64,000 nucleotides of DNA from Closterium sp. NIES-65 (Eukaryota; Streptophyta; Zygnematophyceae; Desmidiales; Closteriaceae), in assembly GCA_948144175.1 (NCBI GenBank), contig CANXME010001258.1:1783001-1847000 (forward strand). The letters are read 5' to 3'. The notes below the pieces were generated by a model. It was not told the DNA's origin. It saw only the letters and a list, made by a program, of their open reading frames with translations, and ran no database searches. Shown piece by piece: positions 1 through 64,000 of the stretch. The position numbers and the translations under genes are program-made. The first letter of the stretch is position 1. Each line of letters begins with the position of its first letter.

Positions 1-1060
1 CGCTACCACCTCCACCCGGCTTCTCGCGCTGCTCCTGCTGACGATTCGGCTTTGTCTGTGCAGCGTAACTCGCCTGCGGAAGGAACTCCGTGGGCTGCTC
101 TGCCTCCTGCATCGCCTCATCCTGGAGAATGTAGCTGGTAAGGGAGTCCTTATCGAGGGACTCACGTGTGCCGGGCACCATCGTAAACCGCTTCATTAGG
201 TTGTAGCTGCGCGGCAGGCCCTTGAGGACGTGGGTGATGTAGGATGTCGTCGAGTATTCGGCACCCACCATCCTCATCTCAGCTAGGATCCGTCGAGCTC
301 GGTTGCAGTAGTCCGTCGCCGACTCTTGCTCGCCCATACGAATGTGAGTCATCTTCTCCTCCAGCTGTCCGATGTACAGGTCGTCCCTAGCCTGGTACGT
401 CGACATGATGAAGTCCCATGCCTGGTGACCAGCATCCAGTTGCTCTCGACAGCTCCTGAGCGCTAGCTGCACCACCGGCGAGCAGCACCTCGAGATGACC
501 ATGAAGGTGAGCGGATGAGCAACACGAAACTCCCTGCGCAGCTTGACATCCTCATCGGGCGGAATTGGCACGGTGCCGTTGGCGAATCCCTTCAGCCCGG
601 CGACCTCCAGCTGAGGTTCGATCGACTCCCTCCAGGTGATGAGGTCCCGTCGACCTTGCAGCGGTGTGACGGTTATCCGGTCTGGCGAGAACTTGAAGTA
701 GCCATACGTCAGTGCAATAATGCCCACTGTCACATGCGTCGTCGCCGAGAGCCTTCCACCGCTTCGTAGAGGAGATTGACGTCGAACACCGACGTCGACA
801 CGCGAGCCGCCTGCAGCCGCTGTCGACCGCTCCACTCGCGCCTGGATTCCGTCGACACCACCGTAGACCTTGATCACCCCTCTCTGCCTCGTGCCTTTGC
901 TGCCGCTGACTCGTGCACCACCGTCGACCTCTTCGTCGACGCCACCTTCGTTGCGTACCGGTCGAGGAGATGCAGGACGGGAAGGGTGTTCCGTCACCCA
1001 CTGCGACTGGATGCCCAACTCGACGATCAGTAAGGGGATCGTCCCGTACTCGCCATCCAT
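1..1060 (-). CDS. Gag polyprotein of an LTR retrotransposon, partial (runs off the left edge)
   Basis: Reading leftward from an ATG at 1060 the frame stays open to base 1 (about 353 codons). The middle part resembles copia-type Gag (UBN2 class): a helical region with D-L-I-T-W-R-E-S, later Y-I-G-Q-L-E-E-K-M, then R-A-R-R-I-L-A-E-M and H-V-L-K-G-L-P-R-S-Y. The stretch before about base 690 is poorly conserved and rich in Val-Asp from GTCGAC hexamers, so the true start may lie further downstream. The protein would be the capsid precursor of the element whose 5' LTR is at 8060-9149. Leader and LTR are separated from it by the copia insertion at 1169-7986. Protease and pol should lie left of the window. 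Family-level assignment is firm; lineage is not. Confidence 0.75.
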   Translation of the reverse strand, partial: MDGEYGTIPLLIVELGIQSQWVTEHPSRPASPRPVRNEGGVDEEVDGGARVSGSKGTRQRGVIKVYGGVDGIQARVERSTAAAGGSRVDVGVRRQSPLRSGGRLSATTHVTVGIIALTYGYFKFSPDRITVTPLQGRRDLITWRESIEPQLEVAGLKGFANGTVPIPPDEDVKLRREFRVAHPLTFMVISRCCSPVVQLALRSCREQLDAGHQAWDFIMSTYQARDDLYIGQLEEKMTHIRMGEQESATDYCNRARRILAEMRMVGAEYSTTSYITHVLKGLPRSYNLMKRFTMVPGTRESLDKDSLTSYILQDEAMQEAEQPTEFLPQASYAAQTKPNRQQEQREKPGGGGS

Positions 1061-1168
1061 GTGGCGTTTCCTCGCATCACCCAAGCGTGTCTCTAAGGTG
1101 TCCCGCTACACCCACTTCAGCTATGGGGTCGACCATGGCGACAAACACTGCTGCCGGCCTACGAACGA
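1061..1168 (-). other. Leader of the edge LTR element, part next to gag
   Basis: Non-coding segment between the gag start and the left target duplication AACGA (1164-1168) of the nested copia element. It continues at 7987-8045 once that insertion is removed. No ORF of note. Confidence 0.6.
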
Positions 1169-1300
1169 TGTGAGAATAGTATGAAGGTATGATGATAATT
1201 AGGGCAAGGAGGGGGATACAAAGAAGTGTCAAGCAAAATTCTGTACCCCCTAAGGCTAAACCCACTACAGCCTAGATATCATTAAACATATAATTTGACA
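1169..1300 (-). repeat. 3' LTR of element 1
   Basis: 132 bp, TG...CA ends, about 97% identical to 7855-7986. On the minus strand it directly follows the PPT TATGGGGGTG. It contains the CCACTACAGCCTA block shared by all copia LTRs here. Confidence 0.92.
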
Positions 1301-1550
1301 CACCCCCATAGGCGAAGTGGGGGATAGCCAACACAAGAAACGGTCACAAGACCAGTCAAGAGAAGAAACAAAGCAAAACAAGCTCAGGGTGGATCACAAC
1401 GTCACCACGCATTCTGAGCACAAGCACAAGGCCACAAGGCCAGTTCACAAGCAGAGTTTTATATCTAGGTGAACAAGCAAGGCAGTAATCTCAACCTAGC
1501 AAGGGTAAGCATGCAGGTGCATGTATATATAGATCATAGTACAAGCAAAG
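1301..1550 (-). other. 3' untranslated region and PPT hairpin of element 1
   Basis: Between the RNase H stop and the 3' LTR. The PPT at 1301-1310 (TATGGGGGTG on the minus strand) can pair with an upstream CCCCCA, giving a 6-bp stem. The rest is non-coding and recognisably similar to 13625-13820, 43348-43620 and 50110-50380. Confidence 0.7.
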
Positions 1551-3612
1551 TCAAGAAGTGAGCAAGTGAGGCCAAGTAGGCACAAGACCTAGCATAGTAC
1601 AAAAGCGCTGATGATCACAAGGCTGAAGTGCCTTGGTGAAGATATCATCGGTGTTGGCCCGAGAGGCCACGTAAGCAAGGCGCAGCTGACCACGCTGCTG
1701 CAGCTCACGAGCAAGGAAGTAGCAAAGAGCAATGTGCTTCGTTCTGTGCTCCAGTCTGTGCTCCCAACACAAGGCCAGCATGGCCTTGTTGTCTACGTAC
1801 AGAACTGGAGGAGAACGAGGCGGCTCTCCTAGGTCAGTCAGCAGGTAGGTGAGCCACCGTAACTCCTGTGCAGCCATGGCCCCTGCGTAGATCTTAGCCT
1901 CACAGCTGGAGCTGAGAACAGAAGACGAGCGGGTAGACCGCCACGAAACAGAGCCAGAACCAAGGCTGAAGGTGTAACCCTGTGACGACCGCTGCGTAGC
2001 CAAGTCGTCAACCCAAGACGCGTCTGCGTGACCAGTGAGGACCACTGAACTCCGCCCTCCAAGCACGAGCCCCATGCCCGACGTACTGCACAAGTAGCAC
2101 AAAACCCTATTCGCTACAGCCATGTGCTCGGGTCGGTGTCTCCCAGGAGCGACATAGCGTGCAAAGATGCTAAGAGGGTATGCCAAGTCAGGTCGAGTGC
2201 AGGTCATCAGGTACATGAGGCAGCCAACAAGCTGTGGGTACGGGCTACTCCGCTCTATGGACTCATCCGAAGGCAGAGCTGAGAGCGAGTGGCGACTAGA
2301 CAGAGGAGTGGCCTAGGGCGAGGAGTACGTGAAGTCGAAGCGCTGAAGGACCTGCTTCCCCCTGTGTGACTGAGTCAGGGTAATGGTGCGTGGTGCTCTG
2401 TCTCGGGTGATCTGCATGCTAAGATAGCTGCGCAGTTCACCCAGATCTGTGCACGTGTGTCTCTTTTGCAGCTCGGACTTCACGTGGGCGAGTCCAGCAA
2501 TGTCAACAGTAGTAAAGACCAAGTCGTCGACGTACACGAGGATGTAGAACGGCGGCAAAGAGGTGTCAGTGCGTAGAAACAGCGACGGGTCGGTAGTAGA
2601 AGGAGCAAACCCAAGAGTCGCAAGTGTAGTCCTCAGTGTATCGTGCCACTCACGGGACGCCTGAAGGAGACCGTAGACTGGCCGCCGGAGGCTCCACTGG
2701 GTACCAGGAGGAAACGACCCAGTGAAGCCAGGTGGGCGGCGCAGCCAGATCTCCTTGTGCAGGCTGCCCTGTAGGAAAGCAGTGCTGAAGTCAAGAGAGT
2801 GAAGCTCGTAGTCGCGCCGAGCGGCTATGTGCAGCAGCACCCGAAGAGTGGTCATCTTCGGGGTGGGAGAGAAGGTCTGAAAATAGTCAACTCCCTGCCG
2901 CTGATTGAAGCCTTGAGCCACGTAACGCGCCTTGAAGACAGGCGGAGAAACCGGAGGCCGCTTCACCCTGAAATTCCACATGCCACTGACGATGTTCGCC
3001 CCAGGTGGGGGAACTTCGTCGACGTAGGTGCCTGTGGACTTCCAGGAAGCCATCTCTGCATCCATGGCTGACTGCCACTGAGAGGAGTAGGGACCCTCTA
3101 TCGCCTCTGCGTAAGAGCGCGGGGTCGGGATGTCTGGTGCATCCGGGTCTCCCTCAGGGGCAAATAGTATGGACACGAGATGAGGTAAAGCAGCAGCAAA
3201 ACACTGGAACTCCTCCTGCCTGTCCTCAAAGATCCGTTCTAAGAGCACACTCACCCCCGACAGACGGAGGACACACAGACTCAGACTCAGCAACAAGACT
3301 AGCAGCGTAGTCTAGACGACAGTGAGCAGCGAAGTCGACAAGCTCAGCAACCAAGGCAGACGCAGCAGTGGACTCAAAGGAAGGGTCAGTGACAACAGTA
3401 GCCAGGAGACGCGTGACAGTAGGACTAGCAGCACGAAGGGAGTCAGACTCCGGGTCAGCAAGGGCAGGAAGAGAGGATTCTGGAGGAGACGGCAAAGGGA
3501 CACACTGTGGAGCAGTGGAGTGACACAGTGCCATCTCATGCGTGCCCGGGACCGCAGGAGGACGCTGACGTGGAACACGACGACCGGCGCGACCAGCCCA
3601 AACAGGCGACAC
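1551..3612 (-). pseudogene. Copia reverse transcriptase and RNase H, broken (element 1)
   Basis: RNase H lies at 1551-2216 and RT at 2313-3296, in separate frames. The RT keeps F-R-V-K-R-P and K-A-R-Y-V-A-Q-G-F, the S-T-A-F-L-Q-G motif and the catalytic Y-V-D-D near 2530. RNase H keeps G-H-A-D-A-S-W and V-D-N-K-A-M. Frame breaks occur near 2300 and 3300, where a further frame (3226-3612) carries the proline-rich start of the linker. The enzyme would copy the element RNA in virus-like particles, but this copy cannot make one polyprotein. Confidence 0.85.
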
Positions 3613-4532
3613 AGGACGAGACTCAGGCTCACGACGCTCAGCAAGACCCCCAATAGGACCAGTGTAGGGAGAAGGAGCAGCAGTGGGGAGGCCAGCTGTA
3701 ACTGTGACTCAGAGTGGACAGGCTGTGGACACTCTAAGGAAGGAGCAGGACCAGTAGAAGGCGGAAGACCAAGAACCTGCTCAAGGAGCGGAACGAAGTA
3801 TGGTCGTGGCCGGGTAGCACCTCCACAACCAGTAGGGAGAGCACCAGCACCCCCAGCGCTAGCTCCGACCCCAGCAGCTCCACCAGCTCCAGCAGCACTA
3901 CCAGCCGCTCCAATAGCGCCAACTCCAGCACCCACAGGAGCACCGGCTCCAGCAACACCTCCAGCTCTAGCACCTCCAAAAGCTCCAGCTCTAGCAGGAC
4001 CACCAGAAGACGCAGCAGCTCTAGCACCAGGAGCACCACCAGGCCCTGTAGCTCCAGTACCTCCAGTACGAGCACCTCCGGGACCCGTGGCTCCAGCACC
4101 CCCAGTAGCATTAGACCCTCTAGCTCCGGCAGCACCACCAGCTCCAGCAGCACGGCTCCAGCGCCGAGCAAACCACTCGCGCAGCTCCTGTGGAGAGGGT
4201 GGCTCCCACCGGGACGAAGCACCCGAAGGACCTCCAGGCCTAGCACCACCAAACTCCACACGCGCAGGCTAAGCACCCTCAGGCTGCGCAACCCCAGACT
4301 CAGCAACCCCAGGCTCAACACCCCCAGGCTCAGCACCCCCAGGCTCAGCACCCTCACGCTCAGCACCCCCAGGCTCAGCACCCCCAGGCTCAGCACCCCC
4401 AGGCTCAGCACCCCCAGGCTCCGCACGCTCGGGCTCAGCACCCCCAGACCCGGCACCTGCAGGCTCAGCACCCCTAGCAGCACCAGAGTCAACAGCTACC
4501 TCGACAGGCTCGACTGCGTCTACCTGGGACAC
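3613..4532 (-). pseudogene. Repeat linker between integrase and RT of element 1
   Basis: Low-complexity coding DNA made of Gly-Ala-rich repeats (about 3840-4160) and a 15-bp array translating as repeated AEPGG units (about 4270-4480). It matches the linker of the intact element at about 16390-16640, where it is in frame with pol. A conserved anchor, P-Q-E-L-R-E-W-F-A-R-R, lies near 4170-4200. The array has several frames here. Confidence 0.75.
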
Positions 4533-4534
4533 AC

Positions 4535-5625
4535 CTGAGGGGGCAGGACCCTGAAGGGGGAGGGGGTCTACCGGGGGGGGACCTGGCGCGAGGAAGAGCG
4601 GCGGGGGGGGGGGGGGGGGGGGAGGGAGGCGCCACGGTAGGGGAAGAGACGATAGTAAGGAACCGACTCGTCAAACGTGACGTCCTGGGAGGACAGAACA
4701 CGGCGCGAGGTGGGGTGGTAAAACCGCCAACCAGGCGTGTCAGGGGGGAAGCCAAGGAAGACGCACGGAACAGCACGAGAGGACAGCTTGTCCGCAGACA
4801 AGTCGCGGACGAAAGCTCGAGATCCCAAGACACGGAACGGAGACGCATCGCCAACCTTCCCCGTCCACTGCAGAGTAGGGAAGGTCTCCTGCACGGAGAC
4901 CCGGGGCTGAAGGTTGATCTGATGCGCCGCGTACTGAACCGCGAACGGCCACAGAAAATGGGGAGCAGCCGCATGGATCATGGACGTACGAGTGACGTCC
5001 ATGACCATGCCAATGCGGCGCTCTGCAATCCCATTTTCCTGTGGAGAAGCCGGAAGCGTGAACGTCTGGCGGATGCCTCGTGCACGATCGAAGGCTCACA
5101 GAAGGTCGGAGGAAAACTCTCCACCTCTGTCGAGGTGCAGACGTAGAACTGGAAAGTCCAAGCCGAAACTCTCTTTGAGATGGAGACAGGCAGCGCGGAT
5201 CCAGTCGATCAACACCGCAGTGACCTCACCCTTGCTGCACAAGGGGAAGACTGTGGTGTAACGCGAGTATTCGTCAACCACCAGCAGGAAGTAACGCTCG
5301 TGACCCTATCCACGGACGCGGGCTGGGCCCCACACGTCCATGTGGAGAGTCTATAGCGGAGCCTCTGTCGGAGGAAACTCGGAGGAGTGAGGAGCGGCGC
5401 GCTGCCGCCCCTCGACGCAGGGCACGCAGGTAGGGGCAGGCCCCGGGGGAAGGGGAGGGAGGGACCGGGGGAGACCAGAGATAAGGACACGGGAGGCCAT
5501 ACCTCGGAGATGAGGCAGTGAGGGGTGACCAAGGCGGTGGTGCCAGAGGAGAGTCTGGTGAGAGAGGAGACGACACGAGCAGGGGGCAGACTCAGGACCA
5601 GACCTGGACGCTGCAGCAAAACACC
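4535..5625 (-). pseudogene. Copia integrase, broken (element 1)
   Basis: Pieces of the DDE integrase core in three frames: V-D-E-Y-S-R-Y-T-T-V-F-P near 5270, L-D-R-G-G-E-F near 5130, and the region after the catalytic Glu (M-V-M-D-V-T-R-T-S-M) from 5008 down to 4568. The D of the H-S-D-R-G-G-E motif is kept, though S has become L. A run of 20 G at 4603-4622 disrupts the C-terminal frame. Upstream, the L-W-H-H-R-L-G-H zinc-binding motif is visible near 5560. Non-functional as it stands. Confidence 0.8.
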
Positions 5626-6530
5626 TGACCCGACGCAGCTACCCGACCAGACGCAGCAACCGGAGGAGACTTAGTAGTCAGTGTGTACAGGCTCGACCCC
5701 GGCTGACGGGTAAACGTGGCCAAGTGGCGGCTCGTCCGAGCACACGTGTAGTGGGTCACTCGCTGACTCGCAGGAGTGAACTGGTCAACCCCCCCATCCT
5801 GTAGGTCAGCACCACTCACCAAGTTCGTAGAGAATGAGGGGAGGTAAAGACCTAACAGGGAGCCAGAAGGGGCCGCCGGACACGGTAGGACAGTGGAGTA
5901 GTGAGCAAGGACAGGACCCCCAGAGGGGTCTGCCAGGGAGACTGCAACCGGCCGACTAAGCGGCGTGAGTATGGTGCGGTCTCTAAAGAAGGAGCGGGAA
6001 GCACGCGAGTCAAGGGTGAAGGTGTGCGAGACCGCAGCAGGCGCAGCACCGGAGAGAGCAGACTCACCAGCACCTAGAGCAGCAGCCTCACCAACACCTG
6101 GAGCGGGAGACGCACGAGCACCTAGAGCAGCAGCCTCACCGACACCTGGAGCAGGAGACACACCAGCACCTAGAGCAGTAGCCTCACCAGCACCTAGAGC
6201 AGTAGCCTCACTAGCACCTAGAGCAGCAGACTGGATACCGGGGTCAGGCGGCACACACAGGTGACAGGCACCCTCAGCACTAGTAGACAATGCATACATG
6301 GCAGTGAGGATAGCATCATAGTCAAGACCAAAGATATCTACCCTCTGCCTAAGCAGCTCCAGCCAGGAGGGGAGCTCAGCGGCGTCGCCAAACTCTGTAC
6401 GCCAAGCGTCGCTCAGACGGGCAAAGCAGCGGGACTCTGTGTGACCAGGTGTCCCGCAAGGCTGACCAGTCTAGACACCCGTGCGAATGACGTACGGGCA
6501 GCGAGCAGTACGCAGTGACCCTCTACTGTG
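5592..6530 (-). pseudogene. Copia gag C-terminus and aspartic protease, broken (element 1)
   Basis: The frame at 5592-6299 carries the protease. The active-site motif reads D-S-R-A-S (6011-5997) where the other copies have D-S-G-A-S, so the catalytic Gly is lost. Upstream, in another frame, lies the gag zinc knuckle (Cys, 13 residues, Cys-G-T-P-G-His, then Cys) followed by D-Y-D-A-I-L-T-A-M-Y. Imperfect GLGAGEA-type repeats occupy 6060-6230. Confidence 0.8.
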
Positions 6531-6531
6531 A

Positions 6532-6810
6532 GCGTACCACTCACAAAGCCGCTGGGACGAAAGAGCTTCGCGGGGACAACGCTGCAGCTGCACCTGGCCA
6601 CTACCAGAAGCTCCCGAACTACCCACTCCAAGACGACTCCCACTACGACCACCCCGACAACCCCAACTAGCGTACCACTCACGAAGCTTCTGGGGCGTTA
6701 GGGTCGCACGCGGACGGCCCTAGAGCTGGATCTGGCCACGCCAGGAGCAGCAATAGCAGCAGTAACAGCAGTAGCAGTAGTAGCAGCGGTAGCAGCAGTA
6801 GCAGCGGGAG
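6532..6810 (-). repeat. Tandem duplication of a 138-bp gag segment (element 1)
   Basis: The block coding for L-x-E-W-Y-A begins at 6532 and again at 6670. The same duplication with the same 138-bp spacing occurs in the element at 49978 onward (55971 and 56109), so the two belong to one subfamily. Confidence 0.7.
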
Positions 6811-7854
6811 CAGCAGTAATAGCAGTAGCAGCAGTAGCAGTAGTAACATCCGTAGCAGCAGTAGCAACGGTAGCAGCGCGGGCAATGAAGTGCTCACCGG
6901 TGGTGGGAAGGGCAGGCGCAAGACAGCGGCGACGGCTGGGCCGCTATAGCTGAAGGGCGGGGCCGCAACCGCGGCAGGGAGCTCCGCGGCAGCTGCTGCA
7001 GGGGGGGGCCATGACTGCGGCCAGGGGCGGCTGCTCCAGGGGCCCGGGGTGGCTGCTGCAGTGGCGGCTGCTCCAGGGGCCAGGGGCGGCTGCTCTAGGG
7101 GCCAGAGGCGGCTGCTGCAGGGGCGGCTGCTCCAGGGGCCAGGGGCGGTTGCTGCAGTGGCGGCTGCTCCAGGGGCCAGGGGAGGCTGCTGCAGGGGCGG
7201 CTGCTCCAGAGGCCATGGGCGGCTGCTGCAGGGGCGGCTGCTCGAGGGGCTAGGGGCGGCTGCTCCAGGGGCCAGGGGCGGCTGCTGCAGTGGCGGCTGC
7301 TGCAGTGGCGGCTGCTCCAGGGGCCAGGGGCGGCTGCTGCAGTGGCGGCTGCTCGAGGGGCTAGGGGCGGCTGCAGCAAGTAGCAGCAGCGGCAGCAAGT
7401 AGAACCAGCTGCAGCAAGTAGAAGCAGTGGTAGAGCAGCAGCACAGGCGCAGTGCAGCGTGCAGGCCTGGCGTGGGTTGTACTGGCCGCGCGCGGGCCTG
7501 ACGTGGCATGTACGGGCTGCGCGAATACCTAGCGCGGACTGTACGGGCCGCTCTCGGGCCTAACGTGGCCTGTACGGGCTGCGCTAACGCCTAGCGCTGA
7601 CTGTACAGGCCGCGCGCGGGCGTGGCGCGGGCTGTACGGGCGGCGCGAAGGCCAGACGGGGGCTGTACGGGCTGCTCGCGGGCTATGCGCGACAGGACAG
7701 GGCAGGGCTGCGGGGCAGCGAAAATCGATGCACCTAAGGGAGCATTTCGGGCAGAAAAAAGCAGAGAACGCGCTTCGGGCAGGAACACGGAAGGTTTAAT
7801 GGTGGGCCCTCAAAAATTCGTCCTAGGCTAGGAACGTCCTAGCTCTTAATACTA
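6730..7854 (-). repeat. GC-rich leader of element 1 with (AGC)n and CAGGGGC repeats
   Basis: About 6730-6880 is interrupted (AGC)n. About 7000-7375 is a degenerate tandem array of GGCGGCTGCTCCAGGGGC-like units. About 7440-7700 has longer imperfect repeats of a GGCCTGACGTGG / CTGTACGGGC type. This is the position of the GC-rich leader also seen at 19830-20690 and 62823-63627. The long open frames across it are composition artefacts. The last bases before 7855 are the primer-binding site. Confidence 0.7.
7842..7854 (-). promoter_or_regulatory. Primer-binding site of element 1
   Basis: Directly after the 5' LTR on the minus strand the sequence is TAGTATTAAGAGC, a degenerate match to the plant initiator-Met complement TGGTATCAGAGC. 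Confidence 0.5.
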
Positions 7855-7986
7855 TGTGAGAATAGTATGAAGGTATGATGATAATAAGGGCAAGGAGGGG
7901 GATACAAAGAAGTGTCGAGCAAAATTTTGTACCCCCTAAGGCTAAACCCACTACAGCCTAGATAACATTAAACATATAATTTGACA
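7855..7986 (-). repeat. 5' LTR of element 1
   Basis: 132 bp with TG...CA ends, partner of 1169-1300. Target duplication AACGA follows at 7987-7991. Confidence 0.92.
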
Positions 7987-8045
7987 AACGACTTAGTAGG
8001 TGCAAAAGTCGGCTCCAATCTGAAGGTAATCTGCGGGGCCGTCCA
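7987..8045 (-). other. Leader of the edge LTR element, part next to its PBS
   Basis: Short non-coding leader joined to 1061-1168 before the element-1 insertion. Begins with the right copy of AACGA. Confidence 0.6.
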
Positions 8046-8059
8046 CGCTCATCGCACCA
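8046..8059 (-). promoter_or_regulatory. Primer-binding site of the edge LTR element
   Basis: Immediately adjacent to the LTR, the minus strand reads TGGTGCGATGAGCG. The leading TGG pairs with a tRNA CCA end; the rest does not match initiator-Met, so another tRNA is implied. This fixes the orientation: the LTR is the 5' LTR of a leftward-reading element, consistent with gag at 1-1060. Confidence 0.55.
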
Positions 8060-9149
8060 TGCGGAGAGTCACTCTACAACGGTAGTGAGCTAGACTACGG
8101 GGGTTGGCACGAACTGCTAGGAGTGATCGTAGCTTTGCTTAGTTCCTTAGTGCTTGCGCATTCACGGGAGAAATCGGCAAGAGTTTCACTAGCAATGTCG
8201 AAATTACAGAATGATTGAACAAGCAATGACAGAATGACTATATCAGGCACCTAGCAACCCTGCAGTTAGCCTAGTCGACCGCCAGCACAGTCAGTCCACC
8301 GCCTGCCAGCGTTGCGTAGAGGAGCAGCGCTACCACTGCGGAAAGGCGACCTGCCAACAGAGCAGGTCGACGGCGTACCAACGCTGCAACAGAGCGGCTG
8401 TCCAGAGTTGCCCCGTAGAACACAGCAGTGCGCACGCTTGCAGGTGCGCGTAGACGATTGGCCCGACTTGCCTTGTTGGGCATCTGTCAGGTGTCGTCTG
8501 CGCCTGACGAGCCACATCAACTTCGGGATACCAGCTCGCAGTCGCCTTCGTCATCGCGACCTCGACGACGTTTGCGTGCCTCCGCAGAACTCGTCGAGCA
8601 GGTTACCCGTTCGACCCCCAGGTGCTTCCGGTCGACCACCACTACTTCTGGTCGACCACCAGGTCCCTCTGGTCGACCACCAGGTCCCTCTGGTCGACCA
8701 CCAGGTGCCCCTGGTCGACCACAGCTCCTGTCGAGCTACCCCCTAGTTGACGGACCCCTTCCGTCGACCAGAACAGTCAGCGGTTGTCGCCGAGCTCCCC
8801 TCGTCGACCGCTGCTCACTTGTCAGGTCGACGGACTGCTCCATCGACCTCCCAGTCGAACTGCAGGTCAACGGAGACCTCCCCGTTGAGCTGCAGGTCGA
8901 CGGACTGCTCCATCGACCTCTCGATCAAACTGAAACTCCTGGTCGACGGCCCACCCGTCGCCCAGACCTGTCAGTTGCAGGTGTCGAGCTCCCTAGTCAA
9001 CAGCAATACCACAGCGGTCCCCGGCAGCTCGACGAAGCCTGTCGAGCAGCTCTCCCACTGTAAATGGTCGGCTGGTACCCCCGTACACCCGACCAAGTCG
9101 TTGGCGTTGCCCAAGCGAGGGCGGGGCCAACACTCCACTCCCGTTAATA
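8060..9149 (-). repeat. 5' LTR, about 1.09 kb, of the GTCGAC-rich family
   Basis: Family member shared with 47750-48916, 51619-52683 and 63628-64000. The plus strand begins TGCGGAGA and shares GAGCTAGACTACGGG and GTTTCACTAG blocks with them. The distal end, near CCCGTTAATA, corresponds to CCCGTTGACA in the copy at 51619, so the terminal dinucleotide has mutated. About a dozen exact GTCGAC hexamers lie between 8270 and 8960. Boundary at 9149 is approximate. Confidence 0.7.
8630..8733. repeat. Five-copy 20-21-bp tandem repeat in the GTCGAC-rich LTR
   Basis: Units start at 8630, 8650, 8671, 8692 and 8713, each beginning GGTCGACCAC and mostly continuing CAGGTCCCTCT. Probably replication-slippage expansion inside the LTR. 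Confidence 0.85.
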
Positions 9150-10161
9150 GAGTGATGGGTTTGGGGTTGACTGTGCGACACATTCCCCGTTTTTCTGCTT
9201 CAATTGCAAAACAAATTGCTGGGGACTTGAGACTTTCGGAAATATGAAACATTCGCTGGTACTTTAGCTTCGGCCCCGAACCAGTTTCCGTACCTAGATA
9301 GTTCGGAAACAACCCGCGACTTGTTTTTTCCTCGCACCCCTTGCTTCACTCCTCGTCAACTTCTGTACCTTGCTATCCAATCCTAGCCTAGCACTATTCA
9401 CCAAGTGCAAAACAAATGAAGTACTTGAGATCCTGGGGGCGCCGCCAAGTTTAGGGAATAAGCACATGTGCCTGTGAAACGTGAGAAATCTGAGAATTGT
9501 TTTTCAATGTACCACATTGAAGCCCTCAATAAGTTAAACACAACCGTGAAACGTTCACATGAGATCGTGCATGAAAACCAGGCGAAAATAGCCACAATTC
9601 GCTCTGCAACCGCATATTTGCATCCAGAAGCATCGCACATGTCAGGGCTGACGTGAACTGCCGTATGGCCCAATCATATGGTGATGCACTGCCAGGCAGG
9701 TGCATTCCATCTGAACCCTCTAGAAGTGGGTGGAACGTTCCCTGCCAGCGCAGTGTTTAGAGTGCCACGCAAGATCCTCTGCGGGATTAGGCTGGGGTTT
9801 CTTGTCGGCCATTGACGAGCCGACGGGGTCCTCTGCGTTGTTCATTTGTGCACTCATTCTTGCGTCTTTCATTCAGTTTCCCATTCTCTCCAGCCTGAGT
9901 GCGGAAGCCATGGCAGAATTTACTGGCACCGTCTTTTCAAGAAGAAGCCTAGACCCGCGTTAGGAGTTACCGCTGACTGCTGGTGTAGCCGTGTCCCACC
10001 GGAGCCTCCAGAGCCGCCACAGCCTCCTGCGCCACCTACCCCTCCTACTCCTCCTATTCCTCCAACGCCTCCCGCTCTTCTTGCTCCTCCGAATCCGCCT
10101 GCTCCGGACTACCTGGGCAGTCGGCCCGTCGTCACGCTCCTGCTGCCATTAGCATCACGAG
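9150..10161. other. No recognisable gene
   Basis: Single-copy-looking sequence without conserved ORFs. 9980-10110 is a CCTCCT-rich tract giving a proline/leucine-rich reading in several frames, probably low complexity. Confidence 0.5.
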
Positions 10162-10691
10162 GTGGCTCGGCGAGTGCATCAAGCCCTGCATAAGGCCCCG
10201 GTTCAGAAGGCAGGCGAGAGCTCGATGCTCGTGCTCGATTCGTATGGCGGTCACTCCACGGGCGAGGTGAAGAAGAGCTTTGCCGAGCTTAATATCGCTC
10301 CGGCGGTGATCCTGGGGGTTGTACGGCGGAGGTACAGCCCCCGGACGTGTCGGTTAATAAGAGCTTCAATGCTTGCGTCTGACAGCAATATCAGAGATGG
10401 TTCAAGGATGACGGCATGGAGAAGTTGACACCTGCAAGTGAGATAGACACGGTTTTCAACACATGCGAGCGTTTGTTGCTTCCCCCCCTCCATTGATCTA
10501 ACCGCGCCCCCCCCCCCCCCCCTCTTTCATGTGGTCCCATCAGTAACGCGCTTGATAGGAGTGAGGACGGGCTCGCCATGGCGCACAGGAGGAGCCAATT
10601 GTCCCACGAAGTGGACGTCGACGACGAAGTCCCCACCGATAGCTTCTGGGGCAACAACTGCAAGGAGCCCGAGTCTAACGAGGAAGACTAG
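10162..10691 (+). pseudogene. Pogo-type (DDE_1) transposase C-terminal remnant
   Basis: Residues from about 10218 read L-V-L-D-S-Y-G-G-H-S-T-G-E-V-K, the second catalytic Asp region of DDE_1 transposases, where the family has L-x-x-D-x-F-x-x-H. After a 1-nt frameshift near 10316 the reading continues G-C-T-A-E-V-Q-P-P-D-V-S-V-N-K-S-F, the family's G-G-x-T-x-x-L-Q-P-x-D-V-x-x-N-K block, followed by an in-frame TGA near 10380. A C16 homopolymer (10507-10522) breaks the frame again. The tail S-N-A-L-D-R-S-E-D-G-L ending E-S-N-E-E-D and stop at 10691 matches the C-terminus typical of these proteins. No terminal inverted repeats found. The role would have been cut-and-paste transposition or a domesticated derivative. 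Confidence 0.65.
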
Positions 10692-10941
10692 GTTAGGAGA
10701 AGATGTTGGTGCAAAATCTTAGTCTATGTGTATCGTCCTAGCTAGACATGCTAAAATTTGAAAAGTTTGTTAGTGCATGTTAATCTTGATAGATTGTAGG
10801 TGGACTTATGAAATTGGTTAGGTTAAATATCTATTTCAACTACATGTATTCAAATTACTGTTTAAATAAAAGGGTGCACTTATAAGAAGTACAGGGTTCA
10901 AAAGAGGTGCGCCGGGAGACCCAATGCTAGAGCTGATGCTG
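10692..10941. other. AT-rich non-coding stretch
   Basis: Markedly AT-richer than the surroundings; contains AATAAA near 10865, a possible polyadenylation signal for the transposase remnant. No ORF. Confidence 0.45.
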
Positions 10942-12890
10942 CTATAGATTCACCGCGTCGACATCAGAATTACCGGGCCCCACGAAAATTAGAGTCAAGG
11001 CCCTCGAACGTATGTGCTCCCCCCGACGTACCAGTACCTCCTCCTCATCTACGACCACGACCACCCCTGCGCCATCCTCGCCTTTCAGAGGAGGCAAGGG
11101 CAATGCAACCTGCACCAGAGCAGTGGGCTCAGCATCAGCAGCTGAGAAAGTTGGGGTAAAGAAAGGGGGGATTACCGCACCAGTGATGGAGGTAATGGTG
11201 CAAAGGCAGGTTTCAATCTTAGTGAGACGAGTCTCAACGAGTTTGATAGTGAGGCGCATGGGGTGCATGGTGAGGAGGGCGACGCTGGCAGGTGCGAGGC
11301 GGCCAGGGAGGGGGATTGCTAGGAGGCATGTATAGGGGGGCATGCCCAACAAGATCGTAAGCAATGTAAGCAGCGTGTAAGCTATCGTCAAGCAAGCTAC
11401 TGCACTTTCTTGACTGCATTCAGAGCCCAAACAGTTAGTGCAGTCTCCTTTCCTCCTGCAGTTCCTTTATCCACTGCTGCTGCAGATGTAGTTGCTGGTG
11501 GTTTCCCATTCCAAGGGGTGATAGGCAGTTCCCATTCGTTCTTTATGCAGCTGCTCTTTTCCTCCAAATTCCACAGCATCAACTTCCCAAGCTTTGCACA
11601 GCGGCTGGTTAGGCCGAAGGTAATTTCAGCCTTACTCTTCTGCAGATGGCGCAAAGAAAAAATGTTAGCGAACAAACCTTCAACCAGCAGAACATTCCCC
11701 AACCCCACAAGCTCCCCATTGGCTCCCATCACATTGGCATTCCCGACACCAATCACAAGGAACAAAGCACCTGAAGTGGCAGCCACAAACTTGATCTTTC
11801 CAGGGAGCTTCACCTCGTTAAGCAAATCTGCTCGTGGGGTCATGTGACTTGTGCAACCAGAATCCATCACCCAGTGAGTGAGGGGGTGCATCACAACCTT
11901 TCCAACTGAACCCACATCACCCCCACCCCCGTTCACATCCTCAACCATGAGGAATATCCCAAGGGAGGCATTACCATGTGCACCTTCACCTTGTGCACTT
12001 GAACCTTGCACATCACCACCTTGCGTGTGTTCACTACTTGGCGGCTTCATGCCTGGGGGTGCCCATCACTCAGGCTGGCTGAAACACTTGAACCATGGAG
12101 GTCCAACCTTCTTGCAATACCAGCATGCACCCTCCATTCGGGTGCTCCCTCTGCCACCAGAGCTCCCATGCCCCTCATTCTAGGTACCTCGGCCTCTCCC
12201 TCTGCCAAAGCCTCTCCCTCGGCCTCGGCCTCTCCCACCCCCTCTTCCTCTACTGCCTCTTACAGCTGCATATCCCTTAGCAGCCTTGTTGGTAGCACCA
12301 CCTCCCGTGTGACGCCTGAGGAAGTTCTCCTACAGAATCTGCTGCCGTAGCCACTCGGGTGTCCACTGGTCCTATTGAGTGTTGAGGGTAGGGATTAGAT
12401 TTTCTCATGAGTTGTTGAGCACCGAGATGATCTTGGTGCACTTTGCTGCCCGCCGCTGCCATCCTTGCATAGTGCCCTTGATCTTGTGAAAGGCCGGCTT
12501 CATATCATCTCCTGGTCACATGGAGAGGGCAGCCATCTCCTTCACCAACACAATCACCATTGGCAGCGTGTTGGGCTGAATGATATCGTGTAGTAGCTTT
12601 CACGCCTTCGGCTCGGAGCTATCCAACTCCACCAAATCGTTGATGTGCTGAAACATGTCGTTGCTTACCGACTGTATGATGAGGTCGAACAACACAACAC
12701 TCCCCTCGATCCACCAATCCCGAGCATTATCTTCCTCGGGCATCTTCTCTTCTCCCATAGCCAGTTATAGAAGCTTGTTGTGCTTGAAGGCGCTCCGCAT
12801 CCTCCCGCTCCACTCCTCGAAGTTGGAGCCATCCAATGCCTCGATCTTGGATGGTGGCAGCTCAAGGAGAGAGTCTATGTAGATTAAGGG
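10942..12890 (-). pseudogene. Copia gag and protease relic (element 4)
   Basis: Leftward reading from the LTR at 12908. A gag start-like segment E-A-L-D-G-S-N-F-E-E-W near 12840, a central gag with in-frame stops, an RG-rich stretch near 12190-12260, and a zinc knuckle C-W-Y-C-K-K-V-G-P-P-W-F-K-C near 12110 whose His has become Pro. Then the protease M-D-S-G-C-T-S-H-M-T near 11860 in the open frame 11397-12050. Beyond 11400 only a degraded pre-integrase region remains, and no pol follows. It differs from the copia elements around it (C-T-S-H protease motif), so it is another lineage. Confidence 0.65.
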
Positions 12891-12907
12891 CCGAAACAAC
12901 TCAAAAT

Positions 12908-13329
12908 TGTTGGACTAGGCTGTAGTAAGTCACATCCTAGGGGGTAGACAACATACTCCCGACCTTGTACCTCTCACCCTCTCATTAGATTCCTAAAATA
13001 CTAAGTTCTAAGATTTGGGTAGTCACTATATACCACGTGCCTTCTGATAGAATGGTCTAAGATACTATCGGAAGCTATAATAGTCTCAGAACCTCCTCCT
13101 AAAGCCGAGGGATCTCACGAGCCAACTTGGGCATGAACCATGCTAGAATCAAGAGAGTTTTCAAGAAGTGTGTCCCAATAAAAAAGAACCCTATCCTTTA
13201 GTGTTTGGGAGGTGGTTTACTCCAAAGAGTGTAAGCCACAAGTACTCCCAACCCAACCAATGTATTCTACGCTACTACACTGTAGATCCAACAACACATA
13301 TATGTATATTGGAAACTTTGATTCCAACA
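12908..13329 (-). repeat. LTR, 422 bp, shared between two copia relics
   Basis: Ends form an inverted repeat TGTTGGA...TCCAACA. On its right (minus-strand upstream) lie an RNase H stop and a PPT-like AAGGGGGGG, as expected for a 3' LTR. On its left a gag begins, as expected for a 5' LTR. No second copy was found in the window. No obvious PBS on the gag side. Confidence 0.6.
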
Positions 13330-13486
13330 CCCCCCCTTGCTCCAATAAGCATTAAAGTTCACCCATCCATAAAAAGACAACCTTGCAGCGAATGAAGCCT
13401 TGGCCGTTGCATCCATCACTCGCATGCCAATCCACTCAAGGTTCTCATGTAACTGCAAGCTTGGGAGAGCTTTGGTGAGCATGTCG
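13330..13486 (-). pseudogene. RNase H C-terminus of element 3
   Basis: Joined to 20886 once element 2 is removed: ...D-A-D-M then L-T-K-A-L-P, the copia RNase H end motif, followed by L-E-W-I-G-M-R-V. Ends in a PPT next to the LTR at 13329. Confidence 0.75.
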
Positions 13487-13614
13487 TGTGAAATGAGTAA
13501 GCAGGAATAAAATGACTAAGGAAAGATTGGGTACAAATACAACCCTAGAAACCCTGTACCCCATATGTGCTACCCCACTATAGCCTACAGCAACTATGTC
13601 ATATAAATCTGACA
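13487..13614 (-). repeat. 3' LTR of element 2
   Basis: 128 bp, TG...CA, apparently identical to 20758-20885; carries CCACTATAGCCTAC. Confidence 0.95.
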
Positions 13615-13640
13615 CACCCCCATAGGCAAAGTGGGGGAGA
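13615..13640 (-). promoter_or_regulatory. PPT of element 2, in a hairpin
   Basis: Minus strand CTATGGGGGTG abuts the 3' LTR; upstream CCCCCA can pair with TGGGGG across a 9-nt loop. Primes plus-strand DNA synthesis. Confidence 0.7.
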
Positions 13641-13820
13641 ACAAGGGGTCACAAGACCAGTCAAGCAAAGCAAAACAAGCTCAGGGTGGATCACAAAGTC
13701 ACCACACAGTCCGAGCACAAGAGTAGGGCCAGAGGCCAGTTCACATGCAGGAGTACAGACATATATATAAAACTAGACAAACAAGAGCAGGCATATATAT
13801 ATGTCACAGTACAAGTGAAG

Positions 13821-16800
13821 TCAAGAGGAGAGCAAGTGAGGCAAGACAGGCACAAGACCCAGCAAGGTGCAAAAGCGCTGATGGTCACAAGGCGCGAGTG
13901 CCTTGGTGAACACATCAGCAGTGTTGGCCTCAGAGGCCACGTACGCAAGTCGCAACTGACCACGCTGCTGCAGCTCACGAGCAAGGAAGTAGCGGAGAGC
14001 AATGTGCTTCGTTCTGTGCTCCAAGCGCTGCTCTCGACACAAGGCCAGCATAGCCTTGTTGTCTACGTACAGCACTGGAGGAGAACGAGGCGGCTCTCCA
14101 AGGTCAGTCAGCAGGTAGGTGAGCCAGCGAAGCTCCTGTGCAGCCATGGCCCCGGCGTAGATCTCAGCCTCACAACTGGAGCCGAGAACCGAAGACGAGC
14201 GAGTAGACCGCCACGAGACAGAGCCGGAACCAAGGCTGAAGGTGTAACCCTGTGACGACCGCTGCGTAGCCTGGTCGTCAGCCCAAGAAGCGTCCGCGTG
14301 GCCGGTAAGGACCACTGGACTCCGCCCTCCAAGCACTAGCCCCATGCCCGACGTACTGCACAGGTAGTGCAATACCCTCTTAGCTGCAGCCATGTGCTCC
14401 GGTCTGTGTCTCCCAGGAGCAACATAGCGTGCAAGAATGCTCAGAGGGTATGCAAGGTCAGGTCGTGTGCAGGTCATCAGGTACATGAGGCAGCCAACAA
14501 GCTCTGCATACGGACCACTCGACTCTACGGACTCATCCGAAGGCAGAGCTGAGAGTGAGTGGCGAGTAGGCAGAGGAGTGGCCTGAGGCGAGGAGTACGT
14601 GAAGCCGAAGCGCTGAAGGACCTGCTGCACCATGTGTGACTGAGTCAAGGTAATGGTGCGGCGTGCTCTGTCCCGAGTGATCTGCAAGCCAAGGTAGCTG
14701 CGCAGTTCACCCAGGTCTGTGCACGTGTGTCTCTTCAGCAGCTCGGACTTCACGTAGGCGAGTCCAGCAGTGTCCGCTGTGGCAAAGACCAAGTCGTCGA
14801 CGTACACGAGGATGTAGAACGGCGGCAGGGAAGTGTCGGTGCGAAGAAACAGCGACGGGTCAGCAGTAGAAGGAGCAAACCCAAGAGCCGCAAGCGTAGT
14901 CCTCAGTGTGTCGTGCCACTCACGCGGTGCCTGGCGGAGACCGTAGACTGGCCGTCGGAGGCTCCACTGGGTGCCAGGAGGGAAAGTCCCAGTGAAGCCA
15001 GGTGGACGGCGAAGCCAGATCTCCTCGTGCAGGCTACCCTGCAAGAACGCAGTGCTGAAGTCGAGAGAGTGAAGCTCGTAGTCGCGCTGAGCGGCTATGT
15101 GCAGCAGCACCCGAAGAGTAGTCATCTTCGGGGTGGGAGAGAAGGTCTGAAAGTAGTCAACTCCCTGCCGCTGACTGAAGCCACGAGCAACGTACCGTGC
15201 CTTGAAGACAGGTGGAGAGCCCGGCGGCCGCTTCACCCTGAAGATCCACATGCCACTGACGATGTTCGCCCCAGGAGGGGGAACCGCGTCAACGTAGGTG
15301 CCTGTGGACTTCCAGGAAGCCATCTCTGCATCCATAGCTGCCTGCCACTGAGAGGAGTAGGGACCCTCTACGGCCTCCGCGTAAGAACGCGGAGTCGGGA
15401 TGTCTAGTGCATCCGGGTCTCCCTCAGGGGCAAGCAGTACAGACGCGAGATGAGGTGAAGCAGCCGCTAGACACTGTAACTCCTCCTGCCTGTCCTCTAG
15501 GACGTCCGTGCTAAGAGCACACTCACCCCCGACGGACGGAGGACAGACAGACGCAGACTCAGCAACAAGACTAGCAGCGTAGTCGAGACGACAGCGAGCA
15601 GCAAAGTCGACGAGCTCAGCGACTAGAGCAGACGCAGAAGTGGACTCAAAAGAGGGGTCAGTGACGACAGTAGCAAGCAGACGCGTGACAGTAGGACTGG
15701 CAGCACGAAGAGAGTCCGACTCAGGGTCGGCAAGCGCAGGAAGAGAGGACTCAGGAGGAGAAGGCAAAGGGGCACGCAGAGGAGCAGTGGACGGACGCAA
15801 AGACATCCGGTGCGTGCCAGGAACAGGAGGAGGACGCTGACGCGAACTGCGACCACTAGCGCGAGCAGCACGAACAGGCGACGCGGGACGAGACGCAGGC
15901 TCACGACGCTCAGCAAGACCTCCAGTAGGACCAGTGTAAGGAGAGGGAGCAGGCAGTGGAGAGGAAGGCTCCAGCAGGGACTGCGACTGGACAGGCGGTG
16001 GACCCTCTACTGGAGGAGAAAGACCAAGAACCTGCTGCAGGAGCGGAACGAAGTACGGCCGAGGCCGCGCGGCGGCTCCAGACTCAGCAGGGACAGCACC
16101 AGCACCCTCAGCGACAGCACCAGCGCCACCCACACCTCCAGCGGCAGGACCAACAGCAGCAGGCTCAGCACGAACGCCCTCAGCAGCTCCAGCTCCAGGA
16201 GGACCCGCAGGTCCAGCAGCTCCGGGACCGGCAGCACCCGAACCCTCGACTGTCGAAGAAGCTCCAGCTCCAGCTCCAGCAGCACCTCCAGACTCAGCAG
16301 CACGCCTCCAGCGGCGAGCGAACCACTCACGCAGCTCCTGTGGAGAGAGGGGCTCCCGGCGAGACGCAGCAGCAGGAGAAACCCCAGGCTCAGCAGCTCC
16401 AGACGCAGCACCCCCAGGCTCAGCAGCTCCCAGCTCAGCACCCCCAGGCTCAGCAGCTCCCGACCCAGCACCCCCAGGCCCAGCACCTCCAGGCACAGCA
16501 CCCCCCGGCTCAGCACCCCCAGGCTCCGCACCCACCGCAGTAGCACCCTCAGGCCCAGCACCCCCAGCAGTAGCACCCCCAGGCTCAGCACCCCCGCGCA
16601 CAGTACCCCCAGAGTCAGCACCCCCAGGCTCAGCACCCGCAGCAGCACCAGAGTCACCAGTAACCTCGACCGGGTCAACGGCGTCTACCTGGGACACACC
16701 TGAGGGGGCAGGAACCTGAGGGGGGAGGGGGTCTACCGGGGGGGGAACCGGCACAAGGAAGTCCGGGGGAGGGGGGAGGGAAGGAGTGCGGTAGGGGAAG

Positions 16801-19316
16801 AGACGGTAGAAGGGGACTGACTCGTCGAACGTAACGTCCTGGGAGGACAGAACACGACGAGAGGAGGGGTGGTAAAACTGCCACCCTGGGGCGTCAGTGG
16901 GGAAGCCAAGGAAGACACAGGGAGCAGCACGAGGGGACAGCTTGTCCGCAGACAAGTCGCGGACAAACGCCCGAGATCCCCAGACACGGAACACAGACGC
17001 ATCGCCAACCTTCCCCGTCCACAGCAAGACTGGGGACATCGCAGGCCGAGAGACCCGGGGGTGAAGGTTGAGCTGATGCGCCGCGTACCTCACCGCAAAC
17101 GGCCACAGAAAATGGGGGGCAGCCGCATGCATCATGGACGTACGAGCGACATCCATGACCATGCCAATGCGGCGCTCAGCAATCCCATTTTGCTGTGGTG
17201 AGTCCGGAAGCGTGAAGGTCTGGCGGATCCCCCGTGCACGACAGTAGTCCCGCAGAAGGCGAGAAGAGAACTCTCCGCCTCTGTCCGAGTGCAGACGCAG
17301 AACAGGAAAGTCCGAGCCGAAGCTCTTCCTGAGCTGGAGACGAGCCTCGCGGATCCAGTCGATCAGCACCTCAGTGACCGCACCCTTGCTGCGCAAGGGG
17401 AGGACTGTGGTGTAACGCGAGTAGTCGTCAACCACCAACAGGAAGTAGCGCTCGTAACCCTGCCCACGGACGGGGGCTGGGCCCCACACATCCATGTGAA
17501 GCGTCTGCAGGGGAGCCTCTGTCGGGGGGAAGTGGGAGGAGTGAGGAGTAGCCCGGAGGCGACCCTCGACACAGGGGACACAGGAAGGTCCTGGCCCGGA
17601 GGGGAGAGGAGGGAGAGACTGGGGAAGACCAGAGACAAGGACACGGGAAGCCATGCTCCGAAGACGGGGCAAGGAGGGGTGGCCAAGACGGTGGTGCCAC
17701 AGGAGAGTCTCGTGAGACAGGAGGCGACAAGAACAGGGGGCAGACTCAGGACCTGACCGGGACGCAGCAGCAAGTACCTGACCCGACGCAGCCACCTGAC
17801 CAGACGCAGGGACAGGAGGAGACTCAACGGTCAGGGTGTAGAGACTCGACCCCGGCCGACGCGAGAACGTGGCCAGGTGTCGGCCTGTGCGTGCCTCCGT
17901 GCAGTGGGTCACCCGCTGACTCGCAGGAGTGAACTGGTGAACACCCCCATCCTGCAGGTCCGCTCCACTCACCAAGTTCGTGGAGAACGAGGGAAGGTAC
18001 AGACCCGACAGGGTGCCCGAAGGGGCAGCCGGACACGGGAGGACAGTGGAGAAGTGAGACAGGACAGGACCTCCAGAGGGGTCAGCAAGGGAGACTGCAA
18101 CCGGCCGGCCGAGCGGCGTAAGGGTAGTGCGGTCTCGAAAGAAGGAGCGAGAAGCTCCGGAGTCAAGTGTGAAAGTGAGGGAGGACGAGGACGACGCAGT
18201 ACCTGAGAGCGCAGTCTCACCAGTACCTGAGAGCGCAGACGCACTGGCACCTAGAGCAGCAGCCTCACAAGCACCTAGCGCAGCAGTACCAATGCCCGGG
18301 TCGGGTTGGAAACAACGGTAACCCTCATTCTCCTCACTATAATCCACAACATACATAGCAGTAAGGATAGCATCAAAATCAAGATCAAAGATCGCTACAC
18401 CAGCCCTGAGAAGCTCATCCCAGCGAGGGATCTCACTAGCCCCAGGGAACTGCTGACGCCAGGCGTCCGTCAGGCGGCCAAAGCAGCTCTGGGTGGCGTG
18501 GGCACCCCCACACTGCTCACCCGCGCGGTCGCCGGAACGAAGAACGTAGGTGCAGGGACCAGTACCCCCACCCCTCTGACGCCCAGCGTACCACTCACGA
18601 AGCTGCTGAGGCGAAGGGATGTCCCGCGAGCGCTGCTGCTGCTGCCGGTGCGAGCGCTGGCCACCACCACCGCCGCTACGCTGCTGGGTACCACCCCGAC
18701 CAGCTCCACCTCCTCCACCACCACTGCCTCCTCCGCTGCCGCCTCCACCGCCTCCACCTCCGCCGCCTCCACCTCCGCCGCTGCCTCCACCACCACCGCT
18801 GGCACCACCACCACCGTCTCCGCCGCTGCTGCCACCACCACCACCACCACCCCCGCCACTAGTCCCGCCGCCACCCCCACTCCCTCCGCCGCCACCGCCG
18901 CCACCGCCACCGCCCCCTCCAGCTCCACCCGCGCCCTTGCCCCCCTTGCCCTTGCTGGAGCGACGTCTCCCACTAGGGGCAGACGCCGCGCCGACCGACT
19001 CAAGACCAAGCAGGTCGGCAGCAGCAGCAGAGGCAACAGAGGGCAGCAAGGGGGAAGGAGAGCACCCCTCAAAGATGGGGGTGCGAGGGTCACCACGAGA
19101 AGCACCTACAGCGACTATGCTCTTCTCCGCTGCAAGGAGGGCCTTCTCGAGGAGGTCGACGGTGAGGGTGGTGGGACAGACTGCGAGAAAGTGGTCCCTG
19201 ACGACGCGAAGGGAGTCAGGGAGGCGCGCGACTACGTAGTAGAGAGCGATGTACATGGGGGGGGGGGTTCTTAGCGCAGAACTCAGCAGGAAGGGCGGCG
19301 CGGTAGCGAGTGTCAC
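13821..19316 (-). CDS. Copia Gag-Pol: knuckle, protease, integrase, RT, RNase H (element 2)
   Basis: 1831 codons. Gly-rich gag region about residues 130-215, then a zinc knuckle (C, 13 residues, C-G-G-A-H-A-T-Q-S-C). Protease D-S-G-A-S at 385-389. Pre-integrase L-W-H-H-R-L-G-H at about 539-546 with C-V-P-C downstream. Integrase catalytic D609, D678 and E714 (D-x35-E spacing between the last two). Low-complexity linker of AEPGG-type repeats about 890-1090. RT from about 1340, catalytic Y-V-D-D at 1505-1508. RNase H with D1675 in A-D-A-S-W, ending before the stop at 13821. All catalytic residues are present. It makes, cuts, copies and inserts the element. The apparent start at 19316 is an artefact: the true start is in the gag frame at 19752/19728, one base out of phase. 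Confidence 0.93.
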   Translation of the reverse strand: MTLATAPPFLLSSALRTPPPMYIALYYVVARLPDSLRVVRDHFLAVCPTTLTVDLLEKALLAAEKSIVAVGASRGDPRTPIFEGCSPSPLLPSVASAAAADLLGLESVGAASAPSGRRRSSKGKGGKGAGGAGGGGGGGGGGGGGSGGGGGTSGGGGGGGGGSSGGDGGGGASGGGGGSGGGGGGGGGGGGGGSGGGSGGGGGGAGRGGTQQRSGGGGGQRSHRQQQQRSRDIPSPQQLREWYAGRQRGGGTGPCTYVLRSGDRAGEQCGGAHATQSCFGRLTDAWRQQFPGASEIPRWDELLRAGVAIFDLDFDAILTAMYVVDYSEENEGYRCFQPDPGIGTAALGACEAAALGASASALSGTGETALSGTASSSSSLTFTLDSGASRSFFRDRTTLTPLGRPVAVSLADPSGGPVLSHFSTVLPCPAAPSGTLSGLYLPSFSTNLVSGADLQDGGVHQFTPASQRVTHCTEARTGRHLATFSRRPGSSLYTLTVESPPVPASGQVAASGQVLAAASRSGPESAPCSCRLLSHETLLWHHRLGHPSLPRLRSMASRVLVSGLPQSLPPLPSGPGPSCVPCVEGRLRATPHSSHFPPTEAPLQTLHMDVWGPAPVRGQGYERYFLLVVDDYSRYTTVLPLRSKGAVTEVLIDWIREARLQLRKSFGSDFPVLRLHSDRGGEFSSRLLRDYCRARGIRQTFTLPDSPQQNGIAERRIGMVMDVARTSMMHAAAPHFLWPFAVRYAAHQLNLHPRVSRPAMSPVLLWTGKVGDASVFRVWGSRAFVRDLSADKLSPRAAPCVFLGFPTDAPGWQFYHPSSRRVLSSQDVTFDESVPFYRLFPYRTPSLPPPPDFLVPVPPPVDPLPPQVPAPSGVSQVDAVDPVEVTGDSGAAAGAEPGGADSGGTVRGGAEPGGATAGGAGPEGATAVGAEPGGAEPGGAVPGGAGPGGAGSGAAEPGGAELGAAEPGGAASGAAEPGVSPAAASRREPLSPQELREWFARRWRRAAESGGAAGAGAGASSTVEGSGAAGPGAAGPAGPPGAGAAEGVRAEPAAVGPAAGGVGGAGAVAEGAGAVPAESGAAARPRPYFVPLLQQVLGLSPPVEGPPPVQSQSLLEPSSPLPAPSPYTGPTGGLAERREPASRPASPVRAARASGRSSRQRPPPVPGTHRMSLRPSTAPLRAPLPSPPESSLPALADPESDSLRAASPTVTRLLATVVTDPSFESTSASALVAELVDFAARCRLDYAASLVAESASVCPPSVGGECALSTDVLEDRQEELQCLAAASPHLASVLLAPEGDPDALDIPTPRSYAEAVEGPYSSQWQAAMDAEMASWKSTGTYVDAVPPPGANIVSGMWIFRVKRPPGSPPVFKARYVARGFSQRQGVDYFQTFSPTPKMTTLRVLLHIAAQRDYELHSLDFSTAFLQGSLHEEIWLRRPPGFTGTFPPGTQWSLRRPVYGLRQAPREWHDTLRTTLAALGFAPSTADPSLFLRTDTSLPPFYILVYVDDLVFATADTAGLAYVKSELLKRHTCTDLGELRSYLGLQITRDRARRTITLTQSHMVQQVLQRFGFTYSSPQATPLPTRHSLSALPSDESVESSGPYAELVGCLMYLMTCTRPDLAYPLSILARYVAPGRHRPEHMAAAKRVLHYLCSTSGMGLVLGGRSPVVLTGHADASWADDQATQRSSQGYTFSLGSGSVSWRSTRSSSVLGSSCEAEIYAGAMAAQELRWLTYLLTDLGEPPRSPPVLYVDNKAMLALCREQRLEHRTKHIALRYFLARELQQRGQLRLAYVASEANTADVFTKALAPCDHQRFCTLLGLVPVLPHLLSS

Positions 19317-19752
19317 TAGTGCGGAGGTGCGTAATGAGGTCAGCGACAGTGGGAAAGGCAGAGAGGTCAGGAAAGAGGTAGGGAAGCATGAGACGGCTCA
19401 GTGCAGCAGTGGCAGGGGAGGAGTAGCGCGCAACTACAGCGTCGTACAAGGTCTGAGCACTCTTGTACTGACTAAAGTGCGCACGCTCAGAGGTAGGGAG
19501 GTGGCGACGCACAGCAAGACGTGCAGCAGCATCGCGGGTGGCCCACTTAGAGCGGACAGCGGGATCAGCATCAGCAGCAGGAGCAGGAGAGGCGCCAGAG
19601 GTGAGGTCAAAGAGAGAAAGGTCGTCAGCCCTGTCGCACTGTAAGAACAGCTGCAGGTCGTCTAACCAGACCTCAAAATCAATGGCGCGACCCTCAGCGT
19701 CAAAAGCTAGGACACTAGGGGTAGCCATGGCGACGACAGCGACGCAGTGCAA
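19216..19752 (-). CDS. Gag N-terminal domain of element 2
   Basis: 178-codon frame; the second Met (19728) precedes A-T-P-S-V-L-A-F-D, then D-F-E-V-W-L-D-D-L-Q-L-F-L-Q. Later Y-D-A-V-V-A-R-Y-S-S and D-L-I-T-H-L-R-T are typical of copia Gag capsid domains. The useful reading ends at C-A-K-N-P-P-P, where a C11 run (minus strand, 19267-19257) must lose one base, or be slipped, to continue into M-Y-I-A-L-Y-Y-V of the downstream frame. Residues after the run are out of frame. Confidence 0.85.
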   Translation of the reverse strand: MHCVAVVAMATPSVLAFDAEGRAIDFEVWLDDLQLFLQCDRADDLSLFDLTSGASPAPAADADPAVRSKWATRDAAARLAVRRHLPTSERAHFSQYKSAQTLYDAVVARYSSPATAALSRLMLPYLFPDLSAFPTVADLITHLRTSDTRYRAALPAEFCAKNPPPHVHRSLLRSRAPP

Positions 19753-20739
19753 GCAGTAGGGAAAGAGCTCGCAGTGGCAGTGGGACTGTGCTCACCAGGC
19801 AGGGCAGGTCGAGTAGGTATGCAGAAAGGCGGCTCAGCGACCTGGCGGCTCGGGTGCTGGGCGGCTCGGGCGCAGGGCGGCTCGGCTCCCGGGCGGCTCG
19901 GCGGCAGGGCAGCTCGGGGGCAGGGCGGCTCGGCTCCCGGGCAGCTCGGCGACAGGGCGGCTCGGGTGCAGGGCGGCTCGGCTCCCGGGCGGCTCGGCTG
20001 CAGGGCGGCTCGGCTCCCGGTAGTAGGTGGGCGGCGGGGCCGCGCGAGAAGACGGCCGGGGCCGCTACGGTAGTAGGCGGCGGGGCCGCGGTAGTAGAGG
20101 GCGGCGAGGCCGCGCTAGCAGGCGGCCGGGGCCGCGACAGTAGCGGGCAGCGGGGCCGCGGTCGAACAGGCGGCTGGGGGGGGGGGCCGCGGTCGAGCAG
20201 GCGGCCGGGGCCGCGGTAGTAGCGGGCGGCGAGGCCGTGCGAGCAGGCAGCCGGGGCCGCGACAGGAGCGGGCGGCGGGGCCGCGGTCGAAGCAGGCGGC
20301 CGGGGCCGCGATCGTAGTGGGCGGCGGCCGCGGCGTAGCGGGCGGCAGGGCCGCGTCGAGCAGGCGGCTGGGGGCCGCGTCGAGCAGGCGGCTGGGGGCC
20401 GCGACAGGAGTGGGCGGCGGGGCCGCGGTCGAACAGGCGGCTGGGGCCGCGGTCGTAGCAGGCGGCCGGGGCCGCGATCGTAGTGGGCGGCGGCCGCGGC
20501 GTAGCGGGCGGCAGGGCCGCGTCGAGCAGGCGGCTGGGGGCCGCGTCGAGCAGGCGGCTGGGGGCCGCGTCGAGCAGGCGGCTGGGGCCGCGATCGTAGC
20601 GGGCGGCTGGGGCCGCGACTTAGCGGGCGGCTGGGCCGCGTGTGGGAGGGAGGCGACACGGAGGGTCGCTCGATAGCGGAAAAAAAAGTTGAGCGCGCCT
20701 CGGGGCGCGCTTCGGTGGGCCCTAGGCAGAGTTCCACAG
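19753..20739 (-). repeat. GC-rich leader of element 2
   Basis: Between PBS and gag. 19830-20030 repeats GGCGGCTCGG-type units; 20030-20650 repeats GCGGGCGGCGGGGCCGCG-type units, including two near-identical blocks around 20300-20400 and 20430-20560. Open frames of up to 340 codons here reflect lack of A/T, not coding. Comparable leaders occur in elements 1, 6 and 8. Confidence 0.8.
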
Positions 20740-20757
20740 GGAACCCGCTCTATACCA
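20740..20757 (-). promoter_or_regulatory. Primer-binding site of element 2
   Basis: Next to the 5' LTR the minus strand reads TGGTATAGAGCGGG, matching the plant initiator-Met complement TGGTATCAGAGC except for one missing C. The same variant occurs in the element at 56730. Confidence 0.75.
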
Positions 20758-20885
20758 TGTGAAATGAGTAAGCAGGAATAAAATGACTAAGGAAAGATTG
20801 GGTACAAATACAACCCTAGAAACCCTGTACCCCATATGTGCTACCCCACTATAGCCTACAGCAACTATGTCATATAAATCTGACA
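20758..20885 (-). repeat. 5' LTR of element 2
   Basis: 128 bp; partner of 13487-13614. Confidence 0.95.
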
Positions 20886-21125
20886 TGTCGGCATCCTGGA
20901 GGTGGGAGCCTCTTGAGTGCACCTCAACCTCCTGCTGGCGCACCACATCTCGTACGAAGTGCCAGGGCACCTTAATATGCTTAAGTGCAAGGGAGATAGC
21001 AGACTCGTTATTACATAACAATGGAATAGCCCCCCCATTGCCCACATGCATTTCAGCCAACAGGCTCCTCAACCAAATCACCTCCTTGGCTCAACAATAT
21101 AGCCAAGTCTCACTAGTCACAGCTC
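20886..21125 (-). pseudogene. RNase H middle part of element 3
   Basis: Reads A-K-E-V-I-W-L-R-S-L-L-A-E-M, then N-N-E-S-A-I-S-L-A and H-S-R-G-S-H-L-Q-D-A-D-M, a copia RNase H with an in-frame stop. Its upstream continuation is at about 22100, beyond the chimeric insertion. Confidence 0.75.
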
Positions 21126-21129
21126 TCAA

Positions 21130-21657
21130 AAATCACCTAGCTGGCGATCTGGCGAGGCTCTTAGTGTCCGTATGATATAAACCGCCATCCATTATGCCGC
21201 GCTGCCGTCTAAATTCGGATCGGTGACTAGCGCAACACGCGGTGGTATTAGCCGCACTGATAACATACACACCAGATGTTGTGCGGCATGTTGCACGTTG
21301 TGCGGCGGTGCCGTGCAAGCAATACCCGCTGCGAGCTGCGGAAAGCGGTACCACCCTCGCCACCCTCGCCACTCTCGCCTCCATGGCTCCTCCATTCCGC
21401 CATTCACCATCACCCGACTGTGTTTCTTCTCCGAGTGCTCGAAAATTAACCGAAATCACACCGACATCATCGCTTGCCATCGTCAGTGCTACTTTCCAAA
21501 TCCGACGCTCCGACGCTCTGTAAGATCGCACGTAACCATGGCTGCTCTTCGCACCGTGTTCGTCCTTGCTCTAGTCCTCGTGACCCTTCCTGCGCTATAT
21601 GCCGCGGCCTTGCCAAAGCGGGGTGATGTCGCTACCATCACCCAGACAGCCTGTCGT
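21130..21657 (+). pseudogene. Captured host-gene 5' end: upstream region plus signal-peptide exon
   Basis: Not similar to any element part here. ATG at 21538 starts M-A-A-L-R-T-V-F-V-L-A-L-V-L-V-T-L-P-A-L, a textbook signal peptide with a likely cut after Y-A-A-A, followed by about 20 mature residues. Similarity to coding sequence stops near 21650, where minus-strand integrase sequence begins. The 400 bp before the ATG could be promoter and 5' UTR. Product unknown; the mature part is too short. It sits inside the RNase H gene of element 3. Confidence 0.5.
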
Positions 21658-22075
21658 AGGGCGAGGTGCCACCATGGTGCTGCATGCCCATGTGCAGCAG
21701 CATCGTCCGCACGGACTCGATGGCCGTGCGCATCTCCCGCCGCGCCATGCCGTTCTGCTGCGGTGTGTAGGGGCACGTCAGGTCGTAGACGATGCCCTTT
21801 CCGTCGATGAAGTTGGTAAACTCCTCCATGAGCTCCCCTCTTCGGTCTGAGCGGAGCATCAGCACCGACTTCTTCGCCTGCCGCTCTACCAGCACCAGCC
21901 ACTTCTAAAACTCCCGCAACACGTCCCTTTTTTTAGCGACCGGCACTGCCCACACGAACCAAGTGTGGAGATCTTCAGCAGCAGGAAGTACAAGCTGCTA
22001 TCCTTGGCAGCCACTCAAAATGGCTCGCACAAGTCAATGTGCACGACAGCCAGTGCCACCGCGGCGTTCGAGCCC
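21640..22075 (-). pseudogene. Integrase-core fragment from another copia lineage
   Basis: Leftward reading: H-I-D-L-C near 22035, then L-R-S-D-R-R-G-E-L near 21850 (family D-R-G-G-E-F), and Y-T-P-Q-Q-N-G-M-A-R-R near 21770, where the catalytic E of N-G-x-A-E has become R. Element 3 has its own integrase at about 24112-24770, so this piece is foreign. It is joined end to end with the captured host segment. Confidence 0.7.
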
Positions 22076-22079
22076 TTGT

Positions 22080-23262
22080 TGGGAGCCTGTCTTGCCGTCT
22101 GCTATACCAGCTAATAGCTCCTCCTCCCAGCTTAAAGATGTAGACAGAATGACTCTTGCCATTAGTCTCACCACCCCAATCCGAGCGAGTGTAAAGCCAC
22201 AACATGCTCACTACCTTGGCGCTCATGCTTGATGACACGATCAGCTATGTCGACCAAGTACATGAGTGCTCTCACTGTAGCGTGCATGTGAATGTGTCTT
22301 GGTGCCACGCAGGACTGCACAAGGGTGTTGACAGGGAAGGACATGTCAGGACGGGTAGTCATAGCAGCATACATCAAGCTGCCAATAAGACTCTGGTACA
22401 CCTTGACATCAGCTGTAGCACCTTCCTCACTCGACCAACTACCTCTTCTGATCCTAGAGAGATCATTGGGTGACATGGGAGTGTGCACCCTATGTGTTTC
22501 TCTCAGCAGATCACCAAACCTGACCTGAAGACCACAGACATAATTCTCCTGGCCAATCTCCAACTACCCATCCTTGACCGGCCTGCGAACCTCCACACCA
22601 AGGTACGTGGATACCTCACCAAGATCCTTCATCTGGTACCTTTCAGCAGGCACCTGCTTGACCTGACCGATCAGCTCCAAGCATGGAGACACAAGCAAGA
22701 AATATTCCACATACACCAATACATAAACCGGCTCTCCAACCACAAATATGATGTACAGAGCCTCATTGCATGCACTTCGATCAAACCCTGCTGCAATCAG
22801 GGTGGTATTAATCTCCTCATTCCAGGAACAAGGCGCTTGATTGAGCCCATAGAGAGCTTTGCGCAAGCAATACACTCTACCTATACCATCATCAAATCCC
22901 TCAGGCTGCCTCACGTACACCTCCTCTTGAAGGACGGCATTGAGGTAAGTATGATTAACATTCTCCTGTTGTACATGCCACCCTTTTACCGTGGCTTCTG
23001 CAATAAGCACCCCACATGAGGTGAGCTTGCCCACAGGGGCAAATACCTGATCATAATCCTTCTCCTGCTCCTGAGTGAACCAGTTAGCAACAAGGCGAAC
23101 CTTGTGCTGTACCACCTTATCGTCCTGGTCAGTTTTCTTGCGGAAAACGTACTTGACCCTAATGGCTTTCTTACTTCGAGGTAAGCCATCCCTCAGCGCC
23201 CGCCTTCCATGCAGGGCCCTCAGGACCACGCAGTGCCTTAGCGAGCGTGTGTGGGACATCAC
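22080..23262 (-). pseudogene. Reverse transcriptase and RNase H start of element 3
   Basis: RT in the frame 22564-23262: Y-V-F-R-K-K-T-D, then V-R-L-V-A-N-W-F-T-Q (family K-A-R-L-V-A-x-G), and V-Y-C-L-R-K-A-L-Y-G-L-N-Q-A-P. The catalytic Y-V-D-D has become Y-V-E-Y, so it is inactive. Next frames carry Y-Q-S-L-I-G-S-L-M-Y-A and S-D-W-G-G-E-T of the RNase H junction at 22168-22563 and 21975-22238. Confidence 0.8.
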
Positions 23263-23344
23263 TGGTGCTCACACTTGCTAGCGCAATACCCTCCACCTTC
23301 CTGGCCAAGCACATCATACCCTCAACCACACCGGCATCCCCCCC

Positions 23345-24790
23345 CTACCTCTTCACCACCTGTACTAGACTGAATACCAAGCACCTGCAAACCCGTAACC
23401 ACTGGTGGGCAGGTAGTCGCTGGTAACGTAGGTGCAGTTGTAGACATGGTGATAGGGCATTGACCAGAGGAGGAGGAAGAGGAAGAAGCCTGGGTAGTGG
23501 ATCTCCGCTAAATGACCAAGGGGCCGCTGAGTTGCTGTAGAGGGGCGGGCTGCTGAGCTGCTGCAGTGGGGCGGGCTGCTGCTGCACGGAGACACTCAGC
23601 AGTGTCGGTGGTGGTGATGAAAGTGGCATATCAGCGTCATCAACCGCTGCTGAGGGTGGCGAGAGTGGAAGGGGGAGGAGCTGGGAAATCTCAGCGGCAT
23701 CTCGCAGAAGCTCCCCAAAGCCTTTGGCCTTGTCCCTATCCTTCCATATCACATTCTCAAGAATATCAACATCTCGAGCAATGCAAATGCGCATGAGAGA
23801 AGGGTCTAGCATGTGCCAACTCTTGCTCTCCATGTCCACCCCAACACATGCACACATAACGGCGCGTGCATCAAGCTTGCCCACCCTTGTTATGCCCATG
23901 CAACATGACACTCCCCATGCAACCCCAAATCCGAGCCATACGCATATGCGGCTTCTGGCCGGACCATGCCTCCATTGGGGTGATGGATGCAGGCAAAGCA
24001 CTGTGGGTGACCCAGCTCTTGACCCACACGACCCACATCAATGCTTCACCCCACAAGCGAGCAAGGAAACCACTGTTGACCAACAAAATGCGGATCCCGT
24101 CCACCATCATCCTATGCCACCACCCCATTATTCTTCGGTATATCTGCGACGCTCAGCTGAGTTTTTATGCCAAAATGAGCCTTCCATGCTTTCACAGCTT
24201 CCCCCAAGAACTTGCCACCCCTGTCTGAGCGAATAGCCTTCCGCTTCCGCCCACACTCCAAGTCCACCTCCTTTTGCGACAGTGGTCGATTCCTTGTTGG
24301 GAAGTCGGAACAACCAAACCCGTCTAGTGAAGTCGTCAATGAGGCTGATGACATATACCGCTCCTCCTAGTGACGGTGTGTGCACTGGCCCCCACAACTC
24401 CATGTGGACCTCATCGAAAGGTCCAAGTGCCCCAAGACGCCTCATGGGGAAACGGCTTTCGAGCCAACTTTCCCAATAAGCAAGGCTCACATGCCCCCCC
24501 CCCCATTCTCCATGCCAAGTACATTGTTCCCCCGAGCCATCTATTGCAGTGTGGTGGGGGCGGTATGACCAAGGCGGCGGTGGGCAAGGGTCAATGGAGA
24601 AAACGAGGAGGAGGATCAGCTGTAATAGCATTGCCCCGTGTGCCCTGAGCAAGATGAAGAGACATCTGCACCAATCCTGGTCCCTTCCCCCCTCCTTTTT
24701 TTGTAATCGCCAACACCCTCTCCCCTCGTTTGATAACACACCCCTTCCCCTTGAATGACACAATGACACCCCGAGAGGTGAGGTGTGAGA
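23345..24790 (-). pseudogene. Integrase of element 3, broken
   Basis: V-Y-V-I-S-L-I-D-D-F-T-R-R-V-W-L-F near 24350, then S-D-R-G-G-K-F near 24220, then the N-N-G-V-A region near 24125 and the C-terminal part, with W-G-E-A-L-M-W, down to about 23870; 23345-23840 is a Pro/Ser-rich linker. Multiple frames. Confidence 0.75.
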
Positions 24791-25580
24791 CTAACAGCAA
24801 ACGCGAAACTTAAGTGGCCCAAGCTTACACTTAAAGTCTGATGCATAAGGAGGAAAGTTGTGGCTGGCCCCACTGTCAATCCACCACCTCTCTTGCGGCT
24901 GCTCCTCTCCGATTGCTGCAACGGCCTTACTAACCGCTATTTCTGCCTTATCATCCTGCTCCTCCTCATCCGCCACCTGTGCCCTGCCGTTGGACCCATG
25001 ACCCCCCCGCTGTAAGAATGCCGGAATTCTTCCCTTAGGTCGGTGAGGACATCGCTGCCATGCGTGTCCCTTATCCCATAAGCCATGACACAACCCCCTA
25101 GGAGCCATGCCCTTGGACCCCTAAGGGAAATCAAGCACTCCTGCTTTGCCTTTCCCCTGACCCCATCTGCCCGACTTAATGTCGCTGCTGCTACTCCTGC
25201 CTCCATGCTTTCCTCCCTTGTTCCATTTTCCCTTGCCACCGCTGTCAAAATTTGTACCCGCTCCAGAAGTGGCTACACCATCCGATTTTGGTGCGACACC
25301 AATCCGCATCTCCTCGCTCCTCAAAGAGGTAAGCATCTGGTCCTTGGTAAGCAATTATGATTGGTTGTTTAGCACCACCTTCAGCATCTCAAAGTGAGGA
25401 GGTAGTCTTGAGCACCCTCATCATCCACTCCTCAACCTCCTCCTTCCCCCTTGCCACCAAGTACTTGGACCTCAAGTCCTCGGCACGCGCCCAGTACGCA
25501 GCCACTCCCTCTCCCTCTTTCATCTTCAAGGAGGAGAGCTTCTCAGAAAGTGCCATCCAGTTGCTCAAGCCACACTGAAG
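24791..25580 (-). pseudogene. Gag C-terminus and protease of element 3
   Basis: 25400-25580 reads gag-like (L-S-S-L-K-M-K-E-G-E-G-V-A-A-Y-W-A-R-A-E-D-L); 25121-25354 is basic and Gly/Ser-rich. Then a knuckle remnant C-H-G-L-W-D-K-G-H-A-W-Q-R-C and the protease W-W-I-D-S-G-A-S-H-N-F near 24870. The N-terminal gag half is missing. Confidence 0.75.
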
Positions 25581-25589
25581 GTAAAACTC

Positions 25590-25829
25590 CTACACACGTG
25601 TGTATGCTGATGTTGTACTTGGCTAACAAAATAACCATGCATCATTCATGGTATCATCATTCCATATTGTCACGGCTTCGCTACTGTTATTAAAAGCAAC
25701 TCAGAGTTAGAACTAAGAACAGCGGAATGGATTGGACCAGCAAGGGTTGGCAACAAATAGCTAACCCCTTAACATGTTGTACTACCAACAGCATGCCTCA
25801 CTACAGTCTAGCACATGTATATACATATA
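25590..25829 (-). repeat. Probable degraded LTR or leader of element 3
   Basis: Contains the copia-LTR block CTCACTACAGTCTAGC near 25800, but I could not define both ends or a partner copy. Confidence 0.35.
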
Positions 25830-26031
25830 TGTCAGAAATTGCATTTCTATGTATAACTGCATAATAGCCTAGTTAGTGTAGTATCTATTTCATTGTTGGT
25901 GGTATACCCTCCTTGGCCACCTTCCCTTGCCCTATATCTTGTATCTCTCTCCATAGTCAACCCCTTCTTTCTTGGCCAATTTCCTCTCTCTTCCTAAAAC
26001 CTAAGTTACTCCTAATCTCTTAATCTCAACA
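25830..26031 (+). repeat. 5' LTR of the array-hosting element
   Basis: Starts TGTCAGAAATTGC, ends CTCAACA; partner 42874-43077. Confidence 0.88.
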
Positions 26032-26044
26032 TGGTACGGAGCAG
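26032..26044 (+). promoter_or_regulatory. Primer-binding site of the array-hosting element
   Basis: TGGTACGGAGCAG abuts the LTR; near match to the initiator-Met complement TGGTATCAGAGC. Confidence 0.55.
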
Positions 26045-26571
26045 TAAAACGGTCTAAGGACCTAATTTTTTCTTCACGGAACATGGGCCCGCCCGTACTA
26101 CAGCGCGAAATGCGCTATTTTTTTCCCGTCCGCACGTCTGCGTGCGCTTTGCCCTTCCCATCGCCGCGGCGCCCCACGTTCCCGTCGCCGCGGCGCCCAA
26201 TTTCCATCACCGCGGTGCCCCTTCTTCTTCCCGTCGCCGCGGCGCCCTTCTTCCCGCTCATCCCGCCCCTCGTCGCTCCGCGCCGTCTCGTCGACCCGCG
26301 GCCCGCATGTCGCCCTCGCGGACACCAGCGCCCGACGCGGACGCGGATGCCAACGCCAGGCGCTAGCGCGGACGCCTGCGACTGCCGCCAGCGCCAGCGC
26401 GGACAGCAAGCGCCAGCGCCAGCGCCAACGCCGGCAGCTGCTCACCCCCCCCCCCCCCCCCCCCCCCCCCTTCCTCCCTTCCGCGGCTTCCGCCGTTGCT
26501 GGGGGGGGGGGGGGGGGAGGGGGGAAGAGAAGAGAGGTTAAGGGGGGATGGGAGAGGTTAAAGGGGGACGA

Positions 26572-26574
<3 letters not shown>
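26045..26574 (+). other. Internal region of the hosting element, left part
   Basis: Non-coding, GC-rich: CCGTCGCCGCGGCGCC repeats at 26150-26260, a C26 run at 26445-26470 and a G17 run at 26501-26517. The two runs could pair, and the G run could form a quadruplex. Confidence 0.55.

Positions 26575-26642
<68 letters not shown>
26575..26642. repeat. (GA)n microsatellite, left edge of the non-LTR array
   Basis: Perfect (AG)n of about 68 bp immediately before copy A. Confidence 0.95.
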
Positions 26643-26643
<1 letters not shown>

Positions 26644-26761
26644 CCCTAGGAGCTAGTCCTTAGCCTCTCCAGCCCCCCTCCAGCCTAGTATAAAGGCCCT
26701 AGGATCTGTTCCTAGTGCCTCATTATTCGTTTCATAGTTCATGTGCCCTCCTAACCGAGCG
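26643..26761 (+). promoter_or_regulatory. Single 5' promoter-like unit of copy A
   Basis: About 119 bp ending in CCTAACCGAGCG, with TATAAAG at 26689-26695. Present once here and duplicated in copies B and C. Promoter role inferred from the TATA motif and position. Confidence 0.5.
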
Positions 26762-26817
26762 GCTCGCGCCGGCCGCCTTCGGCGGCCGACGCTCGATTGC
26801 GCGGCCTTCGGCCGCGC
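26756..26817 (+). ncRNA. Structured 5' region of copy A: two strong hairpins
   Basis: GGCCGCC-TTC-GGCGGCC (26771-26787) lies inside an outer stem CGAGCG (26756-26761) / CGCTCG (26790-26795). A second hairpin, GCGCGGCC-TTC-GGCCGCGC, is at 26799-26817. The same elements occur in B and C. Probably an RNA structure for translation, packaging or processing; an R2-like self-cleaving ribozyme is possible but not shown. Confidence 0.6.
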
Positions 26818-26903
26818 GTGAGGGGCGGCAAGGAAAGCAGGGACATAAGCAAGTATAGGAAAATATACAAGCATGCATCACACCAAACAGGCCTAAGAGA
26901 TAC

Positions 26904-29900
26904 ATGGAGCAAGAGGAGCCCGCAACTAGCAGCGGTGAGCTCCCGGAGCACGCAGCCGCCACATCCCGTACGCGTCAAGCCGTGCAAGCTGCCCCAACAG
27001 CGCAAGAAGAGCCCGCGCCTACAAGCGGTGAGCTCCAAGGGCATGGAGAATGCCCGTCAGGGAGCGCCACAGCTCCCGGACCACAATTGTGCTTGCGCCG
27101 ATCGCCGCGGCTCCAGATCCAGCGCGCAAGTGCCGCTTCAAGCTCCGGACAGCCTCACCAAGCTGTCCCGCGGCAGCAGCGCCTCCCTCTGCGGGCGCAG
27201 CCAGCACGGGCGCCAGCAGCTCCGCGAGCTGGTCAGCCGCGTCGAGGCACGGGTCACGCAGGTGGCTGCGAAAGGACTCGGGCGGGACAGCAGGGAGAGA
27301 CGAGTGCGCAAGCACTTGAATCAGAAGCAAAGCATGCAGGCTCTCCGCGAGACGGTGAAGCTGACCAAGCGTGGTCTCAGGAACGCGCGTCTGCGGAGGC
27401 AGCAGAGCCGCCGCCAGGAACCGGAGAGACGCATCAGCAGCGTTCGGAGCCGCATCCGCGCCACTACCCGCCGCCACGAACTCTACCCCCGCGACAGGCG
27501 GAACAGGTGGCAGATGAAGGCGGGAGCCAGTCGCCGGCGTCGCAACAGAAGGATAAGGAACGGACGGGGCAGGGACATGAGGAAGAGGAGCAACAGCAGG
27601 CGGAGGGGCTACATGATGCACAGGCGAACGAGGAGCAACGGGCTCCGGAGCAGCCTGCCGCGAATTGCTCTGGCCCGGCGCTGCCCTCCCTTGACGTACG
27701 GCACGCGACACCTCCCGAGACACCTCGCGCTGGAGGTCCGCCAGCGTCACTGGCGGCCGATACGACCCGCCTCCACCGCGCCCCGTGGGGCCCCGCCATC
27801 CCCGACTGCCACCCGAGTGCGTTGGCCACTGGGCCTGCTGCTGGTAGCGCCGGGGGGAGTTCCGCCGGCGCCGAGACGTCTCGCGCTCCTGCGGTGGCGC
27901 GGGAGAATGGGGCCGGGACAAGCGGCGGTCAGGCGACGGGGGACGAGACGGCGGAACAACCGGAGCCGCAGGCGGTGGAACGGGAGGAGACTGATCCGCG
28001 CTCGGAAGAGCAACCACCGAGGGCGGGCCGCCAGTGGTGGCGGACACCGCAGGCGACGAAGAAGCAGACGCCAGCATCGGCACGCCGGGGACAGCACCGG
28101 CAGGTGCAGCTGGAACGCCAGGCCCTGGGACAGGATGAGCGGCGACCCCCCCGGCAGGAGCAGATGCCGCCAGCGGCACGGCAGGAACAGGGAGAACAGG
28201 CGGAGAGGGGGCGACAGGCGGAGCGGGAGGAGCAACCATCGGCGCAGACGGCTCAACCCCGTTCACGACGAGAGGACGTGCGGATACGAGGGGAGGAGTC
28301 TTTTCAGCGGCTACTAGGCCGGGCGGCAGAACAGACAGTGGCGGGGAACCCGTCGCCTCGGTCCTCGCTCCTGAGGCAGACGACGGCCTTTCGAGTACAA
28401 CCGACGCGGCGCCAACGCGCATTGGCGAATAATCAGTCACACCAGCAATCACCATCGCGAGGACAGGAAGCGCGAGGCGATGGGCGGGCAGCAGGTAGCG
28501 GTCGAGGAGGTGGGCCAGAAAATGGCTATCAGAGGGAGGCCAGAAGGGCTTTAACTAGGCTACTTAATGACGAAGAAGAAAATGACACCCTCTTATAGAG
28601 AAGAGCCAACGCCATCCAGTACGGAGGAAGGGTCAGAAGCAGAGGAAGGGGTAGAGGAGAATGGGAGAAGGACAGGAGCGAGAACAAGGCGGTCCCGAGG
28701 AGAGGGAACGACCACCGCGGCTGGACCGTCCGATGGCAATCGTACGGGCGAAATTCCAACCGCACCATCACAAGCAAGGCCGAGCCGCACCGGGAGAAAT
28801 CGGGCCGCGACGGCAGGGGCATCGGTGCGAGACAATCCCAATCGCCCGCGCTATTTTACGCCAGAGGAGTTGGCGACGCGAGCAGATCTGTTCGCTGGCG
28901 TCGAGAACTGGGATATCCCAGCCCTCTGCGATAGTCGACAACCATCCCTGGCAAGGCGGTTACCGCCCAATTTGTGCCAGTTGTTTTCGCTGGCGCTGCT
29001 AACCCCGTTACTCAACCTGTCACGAAACCCGGAAGGAGAGGCAGGTTGGCGCCTACTCCTATTTCTGCCACGTCTGACGCTTCGCCAGACCTCGCCACGG
29101 AAACCAAACTGGCCCCAGATCAAGGCCCGGCTCCGAGCCTTCCAACGTGGCGAGTGGGGTCAACTGTACCAGGATGCGATCGAAGCAGTCAACACTCCCA
29201 CGCCTCCACGTCACAAGCCCGACGCAACCGGGGTCATCAGCAGGGCCGAGGGCCTGGCGAAACGGGGTAGCCTACGACGCGCTGTGCTGGCGTTGGAGTC
29301 AACGCCGGTCTGCACCCCAACTCCGGAAATTCTGGAGGAGCTTCGACAGAAACACCCGCCAGCCGAAGCAGGGGAGACGACGTGGCCACCCTCGCCCGAG
29401 TCAAAATTGTTCATCACCCAGGCTGACTTCGCCAAACTGTTGGGAAGGTGTGAAAATGGGGTCGGTGCTGGGCCATCGGGAACGACATTCGAACACATGC
29501 GCGACGCGGCAATCACGAATAGACGAGTTAGCACCCATCTGCACGCCTTGGTTAACACCATTTTGGGGGGCAACCTTCCAGCACCGGTGTCGGACCTTCT
29601 GACAGCTTCACGGCTCATTGCCCTGGCCAAACCCGGTGGGGGGGCTCGACCAATCGCCATTGGCGAAAGCATCACGCGGCTGACTGCCAAAGCAGCCCTC
29701 GCAGCCATGGGAGAGGCCGCGCGGGCCTTTTTCCTACCTCTACAGTATGGCGTAGCCGTGCCTGGAGGAGCCGAGGCAGTCATCCACGTGGCACGGGCGT
29801 ATCTGGACAAGCTTCCCAACAGCCTCGTGCTGCAAACCGACATCTCAAATGCATTCAACAGTATTTCACGGCAAGCCATCGCGACAGCGTTACAAGGACC

Positions 29901-31756
29901 AAAATTGTCGCCACTACTGCCGCTGGTGAAACTGACATACGGTAACCCGTCGAAATTATTCGTCGACGCGAATTTTGGATCGGACCCACTGATCAGCGAA
30001 CGGGGCGTGCGCCAAGGGGACCCACTTGGCCCACTACTGTTTGCGGCAGGTATGCACACTACACTCCGCGACACTGCTGCAGCACACCCCCAGGTGCTGT
30101 GTCTGGCATACGCCGACGACGTCACATTCCTGGGGGAGGCGACGGCTACTGTAGCAGCCTTCAACCATTTCACCGAGCAGCTGGCACACCTGGGGTTACG
30201 GCATAATGCGCAGAAATGCGCAGCTTGGAGCACACAAGCAGCAGTAAAGGATTTGCTGCCGCACGACGTACCATTCTCCCAGGATGGTGTTCGCTTGCTC
30301 GGAAGCTTTGTGGGGCCTGACAGTGGGGCGTCACAGTTCCTGTCGGGTCAGCTGGAGGAGATGGCCAAACCCCTGCCACTGCTCGAGAAAGCCGACCCGC
30401 AGGTAGCCTCGTTATTACTCACCCGCTGCATTTCGAGGCGTGTGGCATACCTTACCAGAACAACACCGCTCTCCCTTTTGCCGCGAGAAACCTGGAGCCA
30501 GTGGGGGACAGACCTGCTAGCGGCCCTACTCACAGCATGCCACCTTCGCGTCCCCACCTGCCGTACCGAGCAAGCACGTGTCTGGGCGCAGGCGTCCCTG
30601 CCGCCGTCTTTGGGAGGGATAGGCATTACTGACCCGCTGGTCGAGGGTGTTTTCGGGTTCGCAGCGAGCTTCACGCAGGCGGCGCTTTTCATCGCATCAC
30701 TAGACGGCGCTCCTGAGGGCGCGCTGGCGCAGGCGCGGGACCACATGCAGTTGCCTGCTGACACCACCACACCCCTTCACACGTGGCTGTCGGAGTGTGA
30801 AGCAGCGTTACCCGACGATGCGGCTGGAGCGAACCGATGTGAGGCTCCAGCACGCATTGGCGCTAAGGGTGCATGGGAGTAGATATGCGGCGCAGGTGCA
30901 GGCGACGAGGGAGATGGCGGTGAACCCCTTATGCGGACATACGCAGCGGATGTACTCAATGACGGGGTACGGGACTGGGGATTGGCTGACCGCTATCCCG
31001 ATTGCGGCCAACAGGAGGATAGGGCCCACTCACTTTTCCAATGCCGTACGTTTCCGGCTGGCCCTCCCCTTCTCCACGCCGAAGAATTGCGACTGTGCGG
31101 ACCACACGGAGATCACAGACCCCCGCCTCCCGAATCACCTTCTCCGCTGCGGCACGGGCAGGCATCGCATCAACACCCACAACGAGCTGCGCGATGCCTG
31201 TGTCAGCATGGCCCAGGACGCGGGTTTCATCGTTCACAGAGAATCCTCAGCGCACTGCCCCGTTGAGGAACAGACGGCAGATTTTACAATGACGGACAGA
31301 AGCAGTGGGGCCGTCTATGTATGTGATGTCACCATCACCGACCCCATCAGCACAAGGGACCCGGAGGCACAGAAGGGCAGGGGCTGGGCGGCCCGGGAGC
31401 AAGCGGACAAGAAAATCCAGCACTATGCCTCCCTACCAGAGACGGTGACCTTCCTCCCCCTGGCTGTGGACACCTATGGCTGCCCGTGTGCGGAGGTCCC
31501 AGCCTTTTTGAAGCTCTTAGCGGACACTGCAGCTCGGCGACACTTCAACGCCGACTCTAAATCGTTCTATGCTGCAAAGTTCCTGCACCAGTTCAGGCAG
31601 CGCTGGTCTGTGGCCCTGCAAAGGGCCCAATCTGTAGGCCTCCTGCTAAAGCTTGGGGAGGCGGCGGCGGTTGAGAACCCGCCGGTGGGAGGAATTGGGG
31701 ATGAGTTGCATCTAGGGGACTGCTTTGCAGTGATTGAGCCCCTCGTAGAGCTGTAG
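26904..31756 (+). pseudogene. RT and restriction-like endonuclease ORF of copy A, frame-broken
   Basis: Three pieces: 26904-28598, 28567-30882 and 30797-31756. The RT piece has D-I-S-N-A-F-N-S-I, R-Q-G-D-P-L-G-P-L-L-F and catalytic Y-A-D-D (residues 515-518 from 28567). The last piece carries the CxC-x13-H-x3-C finger and the nuclease (D-F-T-M-T-D ... C-D-V-T-I-T-D ... K-K-I-Q-H-Y). A 1-nt difference near 28588 and a deletion of about 23 nt near 30830, relative to B and C, separate them. Conservation of the plus frame is clear only from about 28275; before that the minus-strand ORF is the conserved one. Not functional as one protein. Confidence 0.85.
27019..28455 (-). CDS. Conserved antisense ORF of copy A (ORF1-like protein, 478 aa)
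   Basis: Starts M-V-I-A-G, ends G-A-H-R-L. Order: Pro/Ala-rich N-terminus; a basic SR segment, R-P-P-S-P-D-R-R-L-S-R-P-H then R-R-R-R-N-S-P-R-R; an RG segment (G-R-G-G-G-G-S-Y-R-P-P-V); a short helix A-D-L-Q-R-E-V-S-R; a Pro linker with P-P-V-P-P-V-A-G-V-E-F; and a Leu/Ala-rich C-terminal domain of about 150 residues with R-L-A-E-S-L-H-A-L-L-L-I-Q-V-L-A. Intact in A, B and C. In 27 codons compared with B (antisense of about 27307-27387), 16 differ and 14 are synonymous. Function unknown; the basic, low-complexity half suggests an RNA-binding chaperone like ORF1 proteins of other non-LTR elements. No known fold recognised. Confidence 0.75.
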   Translation of the reverse strand: MVIAGVTDYSPMRVGAASVVLERPSSASGARTEATGSPPLSVLPPGLVAAEKTPPLVSARPLVVNGVEPSAPMVAPPAPPVAPSPPVLPVPAVPLAASAPAGGVAAHPVPGPGVPAAPAGAVPGVPMLASASSSPAVSATTGGPPSVVALPSADQSPPVPPPAAPVVPPSRPPSPDRRLSRPHSPAPPQERETSRRRRNSPRRYQQQAQWPTHSGGSRGWRGPTGRGGGGSYRPPVTLADLQREVSREVSRAVRQGRAAPGQSNSRQAAPEPVAPRSPVHHVAPPPAVAPLPHVPAPSVPYPSVATPATGSRLHLPPVPPVAGVEFVAAGSGADAAPNAADASLRFLAAALLPPQTRVPETTLGQLHRLAESLHALLLIQVLAHSSLPAVPPESFRSHLRDPCLDAADQLAELLAPVLAAPAEGGAAAAGQLGEAVRSLKRHLRAGSGAAAIGASTIVVRELWRSLTGILHALGAHRL

Positions 31757-31846
31757 ATTGGCGAGGTTTGCAACCGGCATGCTTGTTATCTAGGCCACTA
31801 TAACTTGCCTGCCTGTACTTGACTGCTATATCAATAAAAGGACCAT

Positions 31847-31847
<1 letters not shown>
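31757..31847 (+). other. 3' UTR and terminus of copy A
   Basis: Contains AATAAA and ends GGACCATT before (AG)n. The terminus is shared with B (GGACCATT at 37257-37264) and C (42547-42554). Confidence 0.7.

Positions 31848-31932
<85 letters not shown>
31848..31932. repeat. (GA)n junction between copies A and B
   Basis: About 85 bp of (AG)n joining the 3' end of A to the 5' unit of B. Confidence 0.95.
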
Positions 31933-31935
<3 letters not shown>

Positions 31936-32176
31936 AGTCCTTAGCCTCTCCAGCCACCTCCAGCCTAGTATAAAGGCCCTAGGATCTGTTCCTAGTGCCT
32001 CATTATTCGTTTCATAGTTCGTGTGCCCTCCTAACCGAGCGGGAGAGAGAGGAGAGAGAGAGAGAGACCTAGTCCTTAGCCTCTCCAGCCACCTCCAGCC
32101 TAGTATAAAGGCCCTAGGATCTGTTCCTAGTGCCTCATTATTCGTTTCATAGTTCGTGTGCCCTCCTAACCGAGCG
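31933..32176 (+). promoter_or_regulatory. Duplicated 5' promoter-like unit of copy B
   Basis: Two apparently identical 109-bp units (31933-32041 and 32068-32176), each ending CCTAACCGAGCG, separated by GA-rich DNA. Each has TATAAAG (31969-31975, 32104-32110). Only the second continues into the hairpins. Confidence 0.65.
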
Positions 32177-32232
32177 GCTCGCGCCGGCCGCCTTCGGCGG
32201 CCGACGCTCGATAGCGCGGCCTTCGGCCGCGC
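32171..32232 (+). ncRNA. Structured 5' region of copy B: two strong hairpins
   Basis: Hairpins at 32186-32202 and 32214-32232 match those of copy A; only the linker differs (ATA instead of ATT). Confidence 0.6.
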
Positions 32233-32318
32233 GTGAAGGGCGGCAAGGAAAACAGCAACATAAGCAACTATAGGAAAATACACAAGCATGTTTCACTCCA
32301 CAGAGTCCTAAGAGATAC

Positions 32319-35300
32319 ATGGAGCAAGAGGAGCCCGCAACCAGCAGCGGTGAGCTCCAGGGGCACGCGGCCGCCACATGCCGTCCACGTCAAGCAGTGC
32401 AAGCTGCCCCAACAGTGCAAGAAGAGCCCGCGCCTACAGGCGGTGAGCTCCAAGGGCATGGAGAATGCCCGTCAGGGAGCGCCACAGCTCCCGGACCACA
32501 ATTGTGCTTGCGCCGATCGCCGCGGCACCAGATCCAGCGCGCAAGTGCCTCCTCAGGCCCCGGACAGCATCGTCAAGCTGTCCCGCAGCAGCAGCGCCTC
32601 CCTCCGCGGGCTCAGCCAACACGGGTGCCAACAGCGTCGCGAGCTGGTCTGCCGCGTCCAAGCACGTGTCACGCTGGCGGCCGCGGAACGTCTCCTCAGG
32701 AATCACGGGGAGAGACGAGTGAGCAAGAACCTGGATCAGCAGCAACGCGTGGAGGCTCTCCGCCAGTCGGTGGAGCTGGCCAAGAGTTGCTGCCGGAACT
32801 CGCGTCTGCGGAGGCTGCAGCGCCTCGGACAGAAATAGCAGCGGCGCATCAGCAGCAGCGAGGTGCGAACGCAGAGCCGCAGTGCCATCCCCAGCGGCAA
32901 CAAACTCCACCCCCGAAACAGGCGGAACCGGGGGCAACTGCAGGCGTGACCCAGGAGCAGGCGCCGAGACGGAAGGAGACGGAGTAGACGGGACGAGGAC
33001 AGAGGAAGGAAGTAGACCGGTCGGCGGAGGGACGGCAGGAGACACAGGCGGACGAGGAGCCTCGGGAGCCGGCGCAGCCCGCGACGAACTGCTCTGGCCT
33101 TGCGCCGCCCTCTCCTCGCGAACGGCCCGGGACACCTCCCGCTGAAGATCGGCCATCGTCACCGGCGGGCGGTACCCCCCACCACCACCGCGCCCGCGGG
33201 GACCCCTCCAGTCCCCTTGACCACCGGGCCGAGCAGGCCAGCGAGGCCGCTCCTGGTACCGCCGGGGAGAGTCACGACGGCGACGAGATGACTTGCGTTC
33301 CTGAGGAGGCGAGGGGGAATGAGGGCGAGACGATCGGCAATCCGGCGACGGAAGACGAGACGGCTGCGCTGCAAGGGCCGCCTGTAGTTGAGCAGGTGCC
33401 GCCGGTTTCGCGCCAGGAGGAGCAACCACCGGAGCAGGGGAGACAGTGGTGGAGGACACCGCCCTCGGGGAAGAAGAAGACGGCGGCGCAGACACGCCGG
33501 GAACAGACACGGCCGGGACAACGACCGTGCCAAGTGCAGGGGCAGGCATTGCAGCAGCCACCCCAGCAGACAGAGAAGCCTCCGCTGCCACCACGAGGGC
33601 AGGGAGCACGGGAGCCGCAGGCGGAGCAGACGGGCCAGCCGCTACCACGCCTTGCGGAGCCACGGGTGCGTGGAGAGGAGTCCTTTCAGAGACTGTTGTC
33701 CCGGCGTTCGGAGCAGGCGGTAGAGGGGGTTTCGTCGCCGTGGTCCCCTTTTCGAGTCCCGACTGAGGCCTTGCGACAACAGCCGACCAGGCGACAACGC
33801 GCTCTGGCGACGGCTCATCAGCTCCGGCAATCACCACCATCTCGGACGCGAGGAGCACGCGGGACGAACCACGTAGCAGGAAGCGGAGTCGGCGGGGGCC
33901 CAGAGAACGGATACCAAGCAGCAGCACGTGTGGCTTTAAACAACCTACAATCAGCAGACGAAGACGACGAGAGAATGGACCCCTCTTATAGGAGAGACGC
34001 CACGCCGGATAGCGAGGATGAAGGGGAGGAGGAAAGGGACGAGATGAGGGTGAGCTCTGGGAGAAGAGAAGCCGGGGCCAGGATAGCACGAGCACAACCG
34101 CTCCAGGAGGCACGCACGCCGCACGATGCTGATCGGATGGTAGAGCCTCCAACATTCGCCTCACCAGCGGGACCGAGTCAGGCCCGGCGAAATCGGGCCG
34201 CGAGTAGGGGGGCTGCACCACGTCAGGCCGCTTCGGCCCCCCGCTATTTTTCGTCTGAGGAACTGGCGAAGCGAACAGACCTGTTCGCTGCGGTAGGGGA
34301 TTGGGATGTCGCAGCTTTGAGCGATAGTCGTCAGCCCCCGCTGTCGCGGCGCTTACCGCCAAACCTGTGTCAGCTGTTCTCGCTAGTGTTACTGACGCCG
34401 TTACAGCATCTCTCCCGAAACCCGGAGTCGGAAACAGGTTGGCGTCTGTTGCTATTTCTCCCGCGCCTGACCCTTCGCCAAACCTCGCCGCAACGACCGG
34501 ACTGGCCGAAAGTCAAGGCCCGGCTGCGAGCCTTCCAACGTGGCGAATGGGAGCAACTGTACCTGGACACGATTGCTGCAGTCAACGCGCCACCCCCGCC
34601 CCGGCACAGGCCAGACGTGACGGGAGTAATCAAACGGGCCGAAGGGCTGGCGAAACGTGGCAGCCTACGACGAGCCGTTCTTGCATTGGAGTCAACGCCT
34701 GTCTGCACGCCCAGCCCCGAAATCTTGGATGAACTGCGCCAGAAGCACCCACCAGCTGTCGACGAAGAGGTGATCTGGTCGACACCGGAGAAGTCAACGA
34801 TTTCCATCACCCACGCGGATTTCGCTAAGCTGTTGGGCAGGTGCGAAAATGGAGTTGGAGCTGGGCCGTCGGGAATGACATTTGAGCATTTGCGCGACTC
34901 GGCGATAACAAATGCGCTGGTCAGCACCCATCTGCACGCCCTGGTTAACACAATTCTGGGAGGCAATTTGCCAGACACGGTGGCGAATTTGTTAACCGCG
35001 TCGCGCCTCATTGCCTTGGCCAAACCAGGGGGGGGCGCTCGGCCAATCGCGATTGGCGAATGCCTGACGAGGCTAGCAGCCAAGGCAGCCCTGCTGGCAA
35101 TGGGGGAAGCAGCTCGCGAATTCTTCCTTCCTCTACAGTACGGCGTGGCAGTGCCAGGTGGCGCCGAGACACTGATCCACGCGGCCAGGGCTTTCTTGGA
35201 CGCTCGCCCCGACAGCCTCGTGCTGCAAGCAGACATCAGGAACGCATTCAACAGTATCTCGCGAAAAGCCATCGCCACCGCGTTACAAACCCCCACCCTC

Positions 35301-37172
35301 TCGCCGCTGCTGCCGCTCGTCAAGTTCACGTACGGTAACCCATCGCAGCTGATCCTAGATGCAACCTTCGATTCCGAACCACTGCGAAGCGAACGCGGTG
35401 TTCGCCAGGGGGACCCACTAGGCCCGCTGCTATTTGCAGCTGGAATACATGCCACGCTTTGCGATACGGCGGACACACACCCCGGGGTACTGTGTTTGGC
35501 GTATGCGGATGACGTGACGTTCATCGGGGAACAAAGAGACACTGTAGCAGCATTTTCGTACTTCACCGACAAATTGTCACTCCTGGGGCTTGAGCACAAC
35601 CCACGAAAATGTGCTGCGTGGAGCTCCAGTACGATACAAGCACCGCACTTACCCCCCGGAGTGCCGTTTTCAAACGACGGCGTCCAGCTACTGGGCAGTT
35701 TCCTTGGACCGGACGACGACGCCGCTTCTTTTCTGGCGGAGCAGTTGGCTGACATGGCGAAGCCGTTGAGGCTCATCGAACGAACGGATCCCCAGGTCGC
35801 ATCACTACTTATCACGCGATGCATATCGAGGCGTGTCGCGTACTTGACCCGGACGACGCCCCTGAATCTTCTACCCCGCGACAAATGGAGCCAGTGGGGC
35901 ATGGACCTCCTCACCACGCTCCTTACCGCCTGCGACATCCGCATGCCGACCAGCCATTCGGAGCAGACGAGGGTTTGGGAGCAAGCGTCACTGCCGCCGT
36001 CATTAGGAGGGCTAGGCATCACGAACCCCTTGATTGAGGGGGTCTACGGTTTCGCCGCGAGCTTCACCCAGGCGGCGCTGTTTCTCAACGACCTCACGCT
36101 GTGCGATGGGAATGCACTGAAGCAGGCACGGGACCACATGCTCATACCGCGGGATACCAGCACGCGCCTTCACGTTTGGGTGAAGGGGTGCGAGGAAGCG
36201 CTGCCGACAGACGCCCGGGAGATACTGGAAAAGGAGCGGTTGGAGCGATCGGACATACGTCTCCAACACGTCCTCGGGCTGCAAGTGCACGGCAGCAGAT
36301 ATGCCGTACAGGTCCAGGCAACCAGGCACATGCGATTGAACCCACTCTCCGGCCACACTCAGCGCATGTTTTCGCTGACGGGGTACGGCACCGGTGATTG
36401 GCTGACCGCGATACCTATCGAAGCGACTAGGCGGATGGGCCCCGTCCACTTCGCTAACTCCATCAAATTCCGCCTAGCTCTCCCCTTCTCGACTCCTAAG
36501 AATTGTGACTGCGCGGACAAAACGGCTATCACTGACCCCCGTCTGCCGAACCATCTCCTGCGCTGCGGTTTGGGCAAACACCGCATTAACAATCACAACG
36601 AGCTGCGGGATGCATGCATCAGCATGGCGCAGCACGCAGGTTTCATTGTCCACAGCGAGTCGGCCGCTCATTGCCCCATCGAGGAACAAACCGCCGACTT
36701 CACCATGACGGATCGTAGCAGTGGGGCGGTATATGTGTGTGATGTCACTATCACGGATCCCATAAGCACGAGGGACCCAGAGGCGCAGAAAGGCAGGGGA
36801 TGGGCGGCACGGGAACAAGCGGATAAGAAGATCCAGCACTACGCCAACCGGCCGGAGACGGTTGGCTTTTTCCCTCTGGCGGTCGACACCTATGGCTGCC
36901 CATGCGCGGAAGTACCCACCTTCCTGAAGCTGTTGGCAGATACGGCGGCTCGGCGGCACTTCAACGCCGACTCAAAATCATACTATGCCGCAAAGTTTCT
37001 ACATCAGTTTCGACAAAGATGGTCGGTGGCCCTTCAAAGGGCCCAATCTGTGGGCCTCCTGATGAAGATGGGCGAGGCGGCTGCTGCTGAGAACCCACCT
37101 GTGGGCGGCATTGGGCAGGAGTTGCACCTTGGAGATTGTTTTGCAGTGATAGAGCCCCTCCTAGACCTTTAG
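32319..37172 (+). pseudogene. RT and restriction-like endonuclease ORF of copy B, one in-frame TAG
   Basis: Open from 32319 except TAG at 32985-32987; the long uninterrupted part from ATG 33288 is 1294 codons. RT catalytic Y-A-D-D at residues 739-742 of that part; C-terminal finger (N-C-D-C-A-D ... N-H-L-L-R-C) and nuclease residues as in C. The TAG lies where the antisense ORF is conserved and does not damage it, so the plus-frame N-terminus may not be coding at all. If the real start is downstream of 33840, for example ATG 33975 before D-P-S-Y-R-R, this copy has an intact enzyme. Confidence 0.8.
32434..33840 (-). CDS. Conserved antisense ORF of copy B (ORF1-like protein, about 468 aa)
   Basis: Start chosen at M-V-V-I-A-G (33840-33838), the position conserved in A and C; the frame is open further upstream to 34362, but that part has no counterpart. 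SR segment (S-S-R-R-R-R-D-S-P-R-R), RG segment, V-T-M-A-D-L-Q-R-E-V-S-R, P-P-V-P-P-V-S-G-V-E-F, and the Leu-rich C-terminal domain ending G-A-H-R-L. The P-P-V-P-P-V-x-G-V-E-F block is encoded with mostly different third bases in A, B and C. Role as for copy A, inferred only. Confidence 0.75.
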   Translation of the reverse strand: MVVIAGADEPSPERVVAWSAVVARPQSGLEKGTTATKPPLPPAPNAGTTVSERTPLHAPVAPQGVVAAGPSAPPAAPVLPALVVAAEASLSAGVAAAMPAPALGTVVVPAVSVPGVSAPPSSSSPRAVSSTTVSPAPVVAPPGAKPAAPAQLQAALAAQPSRLPSPDCRSSRPHSPSPPQERKSSRRRRDSPRRYQERPRWPARPGGQGDWRGPRGRGGGGGYRPPVTMADLQREVSRAVREERAAQGQSSSSRAAPAPEAPRPPVSPAVPPPTGLLPSSVLVPSTPSPSVSAPAPGSRLQLPPVPPVSGVEFVAAGDGTAALRSHLAAADAPLLFLSEALQPPQTRVPAATLGQLHRLAESLHALLLIQVLAHSSLPVIPEETFRGRQRDTCLDAADQLATLLAPVLAEPAEGGAAAAGQLDDAVRGLRRHLRAGSGAAAIGASTIVVRELWRSLTGILHALGAHRL

Positions 37173-37264
37173 GGGGGGGGGTTTAGGGTAGGATTTGCCT
37201 TTGTTTGTATGCCTCTATACCCTGCATGCTTGTACCTGGCGGCCACATCAATACAAGGACCATT

Positions 37265-37296
<32 letters not shown>
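37265..37296. repeat. (GA)n junction between copies B and C
   Basis: About 32 bp GA-rich with one GG interruption. Confidence 0.93.
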
Positions 37297-37297
<1 letters not shown>

Positions 37298-37558
37298 GCC
37301 CTAGGAGCTAGCCCTTAGCCTCTCCAGCACTCTTCAGCCTAGTATATAGTGCTCCTCTGCAGCTAGTTCTCTTCATTGTTCGGTTTTCTTCTCAGTTGTT
37401 TCTCCTAACCGAGCGAGAGAGAGAGGAGAGAGAGAGAGAGGCCCTAGGAGCTAGCCCTTAGCCTCTCCAGCACTCTTCAGCCTAGTATATAGTGCTCCTC
37501 TGCAGCTAGTTCTCTTCATTGTTCGGTTTTCTTCTCAGTTGTTTCTCCTAACCGAGCG
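37297..37558 (+). promoter_or_regulatory. Duplicated 5' promoter-like unit of copy C
   Basis: Two apparently identical 119-bp units (37297-37415 and 37440-37558) ending CCTAACCGAGCG, with TATATAG at 37343-37349 and 37486-37492 and GA-rich DNA between. Their sequence differs clearly from the units of B. Confidence 0.65.
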
Positions 37559-37614
37559 GCTCGCGCCGGCCGCCTTCGGCGGCCGACGCTCGACAGCGCG
37601 GCCTTCGGCCGCGC
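37553..37614 (+). ncRNA. Structured 5' region of copy C: two strong hairpins
   Basis: Hairpins at 37568-37584 and 37596-37614, same arms as in A and B although the flanking 5' unit has diverged. Confidence 0.6.
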
Positions 37615-37708
37615 GTGGGGGAACGACAAGCACACAACACACAGAGTTACTAACAAGAGGCATACAAGGATGGCAAGCCCTACAGCGGCCTAGCCGCGCA
37701 AACCACTA

Positions 37709-40700
37709 ATGGCAGAGCCGGAGCCCGCGCCTACATGCGGTGAGCTCCAAGGGCGTGAAGAACGCCCGTCAGGGAGCGCCACAGCTCCCGGACCACAAGC
37801 GTGCTTGCGCCGATCGCAGCGGCTCCAGACCCAGCACGCAAATGGCGCCGCAAGCCGCGCACAGCCTCATCAAGCGGCCCCGCCGCCGCAACGCCTCCCT
37901 CGGCGGGCGCAGCCAGCACGGGCGCCAGCAGCCCTGCAAGCTGATCGGCGGCGTCCAGACAAGAGTCGCGGTGACGATCCAGGAACAACTCAGGGGGGGC
38001 CGCGGGGAGGGACGAGTGAGCAAGAACCTGTATCAAGAGCAGAGCGTGAAAGCTCTCTGCGAGACGGAAGAGCTGGCCGAGGGTCGCCTCCGGAACCCGG
38101 GCCTGAGGGGGTTGCAGCGCCTGCGCAAGGAACTGGAACGGCTCCACTACGGCAGGAGAAGCCGGGCCAACTGCCGTCACCGCTCCGCCTCCCACAGCCA
38201 CAAATTCTACTCCCGCCACGGGCGGGACTGGCGGCAGATGCAACCGCGACCCTGGAACGGGAGCAGTCGCAGCAGCAGCGGGAAGCGATGAGGCCGGAAC
38301 ACGGGATTGGACGAGTGCAGCAGGGGGCGGAACCTCATGAGGCGCCGCTTGACGCTGGGCGGCATGGGCGACGGCAACGTGCGAGCTGCCTTGTGTCTGA
38401 GCAGCCCTCTCTTCACGCATCGCGGTCGTTACCGCACGTTGCAGATCCGCCATCCTCACGGGCGGATCATACGACCCTCCCCCATTGCGACCACGAGAAC
38501 CCCACCAGCCGCCGCGACCGCCACGGTGAGCTTGCCACTGACCCGATTGCTGATTGCGCCGGGGAGAATTCCGCCGGCGCCGGGAGGACGCCCGATCCTG
38601 TTGGGGCGCTGGAGAATGAGGGCGAGATAGGCGACGGTCCGGCGAGGGAGGACGTGACTGCGACGTTGGTTGCGTCGGCTGAGCCACGGGAGGCGCAACG
38701 GGAGCAGACGGGTCCAATGCAGGGGACACAATCAATTGCGTCGGGCCGCCAGTGGTGGCGGACGTCGGCTGCGGGGACGAGGCAGGCACAGAAGTCTGCG
38801 GCTTGGGGCCCGAAGCGGGGGGCCCAACGGGAGCAGGAGCCGGGAGCGCGGCGGCAGACCCTGACGGGCCATCGGGCGAAGCCTGGGGAGCAGTTGGCGT
38901 GGACGGAGCGGATTTCCCAGCAGCAGCAAGAGCCACAGACTGAGCGGCAGCTGCGGCAAGGGGAGCCTCGGGTTCGGGGTGAGGAGGCTTTTCAGCGGAT
39001 GTTGTCGAGGGCTTCGGAGCCGGAGCCACCGGGGGCTTCTTCGCCGTGGTCGCCTTTCCGGCCTCAGACTGAGGCTTGGCGACCACTGCCGACCAGGCGG
39101 CAGCGCGCTCTGGCGACGGCTCGGGAGCTCCAGCAATCACCATCACGAGGTAGTGCAGCACGGGAAGAAAGGAGGCAGACGGTTAGCGGAACTGGCGGAG
39201 GGCCTGAGAATGGGTTTCAGGCTGCGGGACGTCGGGCTTTAATTGCTTTGGTAGCGGCTAATACAGAAGGGGACAGAAATGACCCCTCTTATACTACGGG
39301 AGTGGAGCCAGACAGCGAAAACGAGGAAGAAAGAGACGGAGCGGAGGCAACGAGAGTAGGGACAGGGAGGAGAAGACCTGAGACAGCCAATTTACCCACA
39401 GTGGGAACAGAAAGGCGTGCAGGGCCATTGGATGCCGATCGGACGGATGAGAATCCAACTCGGCAGCAGTCAACGCCACCGAGTCGCGCACGCAGACATC
39501 GAAACGCTTCCCTCCACCCAGTGTCAGGATTGGCCCCGCAGCGCCCGCGCTATTTTTCGCCAGTGGAGCTAGCGGAGATGGGGGATAAATTCGCCGACAT
39601 AGCGAACTGGGACATCTCCGCCCTCTGCGATAGTCGCCAACCGCTGCTGTCAAGACGATTACCGCCTAACCTGTGCCAGTTATTCTCGCTGACACTCCTG
39701 ACCCCGCTACTTCACCTTTCGCGAAACCCTGACTCCGAAGCGGGTTGGACGCTGCTTCTCTTCCTCCCGCGTCTGACCCTTCGCCAGGCTTCGCCAAAGC
39801 ACCCAAATTGGCCACAAATCAAGGCCCGTCTTCGGGCATTCCAGCGAGGCGAGTGGTCACAGCTCTACCAGGAGGCGATAAACGCGGTCAACGCCCCTCC
39901 GCCCCCACGTCACCAACCCGATGTGACAGGTGTCCTGAGCAGAGCCGAGGGGTTGGCGAAACGTGGCAGTCTGCGTCGAGCCGTGTTGACGCTCGAGTCA
40001 ACACCCGTCTGTACACCGAGCCCAGAAATTCTAGACGAGCTGCGACAAAAGCATCCACCGGCGGGAGACGACCAGCTGACCTGGCAGTCAGCCGATGCTA
40101 AGCCCCTGTGCATTTCCCACGCAGAATTTGCGAAGCTCCTTGGGAGATGCGAGAATGGTGTTGGTGCCGGACCGTCTGGCACAACATTTGAGCACCTGCG
40201 CGACGCGGCAATAACCAATGCATCCGTCAGCACCCATCTGCACGCCCTCGTGAATACAATTCTGGGGGGCAACCTCCCAGCTTCGGTTGTGGACCTGCTT
40301 ACTGCGTCCAGACTCATCGCCCTGGCCAAACCTGGGGGGGGGGTCCGACCAATCGCTATCGGAGAATGCCTGACTCGGCTGGCTGCCAAAGTTGCGCTGT
40401 TGGTCATGGGGGAGGCTGCACGTGACTTCTTCCTACCCCTACAGTTCGGAGTGGCGGTGCCTGGTGGGGCGGAAGCGATAATTCACGCCGCCCGAACGTA
40501 CGTGGACTGCCACCCAAACAGCCTGGTACTACAGACCGACATTGCGAATGCTTTCAACAGCATTTCGCGACAATCCATCGCAGCGGCATTACAGGAGCCA
40601 ACTCTATCGCCACTACTCCCACTGGTTCGACTGACCTACGGTAACCCGTCGCGACTCTACATGGACTCGACCTTCGCGAGCGGACCCCTACGCAGCGAAC

Positions 40701-42478
40701 GTGGCGTTCGCCAGGGCGACCCACTCGGCCCGCTCCTGTTTGCGGCGGGAATACACCCTACACTTCGTGACACTGCAGCAGCTCACCCAGGGGTGCTTTG
40801 CTTGGCCTATGCTGACGACGTGACATTCGTGGGTGCACGAAGTGCCACTGTAGCCGCGTTCAACCACTTCACCTCCAAACTGGAATCACTAGGCCTGAAG
40901 CACAACCCGCAGAAATGCACGGCATGGAGCGCCACTGCGTGCGACTCTGCTGGGTTACCTCCAGGGGTGCCGTTCTGCACAGACGGCATCCGCTTGCTTG
41001 GGAGTTTTCTGGGGGCGGCCAACGGCGCAGCTTCTTTCTTAGCGGGCCAGCTGAAGGACCTGGCGAAACCCTTACACCTCATTGAGCGGGCAGATCCTCA
41101 GGTGGCCTCGCTGCTGATCACACGCTGCATCTCTCGGCGCGTGTCCTATCTAACTCGAACAACTCCTCTCAACCTCGTTTCACGAGACACTTGGACGGAG
41201 TGGGGTCGTGACCTCCTCCTGGCACTCCTTACCTCGTGCAGCATTCATGTGCCCGCGGGTAGAGCGGAACAGGCACGCGTCTGGGCGCAGGCCTCCTTGC
41301 CCCCCTCTCTAGGGGGAATAGGTGTTACTGACCCCCTCGTTGAGGGAGTGTACGGTTTCGTCGCAAGCTTCACACAGGCGGCTCTGCTTTTCTCTACGCT
41401 CGCGCTAGATCCGGACACCGCCCTCTCCCACGCGCGCTGCCATATGCTACGGCCCACGGATGAAAACACACCGCTTCGCTCCTGGCTCACAGAGTGCGAG
41501 TCCGCCCTGCCTTCGGATGCGCGAGAGCTACTGGAACGGGAACGACTTAAGCGGACAGATGTCAAACTACAGCACGCCCTTGCCCTACAGGTTCACGGTA
41601 GCCGCTACGCCGTGCAAGTACAGGCAACGAAGGACATGGAACTGAATCCGCTAGCAGGCCATACGCAGCGGATGTTCTCCCTAACCGGCTATGGCACAGG
41701 GGACTGGCTGACAGCCATCCCTATAGAAGCAACCAGACGCCTAGGCCCGGTACACTTCGCAAATGCCGTCAGATTCAGGCTCGGGCTGCCCTTCTCCACC
41801 CCGAAAAACTGTGATTGCTCTGATCACACCGAAATCCTAGACCCCCGCCTCCCGAATCACCTCCTACGCTGCGGCACTGGAAGGCAGCGCATCAACACCC
41901 ACAACGAGCTCCGAGATGCCTGCATTAGTATGGCACAGGATGCGGGGTTTATCGTCCACAGGGAGTCGGCTGCCCACTGCCCTGTCGAGGAACAAACAGC
42001 CGACTTCACCATGTCGGATAGGAGCAGTGGGGCGGTCTGGGTGTGCGACGTGACCGTGACAGACCCCATCAGTACCAGGGACCCACAGGCACGGAAAGGG
42101 AGGGGATGGGCAGCTAGGGAACAGGCAGATAAGAAAATCCAGCACTATGCAAACAGGCCTGAGACAGTCGGCTTCTTTCCACTGGCAGTGGAGACCTACG
42201 GTTGCCCATGTGCAGAGGTCCCCGTCTTCCTCAAACTGCTGGCAGACACCGCGGCTCGGCGCCACTTCAACGCCGACTCTAACTCCTATCATGCCGCCAA
42301 GTTTCTGCATCAGTTCAGGCAGCGGTGGTCGGTTGCCCTTCAGAGGGCGCAGTCAGTGGGCTTGCTTATGAAACTGGGTGAGGCTGCAGCAGCTGAGAAC
42401 CCTCCGGTAGGGGGTATTGGGCATGAGCTACACCTAGGGGACTGCTTTGCTGTTTTGGAGCCACTGGTGGAACTCTAG
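37709..42478 (+). CDS. RT and restriction-like endonuclease polyprotein of copy C (1589 codons)
   Basis: Residues 1 to about 480 are Gln/Arg/Pro-rich and weakly conserved (the antisense ORF region). A conserved segment R-V-R-G-E-E-x-F-Q-R starts near residue 425. RT: D944 in D-I-A-N-A-F-N-S-I, R-Q-G-D-P-L-G at 1001-1007, catalytic Y-A-D-D at 1034-1037. C-terminal finger C1368-x-C1370-x13-H1384-x3-C1388. PD-(D/E)XK-like nuclease with E1419, D1432, D1447 (C-D-V-T-V-T-D) and K1475/K1476. No apurinic-type endonuclease domain seen. The layout is that of R2/R4-like elements, which nick a specific site and prime cDNA from it. A 1-nt loss near 39283 relative to A and B puts the ATG there out of frame, so the true start is uncertain. 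Confidence 0.88.
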   Translation: MAEPEPAPTCGELQGREERPSGSATAPGPQACLRRSQRLQTQHANGAASRAQPHQAAPPPQRLPRRAQPARAPAALQADRRRPDKSRGDDPGTTQGGPRGGTSEQEPVSRAERESSLRDGRAGRGSPPEPGPEGVAAPAQGTGTAPLRQEKPGQLPSPLRLPQPQILLPPRAGLAADATATLEREQSQQQREAMRPEHGIGRVQQGAEPHEAPLDAGRHGRRQRASCLVSEQPSLHASRSLPHVADPPSSRADHTTLPHCDHENPTSRRDRHGELATDPIADCAGENSAGAGRTPDPVGALENEGEIGDGPAREDVTATLVASAEPREAQREQTGPMQGTQSIASGRQWWRTSAAGTRQAQKSAAWGPKRGAQREQEPGARRQTLTGHRAKPGEQLAWTERISQQQQEPQTERQLRQGEPRVRGEEAFQRMLSRASEPEPPGASSPWSPFRPQTEAWRPLPTRRQRALATARELQQSPSRGSAAREERRQTVSGTGGGPENGFQAAGRRALIALVAANTEGDRNDPSYTTGVEPDSENEEERDGAEATRVGTGRRRPETANLPTVGTERRAGPLDADRTDENPTRQQSTPPSRARRHRNASLHPVSGLAPQRPRYFSPVELAEMGDKFADIANWDISALCDSRQPLLSRRLPPNLCQLFSLTLLTPLLHLSRNPDSEAGWTLLLFLPRLTLRQASPKHPNWPQIKARLRAFQRGEWSQLYQEAINAVNAPPPPRHQPDVTGVLSRAEGLAKRGSLRRAVLTLESTPVCTPSPEILDELRQKHPPAGDDQLTWQSADAKPLCISHAEFAKLLGRCENGVGAGPSGTTFEHLRDAAITNASVSTHLHALVNTILGGNLPASVVDLLTASRLIALAKPGGGVRPIAIGECLTRLAAKVALLVMGEAARDFFLPLQFGVAVPGGAEAIIHAARTYVDCHPNSLVLQTDIANAFNSISRQSIAAALQEPTLSPLLPLVRLTYGNPSRLYMDSTFASGPLRSERGVRQGDPLGPLLFAAGIHPTLRDTAAAHPGVLCLAYADDVTFVGARSATVAAFNHFTSKLESLGLKHNPQKCTAWSATACDSAGLPPGVPFCTDGIRLLGSFLGAANGAASFLAGQLKDLAKPLHLIERADPQVASLLITRCISRRVSYLTRTTPLNLVSRDTWTEWGRDLLLALLTSCSIHVPAGRAEQARVWAQASLPPSLGGIGVTDPLVEGVYGFVASFTQAALLFSTLALDPDTALSHARCHMLRPTDENTPLRSWLTECESALPSDARELLERERLKRTDVKLQHALALQVHGSRYAVQVQATKDMELNPLAGHTQRMFSLTGYGTGDWLTAIPIEATRRLGPVHFANAVRFRLGLPFSTPKNCDCSDHTEILDPRLPNHLLRCGTGRQRINTHNELRDACISMAQDAGFIVHRESAAHCPVEEQTADFTMSDRSSGAVWVCDVTVTDPISTRDPQARKGRGWAAREQADKKIQHYANRPETVGFFPLAVETYGCPCAEVPVFLKLLADTAARRHFNADSNSYHAAKFLHQFRQRWSVALQRAQSVGLLMKLGEAAAAENPPVGGIGHELHLGDCFAVLEPLVEL
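37731..39143 (-). CDS. Conserved antisense ORF of copy C (ORF1-like protein, about 470 aa)
   Basis: Start chosen at M-V-I-A-G (39143), though the frame has a Met six codons earlier at 39161. Same segments as A and B: S-P-D-R-R-L-S-R-P-H, S-S-R-R-R-R-N-S-P-R-R, G-R-N-G-G-G-S-Y-D-P-P-V, M-A-D-L-Q-R, P-P-V-P-P-V-A-G-V-E-F, and the helical end ... S-L-T-G-V-L-H-A-L-G-A-H-R-M. The Leu-rich domain is nearly unchanged despite many third-base differences, while the opposite frame differs widely. Lies fully inside the plus-strand ORF on the other strand. Confidence 0.75.
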   Translation of the reverse strand: MVIAGAPEPSPERAAAWSAVVAKPQSEAGKATTAKKPPVAPAPKPSTTSAEKPPHPEPEAPLAAAAAQSVALAAAGKSAPSTPTAPQASPDGPSGSAAALPAPAPVGPPASGPKPQTSVPASSPQPTSATTGGPTQLIVSPALDPSAPVAPPVAQPTQPTSQSRPPSPDRRLSRPHSPAPQQDRASSRRRRNSPRRNQQSGQWQAHRGGRGGWWGSRGRNGGGSYDPPVRMADLQRAVTTAMREERAAQTQGSSHVAVAHAAQRQAAPHEVPPPAALVQSRVPASSLPAAAATAPVPGSRLHLPPVPPVAGVEFVAVGGGAVTAVGPASPAVVEPFQFLAQALQPPQARVPEATLGQLFRLAESFHALLLIQVLAHSSLPAAPPELFLDRHRDSCLDAADQLAGLLAPVLAAPAEGGVAAAGPLDEAVRGLRRHLRAGSGAAAIGASTLVVRELWRSLTGVLHALGAHRM

Positions 42479-42553
42479 AGGGATTAGTCTGAATCTCACA
42501 TGCTCGTGGAACTATATGTCTGTACCTTTTTGCCATATCAATATACGGACCAT

Positions 42554-42554
<1 letters not shown>

Positions 42555-42627
<73 letters not shown>
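42555..42627. repeat. (GA)n microsatellite, right edge of the non-LTR array
   Basis: About 73 bp of (AG)n directly after GGACCATT of copy C. Confidence 0.95.
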
Positions 42628-42628
<1 letters not shown>

Positions 42629-42864
42629 CTTCTTCTTTTCTGTTTTCTTCTTTCGTAATGTTTTCTCTTCGTTTCGTGCTTCGTTCCTTTTCTCCGTCGT
42701 TTCTGGGCGTGGTCACCCAGAGTCGCGCACACCAGGCATCCACTGCAGGGGTTAAACCGCAGGCGGGATTTCCATCGTGTGTTGTATTGGTGGGCCCAGC
42801 TGCGGCCCGGTGAAGTCTGCACTTAGGGTAGAGCGCCCCTCACTAGCTATGCTTGTATGCAGTT
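42628..42864 (+). other. Internal region of the hosting LTR element, right part
   Basis: Pyrimidine-rich start (TTCTTCTTTTC), then non-coding sequence up to the PPT. No gene seen. Confidence 0.6.
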
Positions 42865-42873
42865 AAAGGGGGA
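42865..42873 (+). promoter_or_regulatory. Polypurine tract of the array-hosting element
   Basis: AAAGGGGGA directly before the 3' LTR. Confidence 0.75.
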
Positions 42874-43077
42874 TGTCAGAAATTGCATTTCCATGTATAA
42901 CTGCATATTAGCCTAGTTAGTGTAGTATCTATTTCATTGTTGGTGGTATACCCCCCTTGGCCACCTTCCCTTGCCCTATATCTTGCATCTCTCTCTCCAT
43001 AGTCAACCCCTTCTTTCTTGGCCAATTTCCTCTCTCTTCCTAAAACCTAAATTACTCCAAATCTCTTAATCTCAACA
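42874..43077 (+). repeat. 3' LTR of the array-hosting element
   Basis: 204 bp; partner of 25830-26031. Confidence 0.88.
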
Positions 43078-43209
43078 TTATATTTGCATATGAATACGCA
43101 TATGTACATATATTTATATATATCTCAGATTCACTTTTAGGGGCCCTGATGCATCAAGATCATGTGAAAAAAAAGGTTGAGGACGCCTCCCCTCCCTCGA
43201 TCGATCCTT

Positions 43210-43338
43210 TGATAGATAGTACTACGCAAGGATGATTGGAGTATGCAGCAGAGTGTTACAAATAGGGTTGACCTAAGGTGTTGTATCCCTTAGAGTATGC
43301 CCCACTACAGCCTAGAAACATACAAATGCAATTTGACA
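43210..43338 (-). repeat. 3' LTR of element 5
   Basis: Right boundary TTTGACA is clear and carries CCCACTACAGCCTAG; the left boundary is approximate, from alignment with 49978-50100. Confidence 0.6.
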
Positions 43339-43623
43339 CACCCCCAAAGGCAAATTGGGGGATAGCAAACACAACGAACGGTCACAAGACCAGTCAAGCA
43401 AGAGAACACGGCAAAACAAAGCTCGGGGTGGACCGCAAGATCACTACGCAGTTTGAGCACAAGCAAGAGGCCACAAGGCCATTTCACATGTAGAGTTATA
43501 AAAAACACAAGCAGTACAGTTATCACAACCTAGCAAGAACAAGCATGTAGGTATATGTATCTATAGATCATAGTACAAAAGAAAGTCAAGCAACCAACTA
43601 GTGAAGCAGAGTAGGCACAAGAC
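43339..43623 (-). other. PPT hairpin and 3' UTR of element 5
   Basis: PPT TTTGGGGGTG next to the LTR pairs with CCCCCAA upstream (7-bp stem, extended relative to other copies). Otherwise non-coding. Confidence 0.65.
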
Positions 43624-45458
43624 CTAGAGCACTGCAGAAATGCTGATGATCACCAGACCAAGGGCCTTGGTGAAGACATCAGCACTGTTGGCCCGAGAGG
43701 CCACATAAGCAAGGCAAAGCTGGCCATGCTGTTGCAACTCTCGCGCAAGAAAGTAACGAAGAGCAATGTGCTTTGTTATTTGCTCGAGTCTCTGCTCCCG
43801 ACGCAAGGCAATCATGGGCTTGTTCTCGATGTATAGTGCTAGAGGAGAATGAGGCCGCTCACCCAAGTCGGTCAGCAAGTAGGTCAGCCAGCGTAACATC
43901 TGTGCAACCATAGCCCCAGCGTAGATCTCGGCCTCACAGCTGGAACCAAGCACAGAAGACGAACGAGTGGACCTCCACGAAACAGAGCCAGAGCCGAGGC
44001 TGAAAGAGTAACCCTATGACGACCGCCGAGTCGCCTGGTCGTCGGCCCAACAAGCGTCGGAGTGTCCTGTGAGTACCACTAGACCCTGTCCTCCAAGCAC
44101 AAGCCCCATGCCTGATGTACTGCACAAGTGACGCAGTACCCTCTACGCAGCTGTCCAGTGCTTCTTCCTCTGTTTTTCTGGCGCGACGAAGCAAGCAAGG
44201 ATGCTGAGAGGGTACGCAAGGTCAGGTCGTGCGCACGTCATCGGGTGCACGAGGCAGCCCACAAGGTCTGGATAGGGCCACTCGGCTCTACGGAGTCGTC
44301 CGAAGGTGGAGGTGGGAACGAGTGGCCTGTAGGCAGAGGAGTAGGCTGTGGCGAGGAGAACCGAAAGCTGAAGCACTGAAGGACTTGCTGCACCATGTGT
44401 GACTGAGTCAAAGTGATGGTGCGCCTTGCTCAGTCCCGGGCGATTTATAAGCCAAAATAGCTACGCAGGTCATCCAGGTCAGTGCAAGTGTGTCTCTTCT
44501 ACCGCTCCGCCTTCATAAGGGTCAGCGCCTCAGTGTCGGCAGTGGCAAAGACCAAGTCGTCGACGTAGACGAGGATGTAGAACAGCGATAGAGAAGGGTC
44601 AGCTCGCAGAAACAACGACGGGTCAGCAGTCGAAGGAGCAAACCCAAGATCCGCAATCATAGTCCTCAGTGTGTCGTGCCACTCGCGGGGTGCCTGGTGG
44701 AGACCGTAGACTGGTCGCCGGAGGCTCCACTGGGTACCCTCAGGAAACGACCAAGTGAAGCCAGGTGGGCGACGCAGCCAGATCTCCTCGTGAAGGCTGC
44801 TCTGCAAGAAAACCGTGGAGAAGTTACAACACCCGGAAAGTAGTCCTCTTCGGGGTGGGGGAGAAGGTATGGAAGAAGCCGACCCCCTATCGCTGCCTAA
44901 CGCCTCGAGCAACGTAATGCGCCTTGAAGGTATGCAGAGAACCCGACGGCCGCTTCATTCTGAAGTTCCACATGCCATCGACTATGTTCGCCCTAGGAGG
45001 GGGAACCTCGTCGACGTAGGTGCTTGTGAACTTTGAGGAAGCCATCTCTACGTCCATGGCTGTCTGCCACTGAGAGGAGTATTCACCTTTGATCGCCTCT
45101 GCGTAAGAGCGTGGGGTAAGGATGTCAAGTGCATTCGTGCGTCTCTCAGGACAAAGCAGCATGGAAGCGAGATGACATAGAGCAGCTGCGAAGCACCCCA
45201 GCTCAAATGTTTGTCATTAAGGACGTCACAGCCAAGGGCAAGCTCACCATCGATGGACAGAGAGTAGGCAGAGATGGAAAATAGACTTGCGAGGTAGTCG
45301 GGCGGCAGGTAGCAGCAAATTCAACCAGCTCAGTGACTAAGGCAGATGCAGAAACAGACGAAGAGATAGAGTCTGTCACAAGTGTGGCTAGACAACAAGC
45401 GTCAGGCGGACTGGCAGCACGAGCAAGGATCAAGAACGATAGGTAGGGAGGACGAGGG
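43624..45458 (-). pseudogene. RT and RNase H of element 5, broken
   Basis: RNase H at 43624-44190 (S-C-E-A-E-I-Y-A-G-A-M then T-K-H-I-A-L-R-Y-F), RT at 44499-45162 with intact Y-V-D-D-L near 44560, and S-T-V-F-L-Q near 44810, where a deletion removed part of the fingers. 45203-45433 is the end of the linker. Several frames. Confidence 0.8.
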
Positions 45459-45583
45459 TGTCAGAATGTTATTCTCTAGCCTGTAGTGGGGTGCTCTATA
45501 GCGAGTACAACCCATCTGGGGTTTGCTATATGTATCCTCATAGCTGCTAGTGAAACTCCTTCCATTCTCGTTCTCTTTTCACA
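45459..45583 (+). repeat. 5' LTR of element 6
   Basis: TGTCAGAATG...TTTTCACA. Confidence 0.92.
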
Positions 45584-45597
45584 TGTTATCAGAGTGG
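45584..45597 (+). promoter_or_regulatory. Primer-binding site of element 6
   Basis: TGTTATCAGAGTGG; one mismatch to the first nine bases of the initiator-Met complement. Confidence 0.75.
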
Positions 45598-45659
45598 TTC
45601 CGATCCTAGGACCCAACTGCTTCCGCTGCTACTCTGTGCTCGGCACGCCCCGTGGCGTG

Positions 45660-46061
45660 CCCCTCGCGCTTCTCTTAGCGGCCCCGTTGCCGCCCTTTCA
45701 GGCCCCTCGTGGCCCCTTCGCGGCCCCGTCGCCGCCCCTTTCGCGGCCCGTCGCCGCCCTTCCGTGGCCCCGTCGCCGCCCTTTCAGCGGCCCCGTCGCC
45801 GCCCTTCCGCGGCCCCGTCGCCGCCCTTTTAGCGGCCTCGACGCCGCCCTTTCCGCGGCCCCGTCGCCGCCCCTTAGAGCGGCCCCGTCGCCGCCCTTCA
45901 GCGGCCCCGTCGCCGCCCTTCCGCGGCCCCGTCGCTGCCCCTTCAGCGGCCCCGTTGCCGCCACCCCTTCAGCGGCCCCGTCGCCGCCCTTCAGCGGCCC
46001 CGTCGCCGCCCTTCTTCGGCCCCGTCGCCGCCTACAGCGGCCCCGGCCCCGCCCCGGCCAT
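45660..46061 (+). repeat. GC-rich tandem repeats in element 6
   Basis: Degenerate repeats of CGGCCCCGTCGCCGCCCTT, about 20 copies. Corresponds in position to the GC-rich leader of the full-length copia elements. Confidence 0.85.
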
Positions 46062-46136
46062 GCCGCGCCGCGAGCCGCGGCGCACCGGTGCACCGCCCCC
46101 CCCCCTTCCTACCCGCCATCCCGCCGTGCCCTGTGT

Positions 46137-46371
46137 TAGGGTTTGGGGGTGGCAAGAAGGGGATGACGGGTGTGTGGTCTCCCGTGCTCCTCCTCCTCCT
46201 TCGTCTCCCACTTCTGCAGCTGTCGATGAGGGGGGTGGATGTGTGGGAGCCTGGGGTATAGGGTTTAATGGGGGTACTGTGGGAGTGGAGCTAGGGTTTT
46301 GAGGGAGGTGGATGTCTGGGCATCTGGGGTTTAGGGTTTACGGGGGTGCTGTGGGTGTAGGGTTAGGGTTT
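46137..46371 (+). promoter_or_regulatory. Cluster of five TAGGGTTT (telobox-like) motifs in element 6
   Basis: At 46137, 46259, 46292, 46332 and 46364. In plants AAACCCTA boxes bind Myb-type telobox factors; here that role is only inferred. 46380-46750 holds no further feature I can name. Confidence 0.4.
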
Positions 46372-46761
46372 GAGCAGGGGGTGTGTGAGAGGGGCGTTGG
46401 GCAGCTGGGGGAGGTTGCGTGGAGGCAGCAGTCTTGTCGTCAGCAGCACCAGCAGTCCGGAGGCTACAATCTCCGGTAGTCGCCAATCGCCTGTGGGTCA
46501 ATTGCTCGTCTGCCGCTACTTTTAGCCGCGGAGCCAGTTACTCCTGTCGTCCGGGCCTTTGCTTCGGTAGCCACTGAGCCAGCAGCTCGTCTGTGTGTCT
46601 GCAGCGTCAGCAGTCGCCTCCCATCTTCTCTCCCCCACAGTCTCTCCTCCTCCTCACTTGCCCTCTGTGATTAGCTCTAGCCTTACTTACCTATTGTGAA
46701 CTCCTGCTCTATGCCTGCTTGCTCATTGTGCTGATTACACCCCACTTTGGCTATGGGGGTG

Positions 46762-46886
46762 TGTCAGAATGTTATTCTCTAGCCTGTAGTGGGGTGCTCT
46801 ATAGCGAGTACAACCCATCTGGGGTTTGCTATATGTATCCTCATTGCTGCTAGTGAAACTCCTTCCATTCTCGTTCTCTTTACTTA
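46762..46886 (+). repeat. 3' LTR of element 6
   Basis: Four differences from the 5' LTR, three of them in the last five bases, so the usual terminal CA now reads TA. Confidence 0.88.
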
Positions 46887-46891
46887 GAGGG

Positions 46892-47749
46892 AGGGATGTA
46901 ACAAAATGACAACACAATGTGGAACAGAGGAAGAACGAAGTGTCATGAGTACCGGGTACAAGTGGAGGGCGAACACGGTGAGCACGAGGAGTACAAGCAA
47001 CATGTGAGGCAGGACGAGACGCAGGCTCTCGATGCTTAGTCAGGGAATCTGTCAACGGAGTGTAAGGAGAAGGAATAAGCAGAGGGGAGTCAGGAGGTAA
47101 CTGTCTGAGACATGTCAGGCGGCGGAAATATAAGAGGAGTATTACCAGCGGCAGACGGCTCTGCTGAGGCAGATGGAAGACAGAGAATATGGTGAAGTGC
47201 CAAGCCAGGTGGTGGCAGCGACGACTGCGGCTGCTCCCAAAACAACGGTCACAGCTGCAGCGGCTGCGTAGCACCCCCAAAATTAGCTGCTTTAGTACTA
47301 GTACCAGGCACACCTACAACTATAGCACGACCTGCACCCTCAATGGCCGCACCTCCAGTGCCATTACCTCCAGCTTTAGAACCTCCTAAACCTAAACTAC
47401 AAGCAACTCAAGCTCCAGTACCTCCAGCACCAGAACCTCCAGAGCCTTTACCTCCAGCACCTCTAGCACCAAAACCTCCAGCAGCTCCAGCTCCAGCACA
47501 CACTCTAGCAACGGACCTAGGAAGAGGCAACGACCACTGCTGCTGCTCCTAGAACAAGGGCCATCGCGGCAGAGGCTGCAAAGCACCCGCAGAGCCTCCA
47601 GCAGTGGTACCCTCGACTCCACCACCACTAGAACGCTCAACAACCCTTGAGAGTGCACCCACATAGTCACCACCCTAGAATCAGCACCTCTAGAACCAGC
47701 ACCCCCAGAGCCAGCACTTCCAAGTCACCAACCGCAGGACCCCCCCCAC
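46892..47749 (-). pseudogene. Linker region of element 5 pol
   Basis: Reads K-H-R-E-P-A-S-R-P-A-S-H-V near 47030, matching E-R-R-E-P-A-S-R-P-A-S-P-V of element 2, then Ala/Gly/Leu-rich linker repeats at 47340-47740. Continues the 45203-45433 segment once element 6 is removed. Confidence 0.65.
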
Positions 47750-48916
47750 TGTCACCGGGAGTTATGTATTGGCCCCGTCCTTGCTTCGGCGGAGCCAACC
47801 TCGTGGTCGGGTGTGAGGGGAGCAGCCAACTTGCAGCAGTAGGCCAGCTGGTTGATGAGGAGGTCAACCTACACGGGGGTCAGTGCACGGGCGCCGACTT
47901 CAGGGTGGCGCCGACTTCAGGGAGGTCGACCTAGGAAGTTGACCTGCGGAGGGCGTCAACTTGGTGACGCCAACTTGGGGCAGCCGACTTGGGTGGTCGG
48001 GTGACAGGCCTGCTGGTCGACTTGGTGGTAGGTCGACCGGGCGTGATGTCGACCTGGGGGTCGACCTGACCTGGTGGTCGACGGAGGAGGGGCCGACGTC
48101 GAGCACAACCTAGGATGCCGAGCAGCTGGGCATCGAGTAACAGGGCATCAACTTGGTGACGCCGACTTTGGGTGGCCGACTTGGGTGGTCGGCTGACAAC
48201 TGTGCTGGCCGACGTAGAGCTGGTCGACTAGGAGTGACGTCGACGTGGAGCTGGCCGACCAGGGGTGTGGTCGACCTGGTGAGGTCGACTAAAGGTGGAT
48301 GTCGACTTGGGAGGTCGACGGGCACATACAGGAGCAGCTGGTCGACGTGGTTGCCCGGTCGACTAGGTTACCTGGGTGACGAGATTCTGCGAAGGAGTGC
48401 GATGGTCACCCAGGCGATGTTGGCGAGACCGACCTCGGTAGTGGTATCCCGAGGTCGATCTGGCGGATCAGGTGCAGTCGTCGGCACGAGGACGAATTGG
48501 TGTGTGCGTTGTGCAGGTGACAAGGCTCAGCACGCCAATCATTTGCGAGCACCTGCGAAGCTGGTGCGATGCTGTACTGCGGGAGCAACGCTGGCACGCC
48601 GTCAACCTGCATCGTTGGCATGCCGTAGACTTTGCACTGCTGGAGCACGGTCGACCAAGTCGTGCTGGAACGCGGTCGACCGTGCTGAGCTGGCAGTCGA
48701 CCTGCTTGCATGCTAGCCCTGATGTAGTCTTGTCTTGCCAACCTGATTGTACCATTGTTGTCAACTTTCTCTAGTGAAACTCTTGCAAAATTGCCCTGTG
48801 AACTAACAAGCAGTGTGTGCACTAGGAAAACGACTAAGGACCAACGAACACAGAGATCACACGAGCATCCGTGCCTAGCCCGTAGTCTAGCTCCCGTTGT
48901 AGTAGTTATCTCGGCA
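47750..48916 (+). repeat. Solo LTR, 1167 bp, GTCGAC-rich family
   Basis: Starts TGTCACCGGG and ends (plus strand) AGATAACTACT-complement followed by CA at 48916; opposite orientation to the copy at 51619. Inserted in element 5 pol. No clean target duplication seen. Many GTCGAC hexamers at 47920-48370. Confidence 0.7.
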
Positions 48917-49655
48917 ACCCCCAGGGCCTGCACCTCCAGAGTCACCACCCTCAACAGCACCAGATTCCACAGTGATAGGCTGCAGCGGCAACGAAGATGG
49001 CCGAGGCGAAAAAACCAGGAAGAGTCTCTAAGCGCAGTGAGTGACGAGAGGCCGCTGTGTCGTCAACAGCAGGGTCACCCCCCTCAACTGTGCCAAAGGG
49101 CTTTGAGAAAACCTCCAAAGGCTCAAGCAAGGGGGGTGGTGTGACGTAAGGGAACAGGACGAGGTGGGAGGGGGTCTACATGGGGCGGACCTAGAACCAG
49201 GAAGTGAGGCGGGGGAGGGGGGGCACGGGCAGTTGCGGTGGGGTTAGAGATAGTGGTAGTATACTGAGTAATCAAAGGTGACGTTTTGGAAGGTCAGGAC
49301 GTGGCAGGTGGCTGGGTGGTAAAATTACCAGTCTGGGGCGTCGGTGGGAAAGCCAAGGAAGACACATTGCCCACCGACCCCGTCCATAAGGACGGTAGGC
49401 GGGGCCTCTGGCTATGAAATACGGGGCCAGAGTTGAGCTGATGCGCGGTGTATCGGACCGCAAAAGACAACAAAAAATGGGGAGCAGCCACATGGATCAT
49501 GGAGGTGCAACCAACCTTCATGATCAGGCCCATGTGGCGCTTAGCGATCCCATCTTGCGATGAAGAGGCCGGAAGCATGAATGACTGGGTGATGCCCTCC
49601 TCAGAGGAGAAGCTCTCAAGGAGACCAGAGGCAAACTCGCCCCCACGGTCAGTGT
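48917..49655 (-). pseudogene. Integrase of element 5, 5'-truncated
   Basis: T-D-R-G-G-E-F-A-S near 49650, then S-S-Q-D-G-I-A-K-R-H, where the catalytic E of N-G-x-A-E is Lys, so inactive. A-A-P-H-F-L-L-S-F-A-V-R-Y follows, then a Pro-rich tail. Ends abruptly at about 49655. Confidence 0.75.
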
Positions 49656-49960
49656 ACAATGCACTCCCTCCCTTCTTGTGTCTTCTGTTGCCTCAGCTTC
49701 TACTATTGACTTCCTCGGTGCTGAGGAGTTCGGCACGAGCCCACTCCTAAGTGGAGGCACGGCAATAGGGGTGGGTGTAAGAAGGCTGGGGGTGGTGGGG
49801 GTGGTGGTGAGGGAGGGCGGGGGTGGCAGAGGTAGTGAGGGTGGTGGCACAGGTGCGGCGACCCAGGGAGCTGCGTCTAGTGGAGCAGCAGGTGGAGGTG
49901 GCGGTTCTCGGGGTGGGCAGCAGCAGTCATGTCAGCATGAGACTCAAATTAGGCAGCATT
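49656..49960 (+). pseudogene. Gag fragment on the plus strand
   Basis: Reads S-V-A-S-A-S-T-I-D-F-L-G-A-E-E-F-G and then a Gly/Val-rich stretch, matching V-A-S-A-A-A-V-D-F-V-G-T-E-S-V-G of element 7 gag. Abuts minus-strand integrase, so two copia pieces are joined head to head. Confidence 0.7.
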
Positions 49961-49977
49961 GTTGCTCCTTGTCAGAA

Positions 49978-50100
49978 TGTGAAAAAAAGGATGAATGAAC
50001 TAGGAGCATAATGGGCACAAGTACTAAACCTAATTTGGGTTGTACCCCATATGGGCTAACCCACTACAGCCTACACAACATGCAACATATAAGTTTGACA
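49978..50100 (-). repeat. 3' LTR of element 8
   Basis: 123 bp, TGTGAAA...TTTGACA with CCCACTACAGCCTAC; no partner in the window. 50101-50486 is PPT hairpin and 3' UTR. Confidence 0.75.
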
Positions 50101-50486
50101 CACCCCCATAGGCAAACAGGGGGAGAACAAGAGGTCACAAGACCAGTCAAGAAAAGCAAAGCAAGCTCAGGGTGGATCACAAAATCACCACACACTCCTA
50201 GCACAAGCAAAATGGCCACAAGGCCAGTCCACATGCAGAGTTATATAATAGAGAACAAGCAGTACAGTAATCAAAACCTAACAAGTGCAAACACGCAGGT
50301 ATATGTATATAGATCACAGTTTAGGCAAAGTCAAGAAGTGAGCAAGTGAGGCCAAGTAGGTACAAGGCCAAAAACAATACAGAAACGGTGATGATCACAA
50401 GGCTGAAGTGCCTTGGTGAAGATATCGGCAGTGTTGGCCCGAGAGGCCACGTAAGCAAGACGAAGTTGACCACGCTGCTGCAACTC

Positions 50487-51618
50487 TCAAGCAAGGAAGT
50501 AGCGCAGAGCGATGTGCTTCGTTCTGTGCTCCAGTCTCTGGTCCTGACACAAGGAAATCATGGCCTTGTTGTCGACGTACAGAACTGGAGGAGAACGAGG
50601 CGGCTCTCCCAAGTTGGTCAGCAGGTAGGTGAGCCAGCGTAACTCCTGTGCAGCCATGGCTCCTGTAGATCTCAGCCTCACAACTGGAACTGAGAACAGA
50701 AGACGAGCGGGTAGACTGCCAAGAAACAGAGCCGCAGCCAAGGCTGAAAGTGTAACCCTATGATGACCACTGCGTAGCCAAATCGTCAACCCAAGAAGCG
50801 TCTGCGTGTCCGGTGAGGACAACTCGACCCTGTCCTCCAAGCACGAGCCCCATGCCCGACGTACTGCACAAGTAGCGCAACACCCTCTTAGCGGCCTTCA
50901 AGTGCTTTGGTCGGTGTCTCCCGGGCGCAACGTAGCGTGCCAGTATGCTGAGAGGGTAGGCTAGGTCAGGTCGAGTGCAGGTCATTAGGTACATGAGGCA
51001 GCCCACAAGCTCTGGATACGGGCCACTCGGCTCTACGGACCCGTCCGAAGGTGGAGCTGAGAGCGAGTGACCGGTAGGCAGAGGAGTGGACTGTGGCGAG
51101 GAGTACTGGTCATCTTTGGGGTAGGGGAGAAGGTCTGGAAGAAGTCAACACCCTGTCGTTGACTGAAGCCTCGTGCAACGTAACGAGCCTTCAAGGCAGG
51201 CGGAGAACCCGGCGGCCGCTTCACCCTGAAAATCCACATGCCACTGACTATGTTCGCCCAAGGAGGGGGAAATACGTTGACGTAAGTGCCTGTGGACTTC
51301 CAGGATGCCATCTCTGCGTCCATGGCTGTCTGCCACTAAGAGGAGTAGGGACCCGTAATCGCCTCTGCGTAAGTGCGCGGGGTCGGGATGTCTGGTGCAT
51401 TCGGGTCTCCCTCATGTGCAATCAGCATGGATACTAGATGAGGTACAACAGCTGCAAAGCACTCAAAGTCCTCCTGCTTGTCCTCAAGGACGTCCGTGCG
51501 AAGAGCACACTCACCCCCGACGGATGTAGGACACACAGATGCAGACTCAGCAACAAGACTAGCGGCGTAGTCTAGACGACAGGCGGCAGCAAAGTCAACA
51601 AGCTCAGCAACTAGGGCA
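50487..51618 (-). pseudogene. RNase H and deleted RT of element 8
   Basis: RNase H at 50487-51006 (R-P-D-L-A-Y-P-L-S-I-L, G-H-A-D-A-S-W). RT at 51110-51330 keeps only the start (M-W-I-F-R-V-K-R-P, A-R-Y-V-A-R-G-F-S-Q-R-Q-G-V-D). Near 51106, about 0.5 kb including the Y-V-D-D motif is missing relative to element 2. 51336-51618 is the region before RT. Confidence 0.8.
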
Positions 51619-52683
51619 TGCGGAGATAACTGCTGCAACGGGAGCTAGACTACGGGCTAGGCACGTGTGCTCGTATAATCTCTGCGTTCGTTCACTTAGT
51701 CGTTTCCTTGCGTTCACGCTTCTTGCTAGTTCACGGGGAGAATTGGCAAGAGTTTCACTAGGAAAACATGACAACAATGATAGCAACAACATTGGCAGCA
51801 TTGACTACATCAGAGCTAGCTAGGCTGCTGGTCGGCCTCCACCGCAGCACAATCGACCGCACTCCAGCGCAGCAGCGCTCGCACCGCTCCAGTGTAGCAG
51901 AGTAGCGGTTCGCCAACGTTGCAAGTCCACGGTGTGCCAGCGCTGCACCAAGTCGGTTGCACAGCGTTGCACCCGCAGGACAACGGTGCACCTGCTTCGC
52001 AGGTGTGCGCAGCTGGTTGGCGCTCCACACCTTGTCACGAGCACAGCGCAGACGCCTGGCAGACTCCACGCCAGCGACTGCGCCCACCAGCCACGTCGAC
52101 CTCTGGATACCACCCCCGAGGTCGGCCTCGCATACTCCACCCTGGCGACACTCGCACACGTCGCCAGGGTATTCCGCTCGACCGGGCAACCACGCCTGAC
52201 CGACCAGCACAGTCCGTAGCCGGCCACGCATGCCCGGCATCCCCAGTCCAGCGTCCAGGCGCCCAGGACACCTTCTGAACCCCCTTGGTCAGCGTCCAGA
52301 CGCCCAGGACGCCGACCAAGCCTCCAGAGCGGCGTCCCTCCTCCCATGACGCCGACCAGACGCCCAAGTCGGTGTGTGTACCCCCCGGGACACCCAGGTC
52401 GGCGTCCGGACCCCAGGACGCCGTGCAGACGCCCCGGTAGTCGTGGCGACGCCCAGCTCGGCGTCCAGCTTCCCAGGACGTCGTCTAGGCGTCCAGGACA
52501 CCAACCAGGCGTCCAGGGCGGCGTCCTCCTGCTCGGCGCCCTACAGCCAGACGCCCTCCAGCTTGGCGTCCTTGCAGTGGCCCCCGTGCCCGCTGCTGTA
52601 GGTCGGCTGCAACCCCCGCACATCCGACCACAAGGTTGGCTCCGCCCAAGCGAGGACGGGGCCTTACAACGCTCCCGTTGACA
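51619..52683 (-). repeat. Solo LTR, 1065 bp, GTCGAC-rich family
   Basis: Plus strand TGCGGAGATAAC...CCCGTTGACA with perfect 5-bp duplication GGGCA (51614-51618, 52684-52688), splitting the L-V-A-E-L-V-D-F-A-A segment of element 8. A lone LTR implies LTR-LTR recombination after insertion. Contains GGCGTCC-rich subrepeats at about 52240-52570. Confidence 0.85.
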
Positions 52684-53933
52684 GGGCAGACGCATCACTG
52701 GACTCAAACGAAGGTCAGTGACAACAGTGGTCAGAAGACATGTGACTGTAGGACTAGCAGCACAAAAGAAGTTAGACTCAGGGTCCGGTCCGTCAGCAAG
52801 AGAGGACCCAGGAGGAGACGGCAGGGAAACACGCTGTGGAACAGAGGAAGGACGAAGTGGCATATGGTGCGTGCCGGGGACAAGAGGAGGACACTGACGC
52901 GGAACGCAACGACCAATGCAAACAGCGCGAACAGGCGAGGCAGGACGAGACGCAAGCTCACCTTGCTACGCAAGACCAAGAACCTGCTGAAGCAATGGAA
53001 CGATGTACGGTCGCGGCCGCACAGCGCCCCCAGAATAAGCACCAACAGCACCAGCACCCCCAGGGCCAGCGCCTCCTGCCCCAGGGTCTCCAGCTCCAGG
53101 GTCTCGAGCTCCAACACCAGCAGCACCACCAGCTCCAGCAGCTCTAGTACCTCCAGTTCGAGCACCTCCGGGACCAGCGGCTCCGGTACCTCCAGCAGCT
53201 CCAGCTCCAACTCTTGCAGCACCCCCAACTCTAGTAGCTCTAGTACCTCCAGTAAGAGTACCTCCGGAACCAGCAGCTGCAGCACCTCCAGAACCTCCAG
53301 GACCAGCAGCTCCAGCAACTCCACTACCTCCAGCGACAGCGCCTCCAGCTCCAACTCCTGCAGCACTTCCAGCTCCAGCAGCTCCAGTACCTCCACGACG
53401 AGCACAGTCGGGACCAGCGGCTCCAGCACCTCCAGCACCTCCAGGACCAGCAGCTCCAGTGCCTCCAGCGCCAGGGCCTCCAGCGGCAGGCCCCCCGGCT
53501 CCAGCAGCTCCACTCCGAAGGCTACAGCGCCGAGCAAACCACTCGCGCAGCTGCGGTGGAGAGAGGGACTCCCGCCGTGACGGGACACCCGCAGGACCAC
53601 CAGCACCGCCAGAACTAGTAGCTCCAGTACCTCCAGGACCTCCAGCTCCGCACCGCCAGCTCCAGGGTCTCCAGCTCTTGCGCCTACAGTACCACCGGCC
53701 CCAGTAGCTCCAGTACCTCTAGTACCAGCACCTCCGGGACCAGCAGCTCCAGTACCTCCGGCTCCAGGGCCTCCAGCAGCAGGCCCCCCAGCTCCAGTCG
53801 CGCCTCTCTGAAGGCTCCAGCGCCAAGAAAACCACTCGCGCAACTGCGGTGGAGAGAGAGGCTCCTGCTCCAACGAGGCACCCGAAGGACGACCAGCAGA
53901 CAAAGTGCCAAAAGGCTCAGCACGCTCAGGCAC
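52684..53933 (-). pseudogene. Linker of element 8 pol
   Basis: Open at 52731-53933. Anchor P-P-Q-L-R-E-W-F-S-W-R-W near 53850, a second copy near 53550, and Leu/Val/Glu-rich reading of degenerate CTCCAG repeats at 53040-53480. Corresponds to the AEPGG linker region of element 2, in another frame. Confidence 0.65.
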
Positions 53934-54890
53934 GGCACCCCCCGGCCAGCACTCCCAGGCTCCACAGGCTCAGACTCAACACCCCCAGGCTCCGCACCCT
54001 CAGACTCAGCAACCCTAGGCACAGCACCCCCAGGCTCCGCACGCTCAGGCTCAGTACCCCTAGGCTCCGCACGCTCAGGCTCAGCACCCCCAGACGCAGC
54101 ACCCCTAGCAGCACCAGAGTCGACAGCTACCTCGACAGGCTTGACAGGGTCTACCTGGGACACACCTAAGGGAGGAGGACCCTGAGGGGGGAGGGGGTCT
54201 ACCGGAGGAGGACCTAGTGCAAGGAAGAGCGGCGGCGGGGCGGAGAGGGGCAGTGCAGTAGGGGAAGAGACAGTATAAGGGAACCGGCTCGTCAAACGTG
54301 ATGTCCTGAGAGGGCAAGATTCGGCGCTGGGTGGGGTGGTAAAACTGCAGCCAGGCGCGTCAGGGGGAAAACCAAGGAAGACACAGGGAATGGCGCGGGA
54401 GGGGAGCTTGTCCGCGGAGGTATCGCGGACAAAGGCACCACATCCCCAGACTCGGAACACCGACGCATCGCCAACCTCTCCCGTCCAACGCAGTGTCGGT
54501 GAGGTCTCCGGCAAGGAGACACGGGGCCAGAGGTTGAGCTGATGCGCAGCGTACCGGACTGCAAATGGCCACAGAAAATGGGGGGCAGATGGATGGATCA
54601 TGGAGGTACGAGCCACCTCCATGACTAAGCCAATGCGGCGCTCAGCAACCCCATTCTGCTGCGGAGAGGCCGGAAGCATGAACTTCTGGCGAATGCCCTC
54701 CCCACGACAAAAGTCCCGCAAGAGGTCGGAGGAGAACTCACCACCTCTGTCAGAGTGCAGACGCAAGACAGGATGGTCCGAGTCGAAACGCTTGCTGAGC
54801 TCGAGACGTACAGTGCGGATCCAAGGAATCAAAACATCAGGGACCTCCCCTTTGTTGCGCAAGGAGCCGTGGTGTAACGCGTGTAGTCAT
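53934..54890 (-). pseudogene. Integrase of element 8
   Basis: The frame 53684-54862 has L-R-L-H-S-D-R-G-G-E-F and P-Q-Q-N-G-V-A-E-R-R, so two catalytic residues are kept; the first Asp (H-M-D-V-W-G) is upstream in another frame. AEPGG-type repeats at 53920-54110 follow. A frameshift near 54860 breaks the domain. Confidence 0.8.
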
Positions 54891-56344
54891 TAACAACCAG
54901 CAGAAAGTAGCGATCGGGGCACTGTCCACGAACGCGGGCTGGGCCCCACACGTCCATGTGGAGAGTCTGCAGAGGAGCAGTCGTCGGGGGAAACGAGGAG
55001 GAGTGAGGAGCGGCGCGCTGCCGCCCCTCGATGCAAGGAAGGCAGGGCGGGACAGGAGAGCGCGGGAGGGCTGGCAGAGACCTGGGAAGACCAGAGACAA
55101 GGAGACGGGAGTGCGTGCCACGAAGGCATGGCAGGGAGGGGTGACGAAGGCGGTGGTGCCAAAGGAGAGTCTGGTGCGACAGGGCTCGACACGAGAAAGG
55201 GGCTGCAAGCTGACCTGACACGGACGCTGACGCAACTACCTGAGGGGGCTCAGTAGTCAGTGTGTACATGCTCGACCCATGCTGACGAGTGAACGTGGCC
55301 AGGTGACGGCGTGTCTGTGTACACGTGCAGATTGCTACACGCTGACCCCCAGAAGTGGTGGTTGTGACCATCGCATGCTGGAGGGCAGCGATACTCACCA
55401 AGTTCGTAGACAACGAGGGGAGGTGAAAGACCTGAGAGTGAGCCGGACGGAACCGCCGGACACGGGAGAATAGTGGTAGAACGGGCAAGAACTAGGCCTC
55501 CTGAGGGGTCAGCCAATTTGACAGCAATAGGTGCAGGGAGTGGTGTGACTGTGGTACTGTCGTGAAAGAAACAGCGGGAAGCACCTGAGTCAAGCGTGAT
55601 GGTGTGCAAAGCCTCAGCAGGCGCAGTACTAGAGAGAGCAGACGCACTAGCACCTAGAGCAGCAGCAGCCTCTATACCTGGGTCGAGCGGCACACACAAG
55701 TAACAGTCACCCTCAGCACTAACAGTCAATGCATACATGGCAGTAAGGATAGCGTCATAGTCTAGCGCAAAGACATCCACGCCCTGCCTAAGCAGCTCTA
55801 GCCAGCAGGGGAGCTCAGCCGCGTTGCCATATTCTGCACGCCAGGTGTCGCTCATACAGGAAAAACAATGGGACTGTGTGTGGCCAGGTGTCCCGCATGT
55901 CTGACCAGCCCGATCACCTGTGTGAATGACGTACGGGCAGCGAGCACTACTAAGAGACCCCCCACACTGAGCGTACCACTCACGAAGCTGCTGGGGCGTA
56001 AGGGTCTCGCGTGGACGCGGCTGCAGCTGCACCAGGCCACCGCCAGAAACTCCCAACTGACTAGCTGCACCGCGACTGACACTGCTGCTGCCGCCACGAC
56101 ACCTACGAGCATACCACTCACAAAGCTGCTCGGGCGTAAGGGTCTCGCTCGGACGTCACTGGAGCTGCATCTGGCCACCGCCAGAAACGCCCAACTGACT
56201 AGCTGCACCGCGACTGCCACTGAGGCCGCCACCACTCCCACTGCTGCCGCCACCGCCGCCACCACTCCCACCGCTGCCGTGAAGAGAAGTCATGTGACCA
56301 GCAGGGCAACACGTAGGGAAGGAAGGGCGGCGAGGCGGCACTAG
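54829..56344 (-). pseudogene. Gag C-terminus, protease and integrase start of element 8
   Basis: Frames 55250-56056 and 54829-55488. Intact-looking knuckle (C-P-Y-V-I-H-T-G-D-R-A-G-Q-T-C-G-T-P-G-H) near 55900, protease D-S-G-A-S near 55590, L-L-W-H-H-R-L-R-H near 55170, and M-D-V-W-G-P near 54950. Gly/Ser-rich gag up to 56344. No N-terminal capsid-like domain. A 138-bp block is duplicated at 55971 and 56109. Confidence 0.75.
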
Positions 56345-56729
56345 GGTAGGGGGCCGTGCACGGTCACGGAAGGGCAGCGCGCGGCCAGAGCAGGGCGGCG
56401 CACAGTTAGAGCAGGGCTACGCGCGGCTAGAGCAGGGCAGCGCGCGGCCAGAACAGGGCGGCGCGCGACCAGAGCAGGGCTGCGCTCGGCCAGAGCAGGG
56501 CGGCGCGCGGCCAGAGTAGGGCGGCGTACGGCCAGAGCAGAGCAGGAGCAGGCAGCAGCAAGCTGTAGCTCCTAGGGCAGCAACACCTAAGGCTCCTCTC
56601 TTTTTGTAGATTATTATTTATTTATTTTAGGGTTTGGCAGGGCATACTGGGCGCTGCAGAGGCGGCTTGCGGGCTGCAGGGGTGGCTCGCGGACTGCAGG
56701 GGCAGTTCGATGGCTGCAAGAGGCAAGCG
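56345..56729 (-). repeat. GC-rich leader of element 8, left part
   Basis: 56370-56540 repeats CAGGGCGGCGCGCGGCCAGAG-like units of about 25 bp; 56645-56720 has GGCTGCAGGGG units. Continues at 62823 across element 7. Confidence 0.75.
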
Positions 56730-56855
56730 TGTCAAACTCATATGCTATAATCTGTGTAGGCTGTAGTGGGGTAGACAATATGGGGTACAACACTTTTAGG
56801 TTTTCCTACTTGTACCCACCTGCTTGCTAGTTCATTCATTCCTCATTTCTTCACA
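56730..56855 (+). repeat. 5' LTR of element 7
   Basis: 126 bp, TGTCAAACTC...TTCTTCACA. Confidence 0.92.
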
Positions 56856-56869
56856 TGGTATAGAGCACG
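56856..56869 (+). promoter_or_regulatory. Primer-binding site of element 7
   Basis: TGGTATAGAGCACG, the same one-base-short initiator-Met match as in element 2. Confidence 0.75.
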
Positions 56870-56969
56870 TTCCCTAGTGGGAACGCTTCCTAGGGCCCAC
56901 CACTGAAAATCGAAAATATATTTTTTTTCCTGACCGGAGCGCGAGTCGCCCCTGCCCGAGGCGCGCCCC

Positions 56970-59672
56970 GTGGGCCGCCCTCTCGTCGCGTACCCTGCCC
57001 TTAGCGGCCTATCGCGCCCTCCTAGAGGCCCCTCTCACGGCCCCTCTCACTCCCTTCGCTCGATAAGGGACCACTTCCTCTCTGTTTGCCCCACCACACT
57101 CACCGTTGACCTCCTCAAGGAGCGCCTCCTGGCAGCTGACAAGAGTATAGTCGCTGTAGGAGCCTCTCGTGGTGACCCTCGTGCCCCCGTCTTTGAGGGG
57201 TGCTCCCCCTCCCCCCTTTTGCCCTATGTTGCCTCTGCTGCTGCCGTCGACTTCGTTGGCACCGAGTCGGTCGGCGCTGCGTCTACCCCTAGCGGGCGAC
57301 ACCCCACCGGCAAGGGCAAGGGGGGCAAGGGCGCTGGAAGGGCTGGCGGGGGCGGTGGAGGTGGCGGTGGAGGAGGCGGAGGGAGTGGGGGTGGTGGTGG
57401 GAGTGGTGGCGGGGGTGGGGGCTTCGGTGGCGGCGGTGGAGGCGGAGGCGGCGGCTTCGGTGGCGGCGGTGGAGGCGGAGGCGGCGGCGGCGGTGGCGGT
57501 GGGAGCGGAGGAGGAGGCGGTGGCGGAGGTGGCGGAGGTGGCGACGGAGGAGGTGGAGCTAGTCGCGGTGGCTCTGCGCAGCGGGGCGGCTTCGGTGGTG
57601 GTCAGCGCCAGCACCAGCAGCGCGCTCGTGAGACCCCGCCCCCCCAGCAGCTTCGTGAGTGGTACTCTGCACGTCAGCGGGGTGGGGGTGCTGGTCCTTG
57701 TGCCTACGTCCTACGTACCAGCGACCGCACTGGTGAGCCGTGCGGTGGCCCGCACACCACCCAGCGCTGCTTCGGCCGTCTGACGGACGCTTGGCATCTC
57801 CAGTTCCCTGACACCACTAAGATCCCCCGCTGGGGCGAGCTGCTTACGTCGGGGGTTGCTGTCTTTGATCTCGATTATGATGCCATTCTTGCTGCCATGT
57901 ATGTTGTGTCTACTAGTGATGAGGGTGACTGTTACCTGTGTGTTCCGCCTGACCCGGGCATTGAGGCTGCTGCTCTAGGTGCTGGTGAGGCTGCTTCTCT
58001 AGGTGCTAGTGCGTCTGCTGCCCCAGGTGCTAGTGAGTTTGCTCTCTCAGGTACCACGTCGGCTCAGGCCTTACACACCTTCACCCTTGACTCAGGTGCT
58101 TCTCGCTCCTTCTTTCGAGACCGCACCACGCTTACGCTGCTTAGTCGGCCAGTTGTGGTCTCCCCGGCGGACCCCTCTGGTGGTCCTGTCCTTGCTAGCT
58201 TCTCCACTGTCTTCCCGTGTCCGGCAGCCCCCTCTGGAACCCTGTCAGGTCTCTACCTCCCCTCGTTCTCTACGAACTTGGTGAGTGGTGCTGATCTACA
58301 AGATGGGGGGGTTGACCTGTTCACTCCTGCGAGTCAGCAGGTGACCCACTGTACGTGTGCTCGGACGGGCCGACACTTGGCCTCATTTACCCGTCAGCCG
58401 GGGTCGAGCCTGTACACACTGACTACTGAGTCTCCTCTGGTTGCTGAGTCTGGTCACGTAGCTGCGTCGAGTCAGGTGTTTGCTTCAGCGTCCAGGTCTA
58501 GTCCTGAGTCTGCTCCCTGCTCGTGTCGTCTCCTGTCCCACCAGACTCTCCTTTGGCACCACCGCCTTGGTCACCCCTCCCTGCCTCGTCTCCGAGGCAT
58601 GGCCTCCCGTGTCCTTATCTCTGGTCTCCCCCGGTCCCTCCCTCCCCTCCCTCGGGGGCCTGCCCCTACCTGCGTTCCCTGCGTCGAGGGGCGGCAGCGC
58701 GCCGCCCCTCACTCCTCCGAGTTTCCTCCGACAGAGGCTCCGCTGCAGACTCTTTACATGGACGTGTGGGGCCCCGCCCGCGTCCGTGGCCAGGGTCACG
58801 AGCGTTACTTCCTGTTGGTGGTTGACGACTACTCGCGTTACACCACGGTGTTCCCCTTGCGCAGCAAGGGTGACGTCACTGAGGTGTTGATCGACTGGAT
58901 CCGCGCAGCTCGTCTCCAGCTCAGAGAGAGTTTCGGCTCGGACTTTCCTGTTCTGCGTCTGCACTCTGACAGAGGCGGGGAGTTTTCCAATGCCCTTTTG
59001 GGAGCCTTCTGTCGAGCACAGGGCATCCGCCAGACCTTCACGCTTCCGGCCTCTCCACAGCAAAATGGGACTGCTGAGCGCCGCATTGGCATGGTCATGG
59101 ACGTCGCTCGTACGTCCATGATGCATGCGGCTGCCCCCCATTTTCTGTGGCCGTTTGCGGTTCAGTACGCAGCGCATCAGATCAACCTTCAGCCCCGGGT
59201 CTCCTTGCCAGAGATCTCCCCCACCTTGCGGTGGACGGGGAAGGTTGGCGATGCGTCTGCGTTTCGTGTCTGGGGATCTCGTGCGTTTGTCTGCGACTTC
59301 TCTGCGGACATGCTGTCCCCCCGTGCTATTCCCTGCGTCTTCCTTGGCTTCCCCCCTGACGCGCCTGGTTGGCAGTTTTACCACCCAACCTCGCGCCGTG
59401 TTCTGTCCTCCCAGGACGTCACGTTTGACGAGTCGGTTCCTTACTACCGTCTCTTCCCCTACCGCACTGCACCCCTCCCCCCGCCGCCGCTCTTCATTGC
59501 GCCAGGTCCCCCCCCGGTAGACCCCCTCCCCCCTCAGGGTCCTGCCCCGTCAGGTGTGTCCCAGGTAGACGCAGTCGAGCCTATCGAGGTAGCTGAGCCT
59601 GGGGGTGCTGAGTATGGGGGTGCTGAGCCTGGGGGTGCTGAGTCTGGGGGTGCTGGGCCTGAGGGTGCGTAG
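56970..59672 (+). CDS. Gag-protease-integrase of element 7 (900 codons)
   Basis: Short unique start, then gag from about residue 30 (R-D-H-F-L-S-V-C-P-T-T-L-T-V-D-L-L), Gly-rich residues about 125-190, knuckle C-A-Y-V-L-R-T-S-D-R-T-G-E-P-C near 240. Protease D374 in D-S-G-A-S. L-W-H-H-R-L-G-H near 530. Integrase D598, D667 and E703, the D-x35-E spacing kept. Ends in repeats of G-G-A-E-P at TAG 59670-59672, where element 2 reads on. Gag N-terminus lacks the capsid-like domain of 19216-19752, perhaps deleted near 56900-56980. Confidence 0.85.
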   Translation: MGRPLVAYPALSGLSRPPRGPSHGPSHSLRSIRDHFLSVCPTTLTVDLLKERLLAADKSIVAVGASRGDPRAPVFEGCSPSPLLPYVASAAAVDFVGTESVGAASTPSGRHPTGKGKGGKGAGRAGGGGGGGGGGGGGSGGGGGSGGGGGGFGGGGGGGGGGFGGGGGGGGGGGGGGGSGGGGGGGGGGGGDGGGGASRGGSAQRGGFGGGQRQHQQRARETPPPQQLREWYSARQRGGGAGPCAYVLRTSDRTGEPCGGPHTTQRCFGRLTDAWHLQFPDTTKIPRWGELLTSGVAVFDLDYDAILAAMYVVSTSDEGDCYLCVPPDPGIEAAALGAGEAASLGASASAAPGASEFALSGTTSAQALHTFTLDSGASRSFFRDRTTLTLLSRPVVVSPADPSGGPVLASFSTVFPCPAAPSGTLSGLYLPSFSTNLVSGADLQDGGVDLFTPASQQVTHCTCARTGRHLASFTRQPGSSLYTLTTESPLVAESGHVAASSQVFASASRSSPESAPCSCRLLSHQTLLWHHRLGHPSLPRLRGMASRVLISGLPRSLPPLPRGPAPTCVPCVEGRQRAAPHSSEFPPTEAPLQTLYMDVWGPARVRGQGHERYFLLVVDDYSRYTTVFPLRSKGDVTEVLIDWIRAARLQLRESFGSDFPVLRLHSDRGGEFSNALLGAFCRAQGIRQTFTLPASPQQNGTAERRIGMVMDVARTSMMHAAAPHFLWPFAVQYAAHQINLQPRVSLPEISPTLRWTGKVGDASAFRVWGSRAFVCDFSADMLSPRAIPCVFLGFPPDAPGWQFYHPTSRRVLSSQDVTFDESVPYYRLFPYRTAPLPPPPLFIAPGPPPVDPLPPQGPAPSGVSQVDAVEPIEVAEPGGAEYGGAEPGGAESGGAGPEGA

Positions 59673-60925
59673 TCTAGGGGTAGAGAGCCTCGGGGTGCTG
59701 AGCCTGGGGGTGCGGGGCCGGGGGGTACGGAGCCTTGGGGTGCTGAGCCTAGGGGTGCGGAGCCTGGGGGTGCTGGGTCTGCTCGTGTGGCCTCTGGCGG
59801 TGCTGGATTTGGTTTCCCTTCGGGTGCTTCGTCGAGGCGGGAGCTACCCTCTCCACAGGAGCTGCGCGAGTGGTTTGCCCGGCGCTCGAGCCGTGCTGCT
59901 GGAGCTGAGGTGCTGCTGTTCCTGCTGACCCTGGGGTCGGCGCTGGAGTTACTGGAGCCACTGGTCCTGAAGGTGCTCGTACTGGCGGTACTGGAGCTAC
60001 TGGGCCTGGGGGTGCAGCTGAGGCTTATGGAGCTGACGGTCCTGCTAGAGTTGGTGCTGCTGGAGCTGGAGCTGCTAGAGCTGGAGCTGCTGGGGGTGTT
60101 GGCGCTGGAGGTGCTGCTGGCGCTGGTGCGTCTGAGGGTGCTGGAGCTGGCGCTGTTGGAGGTGGAGGTTCTGCTGGCGCTGGTGCTGCCGCTGGGGGTA
60201 CTGCTGCTGTCCCTGCTGGTTCTGGAGGCGCTGCGCGGCCGCGGCCGTACTTCGTTCCGCTCCTTGAGCAGGTTTTTGGTCTCCCGCCCTCTACTAGTCC
60301 TGCTCCTCCCTTAGAGTGTCCACAGCCTGTCCAGTTGCGGTCACAGTTACAGTCCGCCTCCCCCCTACCTGCTCCTTCTCCCTACACTGGTCCTACTGGA
60401 GGTCTTGCTGAGCGTCGTGAGCCTGCGGCTCGTCCTGCGTCGCCTGTTCGTACTGCTCGCACTACTAGTCGTGCTCCGCGTCCGCGTCCTTCTGCGGTCC
60501 CTCGCACACACCAGATGGCACTACGTCCTTCCACTGCTCCTCTGCGTGTCCCGTTGCCGTCTCCTCCAGAGTCCTCTCTTCCTGTCCTTGTTGACTCGGA
60601 GTCTGACTCTCTTCGTGCTGCCAGTCCTACTGTCACGCGTCTCTTGGCTACTGTTGGCACTGACCCTTCCTTTGAGTCCACTGCTGCGTCTGCCTTGGTT
60701 GCAGAGCTTGTCAACTTTGCTGCTCGCTGTCGTCTAGACTACGCCGCTAGTCTTGTTGCTGAGTCTGAGTCTGTCTGTCCTCCGTCCGTCGGGCGTGAGT
60801 GTGCTCTTAGCACGGACGTCCTTGAGGACAGGCAGGAGGAGTTCCAGTGTTTTGCTGCTGCTTTGCCTCATCTCGTGTCCACGCTGATTGCCCTGAGGGA
60901 GACCCGGATGCACAAGAAATCCTGA
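59673..60925 (+). pseudogene. Linker and pre-RT region of element 7
   Basis: Frame changes from the stop at 59672: 59605-59928 and 59787-60314 read the repeat linker in other frames; 60335-60925 is in the proper reading (T-G-G-L-A-E-R-R-E-P-A, then A-L-V-A-E-L-V-N-F-A-A-R-C-R-L-D-Y-A-A-S) and ends by frameshift near 60890. Confidence 0.75.
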
Positions 60926-62440
60926 CTCCTCGATCGTACGCCGAGGCGATCGAGGGTCCCTACTCCTCTCAGTGGCAGTCAGCCATGGACGCAGAGATGG
61001 CTTCCTGGAAGTCCACAGGCACCTACGTCGACGAGGTTCCCCCACCTGGGGCGAACATCGTCAGTGGCATGTGGATTTTCAGGGTGAAGCGGCCGCCGGG
61101 TTCTCCGCCTGTCTTCAAGGCGCGTTACGTGGTTCGAGGCTTCAGTCAGCGGTAGGAAGTTGACTACTTTCAGACCTTCTCTCCCACCCCGAAGATGACC
61201 ACTCTTCGGGTGCTGCTGCACATAGCCGCTCAGCGCGACTACGAGCTTCACTCTCTTCACTTCAGCACAGCTTTCCTGCAGGGCAGCCTGTACGAGGAGA
61301 TCTGGCTGCGCCGCCCACCTGGCTTCGCTGGGTCGTTTCCCCCTGGTACCCAGTGGAGCCTCCGGCGGCCAGTCTACGGTCTTCGCCAGGCGCCCCGTGA
61401 GTGGCACGACACACTGAGGACTACACTTGCAGCTCTTGGGTTTGCTCCTTCTACTGCCGACCCGTCGGTGTTTCTGCGCACCAACACCTCTTTGTCGCCG
61501 TTCTACACCTCGTGTACGTCGACGACTTGGTCTTTGCCACTGCTGACACTGCTGGACTCGCCCACGTGAAGTCCGAGCTGTAGAAGAGACACACGTGCAC
61601 AGACCTGGGTGAACTGCGCAGCTACCTTGGCTTGCAGATCACCTGGGACAAAGCATAGCGCACCATTACCCTGACTCAGTCACACATGGTGCAGCAGGTC
61701 CTTCAGCGCTTCGACTTCACGTACTCCTCGCCTCAGGCCACTCCTCTGTCTACTCGTCACTCGCTCTCAGCTCTGCCTTCGGATGAGTCCGTAGAGCCGA
61801 GTGGCCCGTACCCAGAGCTTGTTGGCTGCCTCATGTACCTGATGACCTGCACACGACCTGACCTTGCATACCCTCTTAGCATCTTAGCACGCTATGTTGC
61901 TCCTGGGAGACACCGACCAGAGCACATGGCTGCAGCGAAGAGGGTGTTGCGCTACTTGTGCAGTACATCGGGCATGGGGCTAGTGCTTGGAGGGCGATGT
62001 TCAGTGGTCCTCACAGTTCACATAGACGCTTCTTGGGCTGACGACCAGGCTACGTATTGGTCGTCACGGGGTTACACCTTCAGCCTTGGTTCCGGCTCTG
62101 TTTCGTGGCGGTCTACCTGCTCGTCTTCTGTTCTCGGCTCCAACTGTGAGGCTGAGATCTACGCAGGGGCCATGGCTGCACAGGAGCTACGCTGGCTCAC
62201 CTACCTGCTGACTGACCTAGGAGAGCCGCCTCGTTCTCCTCCAGTTCTGTACGTAGACAACAAGGCCATGGCTGGCCTTGTGTCGGGAGCACAGACTGGA
62301 GCACAGAACGAAGCACATTGCTCTTCGCTACTTCCTTGCTCGTGATCTGCAGCAGCGTGGTTAGCTGCGCCTTGCTTACGTGGCCTCTGAGGCCAACACT
62401 GCTGATATCTTTACCAAGGCACTTCCGCCTTGTGATCATT
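60847..62440 (+). pseudogene. RT and RNase H of element 7, broken
   Basis: RT start at 60847-61155, with TAG at 61154 (Q-R-stop in place of Q-R-Q-G-V-D). Next piece 61195-61569; a 1-nt loss near 61507 puts Y-V-D-D-L in another frame (61516-61530). Further stops follow the L-K-S-E-L motif near 61582 and at 61657. RNase H at 61686-62345 keeps R-P-D-L-A-Y-P-L-S but has H-I-D-A-S-W; a 1-nt gain near 62268 breaks V-D-N-K-A-M. Not functional. 62441-62696 is 3' UTR and PPT hairpin. Confidence 0.85.
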
Positions 62441-62696
62441 AGCGCTTCTGTACGATGCTAGGTCTTGTGCCTACTTGGCCTCACTTGCTCACTTCTTGAC
62501 CTTGCTTGTACTGTGATCTTTCGATACCTACACTTGCTTGTTTACCTTTATATATGATCTTGCATGTGAACTGGCCTTGTGGCCTTGAACTTGTGCTCGG
62601 AATGTGTGGTGACGTTGTGATCCACCCTGAGCTTGCTTTGCTTTGCTTGACTGGTCTTGTGACCTCTTGTTCTCCCCCACTTTGCCTATGGGGGTG

Positions 62697-62822
62697 TGTT
62701 AAACTCATATGCTATAGTCTGTGTAGGCTGTAGTGGGGTAGACAATATGGGGTACAACACTTTTAGGTTTTCCTACTTGTACCCACCTGCTTGCTAGTTC
62801 ATTCGTTCCTCATTTCTTCACA
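62697..62822 (+). repeat. 3' LTR of element 7
   Basis: 126 bp, 97.6% identical to 56730-56855; follows PPT TATGGGGGTG. Confidence 0.92.
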
Positions 62823-63627
62823 AGGCGCGCTGGCTGCAGGGGCGGTTCGCGGGCTGTAGGGGAGGCTCACGGGCTGCAGACGGGCGGCGCGCGTGCTGCA
62901 AGGGTCTGCGCGCGGGTGGCTTGCACGGGGCGGTGCGACGCGGGGCGGGCAGGAGCGGCGCGCAGGCAGGCAGGGCGGACTGGCGTTTTGGCGGGCTGGG
63001 GCAGCCAGCTTTGGAGACGCGACAGGAACGGGCAGGGCCGACGGGCGACGCAACGAGCTGCAGGGGCGCGCGACGAGACGGGCTGCAGGGGTGCACGACG
63101 CGGCAAGCAGCAGGGGCGCGCGACGCGACGCGCAGCAAGGGCGCGCGACGCGACGGGCTGCAGGGGCGAGCGACGCAAGATAGGGCAGGGCGTGCGCGGG
63201 GCAGCGCGACGCGGGGTAGGGCAGGGCGTGCGCAGGGCAGCGCGACACTGGGCAGGGCAGGGCATGCGCGGGGCAGCACGACGCGGGGCAGGGCAGGGCG
63301 TGCGCGGGGCAGCGCGACGCGAGGAAGGGCAGGGCGTGCGCAGGGCAGCGCGGCACTGGGCAGGGCAGGGCGTGCGCGGGGCAGCGCGACGCGGGGCAGG
63401 GCAGGGCGTGCGCGAGGCAGCGCGACGCGGGGTAGGGCAGGGCGTGCGTGGGGCAGCACGACACGGGGCAGGGCAAGGTGTGCGAGGGGCAGCGCGACTC
63501 GGAGCAGGGCAGGGCGTGCACGGTGCAGCGCGACGCAAGGCAGGGCAGGGCAGGGCGCACGCTGACAGCGCAGCGCAGGGCAGGATAGGGCGCACGCTGA
63601 CGGCGCAGCGCAGGGCAGGGCTTGGGG
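62823..63627 (-). repeat. GC-rich leader of element 8, right part
   Basis: Degenerate tandem units near 30 bp (GGGCAGGGCGTGCGCGGGGC type) over 63180-63560, and shorter GGGGCGCGCGACG units at 63050-63180. All six frames are mostly open for compositional reasons. Confidence 0.75.
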
Positions 63628-64000
63628 TGCGGAGATAACTACTACAACGGGAGCTAGACTACAGGCTAGGCACGAGTGCTCGTGTGATCTCTGCGTTCGT
63701 TGGTCCTTAGTCGATTTCCTAGTGCACACACTGTTTGCTAGTTCACGGGGCAAGTTGGCAAGGGTTTCCCTAAGAAAGGTTGACAACAATAGAACAACGA
63801 AGTTGGCATGGCAAGACTACATCAGAGCTAGCATTCAGGTCGGTCGACTGCCAGCGCAGCATGGTCGACCGCGTTCCAGTACGACTTGGTCGACCGCGCT
63901 CCAGCAGTGCAAGGTCGACGGCGTGCCAACGTCGCAGGTTGACGGCGTGCTAGTATTGCTCCCGCAGAATAGCAGCGCACCCGCTTCGCAGGTGCTCGCA
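63628..64000 (-). repeat. GTCGAC-rich LTR, partial at the right edge
   Basis: TGCGGAGATAACTACTACAACGG matches, over its first part, the ends of 51619-52683 and 8060-9149 (shared core GAGATAACT); GTCGACC hexamers from about 63842. Same orientation as 51619. Continues beyond the window. Confidence 0.75.

Follow-up and report, generated by a model that had tools for sequence, protein, structure and literature searches.

A conserved antisense ORF, very probably a protein-coding gene, nested in the polyprotein ORF of an R2-like retrotransposon of Closterium

Introduction

Long antisense overlaps between protein-coding sequences are rare and usually contested. Among non-LTR retrotransposons, human LINE-1 offers a partial parallel, with an antisense ORF (ORF0) and an antisense promoter. 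ORF0 is a short, primate-specific frame of the 5′ UTR that overlaps neither ORF1 nor ORF2. We know of no antisense gene in R2 elements, which insert into 28S rDNA. In retroviruses, antisense protein genes include HIV-1 asp, which overlaps env and is confined to one HIV-1 group, and HTLV-1 HBZ, both in genomes with LTR promoters. In ambigrammatic narnaviruses, which are RNA viruses, one and the same sequence bears a long ORF on either strand. In the plant lineage, Tat/Retand LTR retrotransposons (Grande gene23, RIRE2, PvRetro13) have a conserved antisense protein gene, which is sited between pol and the 3′ LTR (PMC7264820, PMC11963269); Grande is also reported to have an antisense promoter (PMC7264820).

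We analyzed a 64,000-nt window from the 874 Mbp genome of Closterium sp. NIES-65, which contains three tandem copies (A, B, and C) of an R2-like non-LTR retrotransposon, each with one antisense ORF of 468–478 aa. Unlike the Tat/Retand genes, the Closterium ORF is located inside a non-LTR polyprotein ORF, 5′ of the reverse transcriptase (RT), and unlike asp and HBZ its overlap is complete and is seen in two element clades. No antisense gene nested in a non-LTR element was found in the openly licensed literature searched.

Methods

Genome searches scored the best 40 of 578, 90 of 124,622, 86 of 71,440, and 46 of 73,990 candidates; therefore, the copy numbers given here are lower bounds. The starting set comprised 72 loci plus copies A, B, and C (75 rows), 67 of which showed the end motif together with an MV(x)IAG start; L011 and L029 were dropped as partial or out of frame, and L046, L050, L060, L068, L070, and L072 because the start pattern failed. 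Later addition of L046, L068, L070, and L073–L076 gave 74 rows, with L050, L060, and L072 left out throughout. Locus L001 duplicates copy A and L032 duplicates copy C, so sets of 67, 70, and 74 rows represent 65, 68, and 72 distinct places. Dual-frame counts used 14 representatives with <90% nucleotide identity to each other, drawn from the 74 rows. Invariance of TTAAAGCC was scored in a different set of 14 rows (including L030, L053, and L055, which are above the 90% cut), mean per-site differences in eight copies, and junction counts and the stricter shuffle in ten copies.

Results and discussion

The element is R2-like

The intact sense ORF of copy C (37709..42478, plus strand; 1589 aa) encodes, in order, a ~600-aa low-complexity N-terminal extension, the RT, a zinc-knuckle-like motif, and a restriction-like endonuclease (RLE). 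Like R2 and R2-like RLE elements, it has an RVT_1 domain (E = 8.3e-19), and its best solved relatives are R2 proteins (sequence E = 2.2e-9; profile E = 1e-38). Profile positions 820–977 aligned to R2 residues 994–1146 (i-E = 1.8e-8). The predicted endonuclease was thus covered, in agreement with the RLE-type assignment made in the initial annotation. Two matched stretches (RT and C-terminal endonuclease) were found in all five R2 sequences and one in the LINE-1 ORF2 sequences, and residues C768, H784, C788, and D832 of the predicted zinc knuckle and endonuclease are near-invariant. Based on fold alone, R2 and LINE-1 ORF2p tie (Z = 18.7 and 18.1). Unlike R2 elements, the Closterium copies have the long low-complexity extension and border (AG)n tracts, and no rRNA family matched in 26500–42700, so we refer to the element as R2-like rather than R2 proper. 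Two RNA-family matches in this interval were weak, both far below gathering scores. The 3′ end of copy A consists of GGACCATTAG followed by (AG)n (31840..31931, plus strand), with the same end at 37257 and 42547, and its 5′ region contains a block of two stems with UUCG caps (26762..26820, plus strand; also near 32177 and 37559). Relatives of the RT also exist beyond Closterium; none was confirmed in viral contigs. NIES-67 has elements whose RT is about 30% identical.

An antisense ORF lies within the sense ORF

Minus-strand ORFs are intact in copies A (27019..28455; 478 aa), B (32434..33840; 468 aa), and C (37731..39143; 470 aa), exactly where the initial annotation had placed them, and they share their starts (MV(V)IAG) and ends (GAHRL/M). 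Copy A's ORF matched at least 40 places in the genome at 95–100% nucleotide identity, itself included (best 40 of 578 scored).

The antisense ORF of copy C lies entirely within the sense ORF. In copy A, the N-terminal part of the sense ORF (26904..28598, plus strand) encloses the whole antisense ORF and its frame stops before the RT; separate plus-strand frames after the break carry the RT (28567..30882) and the C-terminal endonuclease (30797..31756). In rows near-identical to copy A (e.g., L002–L004) the frame is open beyond 28598. Copy B has an in-frame stop within the overlap, which divides its plus-strand ORF into a first part (32319..32987) and a remainder with RT and endonuclease (33288..37172). 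The two frames are in the phase that pairs first codon positions with each other and sets the wobble position of either strand against position 2 of its partner. In 64 of the 67 rows, the distance from the antisense stop outward to a sense ATG is 22, 31, or 115 nt; every row has an in-frame stop upstream, and the sense frame continues from the overlap into the RT. Given that this frame is under selection (see below), the antisense gene is nested in the polyprotein gene.

Selection acts on both reading frames

Differences between copies were concentrated at the third position of antisense codons (positions 1/2/3: 96/115/171 for A–B, 113/132/227 for A–C, and 108/110/232 for B–C), as was also the case for mean per-site differences among eight divergent copies (0.196, 0.231, and 0.416). 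Because antisense position 3 faces sense position 2, constraint on the sense frame alone cannot produce this skew. Dual-frame counts over the 14 divergent representatives gave overlap-wide dNN/dSN ratios of 0.46 (CI 0.41–0.51) for the antisense and 0.80 (CI 0.72–0.89) for the sense frame, supporting the purifying selection on the antisense protein that the initial annotation had proposed. Across most of the overlap the antisense reading is better conserved than the sense reading, which sets it apart from the reverse ORFs of narnaviruses, judged to be free of constraint at the amino-acid level. A smaller comparison on which the proposal had drawn (27 antisense codons at 27307–27387, A versus B) needed a minor correction: two codons differ non-synonymously as described, whereas 15 rather than 14 differ synonymously and ten are identical.

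The sense frame had been treated as the free one, and this did not hold. Opposite antisense codons 1–70 it is the more constrained strand (sense 0.46, CI 0.33–0.63; antisense 0.80, CI 0.56–1.06), and constraint on the antisense protein is not clear there. The sense ratio is 0.60 opposite codons 121–165, and over codons 166–468 the ratios are 0.27–0.49 for antisense and 0.75–1.27 for sense. Constraint on the sense frame at codons 1–70 and on the antisense frame at 166–468 therefore indicates dual coding with alternating constraint rather than a refutation of antisense coding.

Dozens of copies provide a built-in control, because recent singletons can be set beside older shared changes, making opposite-strand dual coding directly measurable. 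In two clusters of 28 rows with duplicates removed, singletons at positions 1/2/3 showed no skew (37/42/44 and 37/36/40), whereas shared changes did (16/17/27 and 28/33/62); change counts were the same without L001 and L032. Shared changes created no antisense stops in either cluster (1.0 and 3.1 expected) and one sense stop in each (2.7 and 4.9 expected). Singletons are an imperfect neutral control, since in the A cluster changes altering both proteins (36 vs. 50.2 expected) and antisense stops (0 vs. 2.1) fall below expectation. Although changes affecting both proteins are slightly scarce in that cluster, the singletons' lack of position skew rules out mutational bias, and the codon-position statistics rule out a chance ORF.

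Alternative explanations

The alternative that survives best, which we nonetheless regard as unlikely, is that only the antisense strand codes, with the sense ORF open by composition and the RT starting downstream of the overlap. It fits an overall sense ratio near 1, the lack of sense constraint over antisense codons 166–468, the sense stops found in 17 of the 67 rows (antisense stops are present in six), and the ATG of copy A at 28567, near the RT. Against it stand the sense constraint opposite antisense codons 1–70 and 121–165, the regular position of the sense ATG, and long sense frames of about 1,590–1,610 aa in both clades. Stop avoidance bears on both sides of the question. Sense stops in the overlap number 0, 1, and 0 (A, B, and C), compared to 11.4, 11.3, and 9.9 after synonymous shuffling, a procedure that revealed no stop deficit in the RT region. 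Across ten copies, TGA-forming TC|A junctions are depleted (2 vs. 18.0 expected), in contrast to non-stop VC|A junctions (100 vs. 90.4). Part of the T|A deficit is general, because non-stop RT|A junctions are depleted as well (0.32). Under a stricter shuffle that keeps codon-junction dinucleotides, the deficit was significant only in copy A (0 vs. 2.41, P = 0.01) and little of it was left in the other nine copies (P = 0.06–0.71, not significant); however, any shortage of T|A created by stop avoidance is itself held fixed under this null. The sense frame appears to avoid stop codons, with the outcome of the stricter null as a caveat.

Selection on the nucleic acid (RNA structure, packaging, or small-RNA targets) instead of the antisense protein is very improbable. 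Conservation at every codon position in the 5′ stem block and in the opening 90 nt of the sense ORF would suit it (the matching window of copy C at 37529 has low divergence at all three), as would the invariance of TTAAAGCC. However, such selection predicts no three-base periodicity, and the periodicity observed is that of the antisense frame across most of the overlap and, in the remaining sequence, that of the sense frame; in addition, every gap in a frame-agnostic nucleotide alignment of A, B, and C is a multiple of three in length.

The idea that the sense strand alone codes, with the antisense ORF a by-product of mutational bias or of a sense sequence rich in GC and low in complexity, is the least probable. 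It is rejected because differences peak at sense position 2 across most of the overlap, singletons show no such peak, and the two clades share a conserved C-terminal domain in the antisense protein; the A/B/C codon-position differences and the dual-frame ratios contradict it as well. What it does explain is ORF length and openness: other-phase minus-strand ORFs with unlike ends face the RT (340 codons at 29211–30233 in A, 550 at 34370–36022 in B, and 165 at 39910–40407 in C), so length alone is weak evidence, and an open antisense frame is unsurprising on stop counts when junction dinucleotides are preserved (sense codons shuffled: P = 0.39 for A and 0.55 for C, vs. P = 0.011 and 0/1000 under the simple null).

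We therefore consider it very likely that a true protein-coding gene is represented by the antisense ORF within the N-terminal part of the R2-like polyprotein ORF, and that both strands of this ~1.4 kbp region are translated.

Candidate promoters and the antisense protein

Within the sense-coding sequence upstream of the antisense ATG, two motifs could form an antisense promoter. TATAAG occurs near −150 in 69 of 70 rows (the remaining row has no TATA motif), and TTAAAGCC at −99 in 70 of 70, as well as in the separate set of 14 rows. In copy A, the candidate TATA box TATAAGAG (28590..28597, minus strand) is the only minus-strand TATAA in 26641–31850, and TTAAAGCC lies at 28547..28554, 99 nt upstream of the ATG; motif scans placed their minus-strand counterparts at 33983..33990 and 33932..33939 in B and at 39286..39293 and 39235..39242 in C. 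A sense TATA motif, CTAGTATA, is present in the 5′ monomer of copy A (26685..26692, plus strand), with others at 31965, 32100, 37339, and 37482. A sense promoter in the 5′ monomers would drive a full-length RNA serving as both template and RT/endonuclease mRNA, and the internal antisense promoter would drive a shorter mRNA for a protein of about 470–550 aa. The antisense gene probably arose by overprinting of the composition-tolerant, disordered extension.

The antisense protein is predicted to have a disordered, Pro/Ala-rich start and a basic middle rich in RS and RGG, followed by a short helix and, at the C terminus, a helical bundle. None of the three antisense proteins matched a Pfam family at E values of up to 1, a search of solved sequences returned one insignificant match (E = 0.42), and the structural model was of low confidence (mean pLDDT 48). 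Fold matches of this model (PsbQ, cytochrome c′, BRIL fusions) were generic helical bundles and were not taken as homology. It appears to be a nucleic-acid-binding protein, disordered and rich in RS/RGG, with a helical bundle at its C terminus. As its most likely role we tentatively suggest a trans-acting RNA-binding accessory to the ribonucleoprotein of the element, doing ORF1p- or nucleocapsid-like work; the main alternative is regulation of element expression or of silencing.

The element is probably the first known non-LTR retrotransposon to need two proteins encoded on opposite strands, with a long-lived, fully nested antisense gene that has its own promoter and with functional residues split between the strands. 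The nested arrangement suggests that elements of the non-LTR class can encode an additional protein without a cost in length, the price being an RNA complementary to their own template. How the element prevents, or makes use of, double-stranded RNA of its own making then becomes a testable question.

Antisense homologs in a second clade and other strains

A second clade of elements, the RT of which is ~50% identical to that of copy C, encodes a homologous antisense protein (about 30% identity) in the same phase. Two of its copies differ at 75, 126, and 179 of 393 sites each at positions 1, 2, and 3, replicating the codon-position skew. Searching with the second-clade RT, we found open frames of 1,512–1,657 aa in 19 of the 46 places scored (best 46 of 73,990). 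Two copies depart from this: within the homologous stretch, the antisense frame of L077 is broken by two stops, and this copy also lacks TATAA, whereas L078 has one antisense and two sense stops. No antisense protein from outside Closterium was present among the 120 matches listed of 191, nor among the 26 matches of a second search. Database relatives of the second-clade antisense protein came from six Closterium strains; the antisense protein is conserved across strains. The antisense proteins among the matches listed are unnamed proteins in public databases.

Purifying selection on the antisense reading frame

The three tandem R2-like non-LTR retrotransposons (copies A, B, and C) each contain a minus-strand ORF (A: 27019-28455, 478 aa; B: 32434-33840, 468 aa; C: 37731-39143, 470 aa) nested inside the N-terminal part of the sense frame (hereafter, overlap). 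Relative to the frame of the RT, codon position 1 of each strand faces that of the other, the antisense wobble faces sense position 2, and antisense position 2 faces sense position 3. When A, B, and C were aligned without regard to frame, most differences fell at the antisense wobble, and mean per-site differences at antisense positions 1/2/3 were 0.196/0.231/0.416 among eight divergent copies. Using a dual-frame count (our own implementation in the style of OLGenie) of 14 representatives, the antisense dNN/dSN was 0.46 (0.41-0.51) and the sense dNN/dNS was 0.80 (0.72-0.89). The copies are related by descent, and the presence of degenerate ones among them shifts such ratios closer to 1. No changes synonymous on both strands were found among these representatives, therefore these two ratios use the only usable classes. 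The initial annotation had proposed purifying selection on the antisense protein, and the low dNN/dSN and concentration of differences at the antisense wobble bear this proposal out.

Additional minus-strand ORFs lie opposite the RT (A: 29211-30233, 340 codons; B: 34370-36022, 550 codons; C: 39910-40407, 165 codons), with one common phase and unlike ends, and the longest (550 codons) had no Pfam match. They are probably compositional, and warn that ORF length by itself is little proof here.

Constraint switches between strands along the overlap. In the 14 representatives, the sense strand is constrained over antisense codons 1-70 (0.46 [0.33-0.63]) and the antisense strand not clearly so (0.80 [0.56-1.06]), followed by codons 71-120 (antisense 0.74, sense 0.87), codons 121-165 with both strands constrained (antisense 0.54, sense 0.60), and codons 166-468 with the antisense strand constrained (0.27-0.49; sense 0.75-1.27). 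In a whole-element scan, variability peaked at sense position 2 across most of the overlap, and at sense position 3 between 39149 and the ORF end. At the start of the sense ORF, a 90-nt stretch (37709-37799 and its counterparts in A and B) that includes the end of the antisense ORF varies little at any of the three codon positions and contains small palindromes, which may mark an additional RNA or cis-acting signal on top of the two coding frames.

Probable maintenance of the sense frame

In 64 of 67 aligned rows (65 distinct places), a sense ATG lay beyond the antisense stop at a distance of 22, 31, or 115 nt, and an in-frame stop was present upstream in every row. Of the 55 rows with a 1.5-kb flank, 39 had an unbroken sense frame over the full 1.5 kb that follows the antisense start and leads into the RT, and 34 of these are also free of sense stops within the overlap. 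At 19 of the 46 scored places matched by P0139, the RT query of a related element clade (hereafter, second clade), the frame is open for 1,512-1,657 aa; these places are the best 46 of 73,990, as genome searches scored the best candidates only.

After synonymous shuffling of antisense codons, 11.4, 11.3, and 9.9 sense stops were expected in A, B, and C, compared to 0, 1, and 0 observed; the RT region showed no such deficit (27 vs 26.2, 39 vs 42.0, and 37 vs 40.2). With a shuffle preserving junction dinucleotides, the P-value was 0.01 for A and 0.06-0.71 for nine other copies, and the converse antisense-stop signal was gone (P = 0.39 and 0.55). Because this null fixes the very deficit in question, we broke the deficit down by trinucleotide in ten copies, which are related by descent. 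TGA-forming TC|A junctions numbered 2 (18.0 expected) and non-stop VC|A 100 (90.4 expected); TAR-forming YT|A numbered 11 (94.7 expected) and non-stop RT|A 8 (25.1 expected); in the RT region, the counts were 33 (53.5 expected) for YT|A and 34 (36.2 expected) for RT|A. General TpA avoidance accounts for part of the sense-stop deficit, and the remainder is probably stop avoidance.

Mutation bias was controlled for by comparing singletons with shared changes within clusters (A: 28 copies at a cut of at least 94%; C: 28 copies at at least 90%) after removing two doubly fetched copies, with which the counts were the same. At antisense positions 1/2/3, singletons were 37/42/44 and shared changes 16/17/27 in the A cluster, and 37/36/40 and 28/33/62 in the C cluster. 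At a 98.5% cut, A (22 copies) had 23/26/21 singletons and 4/5/12 shared changes, and C (18 copies) had 9/9/4 and 5/5/8, numbers too small to tell. In the larger sets, shared changes introduced no antisense stop in either A or C (expected, 1.0 and 3.1, respectively) and a single sense stop in each (expected, 2.7 and 4.9). Singletons introduced 7 sense stops in A and 5 in C (expected, 5.5 and 4.5), and antisense stops numbered 0 in A and 3 in C (expected, 2.1 and 2.8). A-cluster singletons altering both proteins numbered 36 vs 50.2 expected, therefore these singletons are not perfectly neutral. We read these results, in which stop numbers are small, as selection on both strands in lineages that go on making copies.

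Candidate promoter and predicted protein

In all 70 aligned rows, which represent 68 distinct places, the block TTAAAGCC was found at a fixed distance of 99 nt upstream of the antisense ATG; 69 of the rows also carry TATAAG, some 141-159 nt upstream of it. Copies A, B, and C each contain a single minus-strand TATAA, the candidate promoter TATA. In a set of 14 copies, TTAAAGCC was among the three longest invariant blocks around the antisense start, and its wobble positions were fixed in 14 of 14, with most neighbouring codons varying. Together, TTAAAGCC and TATAAG may represent an antisense promoter.

The antisense protein had no Pfam family and no significant solved relative. Most of its model (mean pLDDT 48.2) is disordered; one helix is predicted at residues 229-250 and further helices over 350-462 (block means 57-77 for the latter), and its fold matches are generic bundles. 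Its middle is RS- and RGG-rich, and it may be an RNA-binding accessory protein.

Spread of the antisense ORF and known systems

The second clade was represented by two DNA copies (L077 and L078) and database proteins, and its RT (P0139) is 50% identical to that of copy C. In L077, no stop interrupts the sense frame across the region, and an antisense relative lies in the same phase (36-39% identical in BLAST across 110-132 aa; 5.5e-12 in hmmsearch, run against a single sequence), with two antisense stops within the homologous stretch; this copy retains TTAAAGCC without TATAA. L078 differs from L077 at 75/126/179 of 393 antisense positions 1/2/3 each, shares 54.6% aa identity over 405 aa, and contains one antisense and two sense stops. 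Second-clade predicted proteins were listed from Closterium NIES-65, NIES-64, Yama58-4, NIES-53, NIES-54, and Naga37s-1, and among the matches listed, all antisense-protein relatives are from Closterium. The two antisense clades share 28-30% identity, aligned along the C-terminal domain, and the C-terminal RM ending is also present in 5 of 7 second-clade proteins. P0139 matches (G000:C501, C212, C1883, and others) reach 95-97% identity over the RT but drop to 53-56% in the N-terminal part, which suggests swapping of the two modules between subfamilies.

An antisense ORF (ORF0) is described for LINE-1. It is positioned in the 5' UTR. HIV-1 asp overlaps env, and ambigrammatic narnaviruses have long ORFs on opposite strands; one study concluded that the reverse ORF is non-coding, and another that it is required for persistence. 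Plant LTR elements also have antisense ORFs, but these lie between pol and the 3' LTR (PMC7264820, PMC11963269). A nested antisense gene in a non-LTR polyprotein was not found in the open-licence literature searched, and the word "antisense" is absent from the main text of the genome paper for these strains (PMC10407611).

Element architecture

The three head-to-tail elements occupy about 26.6-42.6 kb of the window, which is part of an 874-Mb genome. Each begins with one or two TATA-containing 5' monomers and a block that folds two UUCG-capped stems, continues with a long sense frame, and closes with the 3' end GGACCATTAG; an (AG)-rich tract, broken up in B, comes next. The sense ORF is intact in C (1589 aa), and the sense frames of A and B end at 28598 and 32987, respectively. 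The RT domain is RVT_1, with R2 proteins nearest among solved sequences. Using a 20-relative profile, two stretches matched R2 (RT, i-E 8.2e-28; C-terminal endonuclease, i-E 1.8e-8), and only one matched LINE-1 ORF2p. The top Foldseek match of the predicted RT/endonuclease model (mean pLDDT 86.8) was R2 (E 4.6e-22), and VIA Z scores for this model were tied (R2: 18.7, 702 residues, rmsd 6.7; LINE-1 ORF2p: 18.1).

The two tandem 5' monomers in B (31930-32176) and C (37300-37560), with motif spacings of 135 and 143 bp, each start with an (AG)-rich stretch and contain a TATA motif. They resemble the promoter monomers of mouse L1, and would allow promoter retention in new insertions. Long (AG)n tracts flank the copies (26575-26642, 31848-31931, and 42555-42626); the element either produces them as a microsatellite tail or targets (AG)n sites. 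Elsewhere in the window, two Ty1/copia-type polyproteins (13821-19316, minus strand; 56970-59672, plus strand), both with integrase and SH3 domains and the former with RVT_2, adjoin several related repeats.
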